DNA from: Pandoraea pnomenusa
GTDB lineage: Bacteria > Pseudomonadota > Gammaproteobacteria > Burkholderiales > Burkholderiaceae
Assembly (NCBI RefSeq): GCF_000767615.3
Contig: NZ_CP009553.3
Coordinates: forward strand, 3,782,001 to 3,846,000
DNA length: 64,000 bases
Reading direction: 5' to 3'
Position 1 is the stretch's first letter, and each line of letters starts with the position of its first letter. Made by a program: the position numbers and the translations under genes. Below the pieces are notes generated by a model. That model did no database searches. It was not told the origin of the DNA and saw only the letters and a program-made list of their open reading frames with translations. Below, one piece after another: positions 1-64,000 of this stretch.

Positions 1-492
1 CAGCGCGTCACGTGCCGCGCGAAAGCGCCATCCCCGTTCCCCGGTGGACGCGAGGCTCTCCAGCCACCGGTTCACATCACGGCACATCGCATCGATTCCG
101 CCCCGCCCGATCGAATCCGCATTTTCGTGAGTGGGCGCCAACATCGCCTCGACCTGCGCCAAATTTCGCGCCGCTCGTGCGTCGCGTTGGTGAGCGAGCG
201 CAAACTCCGGGCGATAAAACTGCTGGCAGGCACCGGTCGTCGCCCACAGGCCCGCCCAGGCAGCGCTGAACGCGCGCGCCAGCGCCGGATCGAGCCCCGG
301 CGAAGACGTCGATGCGCGGCGTTCGGCGTGACACGTCGCGCTGTTGCCGATGTCGACGCGCCCATTCGTCACCCCCTTCACCCCCTCGCCAGGGCCGCCT
401 CGCTGTGCGCGATGCTGTACTGAGGCCTCGCGCCGGCTCGCCGGCGCGACACCCGCCCAGCCCGACGTCGTTGCGTACTGCTGATACTCCAT
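1..492 (-). CDS. Hypothetical protein, N-terminal part (runs off the left edge)
   Basis: The frame is open from the window edge to an ATG at 490-492, giving 164 codons of the N-terminal part. It was found by reading the edge frame directly. The third codon positions are mostly G or C, as in neighbouring genes, and a G7 run lies about 6 bases upstream of the ATG. The product begins MEYQQYATTS. After a polar first third it becomes rich in Ala, Trp, Gln and charged residues (for example AFSAAWAGLWATTG, then ARAARNLAQVEAML), which suggests helices. No signal peptide or membrane segment is seen. I do not recognise the family. A phasin-like helical protein is possible by composition only. It is divergent from the PilZ gene. 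Confidence 0.5.
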   Translation of the reverse strand, partial: MEYQQYATTSGWAGVAPASRREASVQHRAQRGGPGEGVKGVTNGRVDIGNSATCHAERRASTSSPGLDPALARAFSAAWAGLWATTGACQQFYRPEFALAHQRDARAARNLAQVEAMLAPTHENADSIGRGGIDAMCRDVNRWLESLASTGERGWRFRAARDAL

Positions 493-781
493 GACACCCC
501 CCCATCGCGTCGTCACCGGCGCACCGGCAAAGCGCCGACTATAGGCAGGCGGCATCGAACACGCGGCACCTCGTCGAGCGGCAACGCGGGCATTGCCCGG
601 CACGTCGCGCCGATGACCCAAGTCGCAACGCCAGGTGCCCACCCCAGCGAGCACACACTTACGCAGATTGCGCAACACCATGGCGGCCGGCCCCTCGCCA
701 AGTGCCAATGCGTCGCGGTAGACTTTCGGGCAACTGACGTTCGCGGTCGTCCTACGCGCACCGAGCTCCTGATCCGTCCTT

Positions 782-1741
782 ATGTCGACAGCCTCCACAC
801 CTGCATCCGCCTCCGCCACCGCGGAGTCCGCCGCAACGGCCGCGTCCCTGCTGCCACTCGTGGCGCTCACGCCCGACGACATTCCGCTCGGCGAAGCGTT
901 GCCCTGGGCCATTGTCGATCGCAACGGCGAGCCATTGCTGGCGCAAGGCGACATCGTGCCGACAGCGGCCGGACGCGATTGGCTCTTCGTCTCGTTCGCG
1001 CCGCATCGCGTGGCGAATCTCGGGACGGACAACACGACGGGCAGCGACGCCGCGTCGCCCCCGCAAGTGCTCACTGACAACACGCCAGCGCCGCAGTACG
1101 GACTCAACGACCTCAATCTGCGCCCCGGCGACTGGCTACAGATCCAGTTGCCGCCGGGCGTCGGGTCACAGCGGGTGCGTACGCGCGTGATCGGTCATGC
1201 ACCCAATCACATGCTCTTCGTGACCACGCCGACGGGACGCGCCGCCCCCCCTACCCTCCAACCGAGCGAGCGGCTCGAACTATGGACGTTCTCGGGCGAG
1301 GACATCTTTCACTTCGTCTGCACGGTGGAACGTGTCGAGCGCGCACCTTTCGATTACGTGGTGCTCTCGGCGCCCGCACAGATTCGCCGCAAGGTATTGC
1401 GGCGCTCGCAGCGCGTGCCCGCCAGACTGATTGTCTCGGTGCAATCGGCGGCCGCAGGCGAGGCGCACCAGTTGGCGTTGTTGCAGGATGTCAGCGCCGA
1501 AGGCGTGTCGCTGCTGGCCAACGAACCGCTGGGCACCCCCGGCGACACGTTGCAGCTCGCGTTTCGCGTACGCGTGGGCGACATCGACATGCCGATCGCT
1601 GCCACAGGCACGATTCGGGGCGTGCAGCAAGGCGACGACGGTCATCTGCACGGCATCGAACTACCCATGCTGGAGCCGGCGCATTACGTGGCGCTCAAAT
1701 GCTATGTGTACGAACGCCTGCTCGCGCTCGGGGGGGCGTGA
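782..1741 (+). CDS. PilZ-domain protein, YcgR-like flagellar brake candidate
   Basis: The product has 319 residues. The C-terminal half carries the PilZ c-di-GMP signature: RRSQRVPARL (RxxxR type) near residue 205, followed about 30 residues later by DVSAEGVSLL (DxSxxG). The N-terminal half (about 100-190) looks like the beta-barrel domain found ahead of PilZ in YcgR proteins. Such proteins bind cyclic di-GMP and slow the flagellar motor or act in envelope signalling. There is no transmembrane segment, so it is probably cytosolic. The start is the first ATG of the frame, with no clear Shine-Dalgarno sequence. Its TGA overlaps the ATG of the IclR gene (TGATG), so the two are probably translated together. 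Family assignment is firm; the flagellar role is inferred. Confidence 0.85.
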   Translation: MSTASTPASASATAESAATAASLLPLVALTPDDIPLGEALPWAIVDRNGEPLLAQGDIVPTAAGRDWLFVSFAPHRVANLGTDNTTGSDAASPPQVLTDNTPAPQYGLNDLNLRPGDWLQIQLPPGVGSQRVRTRVIGHAPNHMLFVTTPTGRAAPPTLQPSERLELWTFSGEDIFHFVCTVERVERAPFDYVVLSAPAQIRRKVLRRSQRVPARLIVSVQSAAAGEAHQLALLQDVSAEGVSLLANEPLGTPGDTLQLAFRVRVGDIDMPIAATGTIRGVQQGDDGHLHGIELPMLEPAHYVALKCYVYERLLALGGA

Positions 1742-2532
1742 TGGCAAAGCCGAAGTCGGCAGACGCCGAACGACCCCGCACGCTCGCCAGCCAGACGCTC
1801 TTTCGAGGACTCGACATCGTCGAGGCGGTCGCCGCCGGCATCGACACCGTGCCGGCGCTCTCCGCGCATACCGGCATCACGCCGTCGACCACGCATCGCA
1901 TCGCCTCGGCGCTCGTGCACGCAGGGTATCTGCGCTTCGAGCCACGCCGTGGTTATCGGCTCGGCAACAAGCTCATCGAACTGGGTTTTCTCGCGTATCG
2001 ACAGATCGATTTGCCGCGCCTGGCCCGGCCGGCACTGGAACGCCTTGCCAGCGACACACAGGACACGGTGCATCTGGCAGTCGCGGACGGTTGGGAGGTG
2101 ATGTACCTGGACAAGCTGCCAGGACAGCGCGCGGTGGAAATCAGCTCGCGTATCGGCGGACGCAAGCCGATCTGCGTCACAGGCGTGGGCAAGGCGCTGC
2201 TGATCGACAAGACGGAAGACGATTGGCGCGCCCAGCTCGATCACTATCGGACACAGTCGCCGTCGCATCCGGTCGATACCGAAACATGGCTCGCGCGCAT
2301 GCACGATTACGCGCGCCTGGGCTATGCCTTCGATCTCGAGGACGACACGCCGCAGATTCGCTGCGTGGCCGCACCGGTCTATGACGCGAGTCAGCGAATC
2401 GTGGCCGCCATCAGCGTATCGAGCACGACGAAATACATGAGCCGCGAGCGCATGCAGGAGCTCGTGCCGCGCGTGAAGGACGCCGCCGCGCAGATCAGCC
2501 GTCAGCTCGGCTGGTCCGGCGACGCGCGCTGA
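1741..2532 (+). CDS. IclR-family transcriptional regulator
   Basis: This 263-residue protein has the IclR layout: an N-terminal winged helix-turn-helix (about 20-85, with TVPALSAHTGITPSTTHRIA as the recognition region and GYRLGNKLIELG as the wing) and a C-terminal effector-binding GAF-like domain (about 90-255, with GWEVMYLDKLPG, GRKPICVTGVGKALL and GYAFDLEDDTPQIRCVAAPV). IclR regulators sense small carboxylates or aromatic catabolites. Its ATG overlaps the stop of the PilZ gene by one base. It faces the hydantoin-type operon tail to tail, so that operon could be a target, but the sequence does not show this. No terminator is evident in the 118-base gap that follows. Confidence 0.92.
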   Translation: MAKPKSADAERPRTLASQTLFRGLDIVEAVAAGIDTVPALSAHTGITPSTTHRIASALVHAGYLRFEPRRGYRLGNKLIELGFLAYRQIDLPRLARPALERLASDTQDTVHLAVADGWEVMYLDKLPGQRAVEISSRIGGRKPICVTGVGKALLIDKTEDDWRAQLDHYRTQSPSHPVDTETWLARMHDYARLGYAFDLEDDTPQIRCVAAPVYDASQRIVAAISVSSTTKYMSRERMQELVPRVKDAAAQISRQLGWSGDAR

Positions 2533-2650
2533 CAGGCCTCGCTTCGGGACACATGCCGGATCGGCGCAGCGATCCCCACGTACCCGGGACGAACGGCGCA
2601 AACCGTGGCGTCCGGTATCCCCTCACCGCCGGTTCCGCCGGAACCCGGCA

Positions 2651-3397
2651 TCACTCCGGCGCGCGGAGCAACCGGCCGAGCGCAGGTGGCATGCCCGCAT
2701 TGGGCTTGGACGGCGGACGCTGAAAGCTCCCCTGCATCGCCGCCCCGGGTTGCAGCGCAACCAGCGACTCACAATGCCGCACGGCGCTCGATACGCCATC
2801 GACGACCGGCACCGGAATTCGGTTACGCAACGTGCGGGCCAATCCGGCCAGCGGCGCGCCTGCAACCACGATCACATCAGCGCCGTCTTCGTCGACCGCT
2901 TGCCGGGTGAGCGCAATGAGTCGTTCGGCGTGATCCTCCTGAACCGTCGCAATGTCCCGCAACGGCGATGTCAGACTGCGAATGCTCGCCAGCCGCGAAG
3001 CGAGTCCGTTCGCTTCCACGCATTCCCGATACCACGCCTGGATGCGATGCGAGATGGCGATGATCGAGAACCGCGCCCCCAGCAGGCAGGCGCTCGCCAG
3101 CGCGGCCTCGGTCATGCCGATGACGGGCACGTCGAACAGTTCCTTGAGCCCGCCCAGTCCCGGGTCGCCGAACGCCGCCACGACCAGCCCATCAAACGTG
3201 CCGGCCTGCTCCGCTGCCGCGCACGCCGTGGCGTAGCCCCCGACCAGCGCTTCGAACCGCGTTTCGATGTAGGCGACACCGAAGGCCGCCGTGGCGAACG
3301 ACAACGCCGTATCGGGCGACGCCGCACGGCGTGCTTCGGCTTCGATGAGTGCCGTCACACTGGTGGAGATGTTGGGATTTACCACGAGTAGGCGCAT
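2651..3397 (-). CDS. Asp/Glu/hydantoin racemase-fold protein without the two catalytic cysteines
   Basis: This 248-residue protein has the hydantoin/allantoin racemase layout: MRLLVVNPNIS at the N-terminus, AAFGDPGL near 74-81, PVIGMTEAAL near 91-100 and VPVVDGVSSA near the C-terminal side. In racemases of this group the sequences around these points read ACFGDPGL and LGCAGMA, and both cysteines are the acid/base pair. Here the first is Ala75 and the second aligns with Gly180 (VVAGAPLAG), so neither is present. It is the last gene of a minus-strand operon with a hydantoinase, 41 bases downstream of it. A racemase of hydantoins would fit the place but not the active site. It may be a binding or regulatory paralogue, or an enzyme with another mechanism. 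The start is ATG at 3395-3397; longer in-frame starts lack family similarity. Confidence 0.8.
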   Translation of the reverse strand: MRLLVVNPNISTSVTALIEAEARRAASPDTALSFATAAFGVAYIETRFEALVGGYATACAAAEQAGTFDGLVVAAFGDPGLGGLKELFDVPVIGMTEAALASACLLGARFSIIAISHRIQAWYRECVEANGLASRLASIRSLTSPLRDIATVQEDHAERLIALTRQAVDEDGADVIVVAGAPLAGLARTLRNRIPVPVVDGVSSAVRHCESLVALQPGAAMQGSFQRPPSKPNAGMPPALGRLLRAPE

Positions 3398-3438
3398 AGC
3401 CGCTCCTGCAAGTTGCGTCGATTGACGTGAGGCCGGCG

Positions 3439-4854
3439 TTACACCAGCGACGGGCTGCCTGCCGGCAGAAAATGACCTCGCCCGGCAGCGGGTTCCAGAT
3501 ACTGCCCATTGGCGACCAACTGTTCGCCTCTCGAGAAGCAATGCATCGGCCAGCCCGTGACTTCGCGCCCCTCGTAGGGCGTGTAGTCGACGGCGTGATG
3601 CAACTGCGCGTTGCGAATGGTCATGCGCGCATCGGGGTCCCACAGCACGATGTCGGCGTCCGCGCCCACCGCGATCGTGCCCTTGCGCGGATACAACCCA
3701 TAGAGGCGCGCGGGTCGATATGCCGTCAGCTCGACGAACTGATGAAGCGAGATTCGTCCCTGCCGCACGCCATCGAACAGCAACGGCAGACGCGTTTCGA
3801 TGCCGGGAATGCCATTCGGGATATGCTCGAACGACTGTGGCTTGCCGCCTGGCTTCTTGCCCTGCGGGTCTTCGTAGTTGAACGGCGCGTGGTCGGACGA
3901 AAACACGGAGAACACGCCTTGCCGGAGCGCCTTCCAGACGGCCTCCTGATTATCGGTGTCCCGTGGCGGCGGACTGCACACGCATTTCGCGCCGGCATAA
4001 CCGTCGTCGCCCGGATGCCCCATGTCTTCGGCACTCAGATAGAGATACTGCGGACACGTTTCGGCGAGGATCTGCATGCCCCGGCCCTGTGCCCAGCGGA
4101 TCTGTCCGATGGCCTCCTTGCCAGAGACATGCACGATGAGGATCGGCACGTCGACCAGTTCGGCAAAGGTGATCGCGCGGTGCGTGGCTTCGCGCTCGAC
4201 GGCGGCCGGCCGCGCGAGGCCGTGAAACTTCGGGGCGATGCGTCCCTGCCCCACGAGCTTGTCCGTCAGCCACGCGATGCAGTCGGCATTCTCCGCGTGC
4301 ACCATCACCAGCGCATTGTGCTCGCGAGCGACGGACAGTACTTCCAGAATCTCGCGGTCGGAGAGCTTGAGATCGTCGTAGGTCATGTAGATCTTGAACG
4401 ACGTATAGCCTTCCTGAATCAATTGCGGCAACTCCTCGCGCAACACCGTCTCCGTCGGGTCCGACACGATCAGGTGGAAGCTGTAATCGGCAACGGCGCG
4501 CCCATGCGCACGGCGATGGTAGTCCTCGACCGCGGCGCGCAGCGAGCCGCCTTTTTCCTGCGCCGCGAACGGGATCACCGTGGTCGTGCCGCCACAAACG
4601 GCCGCACGCGTACCGGTATGGAAGTCGTCGGCCATGCGCAGCCCGTCCGGCATCGGCTGGTCGAGATGGCAGTGACCGTCCACGCCGCCGGGAAGTGCCA
4701 GCAGCCCGGTCGCATCGATCTCGCGCGCCCCACCGGCAAGGTGTTTGCCCAAGGCCGTGATCACACCGTCGCGCACGCCGATGTCGCATTGAAAGCGGTC
4801 GGACGCCGTCACGACGTCGGCGTGACGAATGACCAGATCGAAGGTGTCGCCCAT
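3439..4854 (-). CDS. Dihydropyrimidinase/D-hydantoinase family amidohydrolase
   Basis: This 471-residue cyclic amidohydrolase hydrolyses dihydropyrimidine- or hydantoin-type rings to N-carbamoyl amino acids. All binuclear-metal ligands are visible: His61 and His63 (DGHCHLD), the carbamylated lysine Lys154 (TSFKIYMTYD), His186 (VHAEN), His242 (VHVSG) and Asp321 (SSDHAPF). Length is normal for the family. It lies four bases after the maleate-isomerase-like gene and before the racemase-fold gene, with an MFS importer at the operon head. No carbamoylase gene is present in the window, so the fate of the carbamoyl product is unclear. The start is ATG 4852-4854; the longer open frame upstream overlaps the preceding gene and is arginine-rich noise. 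Confidence 0.92.
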   Translation of the reverse strand: MGDTFDLVIRHADVVTASDRFQCDIGVRDGVITALGKHLAGGAREIDATGLLALPGGVDGHCHLDQPMPDGLRMADDFHTGTRAAVCGGTTTVIPFAAQEKGGSLRAAVEDYHRRAHGRAVADYSFHLIVSDPTETVLREELPQLIQEGYTSFKIYMTYDDLKLSDREILEVLSVAREHNALVMVHAENADCIAWLTDKLVGQGRIAPKFHGLARPAAVEREATHRAITFAELVDVPILIVHVSGKEAIGQIRWAQGRGMQILAETCPQYLYLSAEDMGHPGDDGYAGAKCVCSPPPRDTDNQEAVWKALRQGVFSVFSSDHAPFNYEDPQGKKPGGKPQSFEHIPNGIPGIETRLPLLFDGVRQGRISLHQFVELTAYRPARLYGLYPRKGTIAVGADADIVLWDPDARMTIRNAQLHHAVDYTPYEGREVTGWPMHCFSRGEQLVANGQYLEPAAGRGHFLPAGSPSLV

Positions 4855-4858
4855 TGCC

Positions 4859-5593
4859 TTATGCTCCTTCGGTAAACAGTTGTCCCCAGCCGCGCAGCTC
4901 ACGCGGGTCGATCCCCGCGAGCTGCATCGACTTCCAGATGACGGTCGAGATCGTGTCGTACATCGGGATGCCGGTCCTCGCTTCGAGGTCGCGCGCGAGC
5001 GGCGCCGCATGCAGATTGGTGCAGAAGGTCGTGATCGCCTGCGGACGCGACTGCGCGACTTCGCCGACAAGACGCGACAGGGTCTCGCCGCTGACCTCCG
5101 AGAACTCGAAGTTCCTGCTCAGGCTCAGATGGCGCTCCGACGTGCACCGAATGCCCATGCGCGCGTAGTTCGCGACGATGCGTTGCTGCACGTCTTCCAA
5201 ATAGGGCGTAACGAGCCCCAGTTCGGTCACACCGGTGCGCGTCAGAATTTCGTTGAGCGCGAGCACCGACGTGGTGGCGGGAATGCCGGTCGTCTCGGTG
5301 ATCTGCCGGCACAGCGCCTCGTCCGTCTCGAACCCCAGCCAGCCGGCGGACGTGCCGTTCCACGCGATGACGTCGACCTGCGCGTCGGCGAGCAGTCGCG
5401 CCGCATCGAGAATCTTGGGCAGGTCGAATTGCCCCAGGGCGCTCGCCCCGAGCGAAATCTCGGTGACGCGAAAGCGCGAGAAGTGAACCGACACATTGTC
5501 GAGTCCCGACACCATCGCGCTCGTGATCGGCTCGAGCGCCGTGTTCGAGGACGGCGTGAGCATGCCAAGCAGCTTTCTTTTTTTCGTCGTCAT
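4859..5593 (-). CDS. Maleate isomerase / arylmalonate decarboxylase family protein
   Basis: The product has 244 residues of the Asp/Glu racemase superfamily. TPSSNTALEP at 13-22 is typical of maleate isomerases and arylmalonate decarboxylases. The first catalytic cysteine position reads NGTSAGWLG (Gly80-Thr81-Ser82 in place of CTS), while the second cysteine is kept (Cys191 in TTFCTNLHA). One-cysteine GTS...C proteins include arylmalonate decarboxylase, whereas maleate isomerases and racemases have two. The active site therefore suggests a decarboxylase-like or single-base reaction. It lies between the transporter and the hydantoinase, so its substrate should be linked to theirs. The start at MTTKKRK is favoured; an upstream in-frame ATG would add ten residues. 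Confidence 0.82.
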   Translation of the reverse strand: MTTKKRKLLGMLTPSSNTALEPITSAMVSGLDNVSVHFSRFRVTEISLGASALGQFDLPKILDAARLLADAQVDVIAWNGTSAGWLGFETDEALCRQITETTGIPATTSVLALNEILTRTGVTELGLVTPYLEDVQQRIVANYARMGIRCTSERHLSLSRNFEFSEVSGETLSRLVGEVAQSRPQAITTFCTNLHAAPLARDLEARTGIPMYDTISTVIWKSMQLAGIDPRELRGWGQLFTEGA

Positions 5594-5666
5594 GGTCTTA
5601 CCTGAAGCACGGAGATCGGCCAACGGACAGGCTGGCCGATCGTGGTTTGAAAAGGTTGCGCAACTG

Positions 5667-6965
5667 TCAGACGGGCAGCTTGCGTTCGTAGTCGATCAGC
5701 GTGGAGCACACGAACAGGCCAACGCCGGCGGCCGCGAAGAACATCAGGGCGAGGAAGTACGAACCCGTGGTCTGCACGATGAGGCCGACGATCAGCGGGA
5801 CCGAAATACCGCCGATGTTGCCGCCGAGATTCATCACTCCCCCGAGGAAACCCACCTTGTGGCGCGTGCCGAGAATCGACGGAATGCACCAGTACAGCCC
5901 GCACCAGCGAAGGAAGAAGAGCGTGGAGGACAGCAGTGCGACCGTCGCGACATCGCTCTTGACATAGGCCACGGAAAAGATCGAAACGGTCGCGACGATC
6001 GCGGCGATGCCGAACAGGGTGCGCATGACCTTATTGGCGGACCCGCCCGCGGCTTTCCACTTGTCGCCGATCCAGCCGCCAAGCAACTCGCCGACGAAGC
6101 CGCAGAAGAAGATCACGAAACTCGCACCACCCATTTGCCGGATATCGAATCCGTGCACCTTGTGGAGGTAGTTCGGCATCCAGGTCAGCAAGCCGTAAAA
6201 GACGGTGTTGAAACACATCCAGCCGAGGGCCATGCACCATACGGAACGGTACTTGAAGAAGTCGAGCGAGCGGCCGGAGAGATTGGCGGGTTCGGCCTGA
6301 TGTTCGCTCGCCTGCGCCTGTTCGATATGGGTCGCTTCCTCGTCGTTCACGCCCGGGTGTTCGCGAGGGGTGTTGCGGATATAGCGCCACGCGACGTATC
6401 CGGCGAGCACCGTCCCGACACCGGCAACCACGAACGCCAGACGCCAGGATCCCAACAGCGTGATGAGCCACGTGATGATGATGGCCCCGAGCGCGGCGCC
6501 GAGCGGAGCGCCGCCGTCGAGCAGCGTTGCCCCGCGCCCGCGTTCATGCTGCGTCATCCAGATTGCGTTCAGCTTCCCGCCCGCCGGATAAATCGGCGCT
6601 TCGGCCGCGCCAAGCCCGAATCGCGTGAGCAGCAACGACGTGGCGCTCGTGCAGAACGCGGCCGCGGCCTGGAAGATCCCCCAGAAAACGGTCGCCAGCG
6701 CGATCACGATCCGGGGTTTGTATTTGTCCGCCAGCATACCCCCTGGAATCTGCATCACCGCATAGGTCCAGAAGAAGCCGCTCAGAATCAGCCCTTCCAT
6801 CGCGGGCGTGAGATCGAACTCCTTGGCAATCAACGGCATGGCCACAGACAACGATGCCCGATCGATGTAGTTGATCGAGATCAGACACAACATCAAGAAA
6901 AAAATCTTCCAGCGCACGGCACTTTTTGCAGTTGCCAAAGTGGCGACCCTACCTGTCGACTGCAT
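5667..6965 (-). CDS. MFS transporter, anion:cation symporter type
   Basis: This 432-residue protein has about twelve hydrophobic segments. The loop after TM2 reads GGMLADKYKPRIVI (MFS signature GxxxDxxxxR), and the first helix region NYIDRASLSVAMPLIAKEFDL matches the hexuronate/phthalate/tartrate-type anion:cation symporters. A cytoplasmic loop lies between helices 6 and 7 (about 195-230). It should import an organic anion into the cytoplasm. It is the promoter-proximal gene of the minus-strand hydantoin-type operon, 73 bases ahead of the maleate-isomerase-like gene, so its substrate is probably that pathway's (a ureido or malonate-like acid; inference). It is transcribed divergently from a GntR regulator. 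Confidence 0.88.
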   Translation of the reverse strand: MQSTGRVATLATAKSAVRWKIFFLMLCLISINYIDRASLSVAMPLIAKEFDLTPAMEGLILSGFFWTYAVMQIPGGMLADKYKPRIVIALATVFWGIFQAAAAFCTSATSLLLTRFGLGAAEAPIYPAGGKLNAIWMTQHERGRGATLLDGGAPLGAALGAIIITWLITLLGSWRLAFVVAGVGTVLAGYVAWRYIRNTPREHPGVNDEEATHIEQAQASEHQAEPANLSGRSLDFFKYRSVWCMALGWMCFNTVFYGLLTWMPNYLHKVHGFDIRQMGGASFVIFFCGFVGELLGGWIGDKWKAAGGSANKVMRTLFGIAAIVATVSIFSVAYVKSDVATVALLSSTLFFLRWCGLYWCIPSILGTRHKVGFLGGVMNLGGNIGGISVPLIVGLIVQTTGSYFLALMFFAAAGVGLFVCSTLIDYERKLPV

Positions 6966-7083
6966 GGTGACTCTCCCGAGTAGATGACCTGAATACGATT
7001 CGTCGCGCGACTTGGGATGGAGTATAGGATCTGTAATCTGTAATTACAATATCGGTAAATAATTGATTTTATTAGACTTGATT

Positions 7084-7097
7084 TAGGGAATTCCCTA
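7084..7097. promoter_or_regulatory. Perfect 14-bp palindrome, operator candidate for the GntR regulator
   Basis: TAGGGAATTCCCTA is a perfect palindrome 15 bases ahead of the GntR-family start codon, in the AT-rich divergent promoter shared with the MFS operon. A second palindrome, TGTAATTACA, lies at 7039-7048. FCD-type GntR proteins commonly bind short palindromes beside their own gene. Assignment to this regulator is inference. Confidence 0.45.
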
Positions 7098-7112
7098 TAT
7101 GGTAGGATATTT

Positions 7113-7853
7113 ATGACACTGCTAAACACGCCAGAGACCGTGACCCTTCCCCTTCAGAAATCCCATAAGCTCCGCACGCTGGGCATGGCAGCCGAGATCA
7201 CGGCGCGCCTGCGCATGATGATCGAGGAAGGTGAATTGCCGCCCGGTGAGCGCATCGACGAAAAGGCCCTTTGCGAGCTGTTCGATGTCTCCAAGACCCC
7301 ATTGCGCGAAGCGCTGAAGACGCTGGTCTCGGAAGGTCTTGTGCTGCACCGGCAATACATCGGATATCGCGTGGCGCCGCTGGATCTCGAGGAGCTCCGG
7401 GCCACGTTCGAGACGCTTCACGGGCTCGAGCACATGGCGGGTGAACTGGCGGCCCGGCGTCTGACCGACAAGGCGCTTGCCGCCATCGAGAAGCAGCACG
7501 GCCAGATGCTCGATGCGCACGGCAAGGGCCTGCGCACCGAGTACTTTCGAACCAATCAGGCGATCCATCAGATGATCGTCGATGGCGCCGGCAACCCGGT
7601 GCTGGCGTCGATCTACGCAAGTCTGATGAGCAAAGTGCATCGGGCGCGCGGCGCCGCCAACGCGGACATGTCGCGATGGCAGGCCTCGCATGAGGAGCAC
7701 GACGAGATCATCGCGGCGCTGCGCGAACCCGGCCGTCCGCGTCTGGCGGAGGTACTGCGGGCGCACTCGGAAAACACGGCGCGGGAAGTGCTGAGCGTGG
7801 TGGCGGAAGCCATCCGGCACGGCGCGCAGCGCAACGCGGAAAAAGCGGGCTAG
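7113..7853 (+). CDS. GntR-family regulator with FCD effector domain
   Basis: This 246-residue protein has an N-terminal winged helix-turn-helix (about 25-95: GELPPGERIDEKALCELFDV, then SKTPLREALKTLVSEGLV) and an all-helical FCD domain (about 100-235) with conserved histidines of the metal/carboxylate site (FRTNQAIHQMI and SHEEHDEII). FCD regulators of the FadR subfamily sense small carboxylic acids. It is divergent from the MFS/hydantoinase operon across a 147-base AT-rich region with palindromes, so it is the likely local repressor of that operon. The start used is the first ATG, just after the 7084-7097 palindrome, so binding there would also control the gene itself. Confidence 0.9.
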   Translation: MTLLNTPETVTLPLQKSHKLRTLGMAAEITARLRMMIEEGELPPGERIDEKALCELFDVSKTPLREALKTLVSEGLVLHRQYIGYRVAPLDLEELRATFETLHGLEHMAGELAARRLTDKALAAIEKQHGQMLDAHGKGLRTEYFRTNQAIHQMIVDGAGNPVLASIYASLMSKVHRARGAANADMSRWQASHEEHDEIIAALREPGRPRLAEVLRAHSENTAREVLSVVAEAIRHGAQRNAEKAG

Positions 7854-7936
7854 GCGTCAGAAGACGGGCAAACGGAAGGGTGCGAGCCTGCACATGGCAC
7901 GAGCGCACGAGCGCGCCACGCGTCGTCGCACCGCGC

Positions 7937-8785
7937 TCAGACGATCATCGCCTCGCCCATGCGAACCTGGCAGCCGGCAGACCAGTCCGGGCTGAACCGT
8001 CCCATCCCCGGCGGCACGAGCAGCACCACCGTCGAGCCGAGCTGGAAGTGCCCCATCTCCTCGCCCTGCTTCAGGAAAACGTCGCGCTGCGCATAATCCC
8101 ACGTACTCACGCCCGCTGCCCCACCACCGCTGCGCGGATTGACAATGCCATGCCACACGGTCGCGATGCTTCCGACGATCGCCGCGCCGACCAGCACCAT
8201 GGCGAAAGGCCCCTGCGGAGAATCGAAGTCGCATACGACACGCTCGTTGCGCGCGAACAGGGCGTCGACGCCACGCGCGGTCGCGGGGTTCACCGAGTAA
8301 AGCGCCCCCGGCACGTGTCGCATCGAGCGAAGCCGCCCGTCGCACGGCATGTGGATGCGGTGGTAATCACGCGGGCTCAGGTAAATCGTGGCGAACTGGC
8401 CGTCGTTGAAACGACTCGCCTGCGCGGGGTCGCCGGCCAGCAGCGCGCCGCTGCCGAACGTTTTGCCCTTGGCCTGAAAAATCTGGTCATGTGCGATCGT
8501 GCCGAACTGACTGACCGCGCCATCGGCCGGGCAGATCATCTGCGCCGAAGCGAGCGGGCGCGCACCGGGGCGCAGTGCCCGGGTAAAGAAGTCGTTGAAG
8601 GTCGTGTACGCCTCGGGCGCCTGCCGCTGAGCCTCCGTCATGTCGACACCGTAGCGGGCAATGAAGCGCCGAATCACCCAGGGCGTCACGGCACCCAGGC
8701 GCCGATTCGCCAGGCAGCCGAACGCACGCGTCATGAGCGTTTTGGGCAAGACATGTTGTAGCAATACGAATGCGCGGTCGGACAC
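7937..8785 (-). CDS. psd: Phosphatidylserine decarboxylase proenzyme
   Basis: This enzyme converts phosphatidylserine to phosphatidylethanolamine at the inner membrane. The LGST self-cleavage motif that produces the pyruvoyl prosthetic group is present near the C-terminus (HFQLGSTVVLL). Conserved substrate-site stretches are also present: YTTFNDFFTRALRPGARP, CPADGAVSQFG, and LSPRDYHRIHMPCDG with the catalytic-site histidines. I place the start at the GTG at 8783-8785 (product begins MSDRAFVLLQ, about 282 residues). An AGGA lies nine bases upstream, and this matches the usual start of type I enzymes. An in-frame ATG at 8824 would add 13 residues. The gene is convergent with the GntR gene and stands alone. 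Confidence 0.93.
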   Translation of the reverse strand: MSDRAFVLLQHVLPKTLMTRAFGCLANRRLGAVTPWVIRRFIARYGVDMTEAQRQAPEAYTTFNDFFTRALRPGARPLASAQMICPADGAVSQFGTIAHDQIFQAKGKTFGSGALLAGDPAQASRFNDGQFATIYLSPRDYHRIHMPCDGRLRSMRHVPGALYSVNPATARGVDALFARNERVVCDFDSPQGPFAMVLVGAAIVGSIATVWHGIVNPRSGGGAAGVSTWDYAQRDVFLKQGEEMGHFQLGSTVVLLVPPGMGRFSPDWSAGCQVRMGEAMIV

Positions 8786-9118
8786 AGGTGGATTTCCTAG
8801 GTATCGATCAGGGTACGAAGTCATGCGGCGCCTGGCGGCATCGGTGCCGAATTTACCATCGGCGCGATTATGCACAATCGGCGAGCGCCGCAGCGCACTT
8901 TCGACCAAAGTTCGCGATTATCCCGGAAATCCGCCAACGTTCTCGCATTTTGGCGATGGGGGGCGTTTTGCGTTGCGAAGCGAGGTCGACGAGCCGCACG
9001 ATAGCCGCCTGCCGGGCACGTGGCGGGCACATGGCGAGCACGCGGCGCGCAGATATCCGGCCCCCGGCGACCGCGACGCGATCTGGCCCCGCGATGGTAA
9101 ATCACGCGGATTCAAGAC
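8786..9118. other. Intergenic stretch without a recognised gene
   Basis: About 330 bases between psd and the terminator of the aldolase operon. Open frames here are short, arginine-rich and dissimilar to anything I know. The left end should hold the psd promoter. I see no convincing gene, repeat or RNA. Confidence 0.5.
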
Positions 9119-9151
9119 GCAAAAAAACCGGCCCGTCTGACGAGGGGCCGG
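9119..9151 (-). terminator. Rho-independent terminator of the aldolase/aldehyde dehydrogenase operon
   Basis: The inverted arms ACCGGCCC (9126-9133) and GGGCCGGT (9144-9151) form a GC-rich hairpin. Read on the minus strand, the stem is followed by a T run (A run at 9120-9126 on the plus strand). It lies about 75 bases after the aldolase stop. Confidence 0.75.
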
Positions 9152-9225
9152 TGTGGGCAGGGGAGTGCCGCGCCGCGGGTACCGCCGGGGTACCCGGTTC
9201 GACGCGCGGCCGTGTATGCCGACGA

Positions 9226-10245
9226 TCAGGCGGCGCGACGCTTGAGCAGATCGAGTGCAACGTCGACGATCATGTCCTCCTGACCGCCCACCATCCGACG
9301 CTGCCCCAGCTCGACCAGGATGTCCACGGTCTTGAGGTTGTAGTGCGCGGCGGCGGCTTCCGCATGGCGCAGGAAGCTCGAATATACGCCTGCGTATCCG
9401 AGCGCGAGCGTCTCGCGATCCACACGCACCGCACGATCCTGCAGCGGACGCACGATGTCGTCGGCGGCGTCCATGAGCGTGTACAGGTCGCAGCCATGGT
9501 TCCATCCCAGGCGCGACGCCGCCGCGATGAAGACCTCGAGCGGCGCATTCCCCGCCCCTGCCCCCATGCCGGCGAGACTCGCGTCGATCCGGTCGCACCC
9601 CTCTTCCACCGCAACGATGGAGTTCGCCACGCCGAGGCTCAGGTTGTGGTGCGCGTGCATGCCGGTAAGCGTCTCGGGCTTGAGCACGTCCTTGAATGCG
9701 CGGAAGCGATCGCGCACATCGTTCATGCCGAGCGCACCGCCCGAGTCCACCACGTAGATGCACTGCGCGCCATACGATTCCATGAGCTTGGCCTGTTCGG
9801 CCAGATGCTGTGGCGTGGTCATGTGGCTCATCATCAGGAAGCCAACGGTGTCCATGCCCAGCTCACGCGCATAGGCAATGTGCTGGCGCGAGACGTCGGC
9901 TTCCGTGCAATGCGTGGCGATGCGCACCACGCGGGCCCCCGCGTCATACGCCTCGCGCAGGTCGTGCACAGTACCCACGCCCGGCAACAGCAGGGTGGCG
10001 ACCTTGGCGTGCGTGACCGTCTCGGCCACGGCGGCGATCCACTCGAGATCGGTGTGCGCGCCGAAGCCATAGTTGAAGCTGGAGCCGGACAGGCCGTCGC
10101 CGTGCGCGACTTCGATCGAATCGACACGGGCGGCATCGAGCGCGGCCGCAATCGCCTTGACGTTGGCAATGCTGTACTGGTGACGAATCGCGTGGCTGCC
10201 GTCGCGCAGCGTCACGTCGGAGATATAGAGCTTTTTCTGCGTCAT
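9226..10245 (-). CDS. mhpE: 4-hydroxy-2-oxovalerate aldolase (DmpG/MhpE type)
   Basis: This 339-residue HMGL-like TIM-barrel aldolase splits 4-hydroxy-2-oxovalerate into pyruvate and acetaldehyde. [15 protein letters not shown] near residues 9-23 carries the metal-binding Asp and catalytic-site Arg/His. [15 protein letters not shown] (about 195-210) supplies the two metal-ligand histidines, and the C-terminal dimerisation part is present. In this family the aldolase channels acetaldehyde to the partner dehydrogenase, whose gene lies just upstream (34-base gap). AGGAG precedes the ATG. No ring-cleavage dioxygenase, hydrolase or hydratase of a meta-cleavage pathway is in the window, so the pair is separated from the rest of a pathway. 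Confidence 0.95.
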
Positions 10246-10279
10246 GATGGTGTGAGTCTCCTGATAGCGCGTGCGACGT

Positions 10280-11224
10280 TCAGGCCGCGAGCGCCAGGCG
10301 CGTCGCGGCGATACGGTCGGCGCAGGCCAGCGCGGCGCTGGTCATGATGTCGAGGTTGCCCGCGTAGGCCGGCAGGTAGTGCGCGGCGCCTTCGACTTCG
10401 AGGAACACCGACGTCTTCAGGCCCGTGAGCTTGCCCAGGCCCGGCACGTTGAGCGGACGCGAGGCGTCGAACAGCTCGAACTGCACCTTCTGCTTGAGGC
10501 GGTAGCCCGGCACGTAGCTGTGCACCTTGTCGACCATCGCCTGAATGCTCGCTTCGATCGCGGCCTGATCGCCCGGCTCCGACAGCACGAAGACGGTGTC
10601 GCGCATGATGAGCGGCGGCTCGGCCGGATTGAGCACGATGATGGCCTTGCCGCGCGACGCGCCGCCGAGCACCTCGATGGCCTTGGAGGTCGTTTCGGTG
10701 AATTCGTCGATGTTGGCGCGGGTGCCAGGTCCAGCCGACTTGCTGGAGATCGACGCGACGATCTCCGCATAGTGCACCTTGGCGACCTGCGAGATGGCGG
10801 CGACCATCGGAATCGTGGCCTGACCGCCGCACGTCACCATGTTGATGTTGCGCGCATCGAGGTGCGCGTCGAGGTTGATCGACGGAATCACGTACGGACC
10901 GATCGCCGCCGGCGTCAGGTCGATGACCTGCACGCCGCGCGCTTGCAGCAGTTCGTTGTGATGCGCGTGCGCCTTGGCCGACGTCGCGTCGAACGCGATG
11001 CGGATGTCTTCGAATCCCGGCATGGCAAGCAGGCCGTCGATGCCGCCGGCCGTCACCGGCACGCCCAGACGCTCGGCACGCGCCAGGCCGTCCGAGGCCG
11101 GGTCGATACCGACCATCGCGCCCATCTCCAGATGCTCGCTGTTACGCATCACCTTGATCATCAGGTCGGTGCCGATGTTGCCCGAGCCAATGATCGCCAC
11201 TTTCTGTTTGCGTCGTTCTGTCAC
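10280..11224 (-). CDS. mhpF: Acetaldehyde dehydrogenase (acetylating), DmpF/MhpF type
   Basis: This 314-residue enzyme oxidises acetaldehyde to acetyl-CoA with NAD+ and CoA. It shows the Rossmann motif [12 protein letters not shown] near residue 10, and the catalytic cysteine in [14 protein letters not shown] (about residue 130). [17 protein letters not shown] and the C-terminal dimer region are also typical. The start chosen is GTG 11222-11224, because AGGAG lies six bases upstream; an ATG 14 codons earlier has no such site. It forms a complex with the aldolase encoded next. The gene starts a minus-strand pair whose promoter region holds tandem TGTCAACA/TGTAAACA octamers and borders the DnaA-box region. 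Confidence 0.95.
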
Positions 11225-11288
11225 TGTCGTCTCCTGAACGTGTCCGTCGACCGGTATGAGGCGCATAGTATTTCCCCGCCGACTAAAA

Positions 11289-11304
11289 TGTCAACATGTA
11301 AACA
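11289..11304. promoter_or_regulatory. Tandem octamers TGTCAACA/TGTAAACA in the mhpF promoter
   Basis: Two adjacent 8-base units (11289-11296 and 11297-11304) differing at one base lie about 65 bases ahead of the mhpF start, in an AT-rich block (about 11283-11340). They could be a regulator site for the aldolase pair or part of an AT-rich unwinding block beside the DnaA-box array. The function is not known. Confidence 0.3.
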
Positions 11305-11350
11305 TTGATCTCATATATTGGGATTTTAAGAGTGCAAAGCCTGGCACGGC

Positions 11351-11386
11351 TTATCCACATTTTTTGTTCACAAGCCCGTTGATAAC
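11351..11386 (+). repeat. DnaA-box triad, unit 1
   Basis: Three boxes in fixed order: TTATCCACA (11351-11359, a consensus DnaA box), TGTTCACAA (11365-11373) and GTTGATAAC (11378-11386, a near match to an inverted box). The offsets are 0, +14 and +27, the same as in the other two units. An AT-rich block lies immediately to the left. Confidence 0.7.
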
Positions 11387-11496
11387 TTGCGGAAAAGCAT
11401 GCCAAGTGACTGATTCGACAGGGAAGAATGACGACGCGCGAAAGTTGTGCCGCGTGCGCGAAAACCAGGCGCGGCGCGGGTTTTCGGTGGATGCCG

Positions 11497-11532
11497 TTAT
11501 CCACAGAATCTGTTTGCAAGCCAGTGGACAAC
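11497..11532 (+). repeat. DnaA-box triad, unit 2
   Basis: TTATCCACA (11497-11505), TGTTTGCAA (11511-11519) and GTGGACAAC (11524-11532). Offsets 0, +14 and +27 are identical to unit 1. The first box is the exact consensus; the other two are the least conserved of the three units. Confidence 0.65.
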
Positions 11533-11670
11533 TTCAGGATAGGTCGCCCAAGTCCTTGATCGGACGCGGGAAAAGTGTCGCGCATATTTGCTGCGCCATC
11601 GCCCCGATCCTCGAGACGCGGCATGGTGGGCCGGTCGGGCGCACTTCGGCGGGAGGCGTCATCGCATGCG

Positions 11671-11706
11671 TTATCCACAGAAAATGTTCACAACCCGGTG
11701 AATAAC
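11671..11706 (+). repeat. DnaA-box triad, unit 3
   Basis: TTATCCACA (11671-11679), TGTTCACAA (11685-11693) and GTGAATAAC (11698-11706), again with offsets 0, +14 and +27. Unit spacing is 146 bases (1 to 2) and 174 bases (2 to 3). No coding frame explains the repeats. Confidence 0.7.
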
Positions 11707-12009
11707 ACGTCGATATCCGGCGTATGCCTTTGACGCAAAAGGCTTTCTTTTCGTCGCAGCCGGATCGGTCACGTCTTGCAAGAGCGGCGGGCACCGGGAG
11801 AGGCGCGGGTCGCGAGGCGAACTTTTCGCCGGCGAGGGGGGTCTAGAAGACACGCGAATGCGGGGCAGGCGCGCCGTCGTCCATACCGGCACTGACTCCG
11901 GCACCGGCACCGACACCGACACGTTACCCGCCCCTGCCCGCGCCACGCGTCGCCCCGCGATGTCGACGATCACAATCGACACGCGTCTCGCAACATCGCT
12001 CGCACAACC
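11707..12009. other. Intergenic stretch upstream of pagP
   Basis: About 300 bases without a convincing gene. It holds a short hexameric low-complexity run (ACCGGC/ACCGAC type) at about 11890-11922 and should contain the pagP promoter, for which I see no strong -35/-10 pair. Confidence 0.4.
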
Positions 12010-12708
12010 ATGACTACGCCCCCCCAATGCATCGGGCGGCTCGCGCCATCGATCTCACTCGCATCGCTTGCCGTCCACACCCGAATCGTTCTCTCTCCCT
12101 TGCGCGTCCATCCGCTACGCCGCGCGTTTCAGGCGTCGCGTCGCCATGCGCTCGCGCTGGGTGCCGCCGTCGCCTGCCTGTCGCCACTTGCCGCGCGGGC
12201 AAACGACGCCCCCGGCGTCATGTCGACCTGGACCGGTGCGATCGTCGACGAAGTGCGCGACGTGGCCACGCAAGGCGCCAGCGATCTGTACGTGCCCTTG
12301 CACACGCATCATCTGCGCTTCGCCTACACGGCCGACAAGATCGCCCAATACAACGAAAATCCCTGGGGCCTGGGCTACGGCCGGGTGTTGTCCGACGGCA
12401 GGAATGGCTCGCGCATGCTCTACGCCATGGCATTCAAGGACTCGCACAACGACTGGTCGCCGATGGCCGGCTACGGCCGCATCTGGAACGTCGCGAACGC
12501 GGGCCCCGTGCGCTTCGGACTCGGCTACACGGTGTTTCTGATGTCGCGCTCCGACACGCTCGGCGGTGTGCCCTTCCCCGGCGCGCTCCCGCTCGCCGAG
12601 ATTGGCGTGGGACGCGCGTCTGTCTCCACCGCATATGTGCCTGGCGGCAAGGGCAACGGCAACGTGTTGTTCATCTTCGGGCGCTACACGTTCGGCAAAC
12701 CCGGCTGA
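12010..12708 (+). CDS. pagP: Lipid A palmitoyltransferase PagP
   Basis: PagP is an outer-membrane eight-strand barrel that moves a palmitate from a phospholipid to lipid A. The product has 232 residues with a long N-terminal leader: a hydrophobic segment around 46-60 ends at AARAND, a likely signal-peptidase site. The three catalytic residues known from E. coli PagP are visible as His in HHLRFAY and Asp-Ser in MAFKDSHNDW. NENPWGLGYGR and the C-terminal FIFGRYTFGK strand are also characteristic. The true start may lie further in, since about 45 residues precede the signal core. The 3' end overlaps the convergent MFS gene by 25 bases. Confidence 0.9.
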   Translation: MTTPPQCIGRLAPSISLASLAVHTRIVLSPLRVHPLRRAFQASRRHALALGAAVACLSPLAARANDAPGVMSTWTGAIVDEVRDVATQGASDLYVPLHTHHLRFAYTADKIAQYNENPWGLGYGRVLSDGRNGSRMLYAMAFKDSHNDWSPMAGYGRIWNVANAGPVRFGLGYTVFLMSRSDTLGGVPFPGALPLAEIGVGRASVSTAYVPGGKGNGNVLFIFGRYTFGKPG

Positions 12709-14057
12709 TGCCGCGCGGGGTCCGTCGGCACCATGGCGCGCGCACTCCATGCGCCGAACCCCGCGATGTACAGATAGGCCGCCGCCGGCACCAGGAAAGA
12801 CAACATGAGCCCGGCGGCGTCGGCGAGCATGCCCTGCAGATAGGGCAACACCGCACCGCCCACGATCGCCATGCAGATCAGGCCGCCCCCCTCGCTCACG
12901 CGCGCCCCCAGTCCCCCCACCGAAAGCGAGAAAATCGTCGGAAACATGATGGCATTGCCCAATCCGCAAGCCAGCAGCAGCCACATCCCGAGCGACGCCG
13001 GCACCGCCAGCGACGCCACGATCAGTGTCAGGTTGTACAGCGCGCATACGCTGAGCATCTTGCCGGGAGACACCCGGCGCAGCAGCCATGCGCCGACGAA
13101 GCGCCCGACCATCGCTCCGCCCCAATAGAACGGCAAATATCGGCTCGCATGCGCGTGGTCGGCAATGCCCGTCTGCGTGTTCGTCAGAAAGACAATGAGA
13201 AAGCTGCCGATACTGACTTCCGCGCCGACATAAAGAAATAGCGCCACGATGCCGTAACGCAAGGGACGGTGCGCGAACAGGCCGCCAACGTTGGCGCGCA
13301 CACCCGGTCGCGGCGTCCCGGTGGCGCCCGGCTCCGGCAGCGCCAGGCGCCACAGCACGATACCGCCCAACGCCAGCACGCCCGCCAGCAGGCCATAGGG
13401 TCCGCGTACGCTGTCGGCGGCGTGCCCGGCGACCGCCGACGATTGCGGCGCGAGGATCCAGAGGGCGGCGAGCGGCGGACCGATCGTGGTGCCCAGCGAG
13501 TTGAATGCCTGAACGAGCGTCAGACGGCTCGCGGCCGCACCGCGCGAGCCCAAGGTCTCCACATACGCATTGACGGCGACCTGCAGCAGTGTGACGCCGC
13601 TCGCGAGCACGAAGAGTGCAGCGAGGAAACAGGGATACGAGACCAGTGCCGCGGCCGGAAAGAACAGTGCGCAGCCAAGACCTGCCAGCCACAGCGAACT
13701 CGCCAGGGCGCGCCGGTAACCGACGCGCGCCGTGTACTGCCCCGCCGGGTACGACACGACGAAATAGGCGGCGAAGAAGCTCGACTGGATGAGCGCCGCG
13801 TCGCGATACGTCAGGTCGAACGCCGCCTTGAAGTGAGGCACGAGAATATCGTTGAGCGACGTGATGAGTCCCATCGCGAAGAACAACGTGGCGAGCACGG
13901 CAAGCACGCGGTTCACGGAAGGCCGGGCCGCCGGAGCCGCATTCCAGGCATCGGGGCCGCAAATGGTTTGGTCCGGGGTTTGGTCGGCGGTTTGGGGGGC
14001 GGTTTGGGGGGCGGTTTGGGCTGCGGTGCGGGGTTCGCAGAGGCGATCGTCGGGCAT
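12684..14057 (-). CDS. MFS sugar permease, FucP-like
   Basis: This 457-residue protein has about twelve membrane segments. FFAMGLITSLNDILVPHFKAAF and SYPAGQYTARVGYRRAL match the fucose/glucose:H+ symporter group (FHS family), and GRFVGAWLLRRVSPGK lies at the middle of the second half. It should import a sugar across the inner membrane; the substrate cannot be told, and no sugar enzymes lie beside it. The first 45 residues are not membrane but a Gln/Thr/Pro/Ala tetrapeptide repeat (AQTAPQTAPQTADQTPDQT) encoded by a 12-base minisatellite, unusual for this family. The start may therefore lie later, near residue 49. Confidence 0.82.
   Translation of the reverse strand: MPDDRLCEPRTAAQTAPQTAPQTADQTPDQTICGPDAWNAAPAARPSVNRVLAVLATLFFAMGLITSLNDILVPHFKAAFDLTYRDAALIQSSFFAAYFVVSYPAGQYTARVGYRRALASSLWLAGLGCALFFPAAALVSYPCFLAALFVLASGVTLLQVAVNAYVETLGSRGAAASRLTLVQAFNSLGTTIGPPLAALWILAPQSSAVAGHAADSVRGPYGLLAGVLALGGIVLWRLALPEPGATGTPRPGVRANVGGLFAHRPLRYGIVALFLYVGAEVSIGSFLIVFLTNTQTGIADHAHASRYLPFYWGGAMVGRFVGAWLLRRVSPGKMLSVCALYNLTLIVASLAVPASLGMWLLLACGLGNAIMFPTIFSLSVGGLGARVSEGGGLICMAIVGGAVLPYLQGMLADAAGLMLSFLVPAAAYLYIAGFGAWSARAMVPTDPARHQPGLPNV
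13965..14024. repeat. Five-copy 12-bp minisatellite inside the MFS 5' end
   Basis: Units of GGTTTGGNNNGN start at 13965, 13977, 13989, 14001 and 14013, with a decayed sixth copy at 14025. Units 3 and 4 are identical (GGTTTGGGGGGC). Because the unit is a multiple of three, copy-number change would keep the MFS frame open. Confidence 0.85.
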
Positions 14058-14308
14058 GCATCTCTCCAGAGGGCAACGGCACTAGCGCGTTGATGCGCAA
14101 TGAAGGGGGGCAGACGTAAGGAGTGTAGACCGCACTATCCATGCCAGGATACGGGGGAAATCTCATATTTGCGTGACGCGGCGATGTTTCCGATACGCCG
14201 TGGAGCGCGCGTTTTATCTAGTTGTTCGCTGTTTTCGGCGCTTGTCAGCCGACATCTTTTGATCGACTATCCGCAGCACGGGATAGGCCGCACATTCGGG
14301 GATACATC

Positions 14309-15367
14309 ATGCGGGGATTGGCTTCATTCAAGATTGCGACAGCATGGCTAGTCGCGGGCACGCTCACCTATGCGGGCCACGCGCAGGCGCAGCCAGCGCC
14401 TGCCGCGCTCGCACCGCTCGCCTGCAACTGTGCGCAGATCGTCGCCGACTGTTCGGCTTCCGTATCCGTTCTGCCCGTACGCGCCCTCAACGGCGCGTTC
14501 TCGGCCGACGTGACGCTGCAGACCGACGCGCCGTCATGTGCGAAGGTCGACTACCAGCTCGATGACACGGCGTACGTGACGATTGTGCAGAACGGCGCGC
14601 AAAGCGCACTGCGTCTGTACGGCACGCGCCCGCTCACGCGCAACAACCTGTCGCACATGTCCTGCCACGTGTGCGCGTCGGCTTCGACCCCTGTGCCCAA
14701 CGACGGCTTGCCGCCGGAGATGGCGCGCGTCGACGGCGCCCCGGGCACCTACAGCGCAGCGCCGACCGCGCCGATCGCGTATGCAGCGCCGGCCCCGCTG
14801 GCCGGCCACGGTGCGCAAGTGCAGCCGCTCCCCGCGACCGCCGACGCCACCAGCGCAGCCGCGACGCAGCCGCCGCCGAGCCAGATCGGCGACACGGCGG
14901 GACTGAACGCGGTGAACGCCACCCGCGCGGGCACCCCCGACGTTGCGCGCGACGTCACGTCGATCGACGCACCGACACCGGCCGGCGTCACCGTCGTGAC
15001 CCCACCGATTCCGCCGGGCACGGTCATGCAGGCGAACGCGCAGGTGCCGGCACGCGTGGTGAACCCGTCGGGACGCTGGCGCGGCCTGTGCACGAACGCG
15101 CCGCTATGGTGGCAGTTGTGGGGCTCGCCCATGACGCGACTTATGTCGCTCGCGCTCAACGGCGCGCAGGTCACGGGCAGTGTCGACGATGTCGAGCCGA
15201 ATGTTCACACCTCGGTACAAGGTACGCTCGTCGGCGAAAAACTGCAGATGGCCGGCAGTTTCGGCGCAAAGCACGACATCACGTTCGGCGCCGACGGCAC
15301 CACGCTCACCGACGCCTGGTGCAATGCCGACGGTCGCTGCGAAACCTGCGAAATGCAGCGTTTCTGA
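14309..15367 (+). CDS. Secreted protein of unknown function
   Basis: This 352-residue protein has a clear Sec signal peptide (about 1-26, cleavage after AQA in GHAQAQPAP). A Cys-containing region follows (about 38-135, with LACNCAQIVADCSAS and SHMSCHVCASAS), then a Pro/Ala/Thr-rich low-complexity linker (about 145-245). The C-terminal domain (about 250-352) has RWRGLCTNAPLWWQLWG and ends in WCNADGRCETCEMQRF. The even number of cysteines fits disulfides in the periplasm or outside. I do not recognise either domain. It stands alone between the divergent MFS gene and the HU gene. The start is ATG 14309, just ahead of the signal peptide. Confidence 0.75.
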   Translation: MRGLASFKIATAWLVAGTLTYAGHAQAQPAPAALAPLACNCAQIVADCSASVSVLPVRALNGAFSADVTLQTDAPSCAKVDYQLDDTAYVTIVQNGAQSALRLYGTRPLTRNNLSHMSCHVCASASTPVPNDGLPPEMARVDGAPGTYSAAPTAPIAYAAPAPLAGHGAQVQPLPATADATSAAATQPPPSQIGDTAGLNAVNATRAGTPDVARDVTSIDAPTPAGVTVVTPPIPPGTVMQANAQVPARVVNPSGRWRGLCTNAPLWWQLWGSPMTRLMSLALNGAQVTGSVDDVEPNVHTSVQGTLVGEKLQMAGSFGAKHDITFGADGTTLTDAWCNADGRCETCEMQRF

Positions 15368-15704
15368 GGGTTTACGGGCGATCGAGGCGTTGCCGCGCAC
15401 GGCGCTTCACACGGAAAATTCGGTGTTACGTCGCCCGCAATGACGCGAGGAAAGGCGCGCCGGCGTCGCGGTGAAAAAAACGCGACGGCGCGAACCCGTC
15501 GATACGCCGCGAACAAAAGCGCGATAAATCCCGCGGGAAAACCGCTGCGATCCGGCGCGCAGCCTTGTGCGGCAAGCGCGCAACATTGTGCGCGCACTAC
15601 TCGCACGAAGCCATTTCTTAGGTAGAATCGTCGGCGCAGCAAGACGTATCATTCGGGTGGCCGTTCTCCGACGGCACTTTCTTATTCTCATCGATTGGAT
15701 CGAT
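15368..15704. other. Intergenic region upstream of the HU/H1-like gene
   Basis: About 340 bases with no convincing gene. A TAGAAT -10-like hexamer at 15623-15628 sits 77 bases ahead of the start codon and could belong to the promoter of the abundant DNA-binding protein. A matching -35 is not clear. Confidence 0.4.
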
Positions 15705-16175
15705 ATGGCAACGGCAAAGAAAGCAGCAGCAAAGAAGGCCCCTGTGGCGAAAAAGGCCCCGGCCGCCAAGAAGGCGCCGGCAGCGAAGAAGGCTGCTCCG
15801 AAGGCAGCCCCGAAGACCGCCGCGAAGGCAGCTCCGAAGGCCGCCGCGAACGGCAAGGTTTCGCCGATCAAGGAAGCACTCAACAAGACCCAGCTCGCAG
15901 CACACCTCGCCGAACAATCGGCAGTCGCCGTGAAGGAAGTCAAGGCAGTGCTCGCCGCACTCGAGAACACCATCATCAGCTCGCTGCACAAGAAGGGCGT
16001 CGGCGAATTCACGCTGCATGGTCTGTTCAAGGTCACGTCGCAGCAAATCGCCGCCAAGGCGAAGCGTTTCGGCAAGGACCCGTTCACGGGTCAAGAGCGC
16101 TGGTTCCCGGCCAAGCCGGCTTCGGTGCGCGTGAAGGTTCGCCCGCTGAAGAAGGTGAAGGACGCCGCCCAGTAA
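15705..16175 (+). CDS. HU-family nucleoid protein with histone H1-like N-terminal tail
   Basis: The product has 156 residues. Residues 1-50 are a Lys/Ala/Pro tail made of repeated AKKAPA/APKAA units, like bacterial and eukaryotic H1 tails. Residues about 52-152 form an HU/IHF-type fold (SPIKEALNKTQLAAHLAEQS, then VGEFTLHGLFKV and the basic arm ending FPAKPASVRVKVRPLKK). HU proteins are usually about 90 residues, so the tail is an added module, as known in several betaproteobacteria. It should bind and compact DNA with little sequence specificity. A strong terminator follows, consistent with a monocistronic, highly expressed gene. The repetitive tail gene is prone to length change. Confidence 0.92.
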   Translation: MATAKKAAAKKAPVAKKAPAAKKAPAAKKAAPKAAPKTAAKAAPKAAANGKVSPIKEALNKTQLAAHLAEQSAVAVKEVKAVLAALENTIISSLHKKGVGEFTLHGLFKVTSQQIAAKAKRFGKDPFTGQERWFPAKPASVRVKVRPLKKVKDAAQ

Positions 16176-16246
16176 GTCCTGCGCTCACGCCGCCGTGCAC
16201 GCCACGGCGCGACGAAAAGCGAAGGCCTGGCAGGCTGCGCCTGATA

Positions 16247-16278
16247 ACGGTGCCGATTTTTCGGCACCGTTTTTTTTG
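16247..16278 (+). terminator. Rho-independent terminator of the HU/H1-like gene
   Basis: Perfect 10-bp arms ACGGTGCCGA (16247-16256) and TCGGCACCGT (16261-16270) with a TTTT loop and a following T8 run, 71 bases after the stop codon. Confidence 0.93.
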
Positions 16279-16638
16279 CCCCCCGTTCGCTATCTCGCCA
16301 TCCCGCGCCCCTGCTGCACCGCCCTCCCCCTCGCGACCGCCGTCCCCGGACGCCACGATTTCGCGAACTCCCCACGGCCCGACGCGCGCACCCCCTGCGC
16401 TCCCGCATGTGACTGATTTCGTCATCCTCATCACTTTTACGACGGCTTCGTCGCGCCGCGCGGCGTCGCCGAACCTCGGGTTTTCGCTCGGGTAATTGCT
16501 GAGTGGACGCCTTTATTGCCGCCCGCTACCATCGCTCGGGACGCCCGTCGGCCAGTGCGCTGACCGGTCGCGGCATTTCGCTCGCGCCACACCATCGGCC
16601 ACGCCGGTGGTGGTTTGCCCGGCTTCAGGAGACTCAAC
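16279..16638. other. Intergenic stretch between terminator and ABC binding protein
   Basis: About 360 bases, low in coding character. It should contain the promoter of the substrate-binding protein. I find no gene, RNA or clear repeat. Confidence 0.4.
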
Positions 16639-17571
16639 ATGACTCGCAAGTTGTCGCGTCACCCTGTACCAGAACGCACCGCGTTGCCACACCCGGCCAG
16701 CCGCCGCACGCCCGCTGGCGAGATCGATCCGCATTCGCGCCGCGGATTTCTCGCGACGCTCGGCGTGGCGGCGATGCCTGCGGGCTTCGTCGGCTCGCTC
16801 GGCGGCACGCTCGGGAGCGTACTCACCAGTACGCTCTCGCTGTTCGCCACACCCGCCCATGCGCAGACCGTTGCCGACATCAAGAAGAAGGGAACGCTCA
16901 ACGTGGGGATGCTCATCGACTTTCCTCCCTACGGCACCACGAACGCCCAGGCGCAGCCCGACGGCTACGACGCCGACGTCGCACGGCTGCTCGCGCATGA
17001 CATGGGCGTGAAGGTGAATCTGGTGCCGGTCACGGGACCGAACCGGATCCCGTACCTGCTGAGCGGCAAGGTGGACGTTTTGGTTGCATCGCTCGCGATC
17101 ACGCCGGAGCGCGCGAAACAGGTCCAGTTCTCCAAGCCGTATGCGGCCGCGACCATCGTGCTGCTCGGCAAGGCAGGCACGGCGATCAAATCCGCCGCGG
17201 ACCTCAAAGGGCTGCGGGTAAGCGTGGCGCGCGCGAGCACACAAGACATGGCCGTCACGAAAACGGCCCCCGTCGGCACCGAGATTCGTCGCTTCGAAGA
17301 CGACGCCTCCGCCATGCAGGCGCTGCTCACCGGCCAGGTCGACGCCATTGGTTGCTCGGTCACCGTCGCGAATGCGATTCGCCAGCGCGCGCCTGGCCAG
17401 TTCGAGCCAAAGTTCAACCTGCTTCAACAGGCCATGGGCATCGCCATGCGTCCCAATCAGCCAGAGCTGCTCGCGGCGGTCAATGACTTCGTCACGCGGA
17501 ACACCAGCAATGGCGAGCTGAACAAGTTGTATCGGAAGTGGCTCGATACGGATCTGCCGAAACTGTCGTAG
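16639..17571 (+). CDS. Polar amino acid ABC transporter, periplasmic binding protein
   Basis: This 310-residue family-3 solute-binding protein starts at ATG 16639 with AGGAGA just upstream. The N-terminus has a twin-arginine motif (HSRRGFLATLG) and a long hydrophobic leader ending near AHAQT, so export is probably by Tat. The mature part shows GTLNVGMLIDFPPYG, PDGYDADVARLLAHDMG, DVLVASLAITPERAKQVQFS and the C-terminal NKLYRKW typical of glutamate/cystine-type binding proteins. No permease or ATPase gene is adjacent, so it is an orphan binding protein that must share a transporter encoded elsewhere, or act as a sensor. Confidence 0.88.
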   Translation: MTRKLSRHPVPERTALPHPASRRTPAGEIDPHSRRGFLATLGVAAMPAGFVGSLGGTLGSVLTSTLSLFATPAHAQTVADIKKKGTLNVGMLIDFPPYGTTNAQAQPDGYDADVARLLAHDMGVKVNLVPVTGPNRIPYLLSGKVDVLVASLAITPERAKQVQFSKPYAAATIVLLGKAGTAIKSAADLKGLRVSVARASTQDMAVTKTAPVGTEIRRFEDDASAMQALLTGQVDAIGCSVTVANAIRQRAPGQFEPKFNLLQQAMGIAMRPNQPELLAAVNDFVTRNTSNGELNKLYRKWLDTDLPKLS

Positions 17572-17677
17572 CCGCCGTCCGCTTCGGCGCATCGGGGTCG
17601 CGCCGAAGCCATCGATATCGCCCGCTGCACATTGCCCCGCCTTCACAGCCCTGCCCTTCTGCCGCCCCTCCCACACC

Positions 17678-17711
17678 CGACTGTATCGAAATGCGCATTT
17701 CGATACAGTCG
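17678..17711. promoter_or_regulatory. Perfect 34-bp palindrome upstream of the PadR-type regulator
   Basis: Two 17-base arms meet at 17694/17695 without a single mismatch. The core reads TCGAAATGCGCATTTCGA. No T run follows, so it is not a typical terminator. It lies 156 bases before the regulator start and 107 bases after the binding-protein stop. A related ATATCG element (GATATATCG, about 17820-17830) lies closer to the start. It may be a metal-regulator operator or an mRNA stem-loop. Confidence 0.55.
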
Positions 17712-17866
17712 ATGCGTTCACCATCGAAGTCAGAATCGCCTCAAATCGCCTGCCGCACGGGCATTGCCGCGTCCCGACCCGAAGCACGGCAAAAAATAAC
17801 TTTGCTTTCGATTCAATTTAGATATATCGTAAACACATCTTAACTACATCGAAAAGGAGTCGCATC

Positions 17867-18514
17867 ATGCGTGGATCACGTGGCGATTTCATGGGCCGGG
17901 GCCCGCTGGACCTGGACAAAATGGACTTTGGCGACGAACGCCGCGGCGGGCGGCATGGGCGGCGCAGCGGTGGCGAGGGATATGGCGAGGGTCGCTTCGG
18001 ACGCGGCGACGACGCGCGTGTGGAACGCGGCGGCCGGGGCGGACGAGGCGGCGGCCGGCTGTTCAGCCATGGCGGCCTGCGCCTCGTGCTGCTTCACCTC
18101 ATCGCTCAACAACCGCGTCATGGTTACGAGCTCATCAAGGCCATCGAAGAAAGCGTGAACGGCACTTACAGCCCCAGCGCGGGCGTGGTCTACCCGACGC
18201 TCACGCTCCTGGAGGAAATGGGCTTCATCCGTGTGCAGGAAAATACGGGGGACAGCCAGCGCAAATCTTACGAAGTCACCGACGCCGGCCGCGAATACCT
18301 GGCCGAGAACGAGGATTCGGTGACGGAACTGCTCGCACGGCTGGCCACGCGGCGTGAACGTTCGGAAGACATGCCGCCGCAGGTCATGCGCGCGCTGCAC
18401 AACTTCAAATATGCCGTGCACCTGCGTCTTGGCGGCGAGCCGCTTACGACCGATCAGGCCAATGCCTTCGCCGCGATTCTCGACGCGGCCGCACAACAAC
18501 TGGAGCGACTCTGA
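17867..18514 (+). CDS. PadR-family regulator, YqjI-like
   Basis: The product has 215 residues. Residues 1-65 are a Gly/Arg/Asp-rich tail with scattered histidines (GRHGRRSGGEGYGEGRF). Residues about 66-150 are a PadR winged helix-turn-helix (LRLVLLHLIAQQPRHGYELIKAIEE, YPTLTLLEEMGFI, RKSYEVTDAGREYL). A C-terminal helical dimer part follows. In E. coli the PadR-type YqjI has a metal-binding N-terminal tail and represses the ferric reductase gene yqjH in response to nickel/iron. Here the reductase gene overlaps the stop codon (TGATG), so the same role is likely. The tail has far fewer histidines than a typical nickel-binding tail, so the metal specificity is uncertain. AAGGAG precedes the ATG. 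Confidence 0.85.
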   Translation: MRGSRGDFMGRGPLDLDKMDFGDERRGGRHGRRSGGEGYGEGRFGRGDDARVERGGRGGRGGGRLFSHGGLRLVLLHLIAQQPRHGYELIKAIEESVNGTYSPSAGVVYPTLTLLEEMGFIRVQENTGDSQRKSYEVTDAGREYLAENEDSVTELLARLATRRERSEDMPPQVMRALHNFKYAVHLRLGGEPLTTDQANAFAAILDAAAQQLERL

Positions 18515-19353
18515 TGCAAGACAACGCTGCACCGAACGCCATCCCCGATCGCACGCCACAACGCGTGCGCCACGAACTTCGCATGCGTTTGCTCGAAGTG
18601 CGCGACGTCGAAGCGCTGACGCCCAACATGCGGCGTGTGACCTTGGGCGGCGACGATCTCGAGGGTTTCGAAAGCCCCGGCTTCGATGACCACGTCAAGC
18701 TCTTCTTCCCCGACCCGCAAACCGGCGAACTGGTGCTACCCAGGGTCGGCCCGGAAGGGGTGGCCAAACCCGCGCCCGGCGATGCGCCGCGTCTCATGCG
18801 CGATTACACGCCGCGCCGGTTCGACGCGGCGACCCGCACGCTCGTCATCGACTTCGCGCTGCACGACTCCGGCCCGGCCACCGAGTGGGCGCGTTCGGCG
18901 AAGCCGGGCGACCGCATTGGCGTTGGCGGACCGCGCGGCTCGTTCATCATTCCGATGAATTTCGAAGGCTACCTGCTCATTGGCGACGACACCGCCCTGC
19001 CTGCCATCTCGCGACGCCTGGCCGAATTGCCGGCCGGCTCGCTGGTCTTCGTGTTCGTGGAAGTCGACAGCCCGGCCGATCGGCTTCGCTTCGCGAGCGA
19101 TGCCGACGTCGTGGTCGAATGGATCTATCGCGAAGGCATCCCCGCGGGACAGAGCACCGCGTTGCTCGACGCGCTTCAGGTGGCCACGCTGCCCGACGGC
19201 GACCTCCACGCCTGGGTCGCGGCGGAAGCCGGCGTGGCGAAGGCCATCCGTCGCTACCTCGTGGACGAGCGCGGCCTGAATCCGAAGTGGGTCAAGGCGG
19301 CGGCATACTGGCGACGAGGCGACGCCGCCGTGCACGAGAATCTCGACGACTGA
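18514..19353 (+). CDS. Siderophore-interacting protein, NADPH-dependent ferric-siderophore reductase
   Basis: This 279-residue cytoplasmic flavoprotein should reduce ferric siderophores to release iron. The FAD-binding barrel (about 20-130) shows RRVTLGGDDLEGF, FDDHVKLFFP and the flavin motif RDYTPRRFD. The NAD(P)-binding C-terminal domain shows GDDTALPAISRRLAELP, VVVEWIYREG and HAWVAAEAGVAKAIRRYLVDE, as in YqjH/ViuB. It is translationally coupled to the upstream PadR regulator, and the regulator-reductase order is the reverse-coupled equivalent of E. coli yqjI-yqjH. There is no siderophore synthesis gene nearby. Confidence 0.92.
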   Translation: MQDNAAPNAIPDRTPQRVRHELRMRLLEVRDVEALTPNMRRVTLGGDDLEGFESPGFDDHVKLFFPDPQTGELVLPRVGPEGVAKPAPGDAPRLMRDYTPRRFDAATRTLVIDFALHDSGPATEWARSAKPGDRIGVGGPRGSFIIPMNFEGYLLIGDDTALPAISRRLAELPAGSLVFVFVEVDSPADRLRFASDADVVVEWIYREGIPAGQSTALLDALQVATLPDGDLHAWVAAEAGVAKAIRRYLVDERGLNPKWVKAAAYWRRGDAAVHENLDD

Positions 19354-19443
19354 TCGCCGGGGTCGCCGTCCTGCGCAGGGCCGTGGAAAACAAGGCCGCG
19401 CGGATATTCTTCTCAACCCCACGCTCGAGCGTCTCACCTTCGT

Positions 19444-19794
19444 ATGCACATGCCCCTCATACCGGACACGAATCTGTTCGCCGGCCTGCCCTCGCACCCC
19501 GATCCGGCGGCCGCCGAGCAGTTCGACAGGCTGATCGACCGGCCCGGGCTGCGCGTCGAGCGCATCGTCTCGACCGGGCAGGCATCTCCACCCGGGTTCT
19601 GGTACGACCAGCCGCAACACGAGTGGGTCGTGCTGCTTGCCGGCAGCGCCGGGCTGGCGTTCGCGGACTCGGCGGGCGACACGCTCGTTCTGCGGCCCGG
19701 CGACGCGGTCACGATCGCCCCGAATCGGCGTCACCGCGTGGAATGGACCGCGCAGGGCGAGACAACCGTGTGGCTCGCGATCCATTACGACTGA
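19444..19794 (+). CDS. Small cupin-domain protein
   Basis: This 116-residue single-domain cupin shows the two cupin motifs in reduced form: QPQHEWVVLLAGSAGLAF (motif 1, with one His and Glu) and LRPGDAVTIAPNRRHRVEW (motif 2). Such proteins are annotated variously as sugar-binding or metal-dependent enzymes; here the substrate cannot be inferred. Only some of the usual His/Glu metal ligands are present. It lies 90 bases after the reductase gene on the same strand and may be in the same transcript. ATG codons at 19444 and 19450 are both possible; neither has a clear Shine-Dalgarno sequence. Confidence 0.8.
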   Translation: MHMPLIPDTNLFAGLPSHPDPAAAEQFDRLIDRPGLRVERIVSTGQASPPGFWYDQPQHEWVVLLAGSAGLAFADSAGDTLVLRPGDAVTIAPNRRHRVEWTAQGETTVWLAIHYD

Positions 19795-19943
19795 GCCGTC
19801 GTCGCCCCTTTGGAGAAATTCCCTGCCGCCTTTCGGAATTGCCTGATAGAAATGCCGGGAACAAATTCCGACTATGGAAACGCGCCCGGGGATGTCGAGT
19901 CCCGGCATTTCAAGGGCGGTTCACCCAAAGGGGGTACGACGAC

Positions 19944-20291
19944 ATGGAGCAACGCAAACGACACGACGGTTTCGAACGTTGGGCCGCGGGCGCGACGGCG
20001 CGTCAGGCAGGCAGGGACGATGCGCGTTGGCGCGTCTTTCGCCCCCCCGAGCAGGCCGATTTTCACGGGTTCGTCGTTTGGTGCTACACGCAGGGCGTGT
20101 TTCTCGGGCAGGAGTTCGATCGGCGGACCGACACCATTACCCACTGCTACGTGCGCAATGGCGCGTGGGCGGTCCAGTTCGATTCATACGGTGAAGCCTG
20201 CGAGCGCGCGTTCGATATTCACACGCCTACGCTGATCCTATATGCGCCTGAGCGCAATGGCAGTGTTTTCATTACCGGCACCGAACAATAG
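19944..20291 (+). CDS. Small hypothetical protein (115 aa)
   Basis: The start is ATG 19944, preceded by an AAAGGGGG run nine bases away; the longer open frame upstream is arginine-rich noise over the cupin region. The product has an ordinary, mixed composition rich in aromatic residues (ARWRVFRPPEQADFHGF, CYTQGVFLGQEFDRR, GAWAVQFDSYGEACERAFDI), which points to a real folded cytosolic protein. No signal peptide or membrane segment is seen. I do not recognise the family. It ends 46 bases before a strong bidirectional terminator. Confidence 0.65.
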   Translation: MEQRKRHDGFERWAAGATARQAGRDDARWRVFRPPEQADFHGFVVWCYTQGVFLGQEFDRRTDTITHCYVRNGAWAVQFDSYGEACERAFDIHTPTLILYAPERNGSVFITGTEQ

Positions 20292-20337
20292 ACGCCGGGC
20301 GTCACCGCTGCGCGCGACCCGACGCACGATCCAAACG

Positions 20338-20373
20338 AAAACACCGGGCAGCCAATCGGCTGCCCGGTGTTTT
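20338..20373. terminator. Bidirectional rho-independent terminator
   Basis: Perfect 16-bp arms AAAACACCGGGCAGCC (20338-20353) and GGCTGCCCGGTGTTTT (20358-20373) with loop AATC. The A and T flanks let it work on both strands, for the small hypothetical gene and the convergent SDR gene. Confidence 0.93.
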
Positions 20374-20432
20374 TCACGCCTCGCGAAGCGATAGGCGCGC
20401 GTCGACGTTCAGCCGCGGCGCTTGCCTGGGCG

Positions 20433-21188
20433 TCAGGTGTAGTTGCGAATATCGTCGATTTCCGTCTGACCGAAATCGTCGCGCTCGGTCAGTGCCAGAA
20501 TGCGGCGAGCGACGTCCTCAGGCGACGACAGCTTTCCGCTCGCCTTGAGTTCCTGGAACCGGGCCAGCGCCGGGAAGCTTTCCTCGCTGCTGCTCCGAAT
20601 CGCCTCCTGCATGCCGGTGTCGACCACGCCCGGGGCAAGCGAAACGGCCTGCACACCGTGCTCGCGATGTTCGGCGTTCACCACGCGCGTATACATATCC
20701 AGCGCGGCCTTCGTCGAGCAGTACACGGCCCAGCCGGCGTTCGGATTGCGTCCCGCTCCGGATGAGATGTTCACGATCTGGCGGCGGGCCTGCAGGCCCT
20801 GCGTGGCCGCGAGAAAACGCGAGGTCAGCAGCATCACCGAGGTGACGTTCAGCGCGAACGCGGCGCCGATGGCCGCCGGGTCGTTCAATGCAGCGGAATT
20901 GGCCACCGGATGCACCGTGCCCGCGTTGTTGATCAGCAGGTACCGGCCTGCATTGCGGGGCAATGCGGCAAAAATGCGCTCGGCAACCTGCCCCGCGGCG
21001 GCCGTGTCGGCCAGATCGACGCAAATCTGCTCGAGCTCGACGCCCTTGGCCGCGGCCTGCGCGGCGAGGTCGTCGTCGGTGCGGCGTGCCATCGTGACAA
21101 GGCGGGTGCCAGGAGCGAGCAGGCCGCGAGCGAGTGCGGCGCCGAGACCGCGGGACGCACCGGTAAGCAAGGCAATCGTTTGGGACAT
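20433..21188 (-). CDS. Short-chain dehydrogenase/reductase
   Basis: This 251-residue classical SDR has the NAD(P)-binding TGASRGLGAALARGL near residues 9-23, the LINNAG motif, the catalytic serine in VNISSGAG and the catalytic Tyr/Lys in AVYCSTKAALDMY. MARRTDDDLAAQA after strand two suggests an Arg that would favour NADPH (inference). The first-strand and tail features resemble sepiapterin-reductase-like SDRs, but the substrate is not determined. The start at MSQTIALLTG (21186-21188) places the Rossmann motif at the usual distance. It stands alone, convergent with the preceding genes and divergent from the phosphonate operon. Confidence 0.88.
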   Translation of the reverse strand: MSQTIALLTGASRGLGAALARGLLAPGTRLVTMARRTDDDLAAQAAAKGVELEQICVDLADTAAAGQVAERIFAALPRNAGRYLLINNAGTVHPVANSAALNDPAAIGAAFALNVTSVMLLTSRFLAATQGLQARRQIVNISSGAGRNPNAGWAVYCSTKAALDMYTRVVNAEHREHGVQAVSLAPGVVDTGMQEAIRSSSEESFPALARFQELKASGKLSSPEDVARRILALTERDDFGQTEIDDIRNYT

Positions 21189-21565
21189 CGGGAGATGGGC
21201 GGCTGGAGCACGCCGCAAAAAATGACGAATGGGACGCCATTATCCGCGCATCGACGCGGTGCCGCTATCCTGACTTTGCGTCGCTTTTCTCGCCGAGCCG
21301 GCGTGGCCGCGTCAAAACGACGCCACCGGGCTGCAAAGCGAAATGGTGTATTGCAGAATATAATCGCGAACTTCGCGCGCTGATGACCTACCGTAGTCAT
21401 AGCGGACTCGGCGAGCCCTCTGCACAACGGTGCGAAGCCGCGCAGCGCTTCGGCGCCATCGCGCGCCAATGCGCGTCAATGCGCCGAATCCCCAAGGTTG
21501 TCCGGCCGATACGGGGTTTTGAGTGCTCTGCACATTACCGCCTTATGGGTATATATTCCCCCCTC

Positions 21566-23056
21566 ATGGAAACGATACCGAAAATCATTTCGGCACCTGA
21601 TGCTGCGTCCGAACGCCCCGTGCCGCCACGTCCGCGTCAATACGACGCGCGGCTCGCACGCTGGCTCGTCACGCCGCTCGTCGACACACGCGTCACGCCG
21701 AACCACCTCACCACGCTTCGCCTGATCGTCGGCCTGGCCTGTACCTGGGCATTCGCGCAGGGTGGCTACGCCATGGCCAATCTGGGCGCGGTGCTGCTGG
21801 TACTGTCGAACTTCATCGATCACACCGACGGCGAGCTGGCGCGCATCAGCGGCAAGAGCAGCCGTATCGGCCATCTCTATGACCTGGCCTCCGACGCCCT
21901 GGTGACCGTGCTGCTGTTCGGTGGCATCGGCATGGGCGTGGATGCCATGGCCCCGGAGCAGTACCCGCTGCCCGTGCCGCTGTCGGCCTCGGCGCTCGGC
22001 TGGATCGCCGGCGTTGCCGTGGCGCTGATTTTCTTCCTGCGCATGCGCATCGAGGACCGCGTGGGCAAGGCCGGTACCCGTCAGGCCTCGGTCGGCGGAT
22101 TCGAGACCGAAGACGTGTTGTATCTCATGCCGCTCGTGACGCTGTTCGATGGCACACGTGGCTTTCTGATCGCCGCGGCGATCGGCGCGCCGGTCTTTGC
22201 GCTGTTGGTCATCGCCGATTATGTGCGCGTGATGCGTCGCGCGACGCACGCGAGCATGCTTGCGCCGGACACGGCCAACGGTGCCGCACCGGCGGCCCCA
22301 GTCTCCACCGAACCCGCCGCCTTCGCGGCCGACGCCGAAATCGAACGTGCGCTCGACGCCCTCGACATCGACGATGTCTCCCGTGAATTCAAATCGCAGG
22401 ACGCCTTCGTCTATCTCGAGAAATTCCTGCCGGAGTCGGTGACGCAGCAACTGATCGCCGCCGCGCGCGCGGTCACGCCGAACGTGAACCGCAACTATCT
22501 TCCCGGGCACAAGCAAGGCGGCAGCGTGAGCCGACATACGCTCGACGAGCGCGCGCCGTTCGTGGCCGAGCTGTATCGTTCGCCGGCCCTGATGCGGTTT
22601 CTCGAGCGGCTCGCCGGCGAAAAGCTGCTCCCCTCGCCGCAGGACGACCCGCACGCTTACGCGCTGTATTACTACACCCGCCCGGGCGACCACATCGGCT
22701 GGCACTACGACACTTCCTACTACAAGGGCCGCCGTTACACGCTGCTGCTCGGCGTGGTGGACCAATCGAGCTGCAAGCTCGAATACCGGCTCCACACGCG
22801 CAACCCGGGCGCCGCGCAGATCGACGGCGCCGTGGCGTATCCGCCGGGGGCGCTGGTGTTCTTCGACGGGGACAAGTTGCATCACCGGATTACGCCGCTC
22901 GGCGACAACGAAGAGCGAATCTCGCTCACGTTCGAGTACGTGACCGATCCTCGCATGGGCACCTGGCAGCGCTTCATCTCCAACATGAAGGACGCCATTG
23001 CCTACTTCGGATTCCGGCAAGTGTTTCGTCAAGTACTGGGACGGACGAAACGCTAG
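21566..23056 (+). CDS. CDP-alcohol phosphatidyltransferase fused to a 2OG-Fe(II) oxygenase
   Basis: The product has 496 residues. Residues about 25-230 are a multi-pass CDP-alcohol phosphatidyltransferase. The full signature DG-x2-AR-x8-G-x3-D-x3-D is present (Asp88-Gly89, Ala92-Arg93, Gly102, Asp106, Asp110). After an Ala/Pro linker (235-260), residues about 270-490 form a 2-oxoglutarate/Fe(II) oxygenase. Its candidate ligands are His380-x-Asp382 (GWHYD) and His439 or His440, with Arg451 (ERISLTF) as the 2-oxoglutarate anchor. As head of the phosphonate operon, the first domain should transfer a phosphonoalkyl group from a CMP-activated donor to a lipid alcohol. The second may hydroxylate the phosphonate (at C1 of aminoethylphosphonate) or the lipid. 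The stop abuts the next ATG. The start is uncertain (21545 also possible); neither has a clear Shine-Dalgarno sequence. Confidence 0.85.
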   Translation: METIPKIISAPDAASERPVPPRPRQYDARLARWLVTPLVDTRVTPNHLTTLRLIVGLACTWAFAQGGYAMANLGAVLLVLSNFIDHTDGELARISGKSSRIGHLYDLASDALVTVLLFGGIGMGVDAMAPEQYPLPVPLSASALGWIAGVAVALIFFLRMRIEDRVGKAGTRQASVGGFETEDVLYLMPLVTLFDGTRGFLIAAAIGAPVFALLVIADYVRVMRRATHASMLAPDTANGAAPAAPVSTEPAAFAADAEIERALDALDIDDVSREFKSQDAFVYLEKFLPESVTQQLIAAARAVTPNVNRNYLPGHKQGGSVSRHTLDERAPFVAELYRSPALMRFLERLAGEKLLPSPQDDPHAYALYYYTRPGDHIGWHYDTSYYKGRRYTLLLGVVDQSSCKLEYRLHTRNPGAAQIDGAVAYPPGALVFFDGDKLHHRITPLGDNEERISLTFEYVTDPRMGTWQRFISNMKDAIAYFGFRQVFRQVLGRTKR

Positions 23057-24079
23057 ATGAACCGGACCGCCATCGTCTCTCTCACCCTCGGTTTTGCCCT
23101 TTTCGTGGCCCTGCTGATCTGGCAGGGCACGGGATCGGTGATGTCCACGCTGGCCGGCGCCGGCTGGGGACTGCTGCCGATCGCCGCCTTCCACCTGGTG
23201 CCGTTGGTGCTCGACGCCGCCGCGATTCAGGTGCTGGTGGCAAAGTCGTGCTCGCTGCGCCGTGCCACGCTCACCCGCTGGGTCGGCGAATCGGCCAACA
23301 GCCTGCTGCCGGCCGGTCAGATCGGCGGACCGATCGCGATGGTTCGCCAGATGAAGCAAAACGGCATGGCCGGGCGCGAGGCGGCGGCGGGCATTACCGT
23401 GAGCACCACCTTGCAGGCCGTCGCCCAGATCGTTTTCGCGCTGCTCGGCCTGGCCGTGTTCGGCATTGGCGCGACGCGCGGCACCGGCGACGGCCTGTGG
23501 ATGCCGATGCTGCTGGCGACCGGGCTCATCTCCGTGCTGCTCTATGGGTTCTATGTGGCGCAACGACGCGGCATCTTCGGCTGGGCGTTCCGCACGCTCT
23601 CGAAAATGTCGTCTAAGCGCGACTGGTCGTCGCTGCTCGACCGCGCTGACGCCGTCGACGAGATCGTCCTGCGCATGTACGGCCAGCGCCGCCAGGTGAT
23701 TGCGAGTTTCCTGCTCAGCCTGGTCGGGTGGATCGTCGGCACGGCCGAAGTGTGGTTGATCTGCCATTTCATGGGCTTCCCGGTCAGCTGGGTCGACGCC
23801 CTGCTGCTCGAAAGCCTGGGCCAGGCGATTCGCGGCGCCGCGTTCTTCGTGCCGGGCTCGCTCGGCGTTCAGGAAGGCGGCTACCTGCTGCTCGCTCCGC
23901 TCGTGGGCCTGCCGGCCGACGCCGCGCTGGCCCTTTCACTGGCCAAACGCACGCGCGAGTTGCTGCTCGGCGTGCCGGGCCTCGTCTATCTGCATTTCTC
24001 CGAACGTGGCTGGCGTCGCCAGCGCGCGGCGCAACAAAGCGTGCCGCTGCCGTCCGCCACGGATACTGCACCGCTCTAA
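23057..24079 (+). CDS. hpnL: LPG-synthase-TM/UPF0104 family membrane protein, HpnL-like
   Basis: This 340-residue polytopic protein has about eight hydrophobic segments. The family landmarks are RWVGESANSLLPAGQIGGPIA (about 75-95) and the later ESLGQAIRGAAFFVPGSLGVQEGGYL. The family holds the flippase-like transmembrane part of lysylphosphatidylglycerol synthase without the catalytic domain, and a hopanoid-cluster member is called HpnL. No enzymatic domain is present. In this operon it is the best candidate to move the phosphonolipid, or a hopanoid, between membrane leaflets (inference). Its ATG follows the preceding stop directly, so expression is tightly coupled. The hpnL name is by family and hopanoid neighbourhood; the true function is open. 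Confidence 0.75.
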   Translation: MNRTAIVSLTLGFALFVALLIWQGTGSVMSTLAGAGWGLLPIAAFHLVPLVLDAAAIQVLVAKSCSLRRATLTRWVGESANSLLPAGQIGGPIAMVRQMKQNGMAGREAAAGITVSTTLQAVAQIVFALLGLAVFGIGATRGTGDGLWMPMLLATGLISVLLYGFYVAQRRGIFGWAFRTLSKMSSKRDWSSLLDRADAVDEIVLRMYGQRRQVIASFLLSLVGWIVGTAEVWLICHFMGFPVSWVDALLLESLGQAIRGAAFFVPGSLGVQEGGYLLLAPLVGLPADAALALSLAKRTRELLLGVPGLVYLHFSERGWRRQRAAQQSVPLPSATDTAPL

Positions 24080-24094
24080 AGAAGGAAATCGATC

Positions 24095-24859
24095 ATGCGG
24101 GCCATCATTCTCGCCGCAGGCATGGGCCTGCGTTTGCTCCAGCCCGAGGACAAGCAGTCGCCCAAGTGCCTGCTGAAGTTCGACGGCATGTCGCTGCTCG
24201 AGCGCCACCTGCGCATGCTGGCGGCCGCCGGTATCACCGACGTCGTGCTCGCGCTCGGCTTTCACCACGAACAGGTGAGCGAGGAGCTCGATCGCCTGAA
24301 CTGGACGCCGCGCCCGAAGATCTGCCTCAATCCCGAATTCCATCTCGGCAGCGTGCTCACGCTGCATACCGCCGCGGAGGCCATGACCGCCGGCGGCGAC
24401 GTGCTCGTCATGGACGCCGACGTGCTCTACGACCAGCGCATTTTCAACGCGCTCGTGGCCGGCGAGACCGCCAATCGCCTGCTCATCGACCGTGATTTCG
24501 AAGTCGGCGACGAGCCGGTCAAGCTATGTCTGCGCGACGGCGTACCGGTCGAATTACGCAAGCAGGTCATGGTCGGCCTGACGTACGACACGGTCGGCGA
24601 ATCCGTCGGCTTTTTCCGTTTCAACGAAGCGACGGCCTCGCGCCTTGCCGAAATCACGCGCGATTACGTCGAAACAGGCCGCGCCAAGATGCCGCACGAA
24701 GAGGCCGTGCGCGATCTGCTGCTCGAGCGCGGTGCGCAATTCGAGACCGCCGACGTCACCGGCTTCCCCTGGATCGAAATCGACTACCCTGAAGACGTGA
24801 AGCGTGCCGCCGAACAGGTGCTGCCGCAGCTCGAACCATTGACCATGGTGTCCGAATGA
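24095..24859 (+). CDS. Sugar-phosphate-type nucleotidyltransferase (probable CTP:phosphonate cytidylyltransferase)
   Basis: This 254-residue single-domain NTP transferase has the intact signature [13 protein letters not shown] near residues 4-16 and [18 protein letters not shown] (the PK lysine) at about 27-43. [10 protein letters not shown] (about 108-117) supplies the metal-binding Asp, and [15 protein letters not shown] closes the fold. Cytidylyl activation of 2-aminoethylphosphonate before transfer to a lipid or glycan is an established step in bacterial phosphonate pathways (PntC-type enzymes). Lying between the membrane genes and pepM, this intact domain is the best candidate for making CMP-aminoethylphosphonate. 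Its 3' end overlaps pepM by four bases (ATGA). Confidence 0.85.
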
Positions 24860-26565
24860 ACGCTCCCGACGCATTTACCCTCCCGCCGACGGCAACGCGC
24901 GCCGCGCGCCTGCGCGCCATGCTGCGCAGCCAGCAACTCGAATTTCTCATGGAAGCCCACAACGGCCTGTCCGCGCGCATTGTGCGCGAGGCGGGCTTCA
25001 AGGGCATCTGGGCATCCGGTCTGGCTATCTCGGCGCAGTTCGGCGTACGCGACAACAACGAAGCGAGCTGGACGCAAGTCGTCGACAACCTCGAGTTCAT
25101 GGCCGACGCGAGCGATCTGCCGATCCTGCTCGACGGCGACACCGGCTACGGCAACTTCAACAACATGCGGCGCCTCGTGCGCAAGCTCGAGCAGCGTGGC
25201 GTGGCCGGCGTCTGCATCGAAGACAAGGTCTTCCCGAAGACCAACAGCTTCATCGGTGGCGAGCGCCAGCCGCTGGCCGACGTCGACGAATTCTGCGGCA
25301 AGATCAAGGCAGGCAAGGACTCGCAGGGCGACGACGACTTCTCGATCGTCGCACGCGTCGAGGCCCTGATCGCAGGCTGGGGCATGGAAGAAGCCCTGCG
25401 CCGCGCCGAGGCGTACCGTCTGGCCGGCGCCGACGCCATCCTGATCCACAGCAAGCTCAAGCGTGCCGACGAGATCGTGCAGTTCGCCCGCGAATGGGAT
25501 AACCGCTGCCCGCTGGTGATCGTGCCGACCAAGTACTACAGCACCCCGACCGACGTTTTCCGGGACGCCGGCATCAGCGTGGTGATCTGGGCGAACCACC
25601 TGATCCGCGCGGCCACCTCCGCCATGCAGGCGGTCGCCGCGGAGATCCATCGCAGCGAAACGCTGGTCAACGTCGAGGACCGCATCGCGACCGTCGACGA
25701 GATTTTCCGCCTGCAGGACGCCGAGGAATACGCCCGGGCCGAAGATCGTTACCTGTCGGCCGCGAATGCGCCGCGCTCGGCCATCGTGCTGGCGGCGAGC
25801 CGTGGCAAGAATCTGGAAAGCGTGACGACCGATCGCCCGAAGGTGATGCTGCCTGTGGCCGGCAAGCCGCTGCTGCGCTGGCTGGTCGATGGCTTCAAGA
25901 AGCAGGGCGTGAACGACATCACGGTCGTGGGCGGCTACCGTGCCGACGCCATCGACACGGCCGGCATCACGCTGGCCGTGAACGAACGCCACGCCGAAAC
26001 CGGCGAACTGGCCTCGCTCGCGCAGGTGGCCAACGCGTTTGCGCACGACACCGTGATCTCCTACGGCGACCTGCTGTTCCGCAGCTACATCGTGCGCGAT
26101 CTGGTCGAGAGCGAGGCTGACTTTACCGTCGTGGTCGACTCGAGCGCCGCGACCACGGCCAACGCCGCGAACGCCAGCGTGCGCGACTTCGCCTATTGCT
26201 CGTCTGGCGACGATCGCGGGCTTTTCGGCCAGCAAGCGCGGCTCGAGAAGATCAGCGGCGACGCATCCGACGCCGGGCGCACACCGAACGGCCGCTGGAT
26301 CGGCCTGCTGGGCGTACGCGGCGACGACGGCCGCGCGCGACTCCAGCGTGTCTTCGCGGCGTTGCAGACGCGCCCGGATTTCGACCGGCTCGGCATGCCG
26401 GAGCTCATCAACGCGCTCGCGGCCGACGGCGCCGCCATCGCGGTGCAATACGTGCACGGCCACTGGCGAGGGGTGAACGACATGGAGGAATTCCGCCGCG
26501 CGGGCGACTTCGCCCACGGTCAGACGCCCTTCAGCGGCGCAGCGTCGGAGGCACAAGGTGATTGA
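24856..26565 (+). CDS. pepM: Phosphoenolpyruvate phosphomutase fused to a nucleotidyltransferase domain
   Basis: The product has 569 residues. Residues about 15-300 are PEP mutase, which isomerises PEP to phosphonopyruvate and forms the C-P bond. The diagnostic EDKx5NS motif is exact ([10 protein letters not shown], 122-131), and LDGDTGYGN (92-100) carries the magnesium-site residues. Residues about 308-555 are a second NTP-transferase domain ([20 protein letters not shown]). Its first loop reads LAASRGKNL instead of the usual LAAGxGxRL, so this domain may be impaired or have a changed nucleotide site. The intact stand-alone nucleotidyltransferase encoded just upstream could do that job. The gene overlaps its neighbours on both sides (4 and 8 bases). 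The PepM call is firm. Confidence 0.95.
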
Positions 26566-27745
26566 GGCGGGACAATTCGTCGAAGCCGCGCGCAAGCATG
26601 GCTTCACTTGGTACACCGGCGTGCCCTGCTCGTTCCTCACGCCGTTCATCAACTACGTGCTGCAAGACCCCACGCTGCACTATCTGTCGGCGGCCAACGA
26701 AGGTGACGCGGTCGCCATTGCGGCCGGCGCGACCCTCGGCGAGGGCCGTGGCGCCCGTTCGGTCACGATGATGCAGAACTCGGGGCTGGGCAACGCCGTG
26801 AGTCCGCTCACGTCGCTCACATGGACGTTCCGCCTGCCGCAGTTGCTGATCGTAACGTGGCGCGGCCAGCCCGGCATCACCGACGAACCCCAGCACGCCC
26901 TCATGGGCCCCATCACGCCGGCCATGCTCGATCTGATGGAAGTGCCCTGGGAGCTGTTCCCGACCGAACCCGAGGCGATCGCGCCCGCGCTGGCGCGCGC
27001 CGTTCGCCACATGGACGAGACCGGACGCCCCTACGCGCTCGTGATGCAAAAAGGCAGTGTGGCGCCTTACCCGCTGCAACCGGCCGAGCGTCCGGCGCGT
27101 GCGGCGCAGCCGGCGCCCGTGTCGATGATGCGCGGCGTCGCGCCGTCCGGGCTGCCGACCCGCCGCGACGCGCTCGAACGCGTGATCGCTCACACGCCGC
27201 TCGAAGGCACGGTGGTGCTGGCGTCCACGGGCTTTTGTGGACGCGAGCTCTACGCACTCGGTGATCGCGCCAACCAGCTGTACATGGTCGGCTCGATGGG
27301 ATGCGTCACCACGCTGGCGCTGGGCCTGGCGCTCGCACGTCCGGACCTGCGCGTGGTCGCGCTCGACGGCGACGGGGCCGCGCTCATGCGCATGGGCGCA
27401 TTCGCGACCCTGGGCGCCTATGGTCCGTCCAACCTCGTCCATCTGCTGCTCGACAACGCCTCGCACGACTCTACCGGCGCCCAGGCCACCGTCTCGCCGA
27501 GCGTTTCCTTCGCGGGCGTGGCCGCCGCCAGCGGCTATGCGCTCGCGCTCGAGGGCGACACGCTCGACGTGGTCGAGGCACTGTTCGACGCCCGCACGGC
27601 CAGCCTGAGCGAAGGCCCGCGTTTCGCGTGCCTGAGCACTCGCCCGGGTACGCCAGACGGGCTGCCGCGGCCGAAGGTCACGCCCGAGACGGTCAGGGCG
27701 CGACTGATGGACCATATTGCACAACGCGCCCCGGCTTCGGCCTGA
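26558..27745 (+). CDS. ppd: Phosphonopyruvate decarboxylase
   Basis: This 395-residue ThDP-dependent enzyme decarboxylates phosphonopyruvate to phosphonoacetaldehyde, the step that pulls the unfavourable mutase reaction forward. The N-terminal half has [14 protein letters not shown] and the ThDP-activating glutamate in [30 protein letters not shown] is typical of this enzyme. The C-terminal half carries the ThDP/Mg motif [18 protein letters not shown] ending about 27 residues later in [10 protein letters not shown]. The start is GTG 26558, overlapping the pepM stop by eight bases; the reading MIEAGQF matches the usual start of the family. Both halves are on one chain, as expected. Confidence 0.94.
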
Positions 27746-27785
27746 GCGACCGATCATTCACGATATCCGACGAGGAAGCTTCGCC

Positions 27786-28859
27786 ATGCTGTTACTGAAT
27801 CCGGGCCCCGTTACGCTGACCGAGCGCGTCCGCAAGAGCTTGCTGCAACCCGACCTGTGCCACCGCGAGCCGGAATTCTTCGATTTGCAGGAAGAAGCCC
27901 GCACGCGCCTGAACGCCGTGTACGGCCTCGACCCCGCAGTTTGGACGCCGGTGCTGATGACCGGCTCGGGCACGGCCGCCGTGGAGAGCATGACCGCCGG
28001 ACTCGTGCCGGAAGGCGGGCGTTTGCTGATCGTCGAGAATGGCGTTTACGGCGAACGGATCTCACAGATCGCCAGGCAGTACCGCATCGATCACGACATT
28101 CTCCATTTCGAGTGGATGCAGGCGCCCGATCTCGCGCAGATCGAGGCCAAGCTCGACGCGGCCGGGGATCGTCCGTACACGAATGTCGCGATCATCCACC
28201 ACGAAACCACCACGGGCCGCCTGAATGCGCTCGCGGGTGTGGCAGCCGCGTGCCGCGCGCGTGGCATCGACCTGCTCGTCGACGGCGTGAGCAGCTTCGC
28301 GGCCGAAGCCATCGACTTCGACGATACGGCGATTGCCGCCGTGGCCGCCACCGCGAACAAATGCGTGCACGGCGTGCCGGGGGTGTCGTTCGTGATGGTG
28401 CGCAAGACGGCGCTGGCCAAGGCCTTCAGTCGCACGTATTACCTCGACATCGCGCGCCTGGCCAAGCTGCAGGCCGAGCGCAACACGCCGTTCACGCCTT
28501 CCGTGCATGCGTACTACGCGCTGGTCGAAGCGCTGCGCGAACTCGAAGACGCCGGCGGCTGGCAAGCGCGCCATGCTCACTACGCCTCGCTGGCCGAGCA
28601 GGCGCGCGCCGGTCTGGCCGCACTGGGCATCGACAGCGTGCTCCCGCCCAACGAGTCGTCGGTCGTGCTGCGCGCGTACAAGCTGCCCGCGGGGGTGGAC
28701 TATCCGCGCCTGCATGACTGGCTCAAGGCCGACGGCTTCGTGATCTATGCAGGCCAGGGCGGCCTGTCCAGCGAACTGTTCCGCATCTCGACGATGGGCA
28801 ACCTCACGTCCGCCGACATCGACCGCCTGCTCGCTTCGTTCGCCCGCCTGGTGAAGTGA
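27786..28859 (+). CDS. phnW: 2-aminoethylphosphonate:pyruvate transaminase
   Basis: This 357-residue class V PLP aminotransferase starts [15 protein letters not shown], the typical beginning of PhnW-type enzymes. [12 protein letters not shown] (phosphate-binding loop), [20 protein letters not shown] (cofactor Asp) and the PLP lysine in [12 protein letters not shown] are all visible. In degradation the enzyme converts aminoethylphosphonate to phosphonoacetaldehyde. Next to pepM and ppd it should run in reverse to make 2-aminoethylphosphonate. No phosphonatase (phnX) gene is in the window, which supports the biosynthetic direction. The ATG is at 27786, 40 bases after ppd. Confidence 0.93.
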
Positions 28860-28881
28860 GCGCGGGGACGGACGTTCAGCC

Positions 28882-30828
28882 ATGACCGATTTGCTAGCCA
28901 GCATCCACTCCCCGACCGATCTGCGCGCACTGTCGCGCGCCGACCTGCGGCGCCTGGCCGACGAGCTGCGCGCCTGCGTGCTCGAAAACGTCTCGCGCAC
29001 CGGCGGGCATCTCTCGTCGAACCTCGGCACTGTCGAGTTGACGATCGCCCTGCACTACGTCTTCGATACCCCCAACGATCGCATCGTCTGGGATGTGGGA
29101 CACCAGACGTACCCGCACAAGATCCTCACGGGACGCCGCGAGGCCATGCCCTCCCTGCGTCAGTGGCAAGGCTTGTCGGGCTTTCCCAAGCGTGACGAAT
29201 CGCCATACGACACGTTCGGCACGGCGCATTCGAGCACGTCGATTTCCGCCGCGCTGGGCATGGCGCTGGCGAGCAAGGTCAAGGGCGAGAAGCGACATTC
29301 GATCGCCGTGATCGGCGACGGCGCCATGACGGCGGGCGAAGCGTTCGAGGCGCTCAACAACGCCGGCGTGTACGACGACCTGCCGTTCCTTGTCGTGCTC
29401 AACGACAACGACATGTCGATCTCGCCGCCGGTGGGCGCGCTCAATCAATATCTCACGCGCCTGATGTCCGGCCAGTTCTATTCGGCGGGCAAGGAAAGTG
29501 TGCGCAATCTGTTGCGCAATGCCCCCGCGCCCATGCGCGAGCTGGCCCACCGGCTCGAAGAGCATGCGAAAGCCATCGTCTCGCCCACGGGCACGATGTT
29601 CGAAGAGTTCGGCTTCAACTATCTTGGTCCCATCGACGGCCACGATCTCGACGCCCTCATCCCCGCGCTGGAAAACATCAAGGCGCTCAGGGGCCCGCAG
29701 TTTCTGCATGTCGTCACGCGCAAGGGGCGCGGATACAAGCTCGCCGAGGCCGACCCCGTGCTGTACCACGGCCCGGGCAAGTTCAACCCGAGCGAAGGCA
29801 TTCGCCCCGCCGCACCGGGCACCGCGGCGGCCAGGACGTACACGCAGGTCTTCGGCGAGTGGTTGTGCGACGCCGCGGCGGCGGACAAGCGCGTGGTGGG
29901 CATCACCCCCGCCATGCGCGAAGGCTCCGGGCTCGTCGAATTCGAGAAGCGTTTTCCCGAGCGGTATTACGACGTCGGCATTGCCGAACAGCACGCAGTC
30001 ACGTTTGCGGGCGGGCTCGCGACCGAGGGGCTGCGGCCTGTGGTCGCCATCTACTCGACGTTCCTGCAACGCGGCTACGACCAGTTGATTCACGACGTCG
30101 CCTTGCAGAATCTGCCAGTCGTCTTCGCGATCGACCGCGGCGGCCTGGTCGGCGCCGATGGCGCCACGCATGCGGGTGCGTACGACATGGCCTATCTGAG
30201 ATGCATTCCGAACATGGTCGTCATGGCGCCGGCCGACGAAAGCGAATGCCGCCAGATGTTGCAGACGGCGCTCGGCATCGAGGGCCCCAGCGCCGTGCGC
30301 TATCCGCGCGGCACGGGTCCCGGCGTCAAGACCGAAGCGCAGCTGTCGACGTTGCCCTTGGGACGGGCGCAGACACGCCGACGCAGCGCCGCCCCGGCGG
30401 GCCGTCGTGTGGCCATCCTGGCCTTTGGTTCGATGGTGGCGCCAGCGGAGCAGGTGGCCGGCGAGTTCGACGCGAGCGTGCTTAACATGCGCTTCGTCAA
30501 GCCGCTGGACGAAGCGGCGGTGCTGGAGGTCGCGCGCACGCACGATCTCGTTGTCACGCTGGAGGAAGGGGCGATCATGGGTGGCGCGGGCACGGCGTGT
30601 GTCGAAGCGCTCAATGCCCACGGCGTGCAGGTGCCGGTGCTGCAACTGGGACTGCCCGATATTTACATCGATCAGGGCACGCCCGCGCAGCAGCTCGCGT
30701 CGGTCGGCCTGGACGCCACGGGCATCGCGGCGTCGATCCGTCGCGCGCTGGCCGCGCGCCTCGGCGGCAAGGTCGAGGCCGTCGGGACAGGCGTCGCGGG
30801 CGAGGCGCTCGACTCGCCGCACCCGTAA
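28882..30828 (+). CDS. dxs: 1-deoxy-D-xylulose-5-phosphate synthase
   Basis: This 648-residue enzyme is the first of the MEP isoprenoid pathway, condensing pyruvate and glyceraldehyde 3-phosphate. The ThDP domain shows [31 protein letters not shown] and [20 protein letters not shown]. The transketolase-type middle domain has [19 protein letters not shown]. Length is normal (about 620-640). It is the last gene of the phosphonate operon, 22 bases after the transaminase, and just before the hopanoid block, where extra isoprenoid precursor would be needed. Hopanoid loci often carry a dxs copy. Whether this is the only dxs of the genome cannot be told here. A strong terminator follows. Confidence 0.96.
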
Positions 30829-30877
30829 GCGCGAAGTGCATCACGGCCCCTCGGACGCCCAGGGGGCCGGTCCCGAA

Positions 30878-30909
30878 AGAAAAACGGCACCTCGCGGTGC
30901 CGTTTTTCT
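30878..30909. terminator. Rho-independent terminator after dxs
   Basis: Arms AGAAAAACGGCACC (30878-30891) and GGTGCCGTTTTTCT (30896-30909) with loop TCGC, about 50 bases after the dxs stop. The A-rich left side means it could also end the convergent hpnN transcript. Confidence 0.9.
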
Positions 30910-30954
30910 TGCCTAAGCAAATCCGTCGACCGATTCGCAGGCGCGTCCGTGCCG

Positions 30955-33618
30955 TCAGGATTTCGGTGGCGGCACGTGAGGCTCGCGCGGCTTGCCCATG
31001 AGCACGGGCTGGAAGAACACGGCGCCGATGAGCGTGCACACCAGCGACAACGCCAGCAGCTTGCCCATGCTCGACGTGCCCGGGTGGTGCGAGAGCCACA
31101 GGCTGCCAAAGGCGATGCCGGTGGTGGCGGCGGACAGTACGATCGCCTGCGTGAGGCTCGACGCCAACAACCGCGTCTTGCCTTCGCGCCAGGCAATCAC
31201 GTAGTAGATCTTGAAAGCCACGCCCACGCCAAGCAGCAACGGCAGCGCGATGATGTTCGCGAAGTTCAGCGGCAGCCCGATCAGCACGGAAATCTCCAGC
31301 GTGACCGCCGCCGAGACCAGCAGCGGCACGAGCGTGCGCAGCACGTCGCCAAACTTGCGCAGTGCCAGCCAGAGCAACACGGTGATCGAAAGCAGCGCCC
31401 AGGCGCCCGCCTCGATGAACGAGCGGATGATGGTGTCGGCCGAGCGAAGAATCGAGATCGGCCCGCCGACGGCGTCCGGGGTCGTCGCCAGCACGGCTGC
31501 GCTGAACTTGCGCAGCATGGCGTCGTCGCTCGGATCGGCGCCCTTGTCAACGCGCGGCGAGATATTCACGAGCGCACGGCCGTCAGCCGCCACCCATTGC
31601 GAGACGATGTCGCGAGGCAGCGTCTCGCGCGTGACCTCGTGCGGCTGCAACGCATCGCGCAGTTGGCCGAGCGCCAGCTTGAGCGGGTCGGCAATCGCGC
31701 GATCCGCACGGTCGCGCGTGGCGGCGTCGGCCGCCGCCAGTTTGCGCAGCGCAGCGGCAAGGCGCTGGGCCTCCCTGGCGCCTTCGCCCGGATGATCGAG
31801 CGCGGCATCTTCCAACTGCCCCGCTGCCGTCCTGAGCGACGACACGCGGGCGGCGTCCGCCCCCGGCGCGAGCGGCGTTTGCGTGAGCACCGGCATGAGC
31901 GACGCGGAGGCCGTGGCAATTTGCGCGAGCTTGGCCGGCTGATCGGCCGGCATGAACGTCGTGAGCGTGACCACGCGGCCCACCTCGGGCACCGCGCGAA
32001 GCCTTGCGGCATCGGCGTCGGCGGCGGCGAGATTCGGTGCGAGCAGTTGCACGTCGTTTACGCCGGCCTCCGGCGAGTTGGCCAGGTCGTTGAGCGTGGC
32101 CATCGACTCGGTCTTCGGGTCCTTCAGGTGAAGCGGATTGAAGTCGAAGTGCAGATGCGCGAGCAGCGGCAGACCGGCCACCACCAGCGCCAGCGTGCCG
32201 TACAGCAGCGGATTGCGGTACCTTTCGGTGAAATCGTCCACCCGGCCGAGGCTGCGAAAGCCCGGCGGGCTGGCCTCGCCCCTGGGCTTGAGCACGCTGA
32301 TGAGCGCAGGCAGCAAGGTGATGGCCGACGGGAAGGCTACGCACAGAATCCCCACACCGGCGATCAACCCGAGTTCGGACACACCGCGATAGTCGGTCGG
32401 CAGAAACGAGAAGAAGCTCGCGGCCGTGGCGGCGGCGGCCAGCGACAACGGCATCGCAATCGCGCGGCCCGCGGCAACGAGCGCGCCGCGCAACGCTGCT
32501 TCGCCCTCGTGCCCCGCCTTGCCGCCGCGCTCACCAGCCTCGCCACGGGCGTCCCACCGATGGCGCTCCTCGCGGTATCGCACACCGAACTGGATACCGA
32601 AGTCCACGCCGATGCCAACGAACAGCACCGCGAACGCGACCGAGATCATGTTGAGCGCGCCGACCATCATCAGGCCCAGCGCAAATGTGACGGCCAGTCC
32701 GGCGAGCAGCGTAATGAACACCGCCAGAATCATCTTGCCCGAGCGCACCGCCAGCCAGAGCACGACCAGCACGGCAAGCAGCGTGATGACGGCGTTCGGA
32801 CCGGCGTCCTCGCGCACCGAGGCAAACTCCTCGTCGGACAGCGGCCGCGACCCGGTCAGGCGCACCCGGGCGCCGTAGCGCTCGGCAAGCTTGAGCTCGG
32901 CCGCGGCCTCGCGAATGCGCGTGGCCGCGTTCGCCCCGGCTTCGAGCGACGCGTAGTCGACCACCGGCTGCACCTGCACATAACTGCGCGCCACGGTGTC
33001 GGGCGTGACGAGCCCGCGCCAGGACATCGCCGCCGCACGACCGGCCAGCACGGCCTCGGTCGTATCGGCCGCGTGTCCCAGAAGGTCGCGCATGTCCGCA
33101 AGCTTCACCTGCCCGGTGAGCAGCGGCGTTTGCAGCGTGACCGACAGCAGGTTCGACAGGCCGGTCAGGCTCGGGTCCTGCGCCAGACGATTGAGCAGGG
33201 GCTTGGCGTCTTCGAGCTTCCCTGTGAGCGACTTCACGTCGTCCAGCGTCGCGAAGAGCAACGCATTGTGCGCGAAGAATTCGCCCGCTCCCGGCCGGCT
33301 CACCGCACGAAACACGTCGGTCTCGGTCGCGAGTCGGGCGGCCAGCTCGGCGGCCGCCTTGTCCGCGAACTCCACGGCGGGCGCGTCCACGACGGCCAGC
33401 GTCATGTCGGTTTTCTGCGGGAAGGCACGATCGATCTCGCGGCCACGCTCGGCGGCCGGCGTGTTCGAGTCGATCAGGCTCGAAATGTCGGTGTTGATCG
33501 CAAAATGTTTGGCGACGTACACACAACTCGCCATCACGAGCAGCAGCGAAGCGAAGATGACCGGGTACGCGTGCTTCGCCGAAAATCGGACGATGCGTAC
33601 CACGAGCGAAGTCAGCAT
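30955..33618 (-). CDS. hpnN: Hopanoid RND transporter HpnN
   Basis: This 887-residue RND-type inner-membrane protein belongs to the MmpL-like group with two sterol-sensing-like transmembrane bundles. There is an N-terminal helix ([22 protein letters not shown]), a first periplasmic domain (about 50-265), five to six helices ([16 protein letters not shown] onward), a second periplasmic domain (about 455-700) and a closing bundle ([19 protein letters not shown]). [15 protein letters not shown] (about 345-360) holds the acidic residue of the proton relay. HpnN moves hopanoids to the outer membrane in other bacteria. The start ATG 33616-33618 gives the normal length; longer in-frame starts add a non-homologous leader. 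It is divergent from hpnM. Confidence 0.94.
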
Positions 33619-33841
33619 GTAGCGGTTCCGGAAGGTAAAGACGGTGTCTCCGCCGCGCTCGCAGCCCCCAAACACGTAACGAAACGTTAGCCGGAGGGCC
33701 TGGCGGGGAACCAATCGCGGACGTTGTCCGTCGATCAGCCATTGAAACGCGGGGAAACGGTGTATTGACGAAATCGCAGCAGTATACAAGGCCGCGTGCA
33801 CTACACTACCGCCTACCCGATTTAAACCGACGATCTCAGGT

Positions 33842-34486
33842 ATGAACAAATTCCTCGTGACAGCATTCAGCGCTGTCGCCTTCAGCGGCATCGGCATGTC
33901 GAGCGCCTGGGCGCAGGCCGGCACGTCCAATCCGAACGACATGGTGAAAACGGCCGTCGAGACGGTCGTCAAGGCCGCCAAGGCCGACCCTGCCGCGCGC
34001 GACGGCGACGTGGCGGCCACGGCCCGCGTGGTGGCGCGCGACTTTCTGCCCTACACCGATTTCCTTCGCACCACGCGCTACGCGGTCGGCCCGAAGGCCT
34101 TCGACAGCGCCACGCCGGCGCAGCAGCAGCAAGTCTTCGAACAGTTCCAGCAACTGCTGGTCAATACCTTCGCCCTGCAACTCTCGCAGGTGCGCGGCAC
34201 ACAGATTTCGTTCAAGTTCGCCCCGGCCAAACTCACCGCGACCAGCAACGACGTCGTGGTCGGCGCCACGGTCAGCGGCACCGGCGACAATCTGTCGGTG
34301 GCCTACCGATTGGCAAAAACCGACAAGGGCTGGAAGATCTACGACATCAACATGATGGGCGAGAACGTGGCCAATGCCTGGCTCATCCAGTTGTATCAAC
34401 CTCAGTTCAAGGCGCGCATCGAGCAGGGTGGCATCGACAGCCTGATTGGCTACCTGCGCGAGAAGAACGCAAGATTTGGCAAATAA
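33842..34486 (+). CDS. hpnM: HpnM, MlaC-like hopanoid-associated periplasmic protein
   Basis: This 214-residue protein has a signal peptide (about 1-25, cleavage near SAWAQA) followed by an MlaC/Ttg2D-type lipid-binding domain. [40 protein letters not shown] and [22 protein letters not shown] are typical of the family. MlaC proteins shuttle phospholipids across the periplasm; the hopanoid-cluster version is thought to pair with the RND protein HpnN, whose gene is divergent across 223 bases. It starts a plus-strand series with ispH and hpnH but is separated from ispH by 391 bases. Confidence 0.92.
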
Positions 34487-34877
34487 AACAAGGACTTGAC
34501 ATTGATTTTCAGGGCCGGCGCGGTCCTCCGGGCGCGCCAATCCCGGCGCCGGACTCGTCTGTGCGCGGCGTTGGCGGGAGACGGGCGCCGGACAGGGGCA
34601 GGACAAGCTCCGGATCGGGGGACGGATAGGGGCGGAACAAGGCGTGATGGATCGACGTTTTCGCAACACACCGCGACGCCCGTCAACCGGGGGTCATCAG
34701 CAATAATTGGCCGCGGCGGTTACAATCGTCGCTTGTCAAACGACCGGACGGCGGTCCCCTCGACGGGTACACGCGATTTGCCATCAAAACTGGCCTCGCG
34801 CGTTCCATGCGGCCACATGCACGACATGGGAACCCGATAGCAACCGCCATCCCGGCCGACCTGAGCCGGAGAGCTGA
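34487..34877. other. Intergenic region hpnM-ispH
   Basis: About 390 bases with no convincing gene; fkpB, which often precedes ispH, is absent. A TACAAT -10-like hexamer at 34721-34726 may belong to an ispH promoter, but its -35 is weak. A TTGACA at 34496-34501 has no matching -10. Confidence 0.4.
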
Positions 34878-35837
34878 ATGCAAGTCATACTTGCCCAACC
34901 CCGCGGGTTTTGTGCGGGTGTCATACGTGCGATCGATATCGTCGAGCGCGCCCTGGAAAAATACGGCGCCCCCGTCTACGTGCGTCATGAGATCGTCCAC
35001 AACAAGCACGTGGTCGACTCGCTCAAGGCCAAGGGCGCGCGCTTCATCGACGAGTTGTCCGAAGCCCCCGCGGGCGCTGTCACCATCTTCAGCGCGCACG
35101 GCGTCGCGCGCGTCGTCGAACAGGAAGCGGAAGTCCGCGGCCTGAAGGTGCTCAATGCGACCTGCCCGCTCGTGACGAAGGTGCACATCCAGGGCAAGAA
35201 TTACGTGTCCGCGGGCCGCGAAGTCATTCTGATCGGTCACGCCGGCCACCCGGAAGTCGAAGGGACCATGGGGCAGATCGACGGCCCCGTGCACCTGGTG
35301 CAGACCGAGGACGATGTGGATGCGCTCGCGCTCGCCATCGACACCCCGGTGTCGTACGTGACGCAGACCACGCTGTCGGTCGACGAGACTCGCGGTATCA
35401 TTGCTGCGCTGCAACGTCGTTTTACCGACATCGTCGGCCCGAACACCAAGGACATCTGCTATGCCACGCAGAACCGCCAGACCGCCGTGCGCGAGCTGTG
35501 CGAGCGTGTGGAGGTGCTGCTCGTGGTCGGCGCGACGAACAGCTCGAATTCGAACCGCCTGCGCGAAATCGGCGCCGAAATGGGGCTGCCGAGCTACCTT
35601 GTGGCCGATGGCTCCGAGGTAAATCCGGAATGGGTACGCGGTCAGGCCCGCATCGGCATTACCGCGGGGGCGTCCGCGCCCGAGCGCATGGTCGAAGACG
35701 TGATCGACGCGCTGCGTCGCATCGACACGGTCGAAGTGACTCTCATGGACGGCATCGAAGAAACCATTCAGTTTCGCCTGCCGTCGGAATTGACCAAAGA
35801 CGAGCCGGTTACCGCGCGCCACGCGGTCGCCGGCTAA
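34878..35837 (+). CDS. ispH: 4-hydroxy-3-methylbut-2-enyl diphosphate reductase
   Basis: This 319-residue iron-sulfur enzyme is the last of the MEP pathway and makes IPP and DMAPP. The three cluster cysteines are visible in [11 protein letters not shown] (Cys13), [12 protein letters not shown] (about Cys97) and [10 protein letters not shown] (about Cys196). Conserved substrate-site stretches are [38 protein letters not shown] and TNSSNSNRL. It sits 23 bases ahead of hpnH, so it is probably co-transcribed with the hopanoid genes and, with dxs, supplies the isoprenoid units. The ATG is preceded by CCGGAGAG. Confidence 0.97.
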
Positions 35838-35860
35838 CGCAACACGAACAGGAGCCGAAC

Positions 35861-36982
35861 TTGGCCATCCCCTTTCTCCAACAGGCGTACGTTGGCGCCT
35901 ACCTGATGAAGCAACGCTTCAAGGGCAACAAGCGCTACCCGCTGGTGCTCATGCTCGAACCGTTGTTCCGTTGCAACCTCGCCTGCTCGGGCTGCGGCAA
36001 GATCGATTATCCGGACCCCATCCTGAATCAGCGCGTCTCGCTCAAGGAATCGCTCGACGCGGTCGACGAGTGCGGCGCCCCGGTTGTCTCCATTGCCGGT
36101 GGCGAGCCGCTGCTGCACAAGGAAATGCCGCAGATCGTCAAGGGCATCATCGAACGCAAGAAGTTCGTGTATCTCTGCACGAACGCACTGCTGCTCGAGA
36201 AAAAGATCGACGATTACGAGCCGAGCCCGTTCTTCGTTTGGTCGATCCACCTCGACGGCGACCGTGAAATGCACGACGCGGCCGTGTCCCAGGAAGGTGT
36301 GTACGACCGTGCCGTGGCCGCCATCAAGCTGGCCAAGTCGCGCGGCTTCCGCGTGAACATCAACTGCACGCTGTTCAACAACGCCGATCCCGAGAAAGTC
36401 GCCAGGTTCTTCGATTCGACCAAGGACCTGGGTCTCGACGGCATTACCGTCTCGCCGGGCTATGCCTACGAGCGCGCCCCGGATCAGCAACACTTCCTGA
36501 ATCGCTCGAAGACCAAGCAGTTGTTCCGCGACATTCTCAAGCGCGGTGACGGTGGCAAGAAGTGGACGTTCAGCCAGTCGAGCCTGTTCCTCGACTTCCT
36601 CGCCGGCAACCGCTCGTATCACTGCACGCCGTGGGGCAACCCGACGCGCACCGTGTTCGGCTGGCAGCGCCCGTGCTACCTGCTTGGCGAAGGCTACGCG
36701 AAGACGTACACGGAACTGATGGAAACCACCGACTGGGACAAGTACGGCGTGGGCAACTACGAGAAGTGCGCGGACTGCATGGTCCACAGCGGCTTCGAAG
36801 CCACTGCCGTGAACGAGACGATGTCGCACCCGCTGCGCGCGCTGGGCGTGGCGCTCAAGGGCGTGCGCACCGACGGTCCGATGGCCGACGACATCTCGTT
36901 CGCAAAGCAGCGGCCGGCCGAGTACGTGTTCTCGAAGCACGTCGAGATCAAGCTCGACGAACTGCGCCGGGCCAAGGCGTAA
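35861..36982 (+). CDS. hpnH: Hopanoid radical SAM enzyme HpnH (adenosylhopane synthase)
   Basis: This 373-residue radical SAM protein joins the 5'-deoxyadenosyl group to diploptene to give adenosylhopane, the first step of side-chain extension. The cluster motif CxxxCxxC is present as CNLACSGCGK (about 39-48), followed by SIAGGEPLLH for SAM binding. HpnH-typical stretches include FVWSIHLDGDREMHD and TPWGNPTRTVFGWQRPCY, and a cysteine-bearing C-terminal part (YEKCADCMVHSGFEA). The start is TTG 35861-35863, because CAGGAG lies six bases upstream and MAIPFLQQAYVG is the expected N-terminus. hpnA starts at the base after the stop. Confidence 0.96.
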   Translation: MAIPFLQQAYVGAYLMKQRFKGNKRYPLVLMLEPLFRCNLACSGCGKIDYPDPILNQRVSLKESLDAVDECGAPVVSIAGGEPLLHKEMPQIVKGIIERKKFVYLCTNALLLEKKIDDYEPSPFFVWSIHLDGDREMHDAAVSQEGVYDRAVAAIKLAKSRGFRVNINCTLFNNADPEKVARFFDSTKDLGLDGITVSPGYAYERAPDQQHFLNRSKTKQLFRDILKRGDGGKKWTFSQSSLFLDFLAGNRSYHCTPWGNPTRTVFGWQRPCYLLGEGYAKTYTELMETTDWDKYGVGNYEKCADCMVHSGFEATAVNETMSHPLRALGVALKGVRTDGPMADDISFAKQRPAEYVFSKHVEIKLDELRRAKA

Positions 36983-37978
36983 ATGCCGTCGCGAGTGCTG
37001 GTCACCGGCGCCTCCGGGTTCGTCGGTTCCGCGGTGGCTCGCACGGCGCTTGCACGCGGTCACGAGGTTCGCCTGCTGGTGCGTGGCTCCAGCCCCCGCG
37101 CGAATCTCGCCGATCTGCCTGTCGAGGTCGTGGAAGGCGACATGCGCGACGCTGCCTCGATGCAACGCGCGCTCGCCGGATGCGACGCCCTGCTCCACGT
37201 CGCCGCCGATTATCGACTCTGGGCAAAAGATCCCAACGACATCATGCGGGCCAATATCGACGGTACGCGCACGGTGATGGACGCCGCGCTGCGCGCCGGC
37301 GTCCAGCGCGTGGTGTATACGAGCAGCGTAGCCACGCTGCGCGTGCACGATGCCGTCGGCCCGGTCGACGAAACCCGCCCGAACGACGAAGCCACGACCA
37401 TCGGCGTCTACAAGCGCAGCAAGGTCGCGGCCGAGCGACTGGTCGAGCGCATGATCGCCAACGACGGCCTGCCGGCCGTCATCGTCAATCCGTCCACCCC
37501 GATCGGCCCGCGCGACATCAAGCCTACGCCGACCGGACGCATCATCGTAGAAGCGGCGCAGGGCAAGATTCCGGCGTTCGTCGACACCGGCCTGAATCTC
37601 GTGCATGTCGACGACTGCGCCGAAGGGCACTTGCTGGCGCTGGAGCGCGGCCGCATCGGCGAGCGCTACATTCTCGGCGGCGACGATGTGCTGCTGCGCG
37701 ACATGCTCGCCGGCATTGCCGACATGGTCGGCCGCAAGGCGCCCACGATCGCCCTGCCGCGCTGGCCGCTCTACCCGCTGGCGATGGCCGCGCAAGGCGT
37801 GGCGCGCTTCACGGGCAAGGAGCCCTTCGTGACGGTCGACGGCCTGAAGATGTCGCGCTATCACATGTTCTTCTCGTCGGAGAAGGCCAGGCGCGATCTC
37901 GGCTACACTGCCCGCCCCTACGCCGACGGCCTGCGCGATGCGCTTGCCTGGTTTGGTTCCGCTGGATATCTCTCATGA
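36983..37978 (+). CDS. hpnA: Hopanoid-associated sugar epimerase HpnA
   Basis: This 331-residue extended SDR begins MPSRVLVTGASGFVGSAVAR (NAD-binding TGxxGFxG). The active-site serine lies in VYTSSVATLR and the Tyr/Lys in TTIGVYKRSKVAAE (YxxxK). GARFTGKEPFVTVDG-type sequence near the end (ARFTGKEPFVTVDGLKMSRY) is typical of HpnA. It is named for its presence in hopanoid loci; a role in the sugar or polyol part of the hopanoid side chain is assumed, not proven. It overlaps hpnB by four bases (ATGA) and directly follows hpnH, giving a compact ispH-hpnH-hpnA-hpnB operon. Confidence 0.94.
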   Translation: MPSRVLVTGASGFVGSAVARTALARGHEVRLLVRGSSPRANLADLPVEVVEGDMRDAASMQRALAGCDALLHVAADYRLWAKDPNDIMRANIDGTRTVMDAALRAGVQRVVYTSSVATLRVHDAVGPVDETRPNDEATTIGVYKRSKVAAERLVERMIANDGLPAVIVNPSTPIGPRDIKPTPTGRIIVEAAQGKIPAFVDTGLNLVHVDDCAEGHLLALERGRIGERYILGGDDVLLRDMLAGIADMVGRKAPTIALPRWPLYPLAMAAQGVARFTGKEPFVTVDGLKMSRYHMFFSSEKARRDLGYTARPYADGLRDALAWFGSAGYLS

Positions 37979-39177
37979 CTGTTCTGGCCTGGATCGCCGC
38001 GCTCTCGCTGGCCATCTGGATCTATCTGCTCAGCTCGCAAGGCGGCTTCTGGCGCGCCCGTGAGCGCGACGATCTCGACGACGACACCCTGCCCGTTCCC
38101 GCGACGTGGCCGGCGGTCGCCGTCATCATTCCCGCGCGCAACGAAGCCGAGTCGATCGGCCAGGTGGTGGAATCGCTGTGTCGTCAGGATTACGCGGGGC
38201 GCCTGCGCATCGTGGTGGTCGACGATCAGAGCAGCGACGGCACCGCCGATCTGGCTCGCGACGCCGCCGCGCGTGCCGCCGCCGAAGGGTTCACGCGCCG
38301 CGTGGACGTGCTCGGCGGCCAGCCCCTGCCGGGGGGATGGACGGGCAAGATGTGGGCCGTGCGTCAGGGCGTGGCGTTTGCAAGCGACCCCGCCACGAAC
38401 GACGACGGCGTGCCGCCGGACTACCTGCTGCATACCGACGCCGACATCGCGCACTCGCCAGATAACGTACGCCGTCTGGTCACGCGTGCCACGGGCGACG
38501 ATCGCGTGCTCGTCTCGCTCATGGCGAGGCTGCGCTGCACGGCCTGGTTCGAGCGCACGCTAATCCCGGCGTTCGTGCTGTTCTTCCAGATGCTCTACCC
38601 GTTCGCGTGGGTCAACGATCCCAACAGGCGCATGGCGGCCGCGGCCGGCGGGTGCATGCTGATTCATCGCGCCTCGCTTGAAGCGGGCGGGGGAATCGAA
38701 GCCATTCGCGACGAGATCATCGACGACTGCGCCATGGGCCGTCTGCTCAAGAAGCAGGGATCGATCTGGCTGGGACTCACGCAGCGCGCCGTGAGCGTGC
38801 GTCCGTACGACAACCTCGGCGAAATTCGCAAGATGGTGTCGCGCACCGCGTACGCGCAGTTGAAGTATTCGCCGGTGCTGCTCGCGGGCACGCTCGTGTC
38901 GCTGCTGCTCACATTCATCGTGCCACCGGTCATGACGATCTTCGCCACGGGAATCGCCCAGTGGCTGGGGTTGTTCGCCTGGCTGGCCATGACGCTGGCA
39001 TATCTGCCGATACTGCGCTTCTACCGCCAGCCGTCGAGCTTCGGTCCCATGCTGCCGCTGGTGGCTGCGCTTTACACCGTCTTCACCTTCGACTCGGCGC
39101 TGCAGCATTGGCGCGGTCGCGGCGGCATGTGGAAGGGACGCGCACAGGCCCGCGGGCAGCAATCCTCGGACGCATGA
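37975..39177 (+). CDS. hpnB: Hopanoid-associated glycosyltransferase HpnB
   Basis: This 400-residue GT2-type glycosyltransferase has an N-terminal helix (AWIAALSLAIWIYLL) and the nucleotide-sugar fold starting AVAVIIPARNEAESIGQVV. The acidic residues lie in VVVDDQSSDGTAD and LLHTDADIAHSPDN. The acceptor-site region EIIDDCAMGRLLKKQG follows, then four C-terminal membrane helices (about 300-385). It should add a sugar to a hopanoid head group at the inner membrane; the sugar is not known. The start ATG 37975 overlaps the hpnA stop. A strong terminator lies 40 bases after the stop. Confidence 0.93.
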   Translation: MTVLAWIAALSLAIWIYLLSSQGGFWRARERDDLDDDTLPVPATWPAVAVIIPARNEAESIGQVVESLCRQDYAGRLRIVVVDDQSSDGTADLARDAAARAAAEGFTRRVDVLGGQPLPGGWTGKMWAVRQGVAFASDPATNDDGVPPDYLLHTDADIAHSPDNVRRLVTRATGDDRVLVSLMARLRCTAWFERTLIPAFVLFFQMLYPFAWVNDPNRRMAAAAGGCMLIHRASLEAGGGIEAIRDEIIDDCAMGRLLKKQGSIWLGLTQRAVSVRPYDNLGEIRKMVSRTAYAQLKYSPVLLAGTLVSLLLTFIVPPVMTIFATGIAQWLGLFAWLAMTLAYLPILRFYRQPSSFGPMLPLVAALYTVFTFDSALQHWRGRGGMWKGRAQARGQQSSDA

Positions 39178-39216
39178 TCCGACGCCATCACGAACGTCGG
39201 CGCCATTGCCTCCGAG

Positions 39217-39258
39217 AAAAAAATGCCAGCGTGTTCAAAGACACGCTGGCATTTTTTT
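39217..39258. terminator. Bidirectional terminator between hpnB and hpnG
   Basis: Perfect 18-bp arms: A7TGCCAGCGTGT (39217-39234) and its complement ending in T7 (39241-39258), with loop TCAAAG. It serves hpnB on the plus strand and hpnG on the minus strand. Confidence 0.94.
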
Positions 39259-39332
39259 AGACACGCGGCGCCAGCAACCTTCCGACCGTCTATCCGGTGC
39301 CTGCCGATACCGGGCGTCGCGCACGAATCGCG

Positions 39333-40055
39333 TCAGATACCCGCCGCGTCCGCACCGAAGCCTTCGCCCAACTTGAGCGCGACGATCTGGCGGCCATGGC
39401 GCAGCGCCTGCCTGGCGCGGCCGGCGTCCTGTCCGACGCGCAGTAGCGCGGGCAGTTGCCTCGGATTGGCGGCGAGCGAGCGCAGCACGCCGAGGATATC
39501 GGTGGAACCGTCGCTGCGCATGCCCGCCAGCGCCGCCGGCGGCAACGTCCGCTCGGCCGGATCGATCACTACCCGCGCCACCACGAACGGCAGGCCGTGC
39601 GCGTGAGCGACACGCGCGACGATGTGCGACTCCATGTCGGCCGCCGCCGCCCCGCTCTCGCGGAACAGGGCTGCCTTGTCGCCCACGCTGACCACCGGCG
39701 CCGTCACGCCCGCCATGTCGGCACGCAGGGCGCCGGGCATCGCGCGATGCAACGCGTCGGCCCAGGCGATGGACGTGACATACTCGTGCGCCTGTCGCGG
39801 CATGTCGAGTACCTTGTGCGCGATGACCCACTGCCCGGGCGTCAGACCGGGAATCAGCCCACCGGCCGTGCCGAAGCTCACCAACCCGCGCGCGCCGCCC
39901 GAGGAGGCGATCGCTCCCTCCAGATCGGCGGCAAGCGTGGCATTTTGCGCGCACACCACCCGTACGCCGTCGCCGCGCGCAATGCGCGCCTCGAACGGCA
40001 TGCCGGTCACCACGATGACGGAGGGACGCATGAGTGTTTGCGCGCGCTTGGTCAT
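39333..40055 (-). CDS. hpnG: HpnG, adenosylhopane nucleosidase
   Basis: This 240-residue protein belongs to the nucleoside phosphorylase/MTA-SAH nucleosidase superfamily. GMPFEARIARG, GLVSFGTAGGLIPGLTPGQWV (purine-site glycine loop) and AADMESHIVARVAHAHGLPFVVARVV (active-site ADMES) are clear. HpnG removes adenine from adenosylhopane, following HpnH, and so opens the way to ribosylhopane and bacteriohopanetetrol. The start ATG 40053-40055 overlaps the shc stop by one base, so translation is coupled; a later ATG (MRPSVIV, 40031) is possible. The C-terminus is a little longer than the core fold and ends FGADAAGI. Confidence 0.92.
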   Translation of the reverse strand: MTKRAQTLMRPSVIVVTGMPFEARIARGDGVRVVCAQNATLAADLEGAIASSGGARGLVSFGTAGGLIPGLTPGQWVIAHKVLDMPRQAHEYVTSIAWADALHRAMPGALRADMAGVTAPVVSVGDKAALFRESGAAAADMESHIVARVAHAHGLPFVVARVVIDPAERTLPPAALAGMRSDGSTDILGVLRSLAANPRQLPALLRVGQDAGRARQALRHGRQIVALKLGEGFGADAAGI

Positions 40056-42127
40056 TACATGCCGCAAGGGACCGGGCAGTCGTTGCGAACCGTCAGGTTC
40101 CGGTAGCGGGCGAGTGCCCACAGCGGGAAGAACTTGCGATAGCCGTGGTAGCGCAGGTAGAACACACGCGGGAACCCCGTGGCCGTGTAGAGGGCTTCGT
40201 CCCACAGCCCCTCATCGTTCTGCGTGTCGAGGAGATAGTCGATGCCGCGCTTGACCGCCGGGTCATTGGCCTTGCCCGCCGCCATCAGACCGAGCAATGC
40301 CCAGGCGGTCTGCGACGACGTGCTCGGCGCCGATTCGTAGCCCTTGTACTCGAGCTTGTAGCTGTCACCGTCCTCGCCCCAGCCGCCATCGGCGTTCTGG
40401 ATCGAGATCAGCCATTGGGCCGCGCGCGCGAGCGCCGGGTGCTCCGGCGTCAATCCCGCGGCCTGCAAGCCGCACATGGCGGACCATGTGCCGTACACGT
40501 AATTCATGCCCCAGCGGCCGTACCAGCTGCCGTCGGCTTCCTGATCGTCGAGAATATATTTCAGTGCCAGTTCAGCCGAGGCGCGACGCTCGGGCGACGA
40601 CGGCAACTGGGCGAGCATCGACAGGCAACGGGCCGAGACGTCGACGGTGGGCGGATCGAGCAGCGCCCCGTGATCCGAGAACGGAATGTTGTTCAGATAC
40701 AGATGGGTATTTTCCGGCTCGAATGCGCCCCATCCGCCGTTACTGCTTTGCATGCCGATGACCCATTCCGTGCCCCGGTCGATGGCATGGCGCATCGGAC
40801 GAGTGCTGGCGTCGACCTTGTCGTTCTCGAACTTGCCGGCAAGCTTCTCATAGCGGTCCATCGCCATCGCCACCACGGCGGTATCGTCCACATCCGGGTA
40901 ATGTGGATTGGCGAACTGGAATGCCCAGCCGCCGGGGCGCACGTTCGGACGACGCGAGATCCAGTCGCCGCGCACGTCCAGAATCTGCAACGGGATGAGC
41001 CACTCCAGCCCCTTGCCCGCCATTTCGATGGCGCGCTTGTCTCCCGTCTCGAGCAATGCGTGCGCCGACAGCGCGGTATCCCACACGGGCGACAGGCAGG
41101 GCTGCACATACGTTTCGTGGTCGGCCGGCGTGACCAGCTTTTCGACCGACTTGCGGGCAATGGCGCGGCTCGGATGATCCTCCGGGTAGCCGAGCACGTC
41201 GTACATCATGACCGCATTGGCCATGGCCGGATAAATCGCACCGAGCCCGTCCTCGCCGTTGAGCCGCTCCTCCACGAACGCCACCGCGCGATCGATCGAC
41301 TTCTGGCGCAGCCGCTTCGGAAAGCACGGGTCGAGCGCGCGCAGCACGTGATCGACGCCCGAGAAGAACGTGAACCAGAAGCGGCTCTGATGCGGGGCCC
41401 GCTTGGGCGGGCCCACGTCCTTCGGGTTGCCGATGAACAGCTCGTCGATCTGCACGCCTTTCGGGTTGCGCGCAAGCGGACGCCGGGCCTGCAGCACCAG
41501 CAGCGGCACGATCACCGTGCGCGCCCAGTACGACACCTTCGACAGGTGGAACGGGAACCACTTCGGCAGCAGCATGATTTCGACCGGCATCATCGGCACC
41601 GCCTTCCAATCGAGCACGCCGTACAACGCGAGCAGGATGCGCGTGAAGACGTTCGAATTCTGAGCGCCCCCGCGCGACAGAATCGCCTCGCGGGCGCGCA
41701 CCATGTGCGGCGCGTCGATCGGCTCGCCGATCATCTTCAGCGCGAAGTACGCCTTCACGCTCGCGCTCATGTCGAACTTGCCGTCTTGGAACAGCGGCCA
41801 GCCGCCATGTTCGCCCTGGATGCGACGCAGATAGGCGGCGATCTTGCCTTCGAGTTCAGCATCGACCTTCTCGCCCAGATGATGGCGCAGCAGCACGTAT
41901 TCGGCCGGGATCGTCGAGTCGGCCTCCAGTTCGAAGAGCCAGTGGCCGTCGTCCTGTTGCAGGTCGAGTAGCGCGGCGATCGAGCGCTCGATGCCCGACT
42001 CCAGCGTCTGCGTGGCCATTGCCGTGCTCACCTTCTGGGCGAGCTCGGTATGCAGCTTGAGGTCCACCGCCGTGGCGGTGGCCGTGCGTCGCGCTTCCTT
42101 CTCGGAAGCATCGCGTATCGTATCCAT
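40055..42127 (-). CDS. shc: Squalene-hopene cyclase
   Basis: This 690-residue monotopic membrane enzyme cyclises squalene to hopene/hopanol. The protonating motif DVDDTAVVAM (DxDDTA) is present near residue 405. QW-type repeats appear through the chain (for example QQDDGHWLFELEAD, QGEHGGWPLFQDG, NADGGWGEDGDSY, TSSQTAWALLGLMAAG). The start at MDTIRDASEK gives a leader of about 45 residues before the first helix; a later start at MATQTLESGI is possible. It lies between hpnE (172-base gap upstream) and hpnG (one-base overlap) on the minus strand. It is also named hpnF. Confidence 0.97.
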   Translation of the reverse strand: MDTIRDASEKEARRTATATAVDLKLHTELAQKVSTAMATQTLESGIERSIAALLDLQQDDGHWLFELEADSTIPAEYVLLRHHLGEKVDAELEGKIAAYLRRIQGEHGGWPLFQDGKFDMSASVKAYFALKMIGEPIDAPHMVRAREAILSRGGAQNSNVFTRILLALYGVLDWKAVPMMPVEIMLLPKWFPFHLSKVSYWARTVIVPLLVLQARRPLARNPKGVQIDELFIGNPKDVGPPKRAPHQSRFWFTFFSGVDHVLRALDPCFPKRLRQKSIDRAVAFVEERLNGEDGLGAIYPAMANAVMMYDVLGYPEDHPSRAIARKSVEKLVTPADHETYVQPCLSPVWDTALSAHALLETGDKRAIEMAGKGLEWLIPLQILDVRGDWISRRPNVRPGGWAFQFANPHYPDVDDTAVVAMAMDRYEKLAGKFENDKVDASTRPMRHAIDRGTEWVIGMQSSNGGWGAFEPENTHLYLNNIPFSDHGALLDPPTVDVSARCLSMLAQLPSSPERRASAELALKYILDDQEADGSWYGRWGMNYVYGTWSAMCGLQAAGLTPEHPALARAAQWLISIQNADGGWGEDGDSYKLEYKGYESAPSTSSQTAWALLGLMAAGKANDPAVKRGIDYLLDTQNDEGLWDEALYTATGFPRVFYLRYHGYRKFFPLWALARYRNLTVRNDCPVPCGM

Positions 42128-42299
42128 GGCGTTCTTGCCTGTTCAAAGGCGTATCGACGGCGCGCCGGGCGCACCGGTTAAACATTCACACTTGCGTTGG
42201 CAGCCGGCTCTGCGACCGGCTCGGGCGAGAAACGTTACCGACGTTTGCGCTTCGCTCGTGCTGCATTTGCGCTTCATTTGCGCCGCGTTGATCCCTGGC

Positions 42300-43553
42300 T
42301 CACGCAGGCCGGAGCAGATCGGCGGCGCGGTTGCCGCTGCGCAGCGCCCCTTCGATGGTGGCGGGCAGCCCGGTGGCCGTCCAGTCTCCGGCCAGCGCGA
42401 GATTGCGCCAGCGCGTGCGCGCGCCGGGCCGGCGCTTGTCCTGCGCCGGCGTTGCCGCGAACGTGGCGCGCTTCTCGCGCACCAGTTGCCACACCGGCAT
42501 CGGGGTCGACTGCACCTTGCAGGCACGCGCCACCTCTTCCCAGATACGAAGCGCGAGCGACTCGCGCGATTCGTCGAGCAGATGGTCCGCCCCGCTGATC
42601 GTGACCGACAGACGACCGTCGAAAGCGAAGATCCAGTCGCTCACGCCGTTCACCACGCCGATCATCGGCGGGCATCCCGGCGGCGGCGCAATCTGATAGT
42701 GCGCATTGACGATGGCGCGATATTCGTCGGGCGTCGTCAGACCCGGCACCAGCGAGGCCGCGACATTCGGCGGGACGGCCAGCACGACGGCATCGTCCAC
42801 GGCGAGCGCTTGCGGCCCATCGCCGAAATCGATCGCGTCGACGCGGCTGTCGTCCTCGGCAAAACCCAGCGCGCGCACCCGGTGCTGCATCATCACGCGG
42901 GCGCCGTTCGCCTCGAGGAACGCGAGCGCCGGGGTGACGAACGACACGTCGAGTCCTTCACTGGCAATGAGCGGATGGCACGCCTTGCCGCCCGCGGCAA
43001 GCGTCTCGCGAATGACAGCGGCCGCCATCTGCGCCGAACCCTCGGCGGGGTCGGCATTGAGTACAGCAAGAAACAGCGGGTGAATCAGTCGCTTGTACAG
43101 CGCTGGCGGGCAACGCATGGCGTCGGTCATCGTCGCGTCGGGTCCGGCGCGGAGCAACGGCGCCAGCGACAGATAGTCCGACCATTTCGTGCCGGGCACG
43201 CGCGCTTGCTTGTCGAAAATCCACCATGGCAGGCGTCCTTCCGAGAGTCGCACTGTCCAGCGCTCATCGCTGTCGAGATCCACGAAGGCGAACTCCGCGC
43301 GATCCGGGCCGGTCAGCGTGTGCGCCGAGCCGATCGTGCGCGTGAACTCACGCATCGTGCCGTTGCCGGAGAGCACCAGGTGATTGCCGTTGTCGATCAC
43401 GGCGTTCAGTTGACGGTCGAAATACGAACGGCAACGCCCGCCCGCCTGTGGCGCCGCTTCGTGCAGCACGACCGACTCGCCGCGGGCGGCAAGCCTGACC
43501 GCGGCAGCCAGGCCCGCAAGGCCGGCGCCGATGACGTGAACCGTGCCCACCAT
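42300..43553 (-). CDS. hpnE: Hydroxysqualene dehydroxylase HpnE
   Basis: This 417-residue FAD-dependent amine-oxidase-like protein begins VHVIGAGLAGLAAAVRLAARG, the dinucleotide-binding GxGxxG loop, followed by the acidic/His strand end (VVLHEAAPQAGGRCRS). The C-terminal flavin motif is LALAGDWTATGLPATIEGALRSG. HpnE reduces hydroxysqualene to squalene as the third step of the HpnC-HpnD-HpnE route from farnesyl diphosphate. Its ATG overlaps the hpnD stop by one base. Length is normal for the family. Confidence 0.95.
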   Translation of the reverse strand: MVGTVHVIGAGLAGLAAAVRLAARGESVVLHEAAPQAGGRCRSYFDRQLNAVIDNGNHLVLSGNGTMREFTRTIGSAHTLTGPDRAEFAFVDLDSDERWTVRLSEGRLPWWIFDKQARVPGTKWSDYLSLAPLLRAGPDATMTDAMRCPPALYKRLIHPLFLAVLNADPAEGSAQMAAAVIRETLAAGGKACHPLIASEGLDVSFVTPALAFLEANGARVMMQHRVRALGFAEDDSRVDAIDFGDGPQALAVDDAVVLAVPPNVAASLVPGLTTPDEYRAIVNAHYQIAPPPGCPPMIGVVNGVSDWIFAFDGRLSVTISGADHLLDESRESLALRIWEEVARACKVQSTPMPVWQLVREKRATFAATPAQDKRRPGARTRWRNLALAGDWTATGLPATIEGALRSGNRAADLLRPA

Positions 43554-44401
43554 CAGAGGATCATCTGCCGCAGCAGCATCAGGATCAGACGCCAGCGCGG
43601 TACACGCACGCGCTCGCGGGGCACGGCGAAGCCGCGCGCAATCAATTTATCGAGGATGGCGCCGTATGCCTTGGCCATGACGGCGGGCGCGACGACCACG
43701 CGGCGCGGGTGACGCGCCATGATCGCGCGCGCCTTGGCGTAATGCGCATGGGCCTCGGCCACCAGCGGCGCACAGGCGCGATCGAGGTTGGCGGCGACCA
43801 CCGACGCCGGCGTCGGGTCGACGACCCCGGCGTCCGCCAGCGTTTCGCGCGGCAGATAGACGCGACCGATGCCGGCATCTTCGTCGATGTCGCGCAGAAT
43901 GTTCGTCAACTGGAGCGCCCGGCCGAGGTGGTGCGACAACTCGATACCGTCCTGCTCGGGCATGCCGAAGACCTTGACGGACAGCCGGCCCACGGCACTT
44001 GCCACGCGATCGCAATACAGATCGAGCGTGGGCAGATCAGGCGCGACGATCGGTCCGCACGCGTCCATTTCCATGCCGTCGATGACCGCGAGAAAGTCGT
44101 CGTGCTTCAGGCCGAACTGCTTGACCACACGGGCAAGGTTGGCGAGCGACGGCGTCGGGCGTCCGTCGTAAAGATCGGCCAGATCGCGTCGCCAGCTTGC
44201 CAGGCGCGCCATGCGGCTCGCCGGGGAATCGTCGCCATCGTCGGCAATGTCGTCCACGGCGCGGCAAAACGCGTAGATCTCGAACATGCCTTCGCGCTGC
44301 GCGGGCGGCAGGATGCGCATGGCGGCGTAAAAGCTGCTGCCGGAGGCCACGCGGGCGTTGCTCTGCTCAGGCGAAATTTCGATCGGTTCGGCGACGCTCA
44401 C
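43553..44401 (-). CDS. hpnD: Presqualene diphosphate synthase HpnD
   Basis: This 282-residue all-helical trans-isoprenyl diphosphate synthase joins two farnesyl diphosphates to presqualene diphosphate. The two magnesium-binding motifs are YAFCRAVDDIADDGDD (DDxxD) and LQLTNILRDIDEDAGIGRVYLP (DxxxD). It is the promoter-proximal gene of the minus-strand hpnD-hpnE-shc-hpnG series and is divergent from hpnC, its partner in squalene synthesis. It is longer at the C-terminus than the core by a basic tail (RVRVPRWRLILMLLRQ) that may touch the membrane. Confidence 0.95.
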   Translation of the reverse strand: MSVAEPIEISPEQSNARVASGSSFYAAMRILPPAQREGMFEIYAFCRAVDDIADDGDDSPASRMARLASWRRDLADLYDGRPTPSLANLARVVKQFGLKHDDFLAVIDGMEMDACGPIVAPDLPTLDLYCDRVASAVGRLSVKVFGMPEQDGIELSHHLGRALQLTNILRDIDEDAGIGRVYLPRETLADAGVVDPTPASVVAANLDRACAPLVAEAHAHYAKARAIMARHPRRVVVAPAVMAKAYGAILDKLIARGFAVPRERVRVPRWRLILMLLRQMIL

Positions 44402-44635
44402 GAGGCTCCTCGTCGTGCAGGGGAACAGGGTGACACCACGAAAAAAACTCTGGGGGATTCTTGCAAGGAAGGAAGTATACCGGGGATTGGCGTGACTTTC
44501 CCGCCAGAATTCGGAACGATAGCATAGAATCTCGGGGGTTCCGGATTGTCCCGGTTTCTGCTATCGCAGCCCTTCCCGCACCGGGCGCACCGCCCGGCCG
44601 GCGAACGGCAATGCCCCTTTTGCCGCCCCCAGTCG
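44402..44635. promoter_or_regulatory. Divergent hpnD/hpnC promoter region
   Basis: This 234-base region separates two genes whose products act together. A TATACT -10-like hexamer reads toward hpnD on the minus strand (about 44474-44479) and a TAGAAT reads toward hpnC (44525-44530). Neither has a strong -35, so both are tentative. The arrangement would allow joint control of squalene synthesis. Confidence 0.35.
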
Positions 44636-45499
44636 ATGACTTCCGACGCCAAGATCGAGCACTACGAGAACTTCCCGGTCGCCAGCCTCCTGTTGCCGCC
44701 CGAAATGCGCGCGCCGGTGGGCGTGATCTACAACTTCGCCCGCACGGCCGACGACATCGCCGACGAAGGCGACGCCACCAATGCCGAGCGTCACGCCGGC
44801 CTCGCCGCCTATCAGGCAGAACTCGACAAGATCGCCGCAGGTCTGCCCACGTCGCCCGACAAGCCGCTGTTCGCGGCGCTCGCGCGCGTGATCGCGCAAC
44901 ACCGGCTCAGCGTCCAGCCCTTCTCGGACCTGCTCAGCGCGTTCGACCAGGACATCGAGACCAAACGCTACGCCACGTTCTCCGACCTGCGCGACTACAC
45001 GCGGCGCTCGGCCGATCCGGTCGGGCGCATCATGCTCGCGCTGTTCAAGCTCGACACGCCCGAGAACATCGCCTGTTCCGACGACATCTGCTCCGCGCTG
45101 CAACTCATCAATTTCTGGCAGGACGTGGAAGTCGACTGGCGCAAGGCGCGTGTCTACCTGCCGCAGGAGGACATGGCCCGCTTTGGCGTGAGCGATGCCG
45201 ACATCGGGGCGCGGACCTTCGACGACCGTTGGCGCGCACTCATGCGCTACGAGGTCGATTTCGCGCGTCGCATGATGTTGCGCGGCGCCCCGCTCGCCAA
45301 CCGCGTGCCGGGCCGCTTCGGCCTCGAGTTGTGCTGCGTGGTGCATGGCGGCCTGCGCATCCTCGACATGATCGAGGCGGCCGATTACGACGTCTTCCGT
45401 CACCGTCCGCAATTAGGCAAGGCCGACGGCTTGCGAGTGTTCCTGCGCGGCCTGTGCATGAAGATGCGCGGCAGGCCGCCCCGGGATCGCGCGGCGTAA
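44636..45499 (+). CDS. hpnC: Hydroxysqualene synthase HpnC
   Basis: This 287-residue squalene/phytoene-synthase-like protein converts presqualene diphosphate to hydroxysqualene. Its motifs are YNFARTADDIADEGD (first Asp-rich motif) and LQLINFWQDVEVDWRKARVYLP (second). HpnC differs from HpnD in its N-terminus HYENFPVASLLLPPEMR, seen here. The start ATG 44636 is chosen because family similarity begins at IEHYENFPV; an in-frame ATG at 44546 would add a Cys/Pro-rich leader. It is divergent from hpnD. Confidence 0.94.
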   Translation: MTSDAKIEHYENFPVASLLLPPEMRAPVGVIYNFARTADDIADEGDATNAERHAGLAAYQAELDKIAAGLPTSPDKPLFAALARVIAQHRLSVQPFSDLLSAFDQDIETKRYATFSDLRDYTRRSADPVGRIMLALFKLDTPENIACSDDICSALQLINFWQDVEVDWRKARVYLPQEDMARFGVSDADIGARTFDDRWRALMRYEVDFARRMMLRGAPLANRVPGRFGLELCCVVHGGLRILDMIEAADYDVFRHRPQLGKADGLRVFLRGLCMKMRGRPPRDRAA

Positions 45500-45631
45500 C
45501 GACCCACCCACCGGCGTGGCACCACCGATTGCGTCGCCTTTGGCGCTTCTCGGCGAACCACGATTCCCTTACCGTGATGGCAAGGCGCGTTCCGCCCGAA
45601 CGCCCTGGCCGCCACCCGAGGGAGTCCGCGC

Positions 45632-46594
45632 GTGAATCTGCCTGCCAGCCTGCAACGCCTTGCATCGAAGCGCGCCCCGTTGCGCTCGCATGCCGGCGCG
45701 CTCTTCGCCATCGTGATCGTGGCCTGGGGCGTGAACTGGCCGGTCAGCAAGGCCTTGCTGGCCCATGTGTCACCGTGGTGGAGCGCGGCGTTGCGCTCAG
45801 CCGTCGGCATGACCACCCTCTTCGTGATTTGCGCGCTCACGCGGCGTCTCGTGCTGCCGCGACGGGGTGATCTGCCGGTGATCCTGAGCGTGGGGTTGTT
45901 GCACATGGCGGTGTTCTCCCTGCTCGTCGCGCTCAGCCTCCAATACGTCAGCGCTGGGCGCTCCGCCGTGCTTGCCTACACCACCCCGCTCTGGGTCATG
46001 CCCGCGGCGCGCCTCTGGCTCGGCGAGGTGCTCACGCCGCGGCGACTGTCGGGACTCGGTTGCGGCCTGATCGGATTGGGCGCGATGTTCAATCCGCTCT
46101 CCTTCGACTGGCACGATCACCTGGCGATCCTCGGCAACGGCCTGGTGCTGGTGGCGGCCTTCGTGTGGGCCGTGGCCATTGTCCACATGCGTGCCCATCG
46201 TTGGGTCAATGGCCCGTTCGAGCTCAGTCCCTGGCAGTTACTGCTTGCGACTGTCGTAATGACGGCGATCGCCTGCATTGCCGACGGTGCGCCGCACGTG
46301 AGCGGATGGGCGGCCTTTACGGGGTTGATGGCGTACGGCGGTGTCGTGGGCGGCGGCATTGCCTATTGGCTCGCAGGCGTGGTCACACGGCGCCTGCCGG
46401 CCGGCGTCACCTCGCTTGGCTTGCTCGGCGTGCCGGTCGTGGGCACGCTCGCATCCGCGCTCATCCTGCGCGAACCGCTGGGATGGGATGTCTGGCTCGC
46501 CCTCGCACTGATCGTTGGCGGCATTGCGCTCGGCACCGTCCCGGGCGGGCAGCCAACCGCTGCGACGCCATGCCGCACCGACCGCGCGCCCTGA
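45632..46594 (+). CDS. EamA/DMT-family permease
   Basis: This 320-residue protein has about ten membrane helices in two EamA halves: IVIVAWGVNWPVSKALLAHV at the start of the first, and LVAAFVWAVAIVHMRAHRWV at the start of the second. Each half ends in a short loop before a helix typical of drug/metabolite transporters (LAYTTPLWVMPAARLWLGE and LLGVPVVGTLASALILREP). It exports or imports an unknown small metabolite. The start is GTG 45632. It follows hpnC by 132 bases on the same strand. DMT-type genes are often near hopanoid loci, but a role there is speculation. Confidence 0.88.
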   Translation: MNLPASLQRLASKRAPLRSHAGALFAIVIVAWGVNWPVSKALLAHVSPWWSAALRSAVGMTTLFVICALTRRLVLPRRGDLPVILSVGLLHMAVFSLLVALSLQYVSAGRSAVLAYTTPLWVMPAARLWLGEVLTPRRLSGLGCGLIGLGAMFNPLSFDWHDHLAILGNGLVLVAAFVWAVAIVHMRAHRWVNGPFELSPWQLLLATVVMTAIACIADGAPHVSGWAAFTGLMAYGGVVGGGIAYWLAGVVTRRLPAGVTSLGLLGVPVVGTLASALILREPLGWDVWLALALIVGGIALGTVPGGQPTAATPCRTDRAP

Positions 46595-46708
46595 GCCGCG
46601 TCACGCTTGACCCATCGCAACATTCGTTCGCCGCGCCGATGACAGACTGCCATCTCGCGGGTGCGGACCCTCGCACCGCGCGCGCAATCCTCGACGAACG
46701 GAACTGAC

Positions 46709-47884
46709 ATGAACGAGCAATGGTTGACGCTGGCCGGCCGCCGGCTGGTGCCGGTGGTGCAAGGCGGCATGGGAATCGGTATCTCGGCGCACCGGCTGGC
46801 GGGCACGGTGGCGCGGCATAACGCCATGGGCACGATCGCGAGCATCGATCTGCGCCATCATCATCCGGACCTGCTCGCCCGCGTCGAAGGCATACGCGAT
46901 AAAGCGGCGATAGAAGCCGTCAACCTGATCGCGCTCGATCGGGAAATCCGTGCGGCCAAGGCCATTGCCGACGGCCACGGACTCGTGGCGGTCAATGTCA
47001 TGAAAGCGGTGAGCGCGCACGCCGCGCTCGTGCGGCAAGCGTGCGAGAGCGGTGCCGACGCCATCGTCATGGGCGCGGGCCTGCCGCTCGACCTGCCCGA
47101 ACTCACGGCGTCGCACCCCCACGTCGCGCTCATCCCGATTCTGTCCGATTCGCGCGGCGTGAGCCTCGTGCTGCGCAAATGGATGAAGAAAGGACGCCTG
47201 CCCGACGCCATCGTGATCGAGCATCCCGCACATGCGGGCGGCCACCTCGGAGCGTCGCGCATCGAGGATCTCGGCGACGCCCGGTTCTCGTTCGAGCGCG
47301 TGCTCGGCGAGTGCCGCGAGATCTACGCCACGCTCGGCATCGAGTGGCATCGCGTGCCGCTGATCGTTGCCGGCGGCATCCACCGTCATGAACAGGTTCG
47401 GCACTGGCTCGCCCAAGGCGCGGCCGGGGTGCAGTTGGGCACGGCATTCGCCGTGACCGAGGAGTCGGACGCGCATCCGGCATTCAAGGCGGTGCTCGCG
47501 AGCGCGCAGCCGCAGGACATTGCAGAATTCATCAGCGTGGCCGGACTCCCTGCGCGCGCCGTGCTCACGCCATGGCTCAAAAAATATCTATCGCGCGAAA
47601 CCGCGTTGCAGGCCAAGGCGAAAGTGCGCCAGTGCCTCGAGGGATTCGATTGCCTTCAGGCATGCGGCCTTCGTGATGGCGTGGCGCGCATCGGGCAGTT
47701 CTGCATCGATCTGAAGCTGGCGCAGGCCGTGCGCGGCGACGTGGCGCGCGGCCTGTTTTTCCGCGGCCGCGACCCCCTGCCGTTCGGTGAACGCATTCGC
47801 CCCGTGGCCGAGCTCATGCGCTATCTGCTCACCGGCGAGCGGCCGGACGGGCCGAACGACATCGCGCCGGCCGCCTCCCGGTAA
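46709..47884 (+). CDS. Nitronate monooxygenase / 2-nitropropane dioxygenase-like flavoprotein
   Basis: This 391-residue FMN-dependent TIM-barrel enzyme has VVQGGMGIGISAHRLAG at the N-terminus, VNVMKAVSAHAALVRQACESGAD in the first third, IVIEHPAHAGGHLG with the catalytic-site histidine and glycine-rich loop, and VPLIVAGGIHRHEQVRHWLAQGAAGVQLGTAF as the phosphate-binding end. The C-terminal part contains several cysteines (CLEGFDCLQACG). Such enzymes oxidise alkyl nitronates; some relatives are enoyl reductases. The start ATG 46709 sits where family similarity begins. It is followed, convergently, by an aldehyde dehydrogenase gene. Confidence 0.88.
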   Translation: MNEQWLTLAGRRLVPVVQGGMGIGISAHRLAGTVARHNAMGTIASIDLRHHHPDLLARVEGIRDKAAIEAVNLIALDREIRAAKAIADGHGLVAVNVMKAVSAHAALVRQACESGADAIVMGAGLPLDLPELTASHPHVALIPILSDSRGVSLVLRKWMKKGRLPDAIVIEHPAHAGGHLGASRIEDLGDARFSFERVLGECREIYATLGIEWHRVPLIVAGGIHRHEQVRHWLAQGAAGVQLGTAFAVTEESDAHPAFKAVLASAQPQDIAEFISVAGLPARAVLTPWLKKYLSRETALQAKAKVRQCLEGFDCLQACGLRDGVARIGQFCIDLKLAQAVRGDVARGLFFRGRDPLPFGERIRPVAELMRYLLTGERPDGPNDIAPAASR

Positions 47885-47958
47885 CACGCCCGGCGCCCGG
47901 GCCTTGTTGTCCCAACGTCGCAAAGTCGGGCCAACGCGGCCCATCCAGCCTATGCGGC

Positions 47959-49389
47959 CTATGCGGCCACGTACGACGTCTTCACGGTCGTGTAGAACTC
48001 GACTGCGTAGCGGCCTTGCTCGCGCGCCCCGTAGCTCGACGCCTTGCGTCCACCGAACGGCACGTGATAATCGCCGCCGGCCGTCGAGACATTGGTCATC
48101 GTCATGCCTGCCTGCGCGTGCCGCTTGAAGTGATTCGCATACTTCAGCGACGTGGTGCAGATGCCGGCTGACAGGCCGAACTCTGTATCGTTCGCGAGCG
48201 CGAGCGCGTGCTCGTAGCCATCGGCCGGGATCACGCAGGCGACCGGACCGAAAATCTCCTCGCGCGCGATGCGCATGTCGTTGTGGGCATCCACGAAGAG
48301 CGCGGGCGAAAGGTAGTGACCCGGGGTGGCGCGCGTCAGCTGCTCGCCGCCAAACGCCAGCGTTGCCCCTTCCTCCTGACCGATGGCGATGTACTCGAGA
48401 TCCGTGCGCAATTGCGCGTCGCTCACGACTGGCCCGATATGGGTCGACGGATCGCGCGCGTCGCCTACACGCAACGTCGCCAGCCGCGCCGTCAACGCTT
48501 CGACGAAGCGCCGATGAATACGCTTGTCGACGATCAGGCGGCTTGACGCGGTACACCGCTGCCCGGTCGAATAGTAGGCGCCCTGCACCGCACATTCGAC
48601 CGCAACGTCAAGATCGGCGTCTTCGAGCACGATCAGCGGATTCTTGCCGCCCATCTCCATCTGCACCTTGGCAAGACGCGACGCGGCGCTCATCAGCACA
48701 CTCTTGCCGGTCGCCACCGAACCGGTGAAGCTGATGCCGTTCACGTCGTGCGATTCGAGCAATGCCTGACCGACGTCGCGCCCACGTCCCATCACGAGAT
48801 TGAACGCGCCGGCGGGCAGCCCCGCACGGCTGATGATCTCGGTCAGTGCCCATGCCGACGCCGGCACGAGGTCGGCGGGCTTGAACACGACCGTGTTGCC
48901 ATGCGCGAGCGCGGGTGCGATCTTCCACGCCGGTATGCCGAGCGGGAAGTTCCACGGTGTGATGATGCCGACGACCCCGAGCGGCTCACGCGTGACATCG
49001 ACGGTGATCCCGGAGCGCAGCGACGGGACGTGTTCGCCCCCCGCACGCAATGCCTCCCCGGCGAAAAACTTGAAGATCTGCCCCGCACGCGCGGCCTCGC
49101 CAACGGCCTCGGGCAGCGACTTGCCTTCCTCGCGCGCCAGCAGTTCGCCGAGCACCTGCTTGCGCGCGAGCAGTTCGCTGCCGATCGCGTCCAGCGCGTC
49201 GGCGCGCGCCTGTGGCGTGGCTTGCGCCCATACCGGTCCCGCCTCGCGCGCTGCGGCAATGGCGTCGCGCGCGCTCGACGCATCGCCGCGAGCGTACTCG
49301 CCGACGACGTCGTTCGTATCGGATGGATTGATGTTCGCGGTCGCCGCCGCCCCCGGCACCCATGTGCCGTTGATGTAGTTCGGTTGCAT
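47959..49389 (-). CDS. NAD(P)-dependent aldehyde dehydrogenase
   Basis: This 476-residue ALDH-superfamily enzyme has the full motif set: GIITPWNFPLGIPAWKIAPAL, FTGSVATGKSV (cofactor loop), the catalytic glutamate in VQMEMGGKNPLIV, the catalytic cysteine in TGQRCTASSRLIVD and EEIFGPVACVIPADGYEHAL. The last part, with PFGGRKASSYGAREQGRYAVEFYTTVKTSY, resembles alpha-ketoglutarate-semialdehyde and succinate-semialdehyde dehydrogenases. It is ten bases downstream of a GABA-type aminotransferase gene, so it probably oxidises the semialdehyde made there (succinate, glutarate or a related semialdehyde). The start at MQPNYINGTW avoids overlap with that gene. Confidence 0.92.
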   Translation of the reverse strand: MQPNYINGTWVPGAAATANINPSDTNDVVGEYARGDASSARDAIAAAREAGPVWAQATPQARADALDAIGSELLARKQVLGELLAREEGKSLPEAVGEAARAGQIFKFFAGEALRAGGEHVPSLRSGITVDVTREPLGVVGIITPWNFPLGIPAWKIAPALAHGNTVVFKPADLVPASAWALTEIISRAGLPAGAFNLVMGRGRDVGQALLESHDVNGISFTGSVATGKSVLMSAASRLAKVQMEMGGKNPLIVLEDADLDVAVECAVQGAYYSTGQRCTASSRLIVDKRIHRRFVEALTARLATLRVGDARDPSTHIGPVVSDAQLRTDLEYIAIGQEEGATLAFGGEQLTRATPGHYLSPALFVDAHNDMRIAREEIFGPVACVIPADGYEHALALANDTEFGLSAGICTTSLKYANHFKRHAQAGMTMTNVSTAGGDYHVPFGGRKASSYGAREQGRYAVEFYTTVKTSYVAA

Positions 49390-49399
49390 TCCCGCCACC

Positions 49400-50692
49400 T
49401 CAGGCCGCACGTGCCGAGCGAATCGATTCGACGAGTACCGCCAGCCCTTCTGCGAACACCTCATCCTCGATCGTGAGCGGGAAGAGGAAGCGGATGACGT
49501 TGGCGTGAACCCCGCAGATGAGCAACAGCAAACCGCGCCTGAGCGCCTCGGCCTGCACGCGACGCGTCATGTCGGCGTCCGGCGCGCCAGTGCCTGCATC
49601 GCCGAACTCCACGGCGATCATGGCGCCGAGTCCGCGCACGTCGACGATGCCCGGCACCTCAGCGCGCAACCCCGCAAGTACACAGGTCAACTGATCGCCC
49701 AGCACCGACGCACGCTCGGCCAACCCTTCTTCCTCGATCACATCGATCGCAGCGAGCGCAGCGGCGCAAGCGAGCGGGTTTCCCGCATAGGTGCCGCCGA
49801 TGCCGCCCGGGCCCGCGGCGTCCATCAACTCGGCACGCCCGGTCAGGGCCGAGAGCGGAAAGCCGCCGGCAAGGCTTTTGGCCATCGTGACGAGATCGGC
49901 ATCGACATCGTGATGCGACAGCGCGAACGGCTTGCCCGTGCGCGCGAAGCCCGTCTGCACTTCGTCCACCACCAGCAGAATGCCGTGCTTGTCGCACAAC
50001 GCGCGCAGGCTCGTCACGAAAGCCGGGGGCGCCACATAGAAGCCGCCTTCGCCCTGCACCAGTTCGATGAAGATGGCGGCGACGCGGCGCGGATCGACAT
50101 CGGTCTTGAACAGGGATTCGATTGCGGCGATGCTGTCATCCACGCTCACCCCGTGCAGGGCCACCGGGTACGGGGCGTGAAACACCTCTGCCGGCATCGG
50201 CCCGAAACCCTGCTTGTAGGGCGCGACCTTGCCCGTGAGCGCCATGCCCATCATCGTGCGACCGTGGAAGGCGCCCGAGAAAGCGATGATCGCGCTGCGC
50301 CCCGTGGCGGCACGCGCTACCTTGATGGCGTTCTCCACCGCTTCGGCCCCAGTCGTGAACAACGCCGTTTTCTTGGCGAACTTGCCCGGGGTAATGTCGT
50401 TGAGCCGCTCGCACAGCGCCACGTACCCCTCGTACGGCGTGACATGAAAGCAGGTGTGGTGAAACTGCTCGAGCTGCGCCTGCACGGCGGCCACGATGCG
50501 AGGGTGTCGATGACCGGTCGCCAACACGGCAATGCCGCCCGCGAAATCGATGAAGCGATTGCCTTGCACGTCCCAGATCTCGGCGTTCCAGGCACGGGCC
50601 GTGAAGTGCTGCGTCATGACGCCAATGCCTTTGGCGCAGGCGGCGTCCTTGCGCGCCTGAAGCGATGCGTTGCTGCGGGCTGAATTCAACAT
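49400..50692 (-). CDS. gabT: 4-aminobutyrate-type aminotransferase (class III)
   Basis: This 430-residue PLP omega-aminotransferase shows FIDFAGGIAVLATGHRHPRI, FTTGAEAVENAIKVARA (phosphate loop), FSGAFHGRTMMGMALTGKVAPYK, VVDEVQTGFARTGKPF (PLP-binding Asp) and the PLP lysine in TMAKSLAGGFPLSALTG. GGTYAGNPLACAAALA is also typical of GabT/DavT. It transfers the amino group of GABA, 5-aminovalerate or a similar omega-amino acid to 2-oxoglutarate. It is transcribed with the aldehyde dehydrogenase and divergently from an XRE-cupin regulator. Substrate choice between GABA and 5-aminovalerate cannot be made from sequence alone. Confidence 0.92.
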   Translation of the reverse strand: MLNSARSNASLQARKDAACAKGIGVMTQHFTARAWNAEIWDVQGNRFIDFAGGIAVLATGHRHPRIVAAVQAQLEQFHHTCFHVTPYEGYVALCERLNDITPGKFAKKTALFTTGAEAVENAIKVARAATGRSAIIAFSGAFHGRTMMGMALTGKVAPYKQGFGPMPAEVFHAPYPVALHGVSVDDSIAAIESLFKTDVDPRRVAAIFIELVQGEGGFYVAPPAFVTSLRALCDKHGILLVVDEVQTGFARTGKPFALSHHDVDADLVTMAKSLAGGFPLSALTGRAELMDAAGPGGIGGTYAGNPLACAAALAAIDVIEEEGLAERASVLGDQLTCVLAGLRAEVPGIVDVRGLGAMIAVEFGDAGTGAPDADMTRRVQAEALRRGLLLLICGVHANVIRFLFPLTIEDEVFAEGLAVLVESIRSARAA

Positions 50693-50775
50693 GAGGAGTA
50701 TCTCGTCAAGAATGCATGCCGGTCGGCGCCGGCGGTTCGTATGCCGATGATGGCGGGGCCAGTGTAGATTTGTCG

Positions 50776-50812
50776 TGAAAATTTTGCAATTAATTTTCAT
50801 TAATGTGAAAAT
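50776..50812. promoter_or_regulatory. TGAAAAT inverted/direct repeats in the gabT/XRE-cupin divergent region
   Basis: TGAAAAT occurs at 50776-50782 and 50806-50812 and as its complement ATTTTCA at 50793-50799, in a strongly AT-rich stretch about 90-115 bases upstream of gabT. The pair 50793-50812 forms an inverted repeat with a 6-base spacer. It is a plausible operator for the divergent XRE-cupin regulator. Confidence 0.45.
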
Positions 50813-50958
50813 CAGAACAAAATTTTCCGCATGATGATGTCGGCCTGTCCTGGTAAAGCGCTTCCGACGCCCATGCGCCGGCAACACCGGCGCGTCGGCT
50901 AGAATTCGGGACGCGACGCGCGCGAGCGAGTCGTTTGCGCAACATGTTGGGGATCGGG

Positions 50959-51693
50959 ATGCCAGTACACAGGAAATCGGGGAATACATCGCGCGGCAAG
51001 ACCGGAGGATCCGGGGAAGCCGCCGGGCAGACGGGCTCGCGGGCCAAGCGGGTGCCGGTCGCGCACACGCGAGCGGTCATCGACCAGTCAACGATGCGCG
51101 ACAGCGCGCTCGCGTCCGGCGATGCCGACGATGCGGCACCGCTCGACTGGATCGGCCCCGAGATCAAGAGCCTGCGCAAGGCACGTGGCTTGTCGTTGCA
51201 GGGCCTGTCCGCGCTTTGCGGCAAATCGATCGGGTTCCTGAGTCAACTCGAGCGCGGCAAGAGCAAACCCACCGTCGGCGCGCTGCACGACGTGGCGGCA
51301 GCGCTCGGCGTGCAGGTCAGTTGGTTCTTTCCCCACGGCGAGAGCGCCGAGCCTTCCGACGGCGGCGTGGTCGTGCGGCGCGAACGGCGCCGCCAGCTGA
51401 CGTTCGACTCCGGCATCGCCGACTACCTGCTGTCTCCCAACCTGAGCGGTCAGCTCGAACTGCTTTGGTCGGTGATGGCGCCAGGGTCGGACAGCGGCGA
51501 CGCCTACCAGCACCGGGGGGAGGAAGGCGGCGTCGTCATCAAAGGCACGCTCGAACTGTGGGTCGGCGATCAGCACTTCTTGCTCGAAGAGGGCGACAGT
51601 TTCACGTTCGGGAGTCACACCCCGCATCGATATCGCAACCCGGGTAACGCACCTGCCGAAATCGTGTGGGTCGTCACTCCGCCCTCGTATTGA
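50959..51693 (+). CDS. XRE-family regulator with C-terminal cupin sensor
   Basis: The product has about 244 residues. Residues 1-55 are a flexible basic leader. A helix-turn-helix follows (IKSLRKARGLSLQGLSALCG, SIGFLSQLERGKSKPTVGAL, about 70-125). The cupin domain (about 160-240) shows DAYQHRGEEGGVVIKGTLELWV and LEEGDSFTFGSHTPHRYRNPG. PuuR-type regulators with this layout control polyamine and GABA catabolism. It is divergent from the gabT-aldehyde dehydrogenase pair, which fits. ATG codons at 50944 and 50959 and a TTG at 50935 are all possible; I prefer 50959 for the GGGG eight bases upstream. Confidence 0.88.
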   Translation: MPVHRKSGNTSRGKTGGSGEAAGQTGSRAKRVPVAHTRAVIDQSTMRDSALASGDADDAAPLDWIGPEIKSLRKARGLSLQGLSALCGKSIGFLSQLERGKSKPTVGALHDVAAALGVQVSWFFPHGESAEPSDGGVVVRRERRRQLTFDSGIADYLLSPNLSGQLELLWSVMAPGSDSGDAYQHRGEEGGVVIKGTLELWVGDQHFLLEEGDSFTFGSHTPHRYRNPGNAPAEIVWVVTPPSY

Positions 51694-51777
51694 CCGTTGC
51701 CCGCGGGCCGCGATCTGAGCTGCCCGCCCCTCGTCCACTCACCCACTCGCCCACTCGCTCCCTACCGCCTCTCCGAC

Positions 51778-51805
51778 AGCCCGGCCCTGCGCCGGGCTTT
51801 TTTTT
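51778..51805 (+). terminator. Rho-independent terminator after the XRE-cupin gene
   Basis: Arms AGCCCGGC (51778-51785) and GCCGGGCT (51791-51798) with a 5-base loop and a following T8 run. It separates the regulator from the next operon. Confidence 0.9.
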
Positions 51806-51939
51806 CCGGCACCCGAATTCGCGCCCGCCGGACGCGCCTGCGCGATCGTGCGCAACGCCCCGTGCCACGCGGTTTTCGGGGCAGCGACTCACGGTCGCCC
51901 ACAAAAATCACTTTCCCTGAATGAAACTTTTCCGTTACG

Positions 51940-51977
51940 ATGATTTCATGTGAATCATGCGTATTCATATAGAATAC
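51940..51977. promoter_or_regulatory. Two adjacent inverted repeats upstream of the 52050 operon
   Basis: ATGATT-N7-AATCAT (51940-51958) is followed at once by GTATTC-N5-GAATAC (51961-51977), about 75-110 bases before the start codon of the first gene. The AT-rich context suggests a regulated promoter. A TTTTCCG...GATGAT stretch just upstream also resembles a stretch in the gabT/regulator region, hinting at shared control. Confidence 0.4.
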
Positions 51978-52049
51978 ATCCATTCGACGAACCTGGCGGA
52001 TGGATGCAGCCCTTACCGGCCCCCGGGGCCGATTCTGGAGACGTCCGTC

Positions 52050-53777
52050 ATGGCCGCCGTGCCTTCTGAAATTGCCGATCATCGCGATGCGCCTCCGAGT
52101 GCGCGTCATCCCGATGTCCTGATGCGTCCGGAGCGTCTGGCCGCGTTGCAGCCGAGTCGTCTGTCGATGACGCGCAGCTTCATGCGTCAGGCGGTCGACG
52201 AGCGGTGGGATATCCAGCGACTGGCCTTCGACATCGACGCGCAGTCACGCGGCACTGCGCACTACCGCATCGATGCGAACGGCGTGCCGCTCGATTTCGT
52301 GTTGAGTTCGTTCGAGTATCAGGAAGCGGGACGGACCGGTCGCATCATCGGGCGCGCGTGGGACATGATGGGCGGACTGCTCGACGGCCCGGCCACCGAC
52401 GCGCAGATCGCGCAAACCCGCGTCGAACTGCCCAAGCTGTACGAGGGACGCGCCACGCCGAACACCCTCACGTGGGCGCGCGCCAATCGCAGCTCGCGCG
52501 TGTTCGCCCATGCGGTCGAGGCTCTGGCCCGCGGCCAGCAACCGGACATCGCGACGGTGGCCCAGGTCTGCTATCTGATGCGCAACACGGGCATCGACGG
52601 CAACGGCACGTTCGGGACACGCTCGTACAAAGCGCTGGAGCGCCGCCATCCGCTTCGCAAGACGCTGGCCGCGCAAATGGCGTCGGCCTACATGATGCGA
52701 GTGTTCGCGGTGGACCTCGTGAACCGCCTCGCCCGGGCGCGCTCGTCCCAGGCCGTGGAACTCTCGCCCGAATATCAGCAGTTTCTGGGCATTGGCAACG
52801 GATCCGCGCTGGGACTTATCTTCTTCCTGCACAATCATCCGCATCTGATCAACCGCTGGCTCACCGCACGCGAGCAGGCCGTCGTCGCCGCCAAGTCGCT
52901 CAAGGTCGACGCCGGCAGCCCGGTCGTGCTGCATCTGCGCAATCTGCTCGACCGCGCGATCGCGTTCCGGCGCGAAGACCGCATGGAGTACGAGCATTTC
53001 GCGCCGAGCGCCCTGGTCGCCAGCGAACTGGCCAAGGCACGTGAGGACGTCGACACGCTGTATCGCACCGGCCTCGTGCGCGGCCGGCGCACGACGTACC
53101 CCCTGAACGTGCTCGCCGATGTGCTCGAAGGCGAAATCCATATCGAAGCGCACGAGACACTTCTGGCGCTGTACATCGAACTCGTGCCGGAACTGGCGGA
53201 CCGACTGGTAGCCGACGTGCTCGATGTCGAGGAAGAGATGCCGGTGCAACCGGAAATGACCGCAGGGTATCTGCGTGACATCCTTCACGCCGAGTATGCA
53301 TGGGCGCTGGCGATGGACCTGACGACCGAGGCCTCGCGCCGCTACGTCTGGTACAAGTCGGCGACGGCCGAGGAACCGCGGCGCGGCCCCCGCGAGGAAG
53401 TGGGCGACGCGCATCAGCTCGGCCTGGACCTGCCGCGCTACGTGCAGCAACTCGAACAGGTGCTGGCCGGGGTGCCCCCACGGACCCGCATGGCGCACGT
53501 GCTGCTTCGCCATCCGCACCTGCGCGCCATTGTGGCCCGCATCCAGTCGCTGCGCGGGCTGCCGTATCACTCGCCGCAAATGAACATCATGGGCGAGGAC
53601 TTCATCCCGATTCACATCGTGCGCCTGCTCAACGTCGCGATTCACGGCGTGGATCGCCCACGCGACTATCTCGGTCGCAATCTGCGCGGCGTGTTGTTCC
53701 TGGGTGCGCCCACGCCCGACGCAATTCGCGCGGGCACCGATCACGACTGGTTCTGCCCTCTGGAGCCCAAGCAATGA
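52050..53777 (+). CDS. Conserved-looking protein of unknown function (575 aa)
   Basis: This 575-residue protein has ordinary folded composition, no signal peptide and no clear membrane segment. Distinctive stretches are QPSRLSMTRSFMRQAVDERWD (about 40-60), SSFEYQEAGRTGRIIGRAWDMMGG, VCYLMRNTGIDGNGTFGTRSY, GIGNGSALGLIFFLHNHPHL and MNIMGEDFIPIHIVRLLN near the end. I do not recognise a known domain. It is the first gene of an operon with a 277-residue unknown (ATGA overlap), an M19-like protein and a ThDP enzyme, which suggests a catabolic role or a complex with the next protein. The start ATG 52050 has GGAG nine bases upstream; the longer open frame upstream runs through the promoter palindromes. 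Confidence 0.75.
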   Translation: MAAVPSEIADHRDAPPSARHPDVLMRPERLAALQPSRLSMTRSFMRQAVDERWDIQRLAFDIDAQSRGTAHYRIDANGVPLDFVLSSFEYQEAGRTGRIIGRAWDMMGGLLDGPATDAQIAQTRVELPKLYEGRATPNTLTWARANRSSRVFAHAVEALARGQQPDIATVAQVCYLMRNTGIDGNGTFGTRSYKALERRHPLRKTLAAQMASAYMMRVFAVDLVNRLARARSSQAVELSPEYQQFLGIGNGSALGLIFFLHNHPHLINRWLTAREQAVVAAKSLKVDAGSPVVLHLRNLLDRAIAFRREDRMEYEHFAPSALVASELAKAREDVDTLYRTGLVRGRRTTYPLNVLADVLEGEIHIEAHETLLALYIELVPELADRLVADVLDVEEEMPVQPEMTAGYLRDILHAEYAWALAMDLTTEASRRYVWYKSATAEEPRRGPREEVGDAHQLGLDLPRYVQQLEQVLAGVPPRTRMAHVLLRHPHLRAIVARIQSLRGLPYHSPQMNIMGEDFIPIHIVRLLNVAIHGVDRPRDYLGRNLRGVLFLGAPTPDAIRAGTDHDWFCPLEPKQ

Positions 53778-54607
53778 GTTCGACCTGCACCACCATGACA
53801 GGCACGCTGCAAGTCAGCCTGCGCGAAGCCCGCCTCACCCTCGATCGCGCGCTGTTGGAGACCGGCATGCCTTACGGCTTCAATCATGCGGTGCGCGAAT
53901 GCGTTCTCGTGTCGGAGGCCTGTCGCGCCGCCCGATCAGCGGCCGCGCCAACCACCACGTCAACCACCACGTCAACCACCGCATCGGCCGATGCAACGGG
54001 CGCGGTGCACGAACCGGGCGGATTCCGGCTTTTCATGGACCGCTACGACAGTCTTCGCCAGGCGAGACCGGACGCGCTGCAGGTCGCGCCGGCGACACTG
54101 GCGGACCCGGTGCGGGTCGACTGCGGCGCTCAGCACGCGTGGGTGGTTGCGCAGATGCTGCTTGACCTGCTGCTCGCGGAACACGCCGAGCGCGAGGCGA
54201 CATCGCTCGAAGCGGTAAACGTGACCGATGCACAAGAGTTGCAGGCAATCGAGTGGCTCGCCCAGCGACATGGCGCGATGGTGCGCGTACACGTCGCGCC
54301 GCACGACGCGCGCGCCACGCTCACGTTGCAGGCACGCCGACTCCCGCCAAAAGACGCGGCGGACGACGCCCTGCGCAGCATCATCCACCATGGTATGCCG
54401 GTCGATGCCACGCTCTGGTGGTCGATGTACCACCTTGCGTTGGGCGCGCTGGCGCCGGACAACGTGGTCTCGCGCCGCCATGCGGGCGCGAACATCGTCG
54501 ACGAGACCGGCACGGTCATCGGCCGTCCCACTGACGACGACACCGACTTCTCGCTGCTCACCCGCATCGACACGAAAACCGCCGCGACGGGCAAGACGCC
54601 CGCCTGA
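53774..54607 (+). CDS. Protein of unknown function (277 aa), coupled to the preceding gene
   Basis: This 277-residue protein starts at an ATGA overlap with the preceding stop, a sign of translational coupling and probable physical partnership. Its first part (TLQVSLREARLTLDRALLETGMPYGFNHAVRECVL) is helical. A Thr/Ala-rich stretch follows (about 58-73, made of repeated ACCACGTCAACC-type codons), then a larger mixed domain with VDCGAQHAWVVAQMLLD, HHGMPVDATLWWSMYHLALGALAP and RRHAGANIVDETG. No signal peptide is seen. I do not recognise the family. The C-terminal tail is polar. A role together with the 575-residue protein is inference. Confidence 0.72.
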   Translation: MSSTCTTMTGTLQVSLREARLTLDRALLETGMPYGFNHAVRECVLVSEACRAARSAAAPTTTSTTTSTTASADATGAVHEPGGFRLFMDRYDSLRQARPDALQVAPATLADPVRVDCGAQHAWVVAQMLLDLLLAEHAEREATSLEAVNVTDAQELQAIEWLAQRHGAMVRVHVAPHDARATLTLQARRLPPKDAADDALRSIIHHGMPVDATLWWSMYHLALGALAPDNVVSRRHAGANIVDETGTVIGRPTDDDTDFSLLTRIDTKTAATGKTPA

Positions 54608-54720
54608 GCACGCGGTTCGGGTGGGTGACGAGACCCGAACCACGAGAAGCGACATCAACCGACATTCGAATCAAACATCGCGCCCGGGGCAACGGGCCGA
54701 CGGCGCGTTCCTCTGGAGCC

Positions 54721-55695
54721 ATGGCAATGATTATCGACGGTCTGCAATGCGGTCACTTCGACCGCGAGGTGTTCGAAAGCCTCAAGAAGGGCAATATCGG
54801 ATGCGTGACTAACACGCTCGGATTCTGGGAAGGTACGGTGGCCTCGATGGACGCCATCGTCAAGTGGCGCAACATGGCGATGGCCAACGCCGACGTTTTC
54901 GGTATCGCCACGACGGCAGCCGAAATCGAGGCGCTCATCGCCCAGGGCAAGGTCGCCGTGCTCATGGGCTTCCAGAACACGGACCACCTCGAAGGCCGCA
55001 TCGGCTATGTCGAACTGTTCGCCGACATGGGGGTGCGCGTGATGCAGCTCACATACAACAATCAGAACAGCCTGGGCGGTAGCTGCTACGAAGCGCACGA
55101 CTCCGGCCTGGCGCGATTCGGCAAGGAAGTCATTCGCGAAATGAATCGTGTTGGCGTGCTGATCGACGTCTCGCACGTGGGCAACAAGACGTCGCTCGAA
55201 GCGATTCGGTATTCGGAGAAACCGGTCGCGATCACCCACGCCAATCCGGATTCCGTCTTCCCGCACAAGCGCAACAAGACCGACGACGTTCTGCACGCGC
55301 TTCGCGAGAACGGCGGCGTGATCGGCTGCGCGGCGTATCGCAATATCGCGGGGGACTATTTCTGCCTGACGGTGCGTAACTGGTGCGAGCTGGTAGCGCG
55401 AACCGTGGATATCGCCGGCATCGATCACGTAGCCATCGGCACCGATCGCAGCCACAACACGACTCAGGTCGACCTCGACTGGATGCGCATGGGTCACTGG
55501 ACGCGAGGCGTCGACTACGGCGCGGGATCGGCGGCGCGTCCGGGCAAGGCCGCGCGCCCGGAGTGGTTCCAGGAAGTGCACCAGCTCGGCGACGTGCATG
55601 GTGGCCTGCGCGAAGTCGGCTTCTCCGAGGCCGAAGTGGACAAGATCACGCACGGCAATTGGCTGCGCGTGTATCGCGAGGTATTCGGCGGCTGA
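54721..55695 (+). CDS. Peptidase M19 (renal dipeptidase)-like protein with altered metal site
   Basis: This 324-residue protein belongs to the amidohydrolase-superfamily M19 group. Expected metal ligands are only partly kept. The N-terminal HxD of true dipeptidases is replaced (IIDGLQCGHFDRE: Leu8 and Cys10 at the ligand places) and the bridging glutamate is Gln85 (LMGFQNTD). The two histidines remain (His152 in DVSHVGNK, His173 in THANPDS), as does the late Asp (AIGTDRSHN). A subgroup of bacterial M19-like proteins shows such changes and lies in catabolic operons rather than secretion contexts. No signal peptide is present, unlike exported dipeptidases. The start ATG 54721 is used; ATG 54727 has better spacing to GGAG. 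Confidence 0.82.
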   Translation: MAMIIDGLQCGHFDREVFESLKKGNIGCVTNTLGFWEGTVASMDAIVKWRNMAMANADVFGIATTAAEIEALIAQGKVAVLMGFQNTDHLEGRIGYVELFADMGVRVMQLTYNNQNSLGGSCYEAHDSGLARFGKEVIREMNRVGVLIDVSHVGNKTSLEAIRYSEKPVAITHANPDSVFPHKRNKTDDVLHALRENGGVIGCAAYRNIAGDYFCLTVRNWCELVARTVDIAGIDHVAIGTDRSHNTTQVDLDWMRMGHWTRGVDYGAGSAARPGKAARPEWFQEVHQLGDVHGGLREVGFSEAEVDKITHGNWLRVYREVFGG

Positions 55696-55754
55696 CGCCG
55701 GCGAATGCGGCGAGACAATGAATTGACGAATGAAGATGCGAGGAGTCGCGTGAA

Positions 55755-57305
55755 ATGAACGGTGCCGATGTCTTGTGCGATACCCTGCTGGCAGGCGATA
55801 TCGACGTCTGTTTCGCCAATCCCGGCACGTCGGAGATGCACTTCGTCGCCGCGCTCGATCGCAAGCCTGCCATGCGTTGCGTGCTGGGCCTATTCGAAGG
55901 CGTGGTGACCGGCGCCGCGGACGGCTACGCCCGCATGGCCGACAAGCCCGCGGCCACGCTGCTGCATCTCGGACCCGGGCTCGCCAACGGCCTCGCGAAC
56001 CTGCACAACGCGAGACGGGCGGGCTCGCCGGTCGTCAATATCGTCGGCGATCACGCCACGTACCACCTGCCTCACGACGCACCCCTCACCAGCGACATCG
56101 AATCGCTGGCGGGGCCCATGTCGGCATGGGTCGGCCGTATCGCCGCCAGCGACGATGTCGGCGAGCAGGCCGCGCGGGCGATTGCGGCCTCGCGCGCGAA
56201 CGGCGGTGGTGTGGCGACGTTGATCCTGCCCGCCGATGCCGCATGGGGCGAGACGACGCGCACGGCGCCGCGCGTACCGCCCGCGACACACGCCGGCCTG
56301 CCCGACGACTCGGTGTTGAGTGACGTTGCCGCACGGTTGCGCAATGGTCGCCGCACCCTGCTGCTGATCTCCGGCAAGGGACTGCGCGCCGATGCCCTCG
56401 CCGTCGCGGGGCGCATTGCCCAGTCGACGGGGGCGCGCTTGCTGGCGCAGCAGTCGAACGCTCGTATCGAGCGCGGCGCCGGTCGCGTGCCGATCGAGCG
56501 TGTGCTCTACAACATCGACGCCTGTGTGGCCGATCTGGCGGACATCGATCAACTCGTGCTGGTCGGCGCACGTGCCCCCGTGGGGTTCTTCGCGTATCCG
56601 GGCAAGCCCAGCGACATGCTGCCCGCCGGCTGCGAGGTCATCCGGTTCACGCAACGCGATCACGACGCACTGGCCTCGCTGCAGGCACTGGCCGAGCGGC
56701 TTGGCGTCAAGGCCGATGCGCCGGTGACGCTGGCGGCGCCGGCGACACCGGAACGACCGGTCGGCGCGCTCACGCCGGCGAGCATCGCAGCCGTGGTCGG
56801 GCGGCACCTGCCGGAAGGCGCAATCGTCTGCGACGAGGCGATTACGTCCGGGCATGCGTTCTTCAAGCACACGTCGGGCGCGGCACCGCACGACTTCCTG
56901 GCCCTCACCGGCGGGGCCATCGGCTCGGGCATGCCAATGGGCACGGGCGCCGCGATCGCCTGCCCCGAGCGAAAGGTCGTTTGCCTTCAGGCGGACGGCA
57001 GCGGCATGTTCACGCTCCAGGCACTCTGGACGCAGGCGCGCGAACGGCTGGACATCGTGACGATCGTCTTCGCGAATCGCGGCTATGCGATTCTGCACAA
57101 CGAACTCAAGCAAGTGGGCGCCGGCGTGGCCGGTCACAACGCGCGCCGGATGCTCGACGTGGTCGACCCCACGCTCGACTGGGTCCGGCTCGCGGCGGGC
57201 ATGGGTGTCGAAGCGGCATGCGTGGACACCCTCGCGGCGTTCGACGACGTATTCGCCATGGCCATGCGCCGGCGCGGTCCTTTCGTGATCGAGGCGCGTA
57301 TCTGA
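55755..57305 (+). CDS. ThDP-dependent enzyme, acetolactate synthase/benzoylformate decarboxylase-like
   Basis: This 516-residue three-domain ThDP enzyme has the pyrimidine-binding domain with the activating glutamate in LGLFEGVVTGAADGYARM (near residue 47), a central Rossmann-like domain (about 185-330) and the ThDP/Mg domain with LQADGSGMFTLQALWTQARE ending in VFANRGYAILHNEL. The Mg motif reads ADG rather than GDG and AN rather than NN, variants found in poorly characterised relatives. It probably decarboxylates or carboligates a 2-oxo acid made by this operon; the substrate is unknown. It is the last gene of the four-gene unit and is followed by a terminator. Confidence 0.88.
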   Translation: MNGADVLCDTLLAGDIDVCFANPGTSEMHFVAALDRKPAMRCVLGLFEGVVTGAADGYARMADKPAATLLHLGPGLANGLANLHNARRAGSPVVNIVGDHATYHLPHDAPLTSDIESLAGPMSAWVGRIAASDDVGEQAARAIAASRANGGGVATLILPADAAWGETTRTAPRVPPATHAGLPDDSVLSDVAARLRNGRRTLLLISGKGLRADALAVAGRIAQSTGARLLAQQSNARIERGAGRVPIERVLYNIDACVADLADIDQLVLVGARAPVGFFAYPGKPSDMLPAGCEVIRFTQRDHDALASLQALAERLGVKADAPVTLAAPATPERPVGALTPASIAAVVGRHLPEGAIVCDEAITSGHAFFKHTSGAAPHDFLALTGGAIGSGMPMGTGAAIACPERKVVCLQADGSGMFTLQALWTQARERLDIVTIVFANRGYAILHNELKQVGAGVAGHNARRMLDVVDPTLDWVRLAAGMGVEAACVDTLAAFDDVFAMAMRRRGPFVIEARI

Positions 57306-57367
57306 CACTGAACGAATGACGACGGCGGCGCCGCGCACGCACCGTCAACCGGGCACTGCAACCTTCC

Positions 57368-57393
57368 GAGCCGCCGCAAGCGGCTCTTTTTTT
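57368..57393 (+). terminator. Terminator of the four-gene unknown operon
   Basis: Arms GAGCCG (57368-57373) and CGGCTC (57381-57386) with a 7-base loop and a T7-8 run. It lies 63 bases after the ThDP enzyme stop. Confidence 0.82.
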
Positions 57394-57417
57394 ATCCCGC
57401 GCCCCGGGGCGCGCGGA

Positions 57418-57446
57418 ACAAAAAAATGCGCCCGAGGGCGCATTTC
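57418..57446 (-). terminator. Terminator of the porin gene
   Basis: An AAATGCGCCC/GGGCGCATTT hairpin (57424-57445) is followed on the minus strand by a T7 run. It lies 38 bases downstream of the porin stop. Confidence 0.82.
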
Positions 57447-57483
57447 GTGTCGCGAGGCATCCGCCGCGCGGCCGGCGGCGATC

Positions 57484-58614
57484 TCAGAACGTGTGGCGCA
57501 CCCCGAATTGAACGCCTGTCGTGCTGTCCCCTGCATCGGGACGGTTAAGCAGGTTCCCACCCGGCGCCTGGGCCGCCCCCAGCGCATATCGAAGGCCCTT
57601 CGAATTGGTGATGTACGCGGCCGACGCGTATAGCGTCGTGCGTTTTGAAAGCGAATGCAGGTACATCAGGCCGAAGTGGTTCGCGTGCCCCTTGCCGGGA
57701 AAGACGGCCGCGTCGCTGTTTGCCGCGTCCGCTTTCACGTCGATGTAGGTGTAGCCAACGCTCAACTGATCCGCCGGCGTGATGAACCATGCCGCGCTCA
57801 CCGAATACAGATCCTTGTTGATCGTGTCGTCCGACTGCTTGTTCTTGAAGTAGCCGAGGTACAGACGGAACGGCTTGATGTCGTAGCTACCGCCGATCGC
57901 GTACTGACGATCGACCACGCCCTTGTAGGCGTTCGGCGCACTGACGAGCGGACGCGCTTCCACATAACCCGCCAGGAAATACACGCCATTGCCGCGGTAA
58001 TCGACCGCGACCTGCGACGACGTGCCATTCGCCTTGTTCTGTGCATCGTTGCCCAACGCGTGATGCAATTCGGCTCGCCAGCCCGCCACGCGCGGCGTCG
58101 CGATCATGATGTCATTCGAATTGCGGAAGTTGTAACCCGATTCCGTCCCCAGACCAGCGCCGTATGTACCGCCGTAGAAAGCGGCGATACTGCCGAGGAA
58201 CATGAAGAAAACGCTGTTCTGCTGGCCGATGCGGAACTCGCCGTAATTCTCGTGGCTCAACCCCACCCACGCCTGGCGGTTGAACATGCCCCCGGTCACC
58301 GAACCCGTGCCATTGTTCATGTTGAAGCCGTTCTCGAGCTGAAAGTTGGCCTTCCATCGTCCGCCCAGGCCTTCCGAGCCGCGCATCCCCCAGCGCGAAA
58401 CCTGCAGACCGCCGCTATCGACGCCGTACGCCGATCGTCCGCTGCTGAAGATGCCGGTGACATACGTGTCGATCACCCCGTACAACTGAATGCTGGTCTG
58501 CGCCTGCGCCGAAGCGGCGAAGGCCGACACGCCGGCCGCGAGACAAATCGATGCTGCGCGGGCCGTCAGGCCGCTGCCGACTCCCGGAACTCCCGGAACT
58601 CCCGTCGTTTTCAT
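57484..58614 (-). CDS. Gram-negative general porin (Burkholderiales OmpC-like)
   Basis: This 376-residue outer-membrane porin has a signal peptide (about 1-38, cleavage after ASAQA), then QTSIQLYGVIDTYVTGIFSSG, the classic first strand of betaproteobacterial porins. SRWGMRGSEGLGGRWKANFQLENGF and GMFNRQAWVGLSHENYGEFRIGQQ (strand/loop-3 area) follow. The C-terminus is GVQFGVRHTF, with the terminal Phe needed for barrel insertion. AGGAG lies just upstream of the ATG. The leader carries a GVPGVPGV repeat from a 9-base tandem. It follows the ABC transporter genes on the same strand and may pass the same solute through the outer membrane. Confidence 0.93.
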   Translation of the reverse strand: MKTTGVPGVPGVGSGLTARAASICLAAGVSAFAASAQAQTSIQLYGVIDTYVTGIFSSGRSAYGVDSGGLQVSRWGMRGSEGLGGRWKANFQLENGFNMNNGTGSVTGGMFNRQAWVGLSHENYGEFRIGQQNSVFFMFLGSIAAFYGGTYGAGLGTESGYNFRNSNDIMIATPRVAGWRAELHHALGNDAQNKANGTSSQVAVDYRGNGVYFLAGYVEARPLVSAPNAYKGVVDRQYAIGGSYDIKPFRLYLGYFKNKQSDDTINKDLYSVSAAWFITPADQLSVGYTYIDVKADAANSDAAVFPGKGHANHFGLMYLHSLSKRTTLYASAAYITNSKGLRYALGAAQAPGGNLLNRPDAGDSTTGVQFGVRHTF

Positions 58615-58750
58615 GATCCTGCTCCTTGCTGATGTGTGCTCTGGTAACTCGCTCGCGCGAGGCTTGCTCTCAGGGCACGGCAACCGGGCGGGCTTGTCTT
58701 GTGTTTTGCGTCCCGTGCGCCACGTCGTGCGCAGAACGAGCGCTGCCCAA

Positions 58751-58772
58751 CGCCTTTGCACAGGCAAAGGCG
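58751..58772. promoter_or_regulatory. Hairpin between the ABC ATPase gene and the porin gene
   Basis: Perfect 9-bp arms CGCCTTTGC (58751-58759) and GCAAAGGCG (58764-58772) with loop ACAG lie in the 266-base gap. There is no T run, so it is not a standard terminator. It may be an mRNA processing or attenuation structure that sets porin against transporter expression. Confidence 0.4.
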
Positions 58773-58880
58773 CTCCCACCGCCCCTCGTGAAGGGGGCGT
58801 TATCTGGAACTGAAGCCTGACTTATTGGGAACAATGACCGGACGAGGCCGCAAGTCCACATCCGGCCGGGATTCACCCGG

Positions 58881-60023
58881 TCAGTCGCTCAACACATGCG
58901 TGTGAACCGGATCCCAATGAATCGGATGACGACTGCCGACCGTCACCCCCTGCATGTCGATGTTCGGCACTTTCACGCGCAGCGGCAGGCCCGCGCTGTG
59001 TCCGATCACCAACGCGCTGTCGCCGTAGTGAATGACGTTCGTCACCTCCAGCTGCGCATCCTTCACACCAGCCGAGCAGGCGGTGCCACCGCCCGTCCCC
59101 AGGCGGATCCATTCGGGACGAAGCAGCAGCGACACCGCCGAGCCCGCAATCTTCTCGCACGTCGCGGCACGCACGCTGCCCAGTGCCGGCGAGGCATATT
59201 CCCCCTTGGCCGCGTCGACCACGCTCACCTCGATGAAGTTGCTCTCGCCGATGAATTCGCCGACAAACCGCGTGCAAGGCGCCCCGTACAGATCCAGCGG
59301 CGCGGCGAACTGCTCCACCCGGCCGGCGTTGAACACCGCGATGCGATCGGACATCGTCATCGCCTCGCCCTGGTCGTGCGTGACGAAAACCGTCGTCATG
59401 CCCAGCTCGGTGTGCAGGCGCTTGATCTCGATCTGCATCTGCACGCGCAGGTTCTTGTCGAGCGCGGAGAGTGGCTCGTCGAGCAACAGCACATCAGGCT
59501 CGAACACCAGCGCCCGCGCAAGCGCCACGCGTTGCTGCTGGCCACCGGAGAGCTGCGACGGCATTCGCGCCCCGTGCTGGCCAAGGCCGACGATGTCGAG
59601 CGCGCGCTGTGCGCGCCTGACCTGGTCCGCCGTATTGACCTTTCGCATGCGCAGCGGAAACGCGACATTCTGCGCTGCCGTCATGTGCGGAAACAATGCA
59701 TAGCTCTGGAACACCAGGCCGATATTGCGCTGATGCACGGGGATCTGCACCAGCGAGCGGCCGTTGACTCGAATGTCGCCTGCCGTCGGCGTCTCGAATC
59801 CTGCGATCATCGACAACGTGGTCGTCTTGCCCGAGCCGCTCGGCCCGAGAAACGTGACGAACTCGCCGCGGCGGATCTCGAGATTGACGTCGTCCACGAC
59901 GCGGTGAACACCGTCGTACGACTTGCACAGGCGACTGACATGCAGGTACGCATCGGTCAGCGTGGGAGACGCCGCACTGGCACTGGCCATGACACCGGCG
60001 GAATGCATCGACTTCATAAACAT
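58881..60023 (-). CDS. ABC transporter ATP-binding protein, PotA-like
   Basis: This 380-residue polyamine-type ABC ATPase shows Walker A (FLGPSGSGKTTTLSMIAG), the Q-loop (GLVFQSYALFPHMT), the signature (QLSGGQQQRVALARAL), Walker B (DVLLLDEPLSALD) and the H-loop (VFVTHDQGEAM). A C-terminal TOBE regulatory domain spans about 290-380. About 20 residues precede the fold. The start MFMKSMHSAG (ATG 60021-60023) has AGAGG six bases upstream. It energises the two permeases encoded just upstream (34-base gap). Substrate class is by family: spermidine, putrescine, GABA or related cations. Confidence 0.94.
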   Translation of the reverse strand: MFMKSMHSAGVMASASAASPTLTDAYLHVSRLCKSYDGVHRVVDDVNLEIRRGEFVTFLGPSGSGKTTTLSMIAGFETPTAGDIRVNGRSLVQIPVHQRNIGLVFQSYALFPHMTAAQNVAFPLRMRKVNTADQVRRAQRALDIVGLGQHGARMPSQLSGGQQQRVALARALVFEPDVLLLDEPLSALDKNLRVQMQIEIKRLHTELGMTTVFVTHDQGEAMTMSDRIAVFNAGRVEQFAAPLDLYGAPCTRFVGEFIGESNFIEVSVVDAAKGEYASPALGSVRAATCEKIAGSAVSLLLRPEWIRLGTGGGTACSAGVKDAQLEVTNVIHYGDSALVIGHSAGLPLRVKVPNIDMQGVTVGSRHPIHWDPVHTHVLSD

Positions 60024-60057
60024 GGATACCTCTGTGACATAGAGCGGGACAGTGTCG

Positions 60058-60873
60058 TCAAACAACGGCGACCGCCTGCATGGCCGAGCGCTGCAGCGCT
60101 GCCTGACGACGTGCCTTCACACGTCGCACCACCATCGGCGTCAACGAGCCGATCACCACCAGCGCCAGCAACAGCGTCGAGACCACCGAAATCACGGGGT
60201 CGGCCTGCGTGCGCAAGCTGTCGAACATCTTGCGCGGCAGCGTCGACACGTCGCGTCCGGAGATGAACAGCGAGACGATCGCCTCGTCGAACGAGTGGAT
60301 GAACGCGAACATGCCAGCAGCGAGAAAGCCGGGGCGCAGCACCGGGAACGTCACCAGCCAGAAGGCCTGCAACGGCGTGGCGCCGCAGTTGGCGGCGGCT
60401 CGCTCCAGCGTGCGGTCGTAGCCGCGCAGACTCGCCGACAGGATCAGGTAGGCAATGGGCGTCGACAGGCACGTGTGCGCCAGGATCACGCCGAGATACG
60501 TCTGCGTCAGCCTCAACGTTCCGAAGTAATAGAAGTACCCCAGCGCGACCACAATGTTCGGCACCGTCAACGGCAGCAGAATGAGAAGGCTGCCAAATGC
60601 ACGACCGCGAAACTCGTACCGCACCAGCGCAAACGATGCCGGAATGACCAGCGCGAGCGTGAGCGCCGCCGTTCCCAGCCCGATCAGCAGACTGTTGATG
60701 GCGGGTCCGGTCCACGTCGGGTCCGCGAAGAAGGCGGCGTAATAATGCGTCGACCAGGCGGGCGGCGGGAACTGGAACGACTCCGACGCCGAGAACGACA
60801 TCGGAATGACGACCAGCAGCGGCGCGCCGATCAGGATCGCCATGACGACGGCAAAGCACTTGAGCGCCTTCAT
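60058..60873 (-). CDS. ABC transporter permease, PotC-like
   Basis: This 271-residue inner-membrane permease has about six helices. The EAA-type cytoplasmic loop that docks the ATPase is ERAAANCGATPLQAFWLVTFP near residues 165-185. The N-terminus MKALKCFAVVMAILIGAPLLVVIPMSFSAS and HSFDEAIVSLFISG near the C-terminal side are typical of PotC. Its ATG overlaps the stop of the other permease (ATGA). It forms the translocation pore with that permease. Confidence 0.93.
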   Translation of the reverse strand: MKALKCFAVVMAILIGAPLLVVIPMSFSASESFQFPPPAWSTHYYAAFFADPTWTGPAINSLLIGLGTAALTLALVIPASFALVRYEFRGRAFGSLLILLPLTVPNIVVALGYFYYFGTLRLTQTYLGVILAHTCLSTPIAYLILSASLRGYDRTLERAAANCGATPLQAFWLVTFPVLRPGFLAAGMFAFIHSFDEAIVSLFISGRDVSTLPRKMFDSLRTQADPVISVVSTLLLALVVIGSLTPMVVRRVKARRQAALQRSAMQAVAVV

Positions 60874-61697
60874 TTGCCTTTGCTCCAGAGTTTGTCGAGC
60901 CCGAAGAATCGGTTGTAGAGCGCATACAGGCTGAGCGTCGTGCATGCGAGCACCACGGCCATCGCGGAAGCGTCACCGAAGTTGCCGAACTCTTCCATCT
61001 GCTGTCCGATCAGTCCCGCCATCATCTGCTCGCTCGGGCTGCCCAGCAGTACCGGCATGACATAGAAGCCGAGCGAGACGATGAACACCATCGTGCAGCC
61101 GTTGACGACGCCAGGCAGTGAGAGCGGCAGGAACACCGCCCGAAACGCCGCGAAACGGTTCGCCCCCAGATTGGCCGCCGCCTTGACCAGCGCCGGGTCG
61201 ATCTTCTTCATGACCGAGTACAACGTGATGGTCATGAGCGGAAGGAGCGCGTGCACCATCCCGAGCGTGGACGAGAAGCGGGTGAACAGCAGCTCTGGCG
61301 GCGTCTGCACCCCCAGCATCCGGAACAGCCCGACGATCGGGCCGCTGTTGCCGAGGATGATCATCCACGCATAGCTCCGAACGAGGAAGCTCGTCCAGTA
61401 ACTCATGCCGACGACGAGCAGAATGCCGGCGCCGAACCGCGCCGTCGCCTGTGCCAGGCAGTAGGCAAGCGGGTAGCCCAGCACGAGACAGCACGCGGTC
61501 ACGAGCAGCGACGTGAGGAACGTCATGCCCAACACGCGAAGATAGAACGGGTCCGCAAAGAAGTGCACGTAGTTGGCAAAGCCCGGCGTCGGTTCGGTGA
61601 AGCTCAGCCAGAGCACCTGGGCGAGCGGCATGAGAAAGAACGCCGTCAGGAACGCGGCCAGGGGGGCCAGCAGGAGATAAGGGCGAAGCTTGTGCAT
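60870..61697 (-). CDS. ABC transporter permease, PotB-like
   Basis: This 275-residue permease has about six helices. The N-terminal helix is YLLLAPLAAFLTAFFLMPLAQ, and MSYWTSFLVRSYAWMIILGNSGPI lies in the middle. The EAA loop is VKAAANLGANRFAAFRAVFLPLSLPG (about 170-195). It overlaps the PotC-like gene by four bases and lies 15 bases after the binding-protein gene. The pair is typical of polyamine/iron/thiamine-type importers. Confidence 0.93.
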   Translation of the reverse strand: MHKLRPYLLLAPLAAFLTAFFLMPLAQVLWLSFTEPTPGFANYVHFFADPFYLRVLGMTFLTSLLVTACCLVLGYPLAYCLAQATARFGAGILLVVGMSYWTSFLVRSYAWMIILGNSGPIVGLFRMLGVQTPPELLFTRFSSTLGMVHALLPLMTITLYSVMKKIDPALVKAAANLGANRFAAFRAVFLPLSLPGVVNGCTMVFIVSLGFYVMPVLLGSPSEQMMAGLIGQQMEEFGNFGDASAMAVVLACTTLSLYALYNRFFGLDKLWSKGK

Positions 61698-61712
61698 GAC
61701 GCGCAGCCCCGG

Positions 61713-62779
61713 TTACCGGACGACGAACTGATCGAAGCGACGCGACAGCTCGTTGAGTTGCGGACCCATCCTGGCCAGATCCTGCTCGAAGGTCAGCCGA
61801 TAATTCGCCGGATAGGTCGGCATGCCCTTGGCTTGCGCGTCGGGGATGAACTGGAACACGCGCTGATCGACCGGGCTGTAATCGGCTTGCATGCAGAACT
61901 TGGCCAGTCGTTCGGCCTTGAGCGCCGATGCGATGAACTGCCAGGCCTGCTTGGCCCGCGGCGTGCCTTTGGACACGACCCAGTACGCCCGGTCGATCTC
62001 ACCCTGGTTCCACACCAGCTCCACCGGGGCGTTCTGACGAATCAGCGACAACGCTCGGCCATGCCAGATTGCCACGGCGTTGACCTCGCCGTCGCGCAGC
62101 AGTTGTTGCGACTGTTGTCCCTGCGTCCACCAGACACGCACGTCTTTCTTGATGCGATCGAACGACTTGAACGCGCGATCGAGATCCATCGGGTAGAGCT
62201 TGCCCGCCGGCACGCCGTCGGCGAGCAGCGCGAGCGGCACGACACGTGCCGCGTAGCGTTGCAGGCTCCTCGGTCCGGGAAATCGCTGCGTATCCCAGAA
62301 CTCGGCCCAGTTCTGCGGTCCGCCGTTGGGGAACTTGTCCTTGCGCGAAGCGATGACGGTCGCGAACGCATGCGTAGCGATCCCACTCATGTAAGCCTGC
62401 CCCGGCGGCAGTTGCTTCATGTCGATGATGCTCGTGTCGATCTTTTCCACGAGGCCGGCTTCGACGGCGCGAATCAGCTCGCCGCCGCCAAGCGTCGTGA
62501 CGTCGAATTCATACACCCCCGTGCGCGCCTGTGCGGCAAGCTTGGCGTACGAGACCGGCGAGACCGTGCGGATGGGGATGCCGGTATCCCGGGTGAAGGG
62601 CTCGAACAGATGCGCTGCGGCGGCCTTCTCCCAGTCGCCCCCCAAGTATTGACGAACAACGGGTCGGCGGCGCGCGCCGTGTGAATGAAGGGCGCGGAGA
62701 CGGCAGCGCCCGCTGCCGCACCCAGAAGCTTGATGACGGAGCGGCGACCCGCCGACGGATTCGATGTTTCGTTCTTCAC
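61713..62779 (-). pseudogene. Polyamine-type ABC binding protein with a single-base frameshift
   Basis: The N-terminus (GTG 62779, AGGA upstream) encodes MKNETSNPSAGRRSVIKLLG, a signal peptide with a twin-arginine motif and AXA-type end (HTARAADPLFVNTWG). The mature family-1 binding protein continues in another frame from GGDWEKAAAAHLFEPFTRDTG to the stop at 61713 (KLAAQARTGVYEFDVTTLGGGELI, WWTQGQQSQQLLRDGEVNAV). The switch falls in the C6 tract at 62638-62643; one more base there would give one continuous frame of about 355 residues. It may be an assembly error, a real inactivation or a slippery tract. The rest of the transporter operon is intact, which argues for error or a recent mutation. 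Confidence 0.85.
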
Positions 62780-62858
62780 ATGTTCCTCGCAATCTACTCA
62801 ACGCTCCGGGGAGCGATCGGGGTGGTACCAATCTGGCGCTTTGCACGTATTAGAATTT

Positions 62859-62911
62859 AAATTGGTCACATCAAATAGTGCCGATCATTGAATGTTTGAT
62901 GGAACCAATTT
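62859..62911. promoter_or_regulatory. 17-bp inverted repeat in the MocR/ABC divergent promoter
   Basis: The arms at 62859-62875 (AAATTGGTCACATCAAA) and 62895-62911 (its inverted partner, 15 of 17 matching) are separated by 19 bases. They lie about 80 bases upstream of the binding-protein gene, and a further ACCAAT half-site is at 62827-62832. MocR-type regulators commonly bind repeated half-sites in such divergent regions. Assignment is inference. Confidence 0.5.
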
Positions 62912-63079
62912 ACGAGCAACAAACTCGGGTAATCCCTTCTTGCGCCTTATTTTTCCGGTGTTTCGGCAATATCGTGCAGTATTATCGCCCGATGGCATTG
63001 TCGTGACGCCGCCAAATTGCACCACACAGGTGCAAATACTTTCATTGTGGGGCCAATCTCGCCCCAAGGTGCCGCCTTC

Positions 63080-64000
63080 ATGCAGATTCTGCTGTCCGAT
63101 CTGATCCTTCAGCATCTCGAACCAAACGCGGAGATTCCGCGCAACCGGCAGCTGTACAACATCGTGAGAGCGTCGATTCTCGACGGACGTCTGCCGGGCG
63201 GCACCCGACTGCCCGCCTCGCGCGATCTTGCACGCGAGTTGGCCATCTCCCGAAACACGGTGCTGTACGCGTACGAGCAGTTGCGCGCCGAGGGCTACGT
63301 ACGCTCACGCACCGGCGACGGCACGTTCGTGACCGACGCGATTCCGGAGGAGTCCATGGCAACCCGGCCAGGTCGCACGCCCGACGCGCCGCCGGATGCG
63401 GAGGTCAACCTCTCGCAACGTGGCCGGGGCCTTATCCTCAACGCGCGAGCGTCGCGGCGTCAGGCCGGTGCCTTCATGCCCGGTGTGCCCGACCTCGACG
63501 CCTTTCCGCTCAAGCAATGGACACGTCTGGTCGAGCGGCACTGGCGTCGCCGCACGCCGGAGAATCTGACCTACGGGTATGGCGGCGGTCACCCCGCGCT
63601 CAAGAAAGCGCTTGCCCAGCATTTGCGCTCGGCCCGCTCGGTGGCCTGCGAACCCGAGCAGATCATCATCACCGAGGGCATTCATCAGGCGATTCATCTG
63701 TGCGTGCAAATGCTCACGGACGTTCGCCACCGCGCCTGGGTGGAAGACCCCGGCTACTGGGGCATTCACAAGGTGCTCCAGGCGTATGGCGTGGAGACGA
63801 TCTCGATCCCGGTCGACGCGGAAGGGCTCAGTCCTTCGCCCGCCGACTGGCGCAAGCCGCCGCGCCTGATCTTCGTCACGCCCTCGCACCAGTATCCGTT
63901 GGGCCATGTGATGTCGCTCGCGCGGCGCCGACAGCTATTGCAGTACGCCCGCAAGCACGACGCGTGGATCGTCGAAGACGACTACGACAGCGAATTTCGC
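63080..64000 (+). CDS. MocR-type regulator (GntR helix-turn-helix plus aminotransferase-like domain), partial
   Basis: The frame is open from ATG 63080 to the window edge (307 codons, C-terminus missing). Residues about 10-80 are a GntR winged helix-turn-helix (NRQLYNIVRASILDGRLPGG, LPASRDLARELAISRNTVLYAY, YVRSRTGDGTFV). From about 115 it becomes a class I aminotransferase-like domain (FMPGVPDLDAFPLKQWTRLV, YGYGGGHPALKKALAQHL, IIITEGIHQAIHL, DPGYWGIHKVL, FVTPSHQYPLGHVMS, EDDYDSEF). The PLP lysine lies beyond the edge. MocR regulators such as GabR and PdxR use PLP and an amino ligand to control a neighbouring operon. Being divergent from the ABC transporter genes, that operon is its likely target. 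Confidence 0.92.
   Translation, partial: MQILLSDLILQHLEPNAEIPRNRQLYNIVRASILDGRLPGGTRLPASRDLARELAISRNTVLYAYEQLRAEGYVRSRTGDGTFVTDAIPEESMATRPGRTPDAPPDAEVNLSQRGRGLILNARASRRQAGAFMPGVPDLDAFPLKQWTRLVERHWRRRTPENLTYGYGGGHPALKKALAQHLRSARSVACEPEQIIITEGIHQAIHLCVQMLTDVRHRAWVEDPGYWGIHKVLQAYGVETISIPVDAEGLSPSPADWRKPPRLIFVTPSHQYPLGHVMSLARRRQLLQYARKHDAWIVEDDYDSEFR

Follow-up and report, generated by a model that had tools for sequence, protein, structure and literature searches.

In the Pnt pathway of Treponema denticola and Atopobium rimae, as outlined by Rice et al. (2019, PMC6697681), a PEP mutase-nucleotidyltransferase fusion, a phosphonopyruvate decarboxylase (Ppd), a 2-aminoethylphosphonate (AEP) transaminase and an AEP cytidylyltransferase (PntC) occur together, and all have counterparts in the Pandoraea pnomenusa operon described here. 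The Pnt clusters of that outline contain LicD-like proteins or glycosyltransferases, whereas the Pandoraea operon contains a CDP-alcohol phosphotransferase, an oxygenase and HpnL instead. A connection between hopene cyclization and phosphonates has been described in Roseomonas, where hybrid clusters link squalene-hopene cyclase (SHC) to PEP mutase, decarboxylase and aminotransferase and an undiscovered terpene-phosphonate was already suggested (Guzman and Vilcinskas 2021, PMC8776678). The passages of that account on these clusters describe no transferase, oxygenase, HpnL, acceptor or Burkholderiaceae link; the present analysis adds the complete module, its distribution and the way it pairs with HpnJ.

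The HpnI-HpnJ-HpnK cyclitol-ether pathway, as presented in a 2025 survey (PMC12583986), is likewise a C35-hopanoid headgroup module with its own HpnL, a protein whose function is stated there as not established. The HpnIJK cap is a sugar-derived cyclitol, whereas the cap proposed from the genes of the Pandoraea module is a phosphonate. Bdellovibrio stolpii makes 1-hydroxy-2-aminoethylphosphonate lipids (Watanabe 2001, as cited in PMC8154272); these carry a hydroxylated AEP headgroup but are sphingolipids. The preprint on flavophos, a Burkholderia phosphonate, concerns a different cluster (PMC12871164). In the literature searched, neither a phosphonate lipid nor CMP-AEP was reported for organisms carrying the module.

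Gene content of the Pandoraea operon

The window, a stretch of 64,000 nucleotides (G000:C1:3782001-3846000), belongs to a 5.39-Mb genome assembled as one contig. The first-pass annotation had described a same-strand run of seven genes at 21566-30828, and the ORF coordinates confirmed this, all seven lying on the plus strand (Table 1) with intergenic distances, in order, of 0, 15, -4, -8, 40 and 22 bases. Gene 6 was taken to start at an ATG, its TTG-started ORF being open from 27717. Family scans found no glycosyltransferase or LicD among the seven genes. The strong terminator noted at the end of the operon was borne out by stem inspection and shuffled folding: it has a perfect 15-bp stem, a 4-base loop and A/T-rich flanks, is usable from both sides, and lies in a 100-nt stretch with a folding z of -4.3 that beat 200 of 200 shuffles. 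A simple terminator scan overlooked it because its T run is part of the stem itself. Hopanoid genes adjoin the operon as first described, with hpnN convergent and followed by hpnM, ispH, hpnH and hpnA on the plus strand, hpnH and hpnA being confirmed by family.

Table 1. Features of the operon and the adjoining hopanoid genes (window positions; curated family cut-offs in brackets)
Feature	Position	Strand	Basis
Gene 1, CDP-alcohol phosphotransferase + 2OG-Fe(II) oxygenase fusion	21566..23056	+	family, motif, fold
Gene 2, HpnL, hopanoid-associated flippase-like membrane protein (LPG_synthase_TM)	23057..24079	+	TIGR03476, 339.4 bits (195.65)
Gene 3, standalone PntC-like nucleotidyltransferase	24095..24859	+	family, alignment with 6pd1
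Gene 4, PEP mutase fused to LicC-like nucleotidyltransferase domain	24856..26565	+	TIGR02320, 409.8 bits (319.55)
Gene 5, phosphonopyruvate decarboxylase	26558..27745	+	TIGR03297, 438.3 bits (312.5)
Gene 6, AEP aminotransferase	27786..28859	+	TIGR03301, 369.2 bits (360.8)
Gene 7, dxs, isoprenoid supply	28882..30828	+	TIGR00204, 841.9 bits (465.95)
Bidirectional intrinsic terminator between dxs and convergent hpnN	30877..30910		stem and folding score
hpnN, RND-type hopanoid exporter	30955..34020	-	ORF, start possibly further in; name from first-pass annotation
hpnM	33842..34486	+	ORF; name from first-pass annotation
ispH	34878..35837	+	ORF; name from first-pass annotation
hpnH, adenosylhopane synthase (C35 hopanoids)	35888..36982	+	TIGR03470, 546.8 bits
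hpnA	36983..37978	+	TIGR03466, 495.7 bits
Squalene-hopene cyclase	40055..42127	-	TIGR01507, 746.7 bits at G000:C1:3822091-3824025

The route to AEP recognized at first reading is complete: the PEP mutase, the decarboxylase and the transaminase all exceed their family cut-offs, and the EDKx5NS motif of PEP mutase is exact in gene 4. Gene 2, annotated as a flippase-like membrane protein, is indeed a membrane protein and more exactly HpnL, a member of a hopanoid-associated family.

Gene 1 had been recognized as a CDP-alcohol phosphotransferase, and an oxygenase in its second half had been overlooked. The phosphotransferase part occupies about residues 24-226 of 496, and its signature is complete (DGELARISGKSSRIGHLYDLASD fits DGx2ARx8Gx3Dx3D), in agreement with the fold. 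It shares a superfamily with AF2299 and CEPT1-type enzymes, from which it differs by the oxygenase fusion. The oxygenase part (about residues 249-485 of 496; Pfam HalD match at residues 329-444 of the 557-aa ORF) has the fold of the BesD/HalD amino-acid halogenases and hydroxylases. In radical halogenases of the BesD/HalD type, Gly or Ala replaces the Asp of the facial triad. Here H380-Y-D382 did not vary among the 47 sequences aligned, nor did H440 and R451 (496-aa numbering), so that the HxD...H pattern and distal Arg of 2OG-Fe(II) hydroxylases are present and the halogenase substitution is not. The oxygenase is therefore hydroxylase-like, since the Asp of HxD is kept. Among named proteins, those closest to gene 1 come from Pandoraea, and the same fusion occurs in records named Steroidobacteraceae.

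The two nucleotidyltransferase domains annotated earlier were both found. The closest full-length solved relative of gene 3 is T. denticola PntC (6pd1), aligned over residues 2-246. The residues checked in that enzyme were R15, K25, K153, E104 and E196, together with the consensus GxG(T/S)Rx4-8PK; in one pairwise alignment, gene 3 retains four of the five AEP-site residues (as R13, K24, K156 and E202), with Asp107 in place of E104 and Leu instead of Thr/Ser after GxG, and on consensus and AEP site together it was scored as PntC-like. The LicC-like domain fused to PEP mutase (PepM) begins at about residue 305 of gene 4, and the consensus Arg of PntC was absent from it in five of five aligned sequences. 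It looks as though the working PntC is the standalone gene 3, rather than the PepM-fused domain. Inositol-phosphate cytidylyltransferases also resemble gene 3.

Distribution and co-occurrence with hopanoid genes

Joint conservation of the seven genes, the absence of which the first-pass annotation regarded as fatal to its reading, was found for six of them in Burkholderiaceae. In 16 of 20 fetched loci these six formed an unbroken series on one strand, always in the same order; two of the other loci were cut by contig ends and two were split in two. The exception is dxs, which adjoins the module in the window and in L103, L079 and L085, and lies near it in alphaproteobacterial L161, L167 and L169. 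It was rejected as a conserved member, being absent beside the module in L102, from the same genus, and in most other genera fetched.

Among 200 Burkholderiaceae genomes, which represent one family and are not phylogenetically independent, HpnH was present in all 110 with operon-type PepM, and PepM or HpnJ in 134 of the 135 with HpnH (G384, with a weak match of 42% containing a stop, was not counted as having PepM). HpnJ (TIGR03471), the cyclitol-ether enzyme, was found in 91 of the 200, whereas the genome of the window had none at E <= 1e-80. HpnL was found in exactly 134 genomes, those with PepM or HpnJ, and HpnIJK modules include an HpnL paralogue of their own among their genes. The copy number of HpnL fits the HpnJ-only genomes less well, since 10 of 24 have more than one. 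An HpnL tree was restricted to stop-free stretches of at least 230 aa; one of the two rows it labels 'other' is L093, which is an HpnIJK locus labelled without an HpnJ search.

The first-pass annotation had also suggested a survey for conserved linkage of pepM to hpn genes. Such linkage is not general in Burkholderiaceae: pepM lies within 20 kb of hpnH in 25 of 110 genomes, which rules out a general pepM-hpnH linkage in the family. In other Burkholderiales families, hpn core genes were in the 20-kb locus of only one of four PepM-positive genomes. In many Alphaproteobacteria the module lies inside hpn clusters, the oxygenase there being a PhyH protein, and several alphaproteobacterial loci hold two or three CDP-alcohol phosphotransferases. 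Linkage of the module to hopanoid genes thus recurs in Alpha- and Betaproteobacteria, with different gene orders.

No SHC match was found in 7 of 50 tested genomes with operon-type PepM (four short loci, L202, L222, L224 and L228, being left out). These were four MAGs, two Stappia and Agrobacterium cavarae, and the Stappia and A. cavarae loci contain no CDP-alcohol phosphotransferase. In the phylum sample, SHC was present in 9 of 21 pepM genomes. Not every pepM of hopanoid producers is of the operon type, as the loci of G528 and G586 hold another type without a CDP-alcohol phosphotransferase. The PepM-PntC protein had one match, at 41% identity, in 106 genomes of a gammaproteobacterial family (f60) that holds an SHC-positive genome. 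Signs of the module were also seen in Steroidobacteraceae and Verrucomicrobiota records.

Proposed product and alternatives

From the gene identities, intact motifs, folds, conservation, HpnH co-occurrence, PepM-or-HpnJ pattern and link of HpnL to both modules, we infer the reactions and their order, where hydroxylation occurs, which alcohol is the acceptor and what the flippase does: the operon probably equips an extended hopanoid with a phosphonate headgroup. PEP mutase, decarboxylase and transaminase would produce AEP, and the BesD/HalD-fold oxygenase (PhyH elsewhere) would hydroxylate AEP or CMP-AEP, probably at C1, to give 1-hydroxy-AEP. Gene 3 would use CTP to form the CMP-activated phosphonate, which the CDP-alcohol phosphotransferase would transfer from CMP to a hydroxyl of bacteriohopanetetrol (BHT), likely at C35. 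HpnL would serve as inner-membrane flippase for the capped hopanoid, which HpnN/HpnM would then carry outward. The module would be an alternative or companion to the HpnIJK cyclitol-ether cap. The original outline, in which AEP is made, activated, transferred to a lipid alcohol and moved, fits the genes and their conservation and had missed the oxygenase step. It had left the acceptor between diacylglycerol and a hopanoid; the genome surveys now lean towards the hopanoid, because HpnH accompanies PepM in all 110 genomes, HpnL coincides with PepM or HpnJ, and the sets of many Alphaproteobacteria lie inside hpn clusters.

The broader proposal is evenly balanced: a new class, phosphonohopanoids, would comprise bacteriohopanepolyols (BHPs) capped with AEP or 1-hydroxy-AEP in Alpha- and Betaproteobacteria, the cap being interchangeable with the cyclitol ether and HpnL the shared flippase. 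Hopanoids are bacterial biomarkers in rocks and sterol-like membrane lipids; in the phosphorus cycle, phosphonates make up a large pool that is explained only in part. A hopanoid with a phosphonate cap, if real, would join the two, provide a zwitterionic hopanoid headgroup that phosphatases could not cleave, account for many orphan pepM genes and give HpnL a testable role. The PepM-or-HpnJ pattern makes the purpose of hopanoid headgroups testable in close relatives with different caps.

In Skermanella aerolata locus L172, the module lies beside hpnA and hpnN. Periodate would still be expected to cleave a tetrol capped at C35. Periodate (Rohmer) treatment in S. aerolata gave no product, and known BHPs were detected, including cyclitol-ether-type compounds despite hpnI, J and K not being detected in the genome; 'phosphon' is absent from the main text of that study, which reports no phosphonate there (PMC12583986). 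This chemistry, as given in that text, counts against a phosphonate-hopanoid.

The main rival is a glycerophosphonolipid, in which (hydroxy-)AEP would be transferred from CMP to diacylglycerol, forming a phosphonate analogue of phosphatidylethanolamine that serves the membranes in which hopanoids occur. Glycerolipids are common substrates of CDP-alcohol phosphotransferases, and eukaryotic CEPT1 uses diacylglycerol and CDP-ethanolamine. Gene 1 is of the same superfamily as CEPT1 and cholinephosphotransferase 1, with matches that are not significant (E 0.11-0.18), and the operon is away from hpnH in most Burkholderiaceae sampled. However, a diacylglycerol acceptor would leave unexplained the restriction of PepM to HpnH-positive genomes, the complementarity of PepM and HpnJ, the presence of HpnL in both modules and the loci inside hpn clusters, and is considered unlikely, if credible.

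A hopanoid could also be modified without a phosphonate, if AEP went to a glycan or protein, as in PntC-type systems, while the CDP-alcohol phosphotransferase, HpnL and gene 3 added another CMP-activated phosphate to the hopanoid. In genus g124, eight of eight genomes examined around HpnL have the phosphotransferase, oxygenase, HpnL and gene 3 without PepM in the 20-kb locus, which is consistent with such a division, as are the likeness of gene 3 to inositol-phosphate cytidylyltransferases and the multiple phosphotransferases of some alphaproteobacterial loci. The single run and order of all parts in most fetched Burkholderiaceae loci, and the AEP enzyme PntC as best full-length solved relative of gene 3 with most checked residues kept, make two products improbable. 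It is very improbable that the product is a phosphonoglycan or secreted phosphonate in an accidental hopanoid neighbourhood. The overview in PMC6697681 links the majority of pepM clusters described so far to cell-wall glycans and lipids, and other pepM clusters of the phylum sample showed no hopanoid link; however, family scans of the seven genes found neither glycosyltransferase nor LicD, the CDP-alcohol phosphotransferase and HpnL belong to membrane-lipid families, and the hopanoid linkage is repeated in Alpha- and Betaproteobacteria in different gene orders.

Conservation of the module within the Burkholderiaceae

Among 200 sampled Burkholderiaceae genomes, 110 encode the PepM-PntC fusion protein (from 111 rows, one being omitted as a weak match with a stop), 135 encode HpnH, 134 HpnL and 91 HpnJ. 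The first-pass annotation had expected the seven genes of the operon to be conserved together in relatives, and all except dxs were found in a fixed order (CDPOHPT, oxygenase, HpnL, gene 3, PepM/PntC, Ppd, AEPT) at 16 of the 20 fetched PepM loci, gene 3 being the standalone PntC-like nucleotidyltransferase. Two of the other four loci are truncated by contig ends, and in two, from Paraburkholderia (genus g124), the module is split; in eight g124 genomes viewed around HpnL, CDPOHPT, oxygenase, HpnL and gene 3 lie together, and PepM is absent from the 20 kb. The fusion of CDPOHPT and oxygenase in gene 1 is not general: among 29 oxygenase ORFs from other loci it recurs in L071 and L102, and L103 has a stop codon in common with the gene 1 fusions, but its ORF is cut by the locus end.

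Linkage of pepM to hpn genes, for which a survey had been suggested, holds in every sampled PepM-positive genome of the window's genus but not across the family. PepM and hpnH lie at most 20 kb apart in 25 of the 110 genomes, including all 20 PepM-positive members of that genus (in G341, where PepM is broken across two contigs, one piece was used), and hpn genes are present in six of the 20 fetched loci (L071, L076-L079 and L085).

Co-occurrence with hopanoid headgroup genes

HpnH, the C35 hopanoid step, is present in all 110 PepM-positive genomes. The 135 HpnH-positive genomes comprise 67 with both PepM and HpnJ (from the cyclitol-ether cap, HpnI-HpnJ-HpnK), 43 with PepM only, 24 with HpnJ only and one with neither, these being counts from a single family whose genomes are not phylogenetically independent. 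When HpnJ was shuffled within genera, a mean of 8.1 genomes had neither, and none of 5000 shuffles came down to the one observed. Of the window's genus, 20 members have PepM only and two HpnJ only; in genus g4 these numbers are eight and 12, with one having neither. The sole HpnH-positive genome without PepM and HpnJ (G292) also lacks HpnL, and the 134 genomes with HpnL are exactly those with PepM or HpnJ. If the model is true, G292 would be predicted to make hopanoids with neither cap.

At least two HpnL copies were found in 65 of the 67 genomes with both modules and a single copy in 41 of the 43 PepM-only genomes; 10 of the 24 HpnJ-only genomes have more than one. HpnI-HpnJ-HpnK is followed by its own HpnL at seven loci fetched around HpnL, and two further loci carry HpnJ, an HpnI-like gene and HpnL with no HpnK match. 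The 61 HpnL sequences labelled with the PepM module, out of 71 placed in a tree, all fall on one side of a single branch (100/95), compared with a mean of 9.6 label changes after shuffling; some long branches of this tree are unsure. HpnL thus accompanies a headgroup module. In G277, an HpnI-like glycosyltransferase (43%) and HpnL with no HpnJ or HpnK match possibly form another such hopanoid module.

Coordinates of individual features
Sequence	Position	Feature
Window	25756-26565	PepM-fused nucleotidyltransferase domain
L105 (G277)	9.2-11.4 kb	HpnI-like glycosyltransferase and HpnL
L148 (Acetobacteraceae)	12256-16237	Phosphonate genes, then MlaA lipoprotein gene (Pfam) and large ORF

Loci in other families and phyla

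A genome-collection scan was made with a PepM-PntC alignment (first sequence, Acetobacteraceae bacterium KSS8), and 80 of 581 confirmed loci among the matches listed were kept. SHC, hpnH, hpnN or hpnA occurs in 29 of these 80: in 26 of 41 loci with CDP-OH-PT versus 3 of 39 without, and, among the 38 full-length loci, in 18 of 23 versus 0 of 15. A genome-wide test for SHC covered 50 genomes with loci from the matches listed, 47 of them with none of the four genes inside the locus, and was positive in 43 (in 41 above the cut-off). It was not found in the MAGs of L174, L189, L204 and L207, two Stappia and Agrobacterium cavarae, the last three also having no CDP-OH-PT in the locus. Since genomic SHC accompanies 15 of 16 loci with CDP-OH-PT and 28 of 34 without, SHC alone does not separate the two classes.

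Alphaproteobacterial genes were labelled from tblastn matches, the queries being proteins of the window and fetched ones. In several Rhodospirillales MAGs (L199, L203 and L215) the order, spread over both strands, is hpnB, hpnCD, SHC, hpnG, hpnH, ispH, hpnA, gene 3, PhyH, PepM/PntC, Ppd, AEPT, two CDP-OH-PTs, hpnN, a third CDP-OH-PT and HpnL. Isolates in which the set adjoins hpn genes include Roseomonas aerilata (L161), Plastoroseomonas hellenica (L169), Skermanella aerolata (L172) and Caulobacter sp. S45 (L163).

PepM exceeded the cut-off in seven of 200 genomes of the order sample. All four from other families (G026, G081, G092 and G123) have SHC and HpnH, the SHC match of G092 being in two pieces and slightly below cut-off. 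SHC, hpnH and hpnA of G092 are about 15 kb or less away from pepM, and the 20-kb pepM loci of the other three showed no hpn core gene. G081 and G092 (L089 and L090 among the fetched loci) encode a PhyH protein, from a different 2OG enzyme branch than the gene 1 oxygenase, between CDP-OH-PT and gene 3, and G026 encodes the BesD-type oxygenase as a separate gene. Among 398 phylum-sample genomes, PepM (E <= 1e-70) was found in 21, SHC in 49 and both in nine. The module was not seen in 13 pepM loci fetched from the 12 SHC-negative genomes (weaker second pepM copies lie outside this set), L136 giving a partial CDP-OH-PT match of 30% identity over one third of the domain.

Several alphaproteobacterial clusters (L199, L203, L212, L215, L216 and others) carry two or three CDP-alcohol phosphotransferases, and the opposite-strand copy often has no last signature Asp (e.g., DHFDGELAR...GYYLDY..G). 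The hpn-pepM cluster L160 is labelled Mycobacterium sp. KBS0706, probably wrongly; its HpnL groups with alphaproteobacterial HpnL. Two contigs labelled Verrucomicrobia/Verrucomicrobiota MAG (L227, L229) encode the PepM-PntC fusion, with SHC in their genomes. The large ORF of L148 is presumably AsmA-like from its appearance; MlaA and AsmA-like genes are lipid-transport types.

Proposed pathway and AEP activation

The most likely pathway, each reaction being inferred, is that AEP would be made, hydroxylated (probably to 1-hydroxy-AEP), converted to a CMP derivative and transferred to a hydroxyl of bacteriohopanetetrol; HpnL would flip the product and HpnN/HpnM would export it. Hydroxylation is proposed because two different oxygenase branches fill the same slot and HAEP has precedents: the available part of PMC8154272 describes R-HAEP formation by PhnY* in catabolism and HAEP from Bdellovibrio stolpii lipids.

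The acceptor may possibly be diacylglycerol instead of a hopanoid, and no report of the hopanoid product was found in the literature searched. Periodate treatment of a C35-capped tetrol is expected to yield hopanol. Against the proposed pathway stands the chemical analysis of Skermanella aerolata, the strain of module-carrying L172: the available part of PMC12583986 reports known BHPs, including cyclitol-ether-type compounds despite hpnI, J and K not being detected, and no hopanol after periodate treatment. For the phosphonate-capped hopanoid there is a forerunner, Guzman and Vilcinskas (2021), the available part of which (PMC8776678) describes SHC-pepM linkage in Roseomonas and proposes an undiscovered terpene-phosphonate. 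No other paper joining the hopanoid and phosphonate pathways was found in a search mostly outside subscription journals; as far as could be seen, the novelty here lies in the module's complete make-up, in its oxygenase, in the pattern shown by HpnL, in how widely the module is spread and in its exchange with HpnJ.

The best solved relative of gene 3 is T. denticola PntC (6pd1), aligned over 2-246. Among the residues whose roles are given in the available part of PMC6697681, R15, K25, K153 and E196 are conserved and E104 is replaced by Asp. The closest relative of the PepM-fused domain is LicC, and all five aligned sequences lack the Arg that the consensus has at the pyrophosphate site. Because the PntC residues are kept in gene 3 and this Arg is missing from the fused domain, gene 3 appears from sequence to be the better candidate for CMP-AEP formation. 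The fused domain may have a weak, altered or structural role; PepM-nucleotidyltransferase fusions therefore need not all be active cytidylyltransferases.
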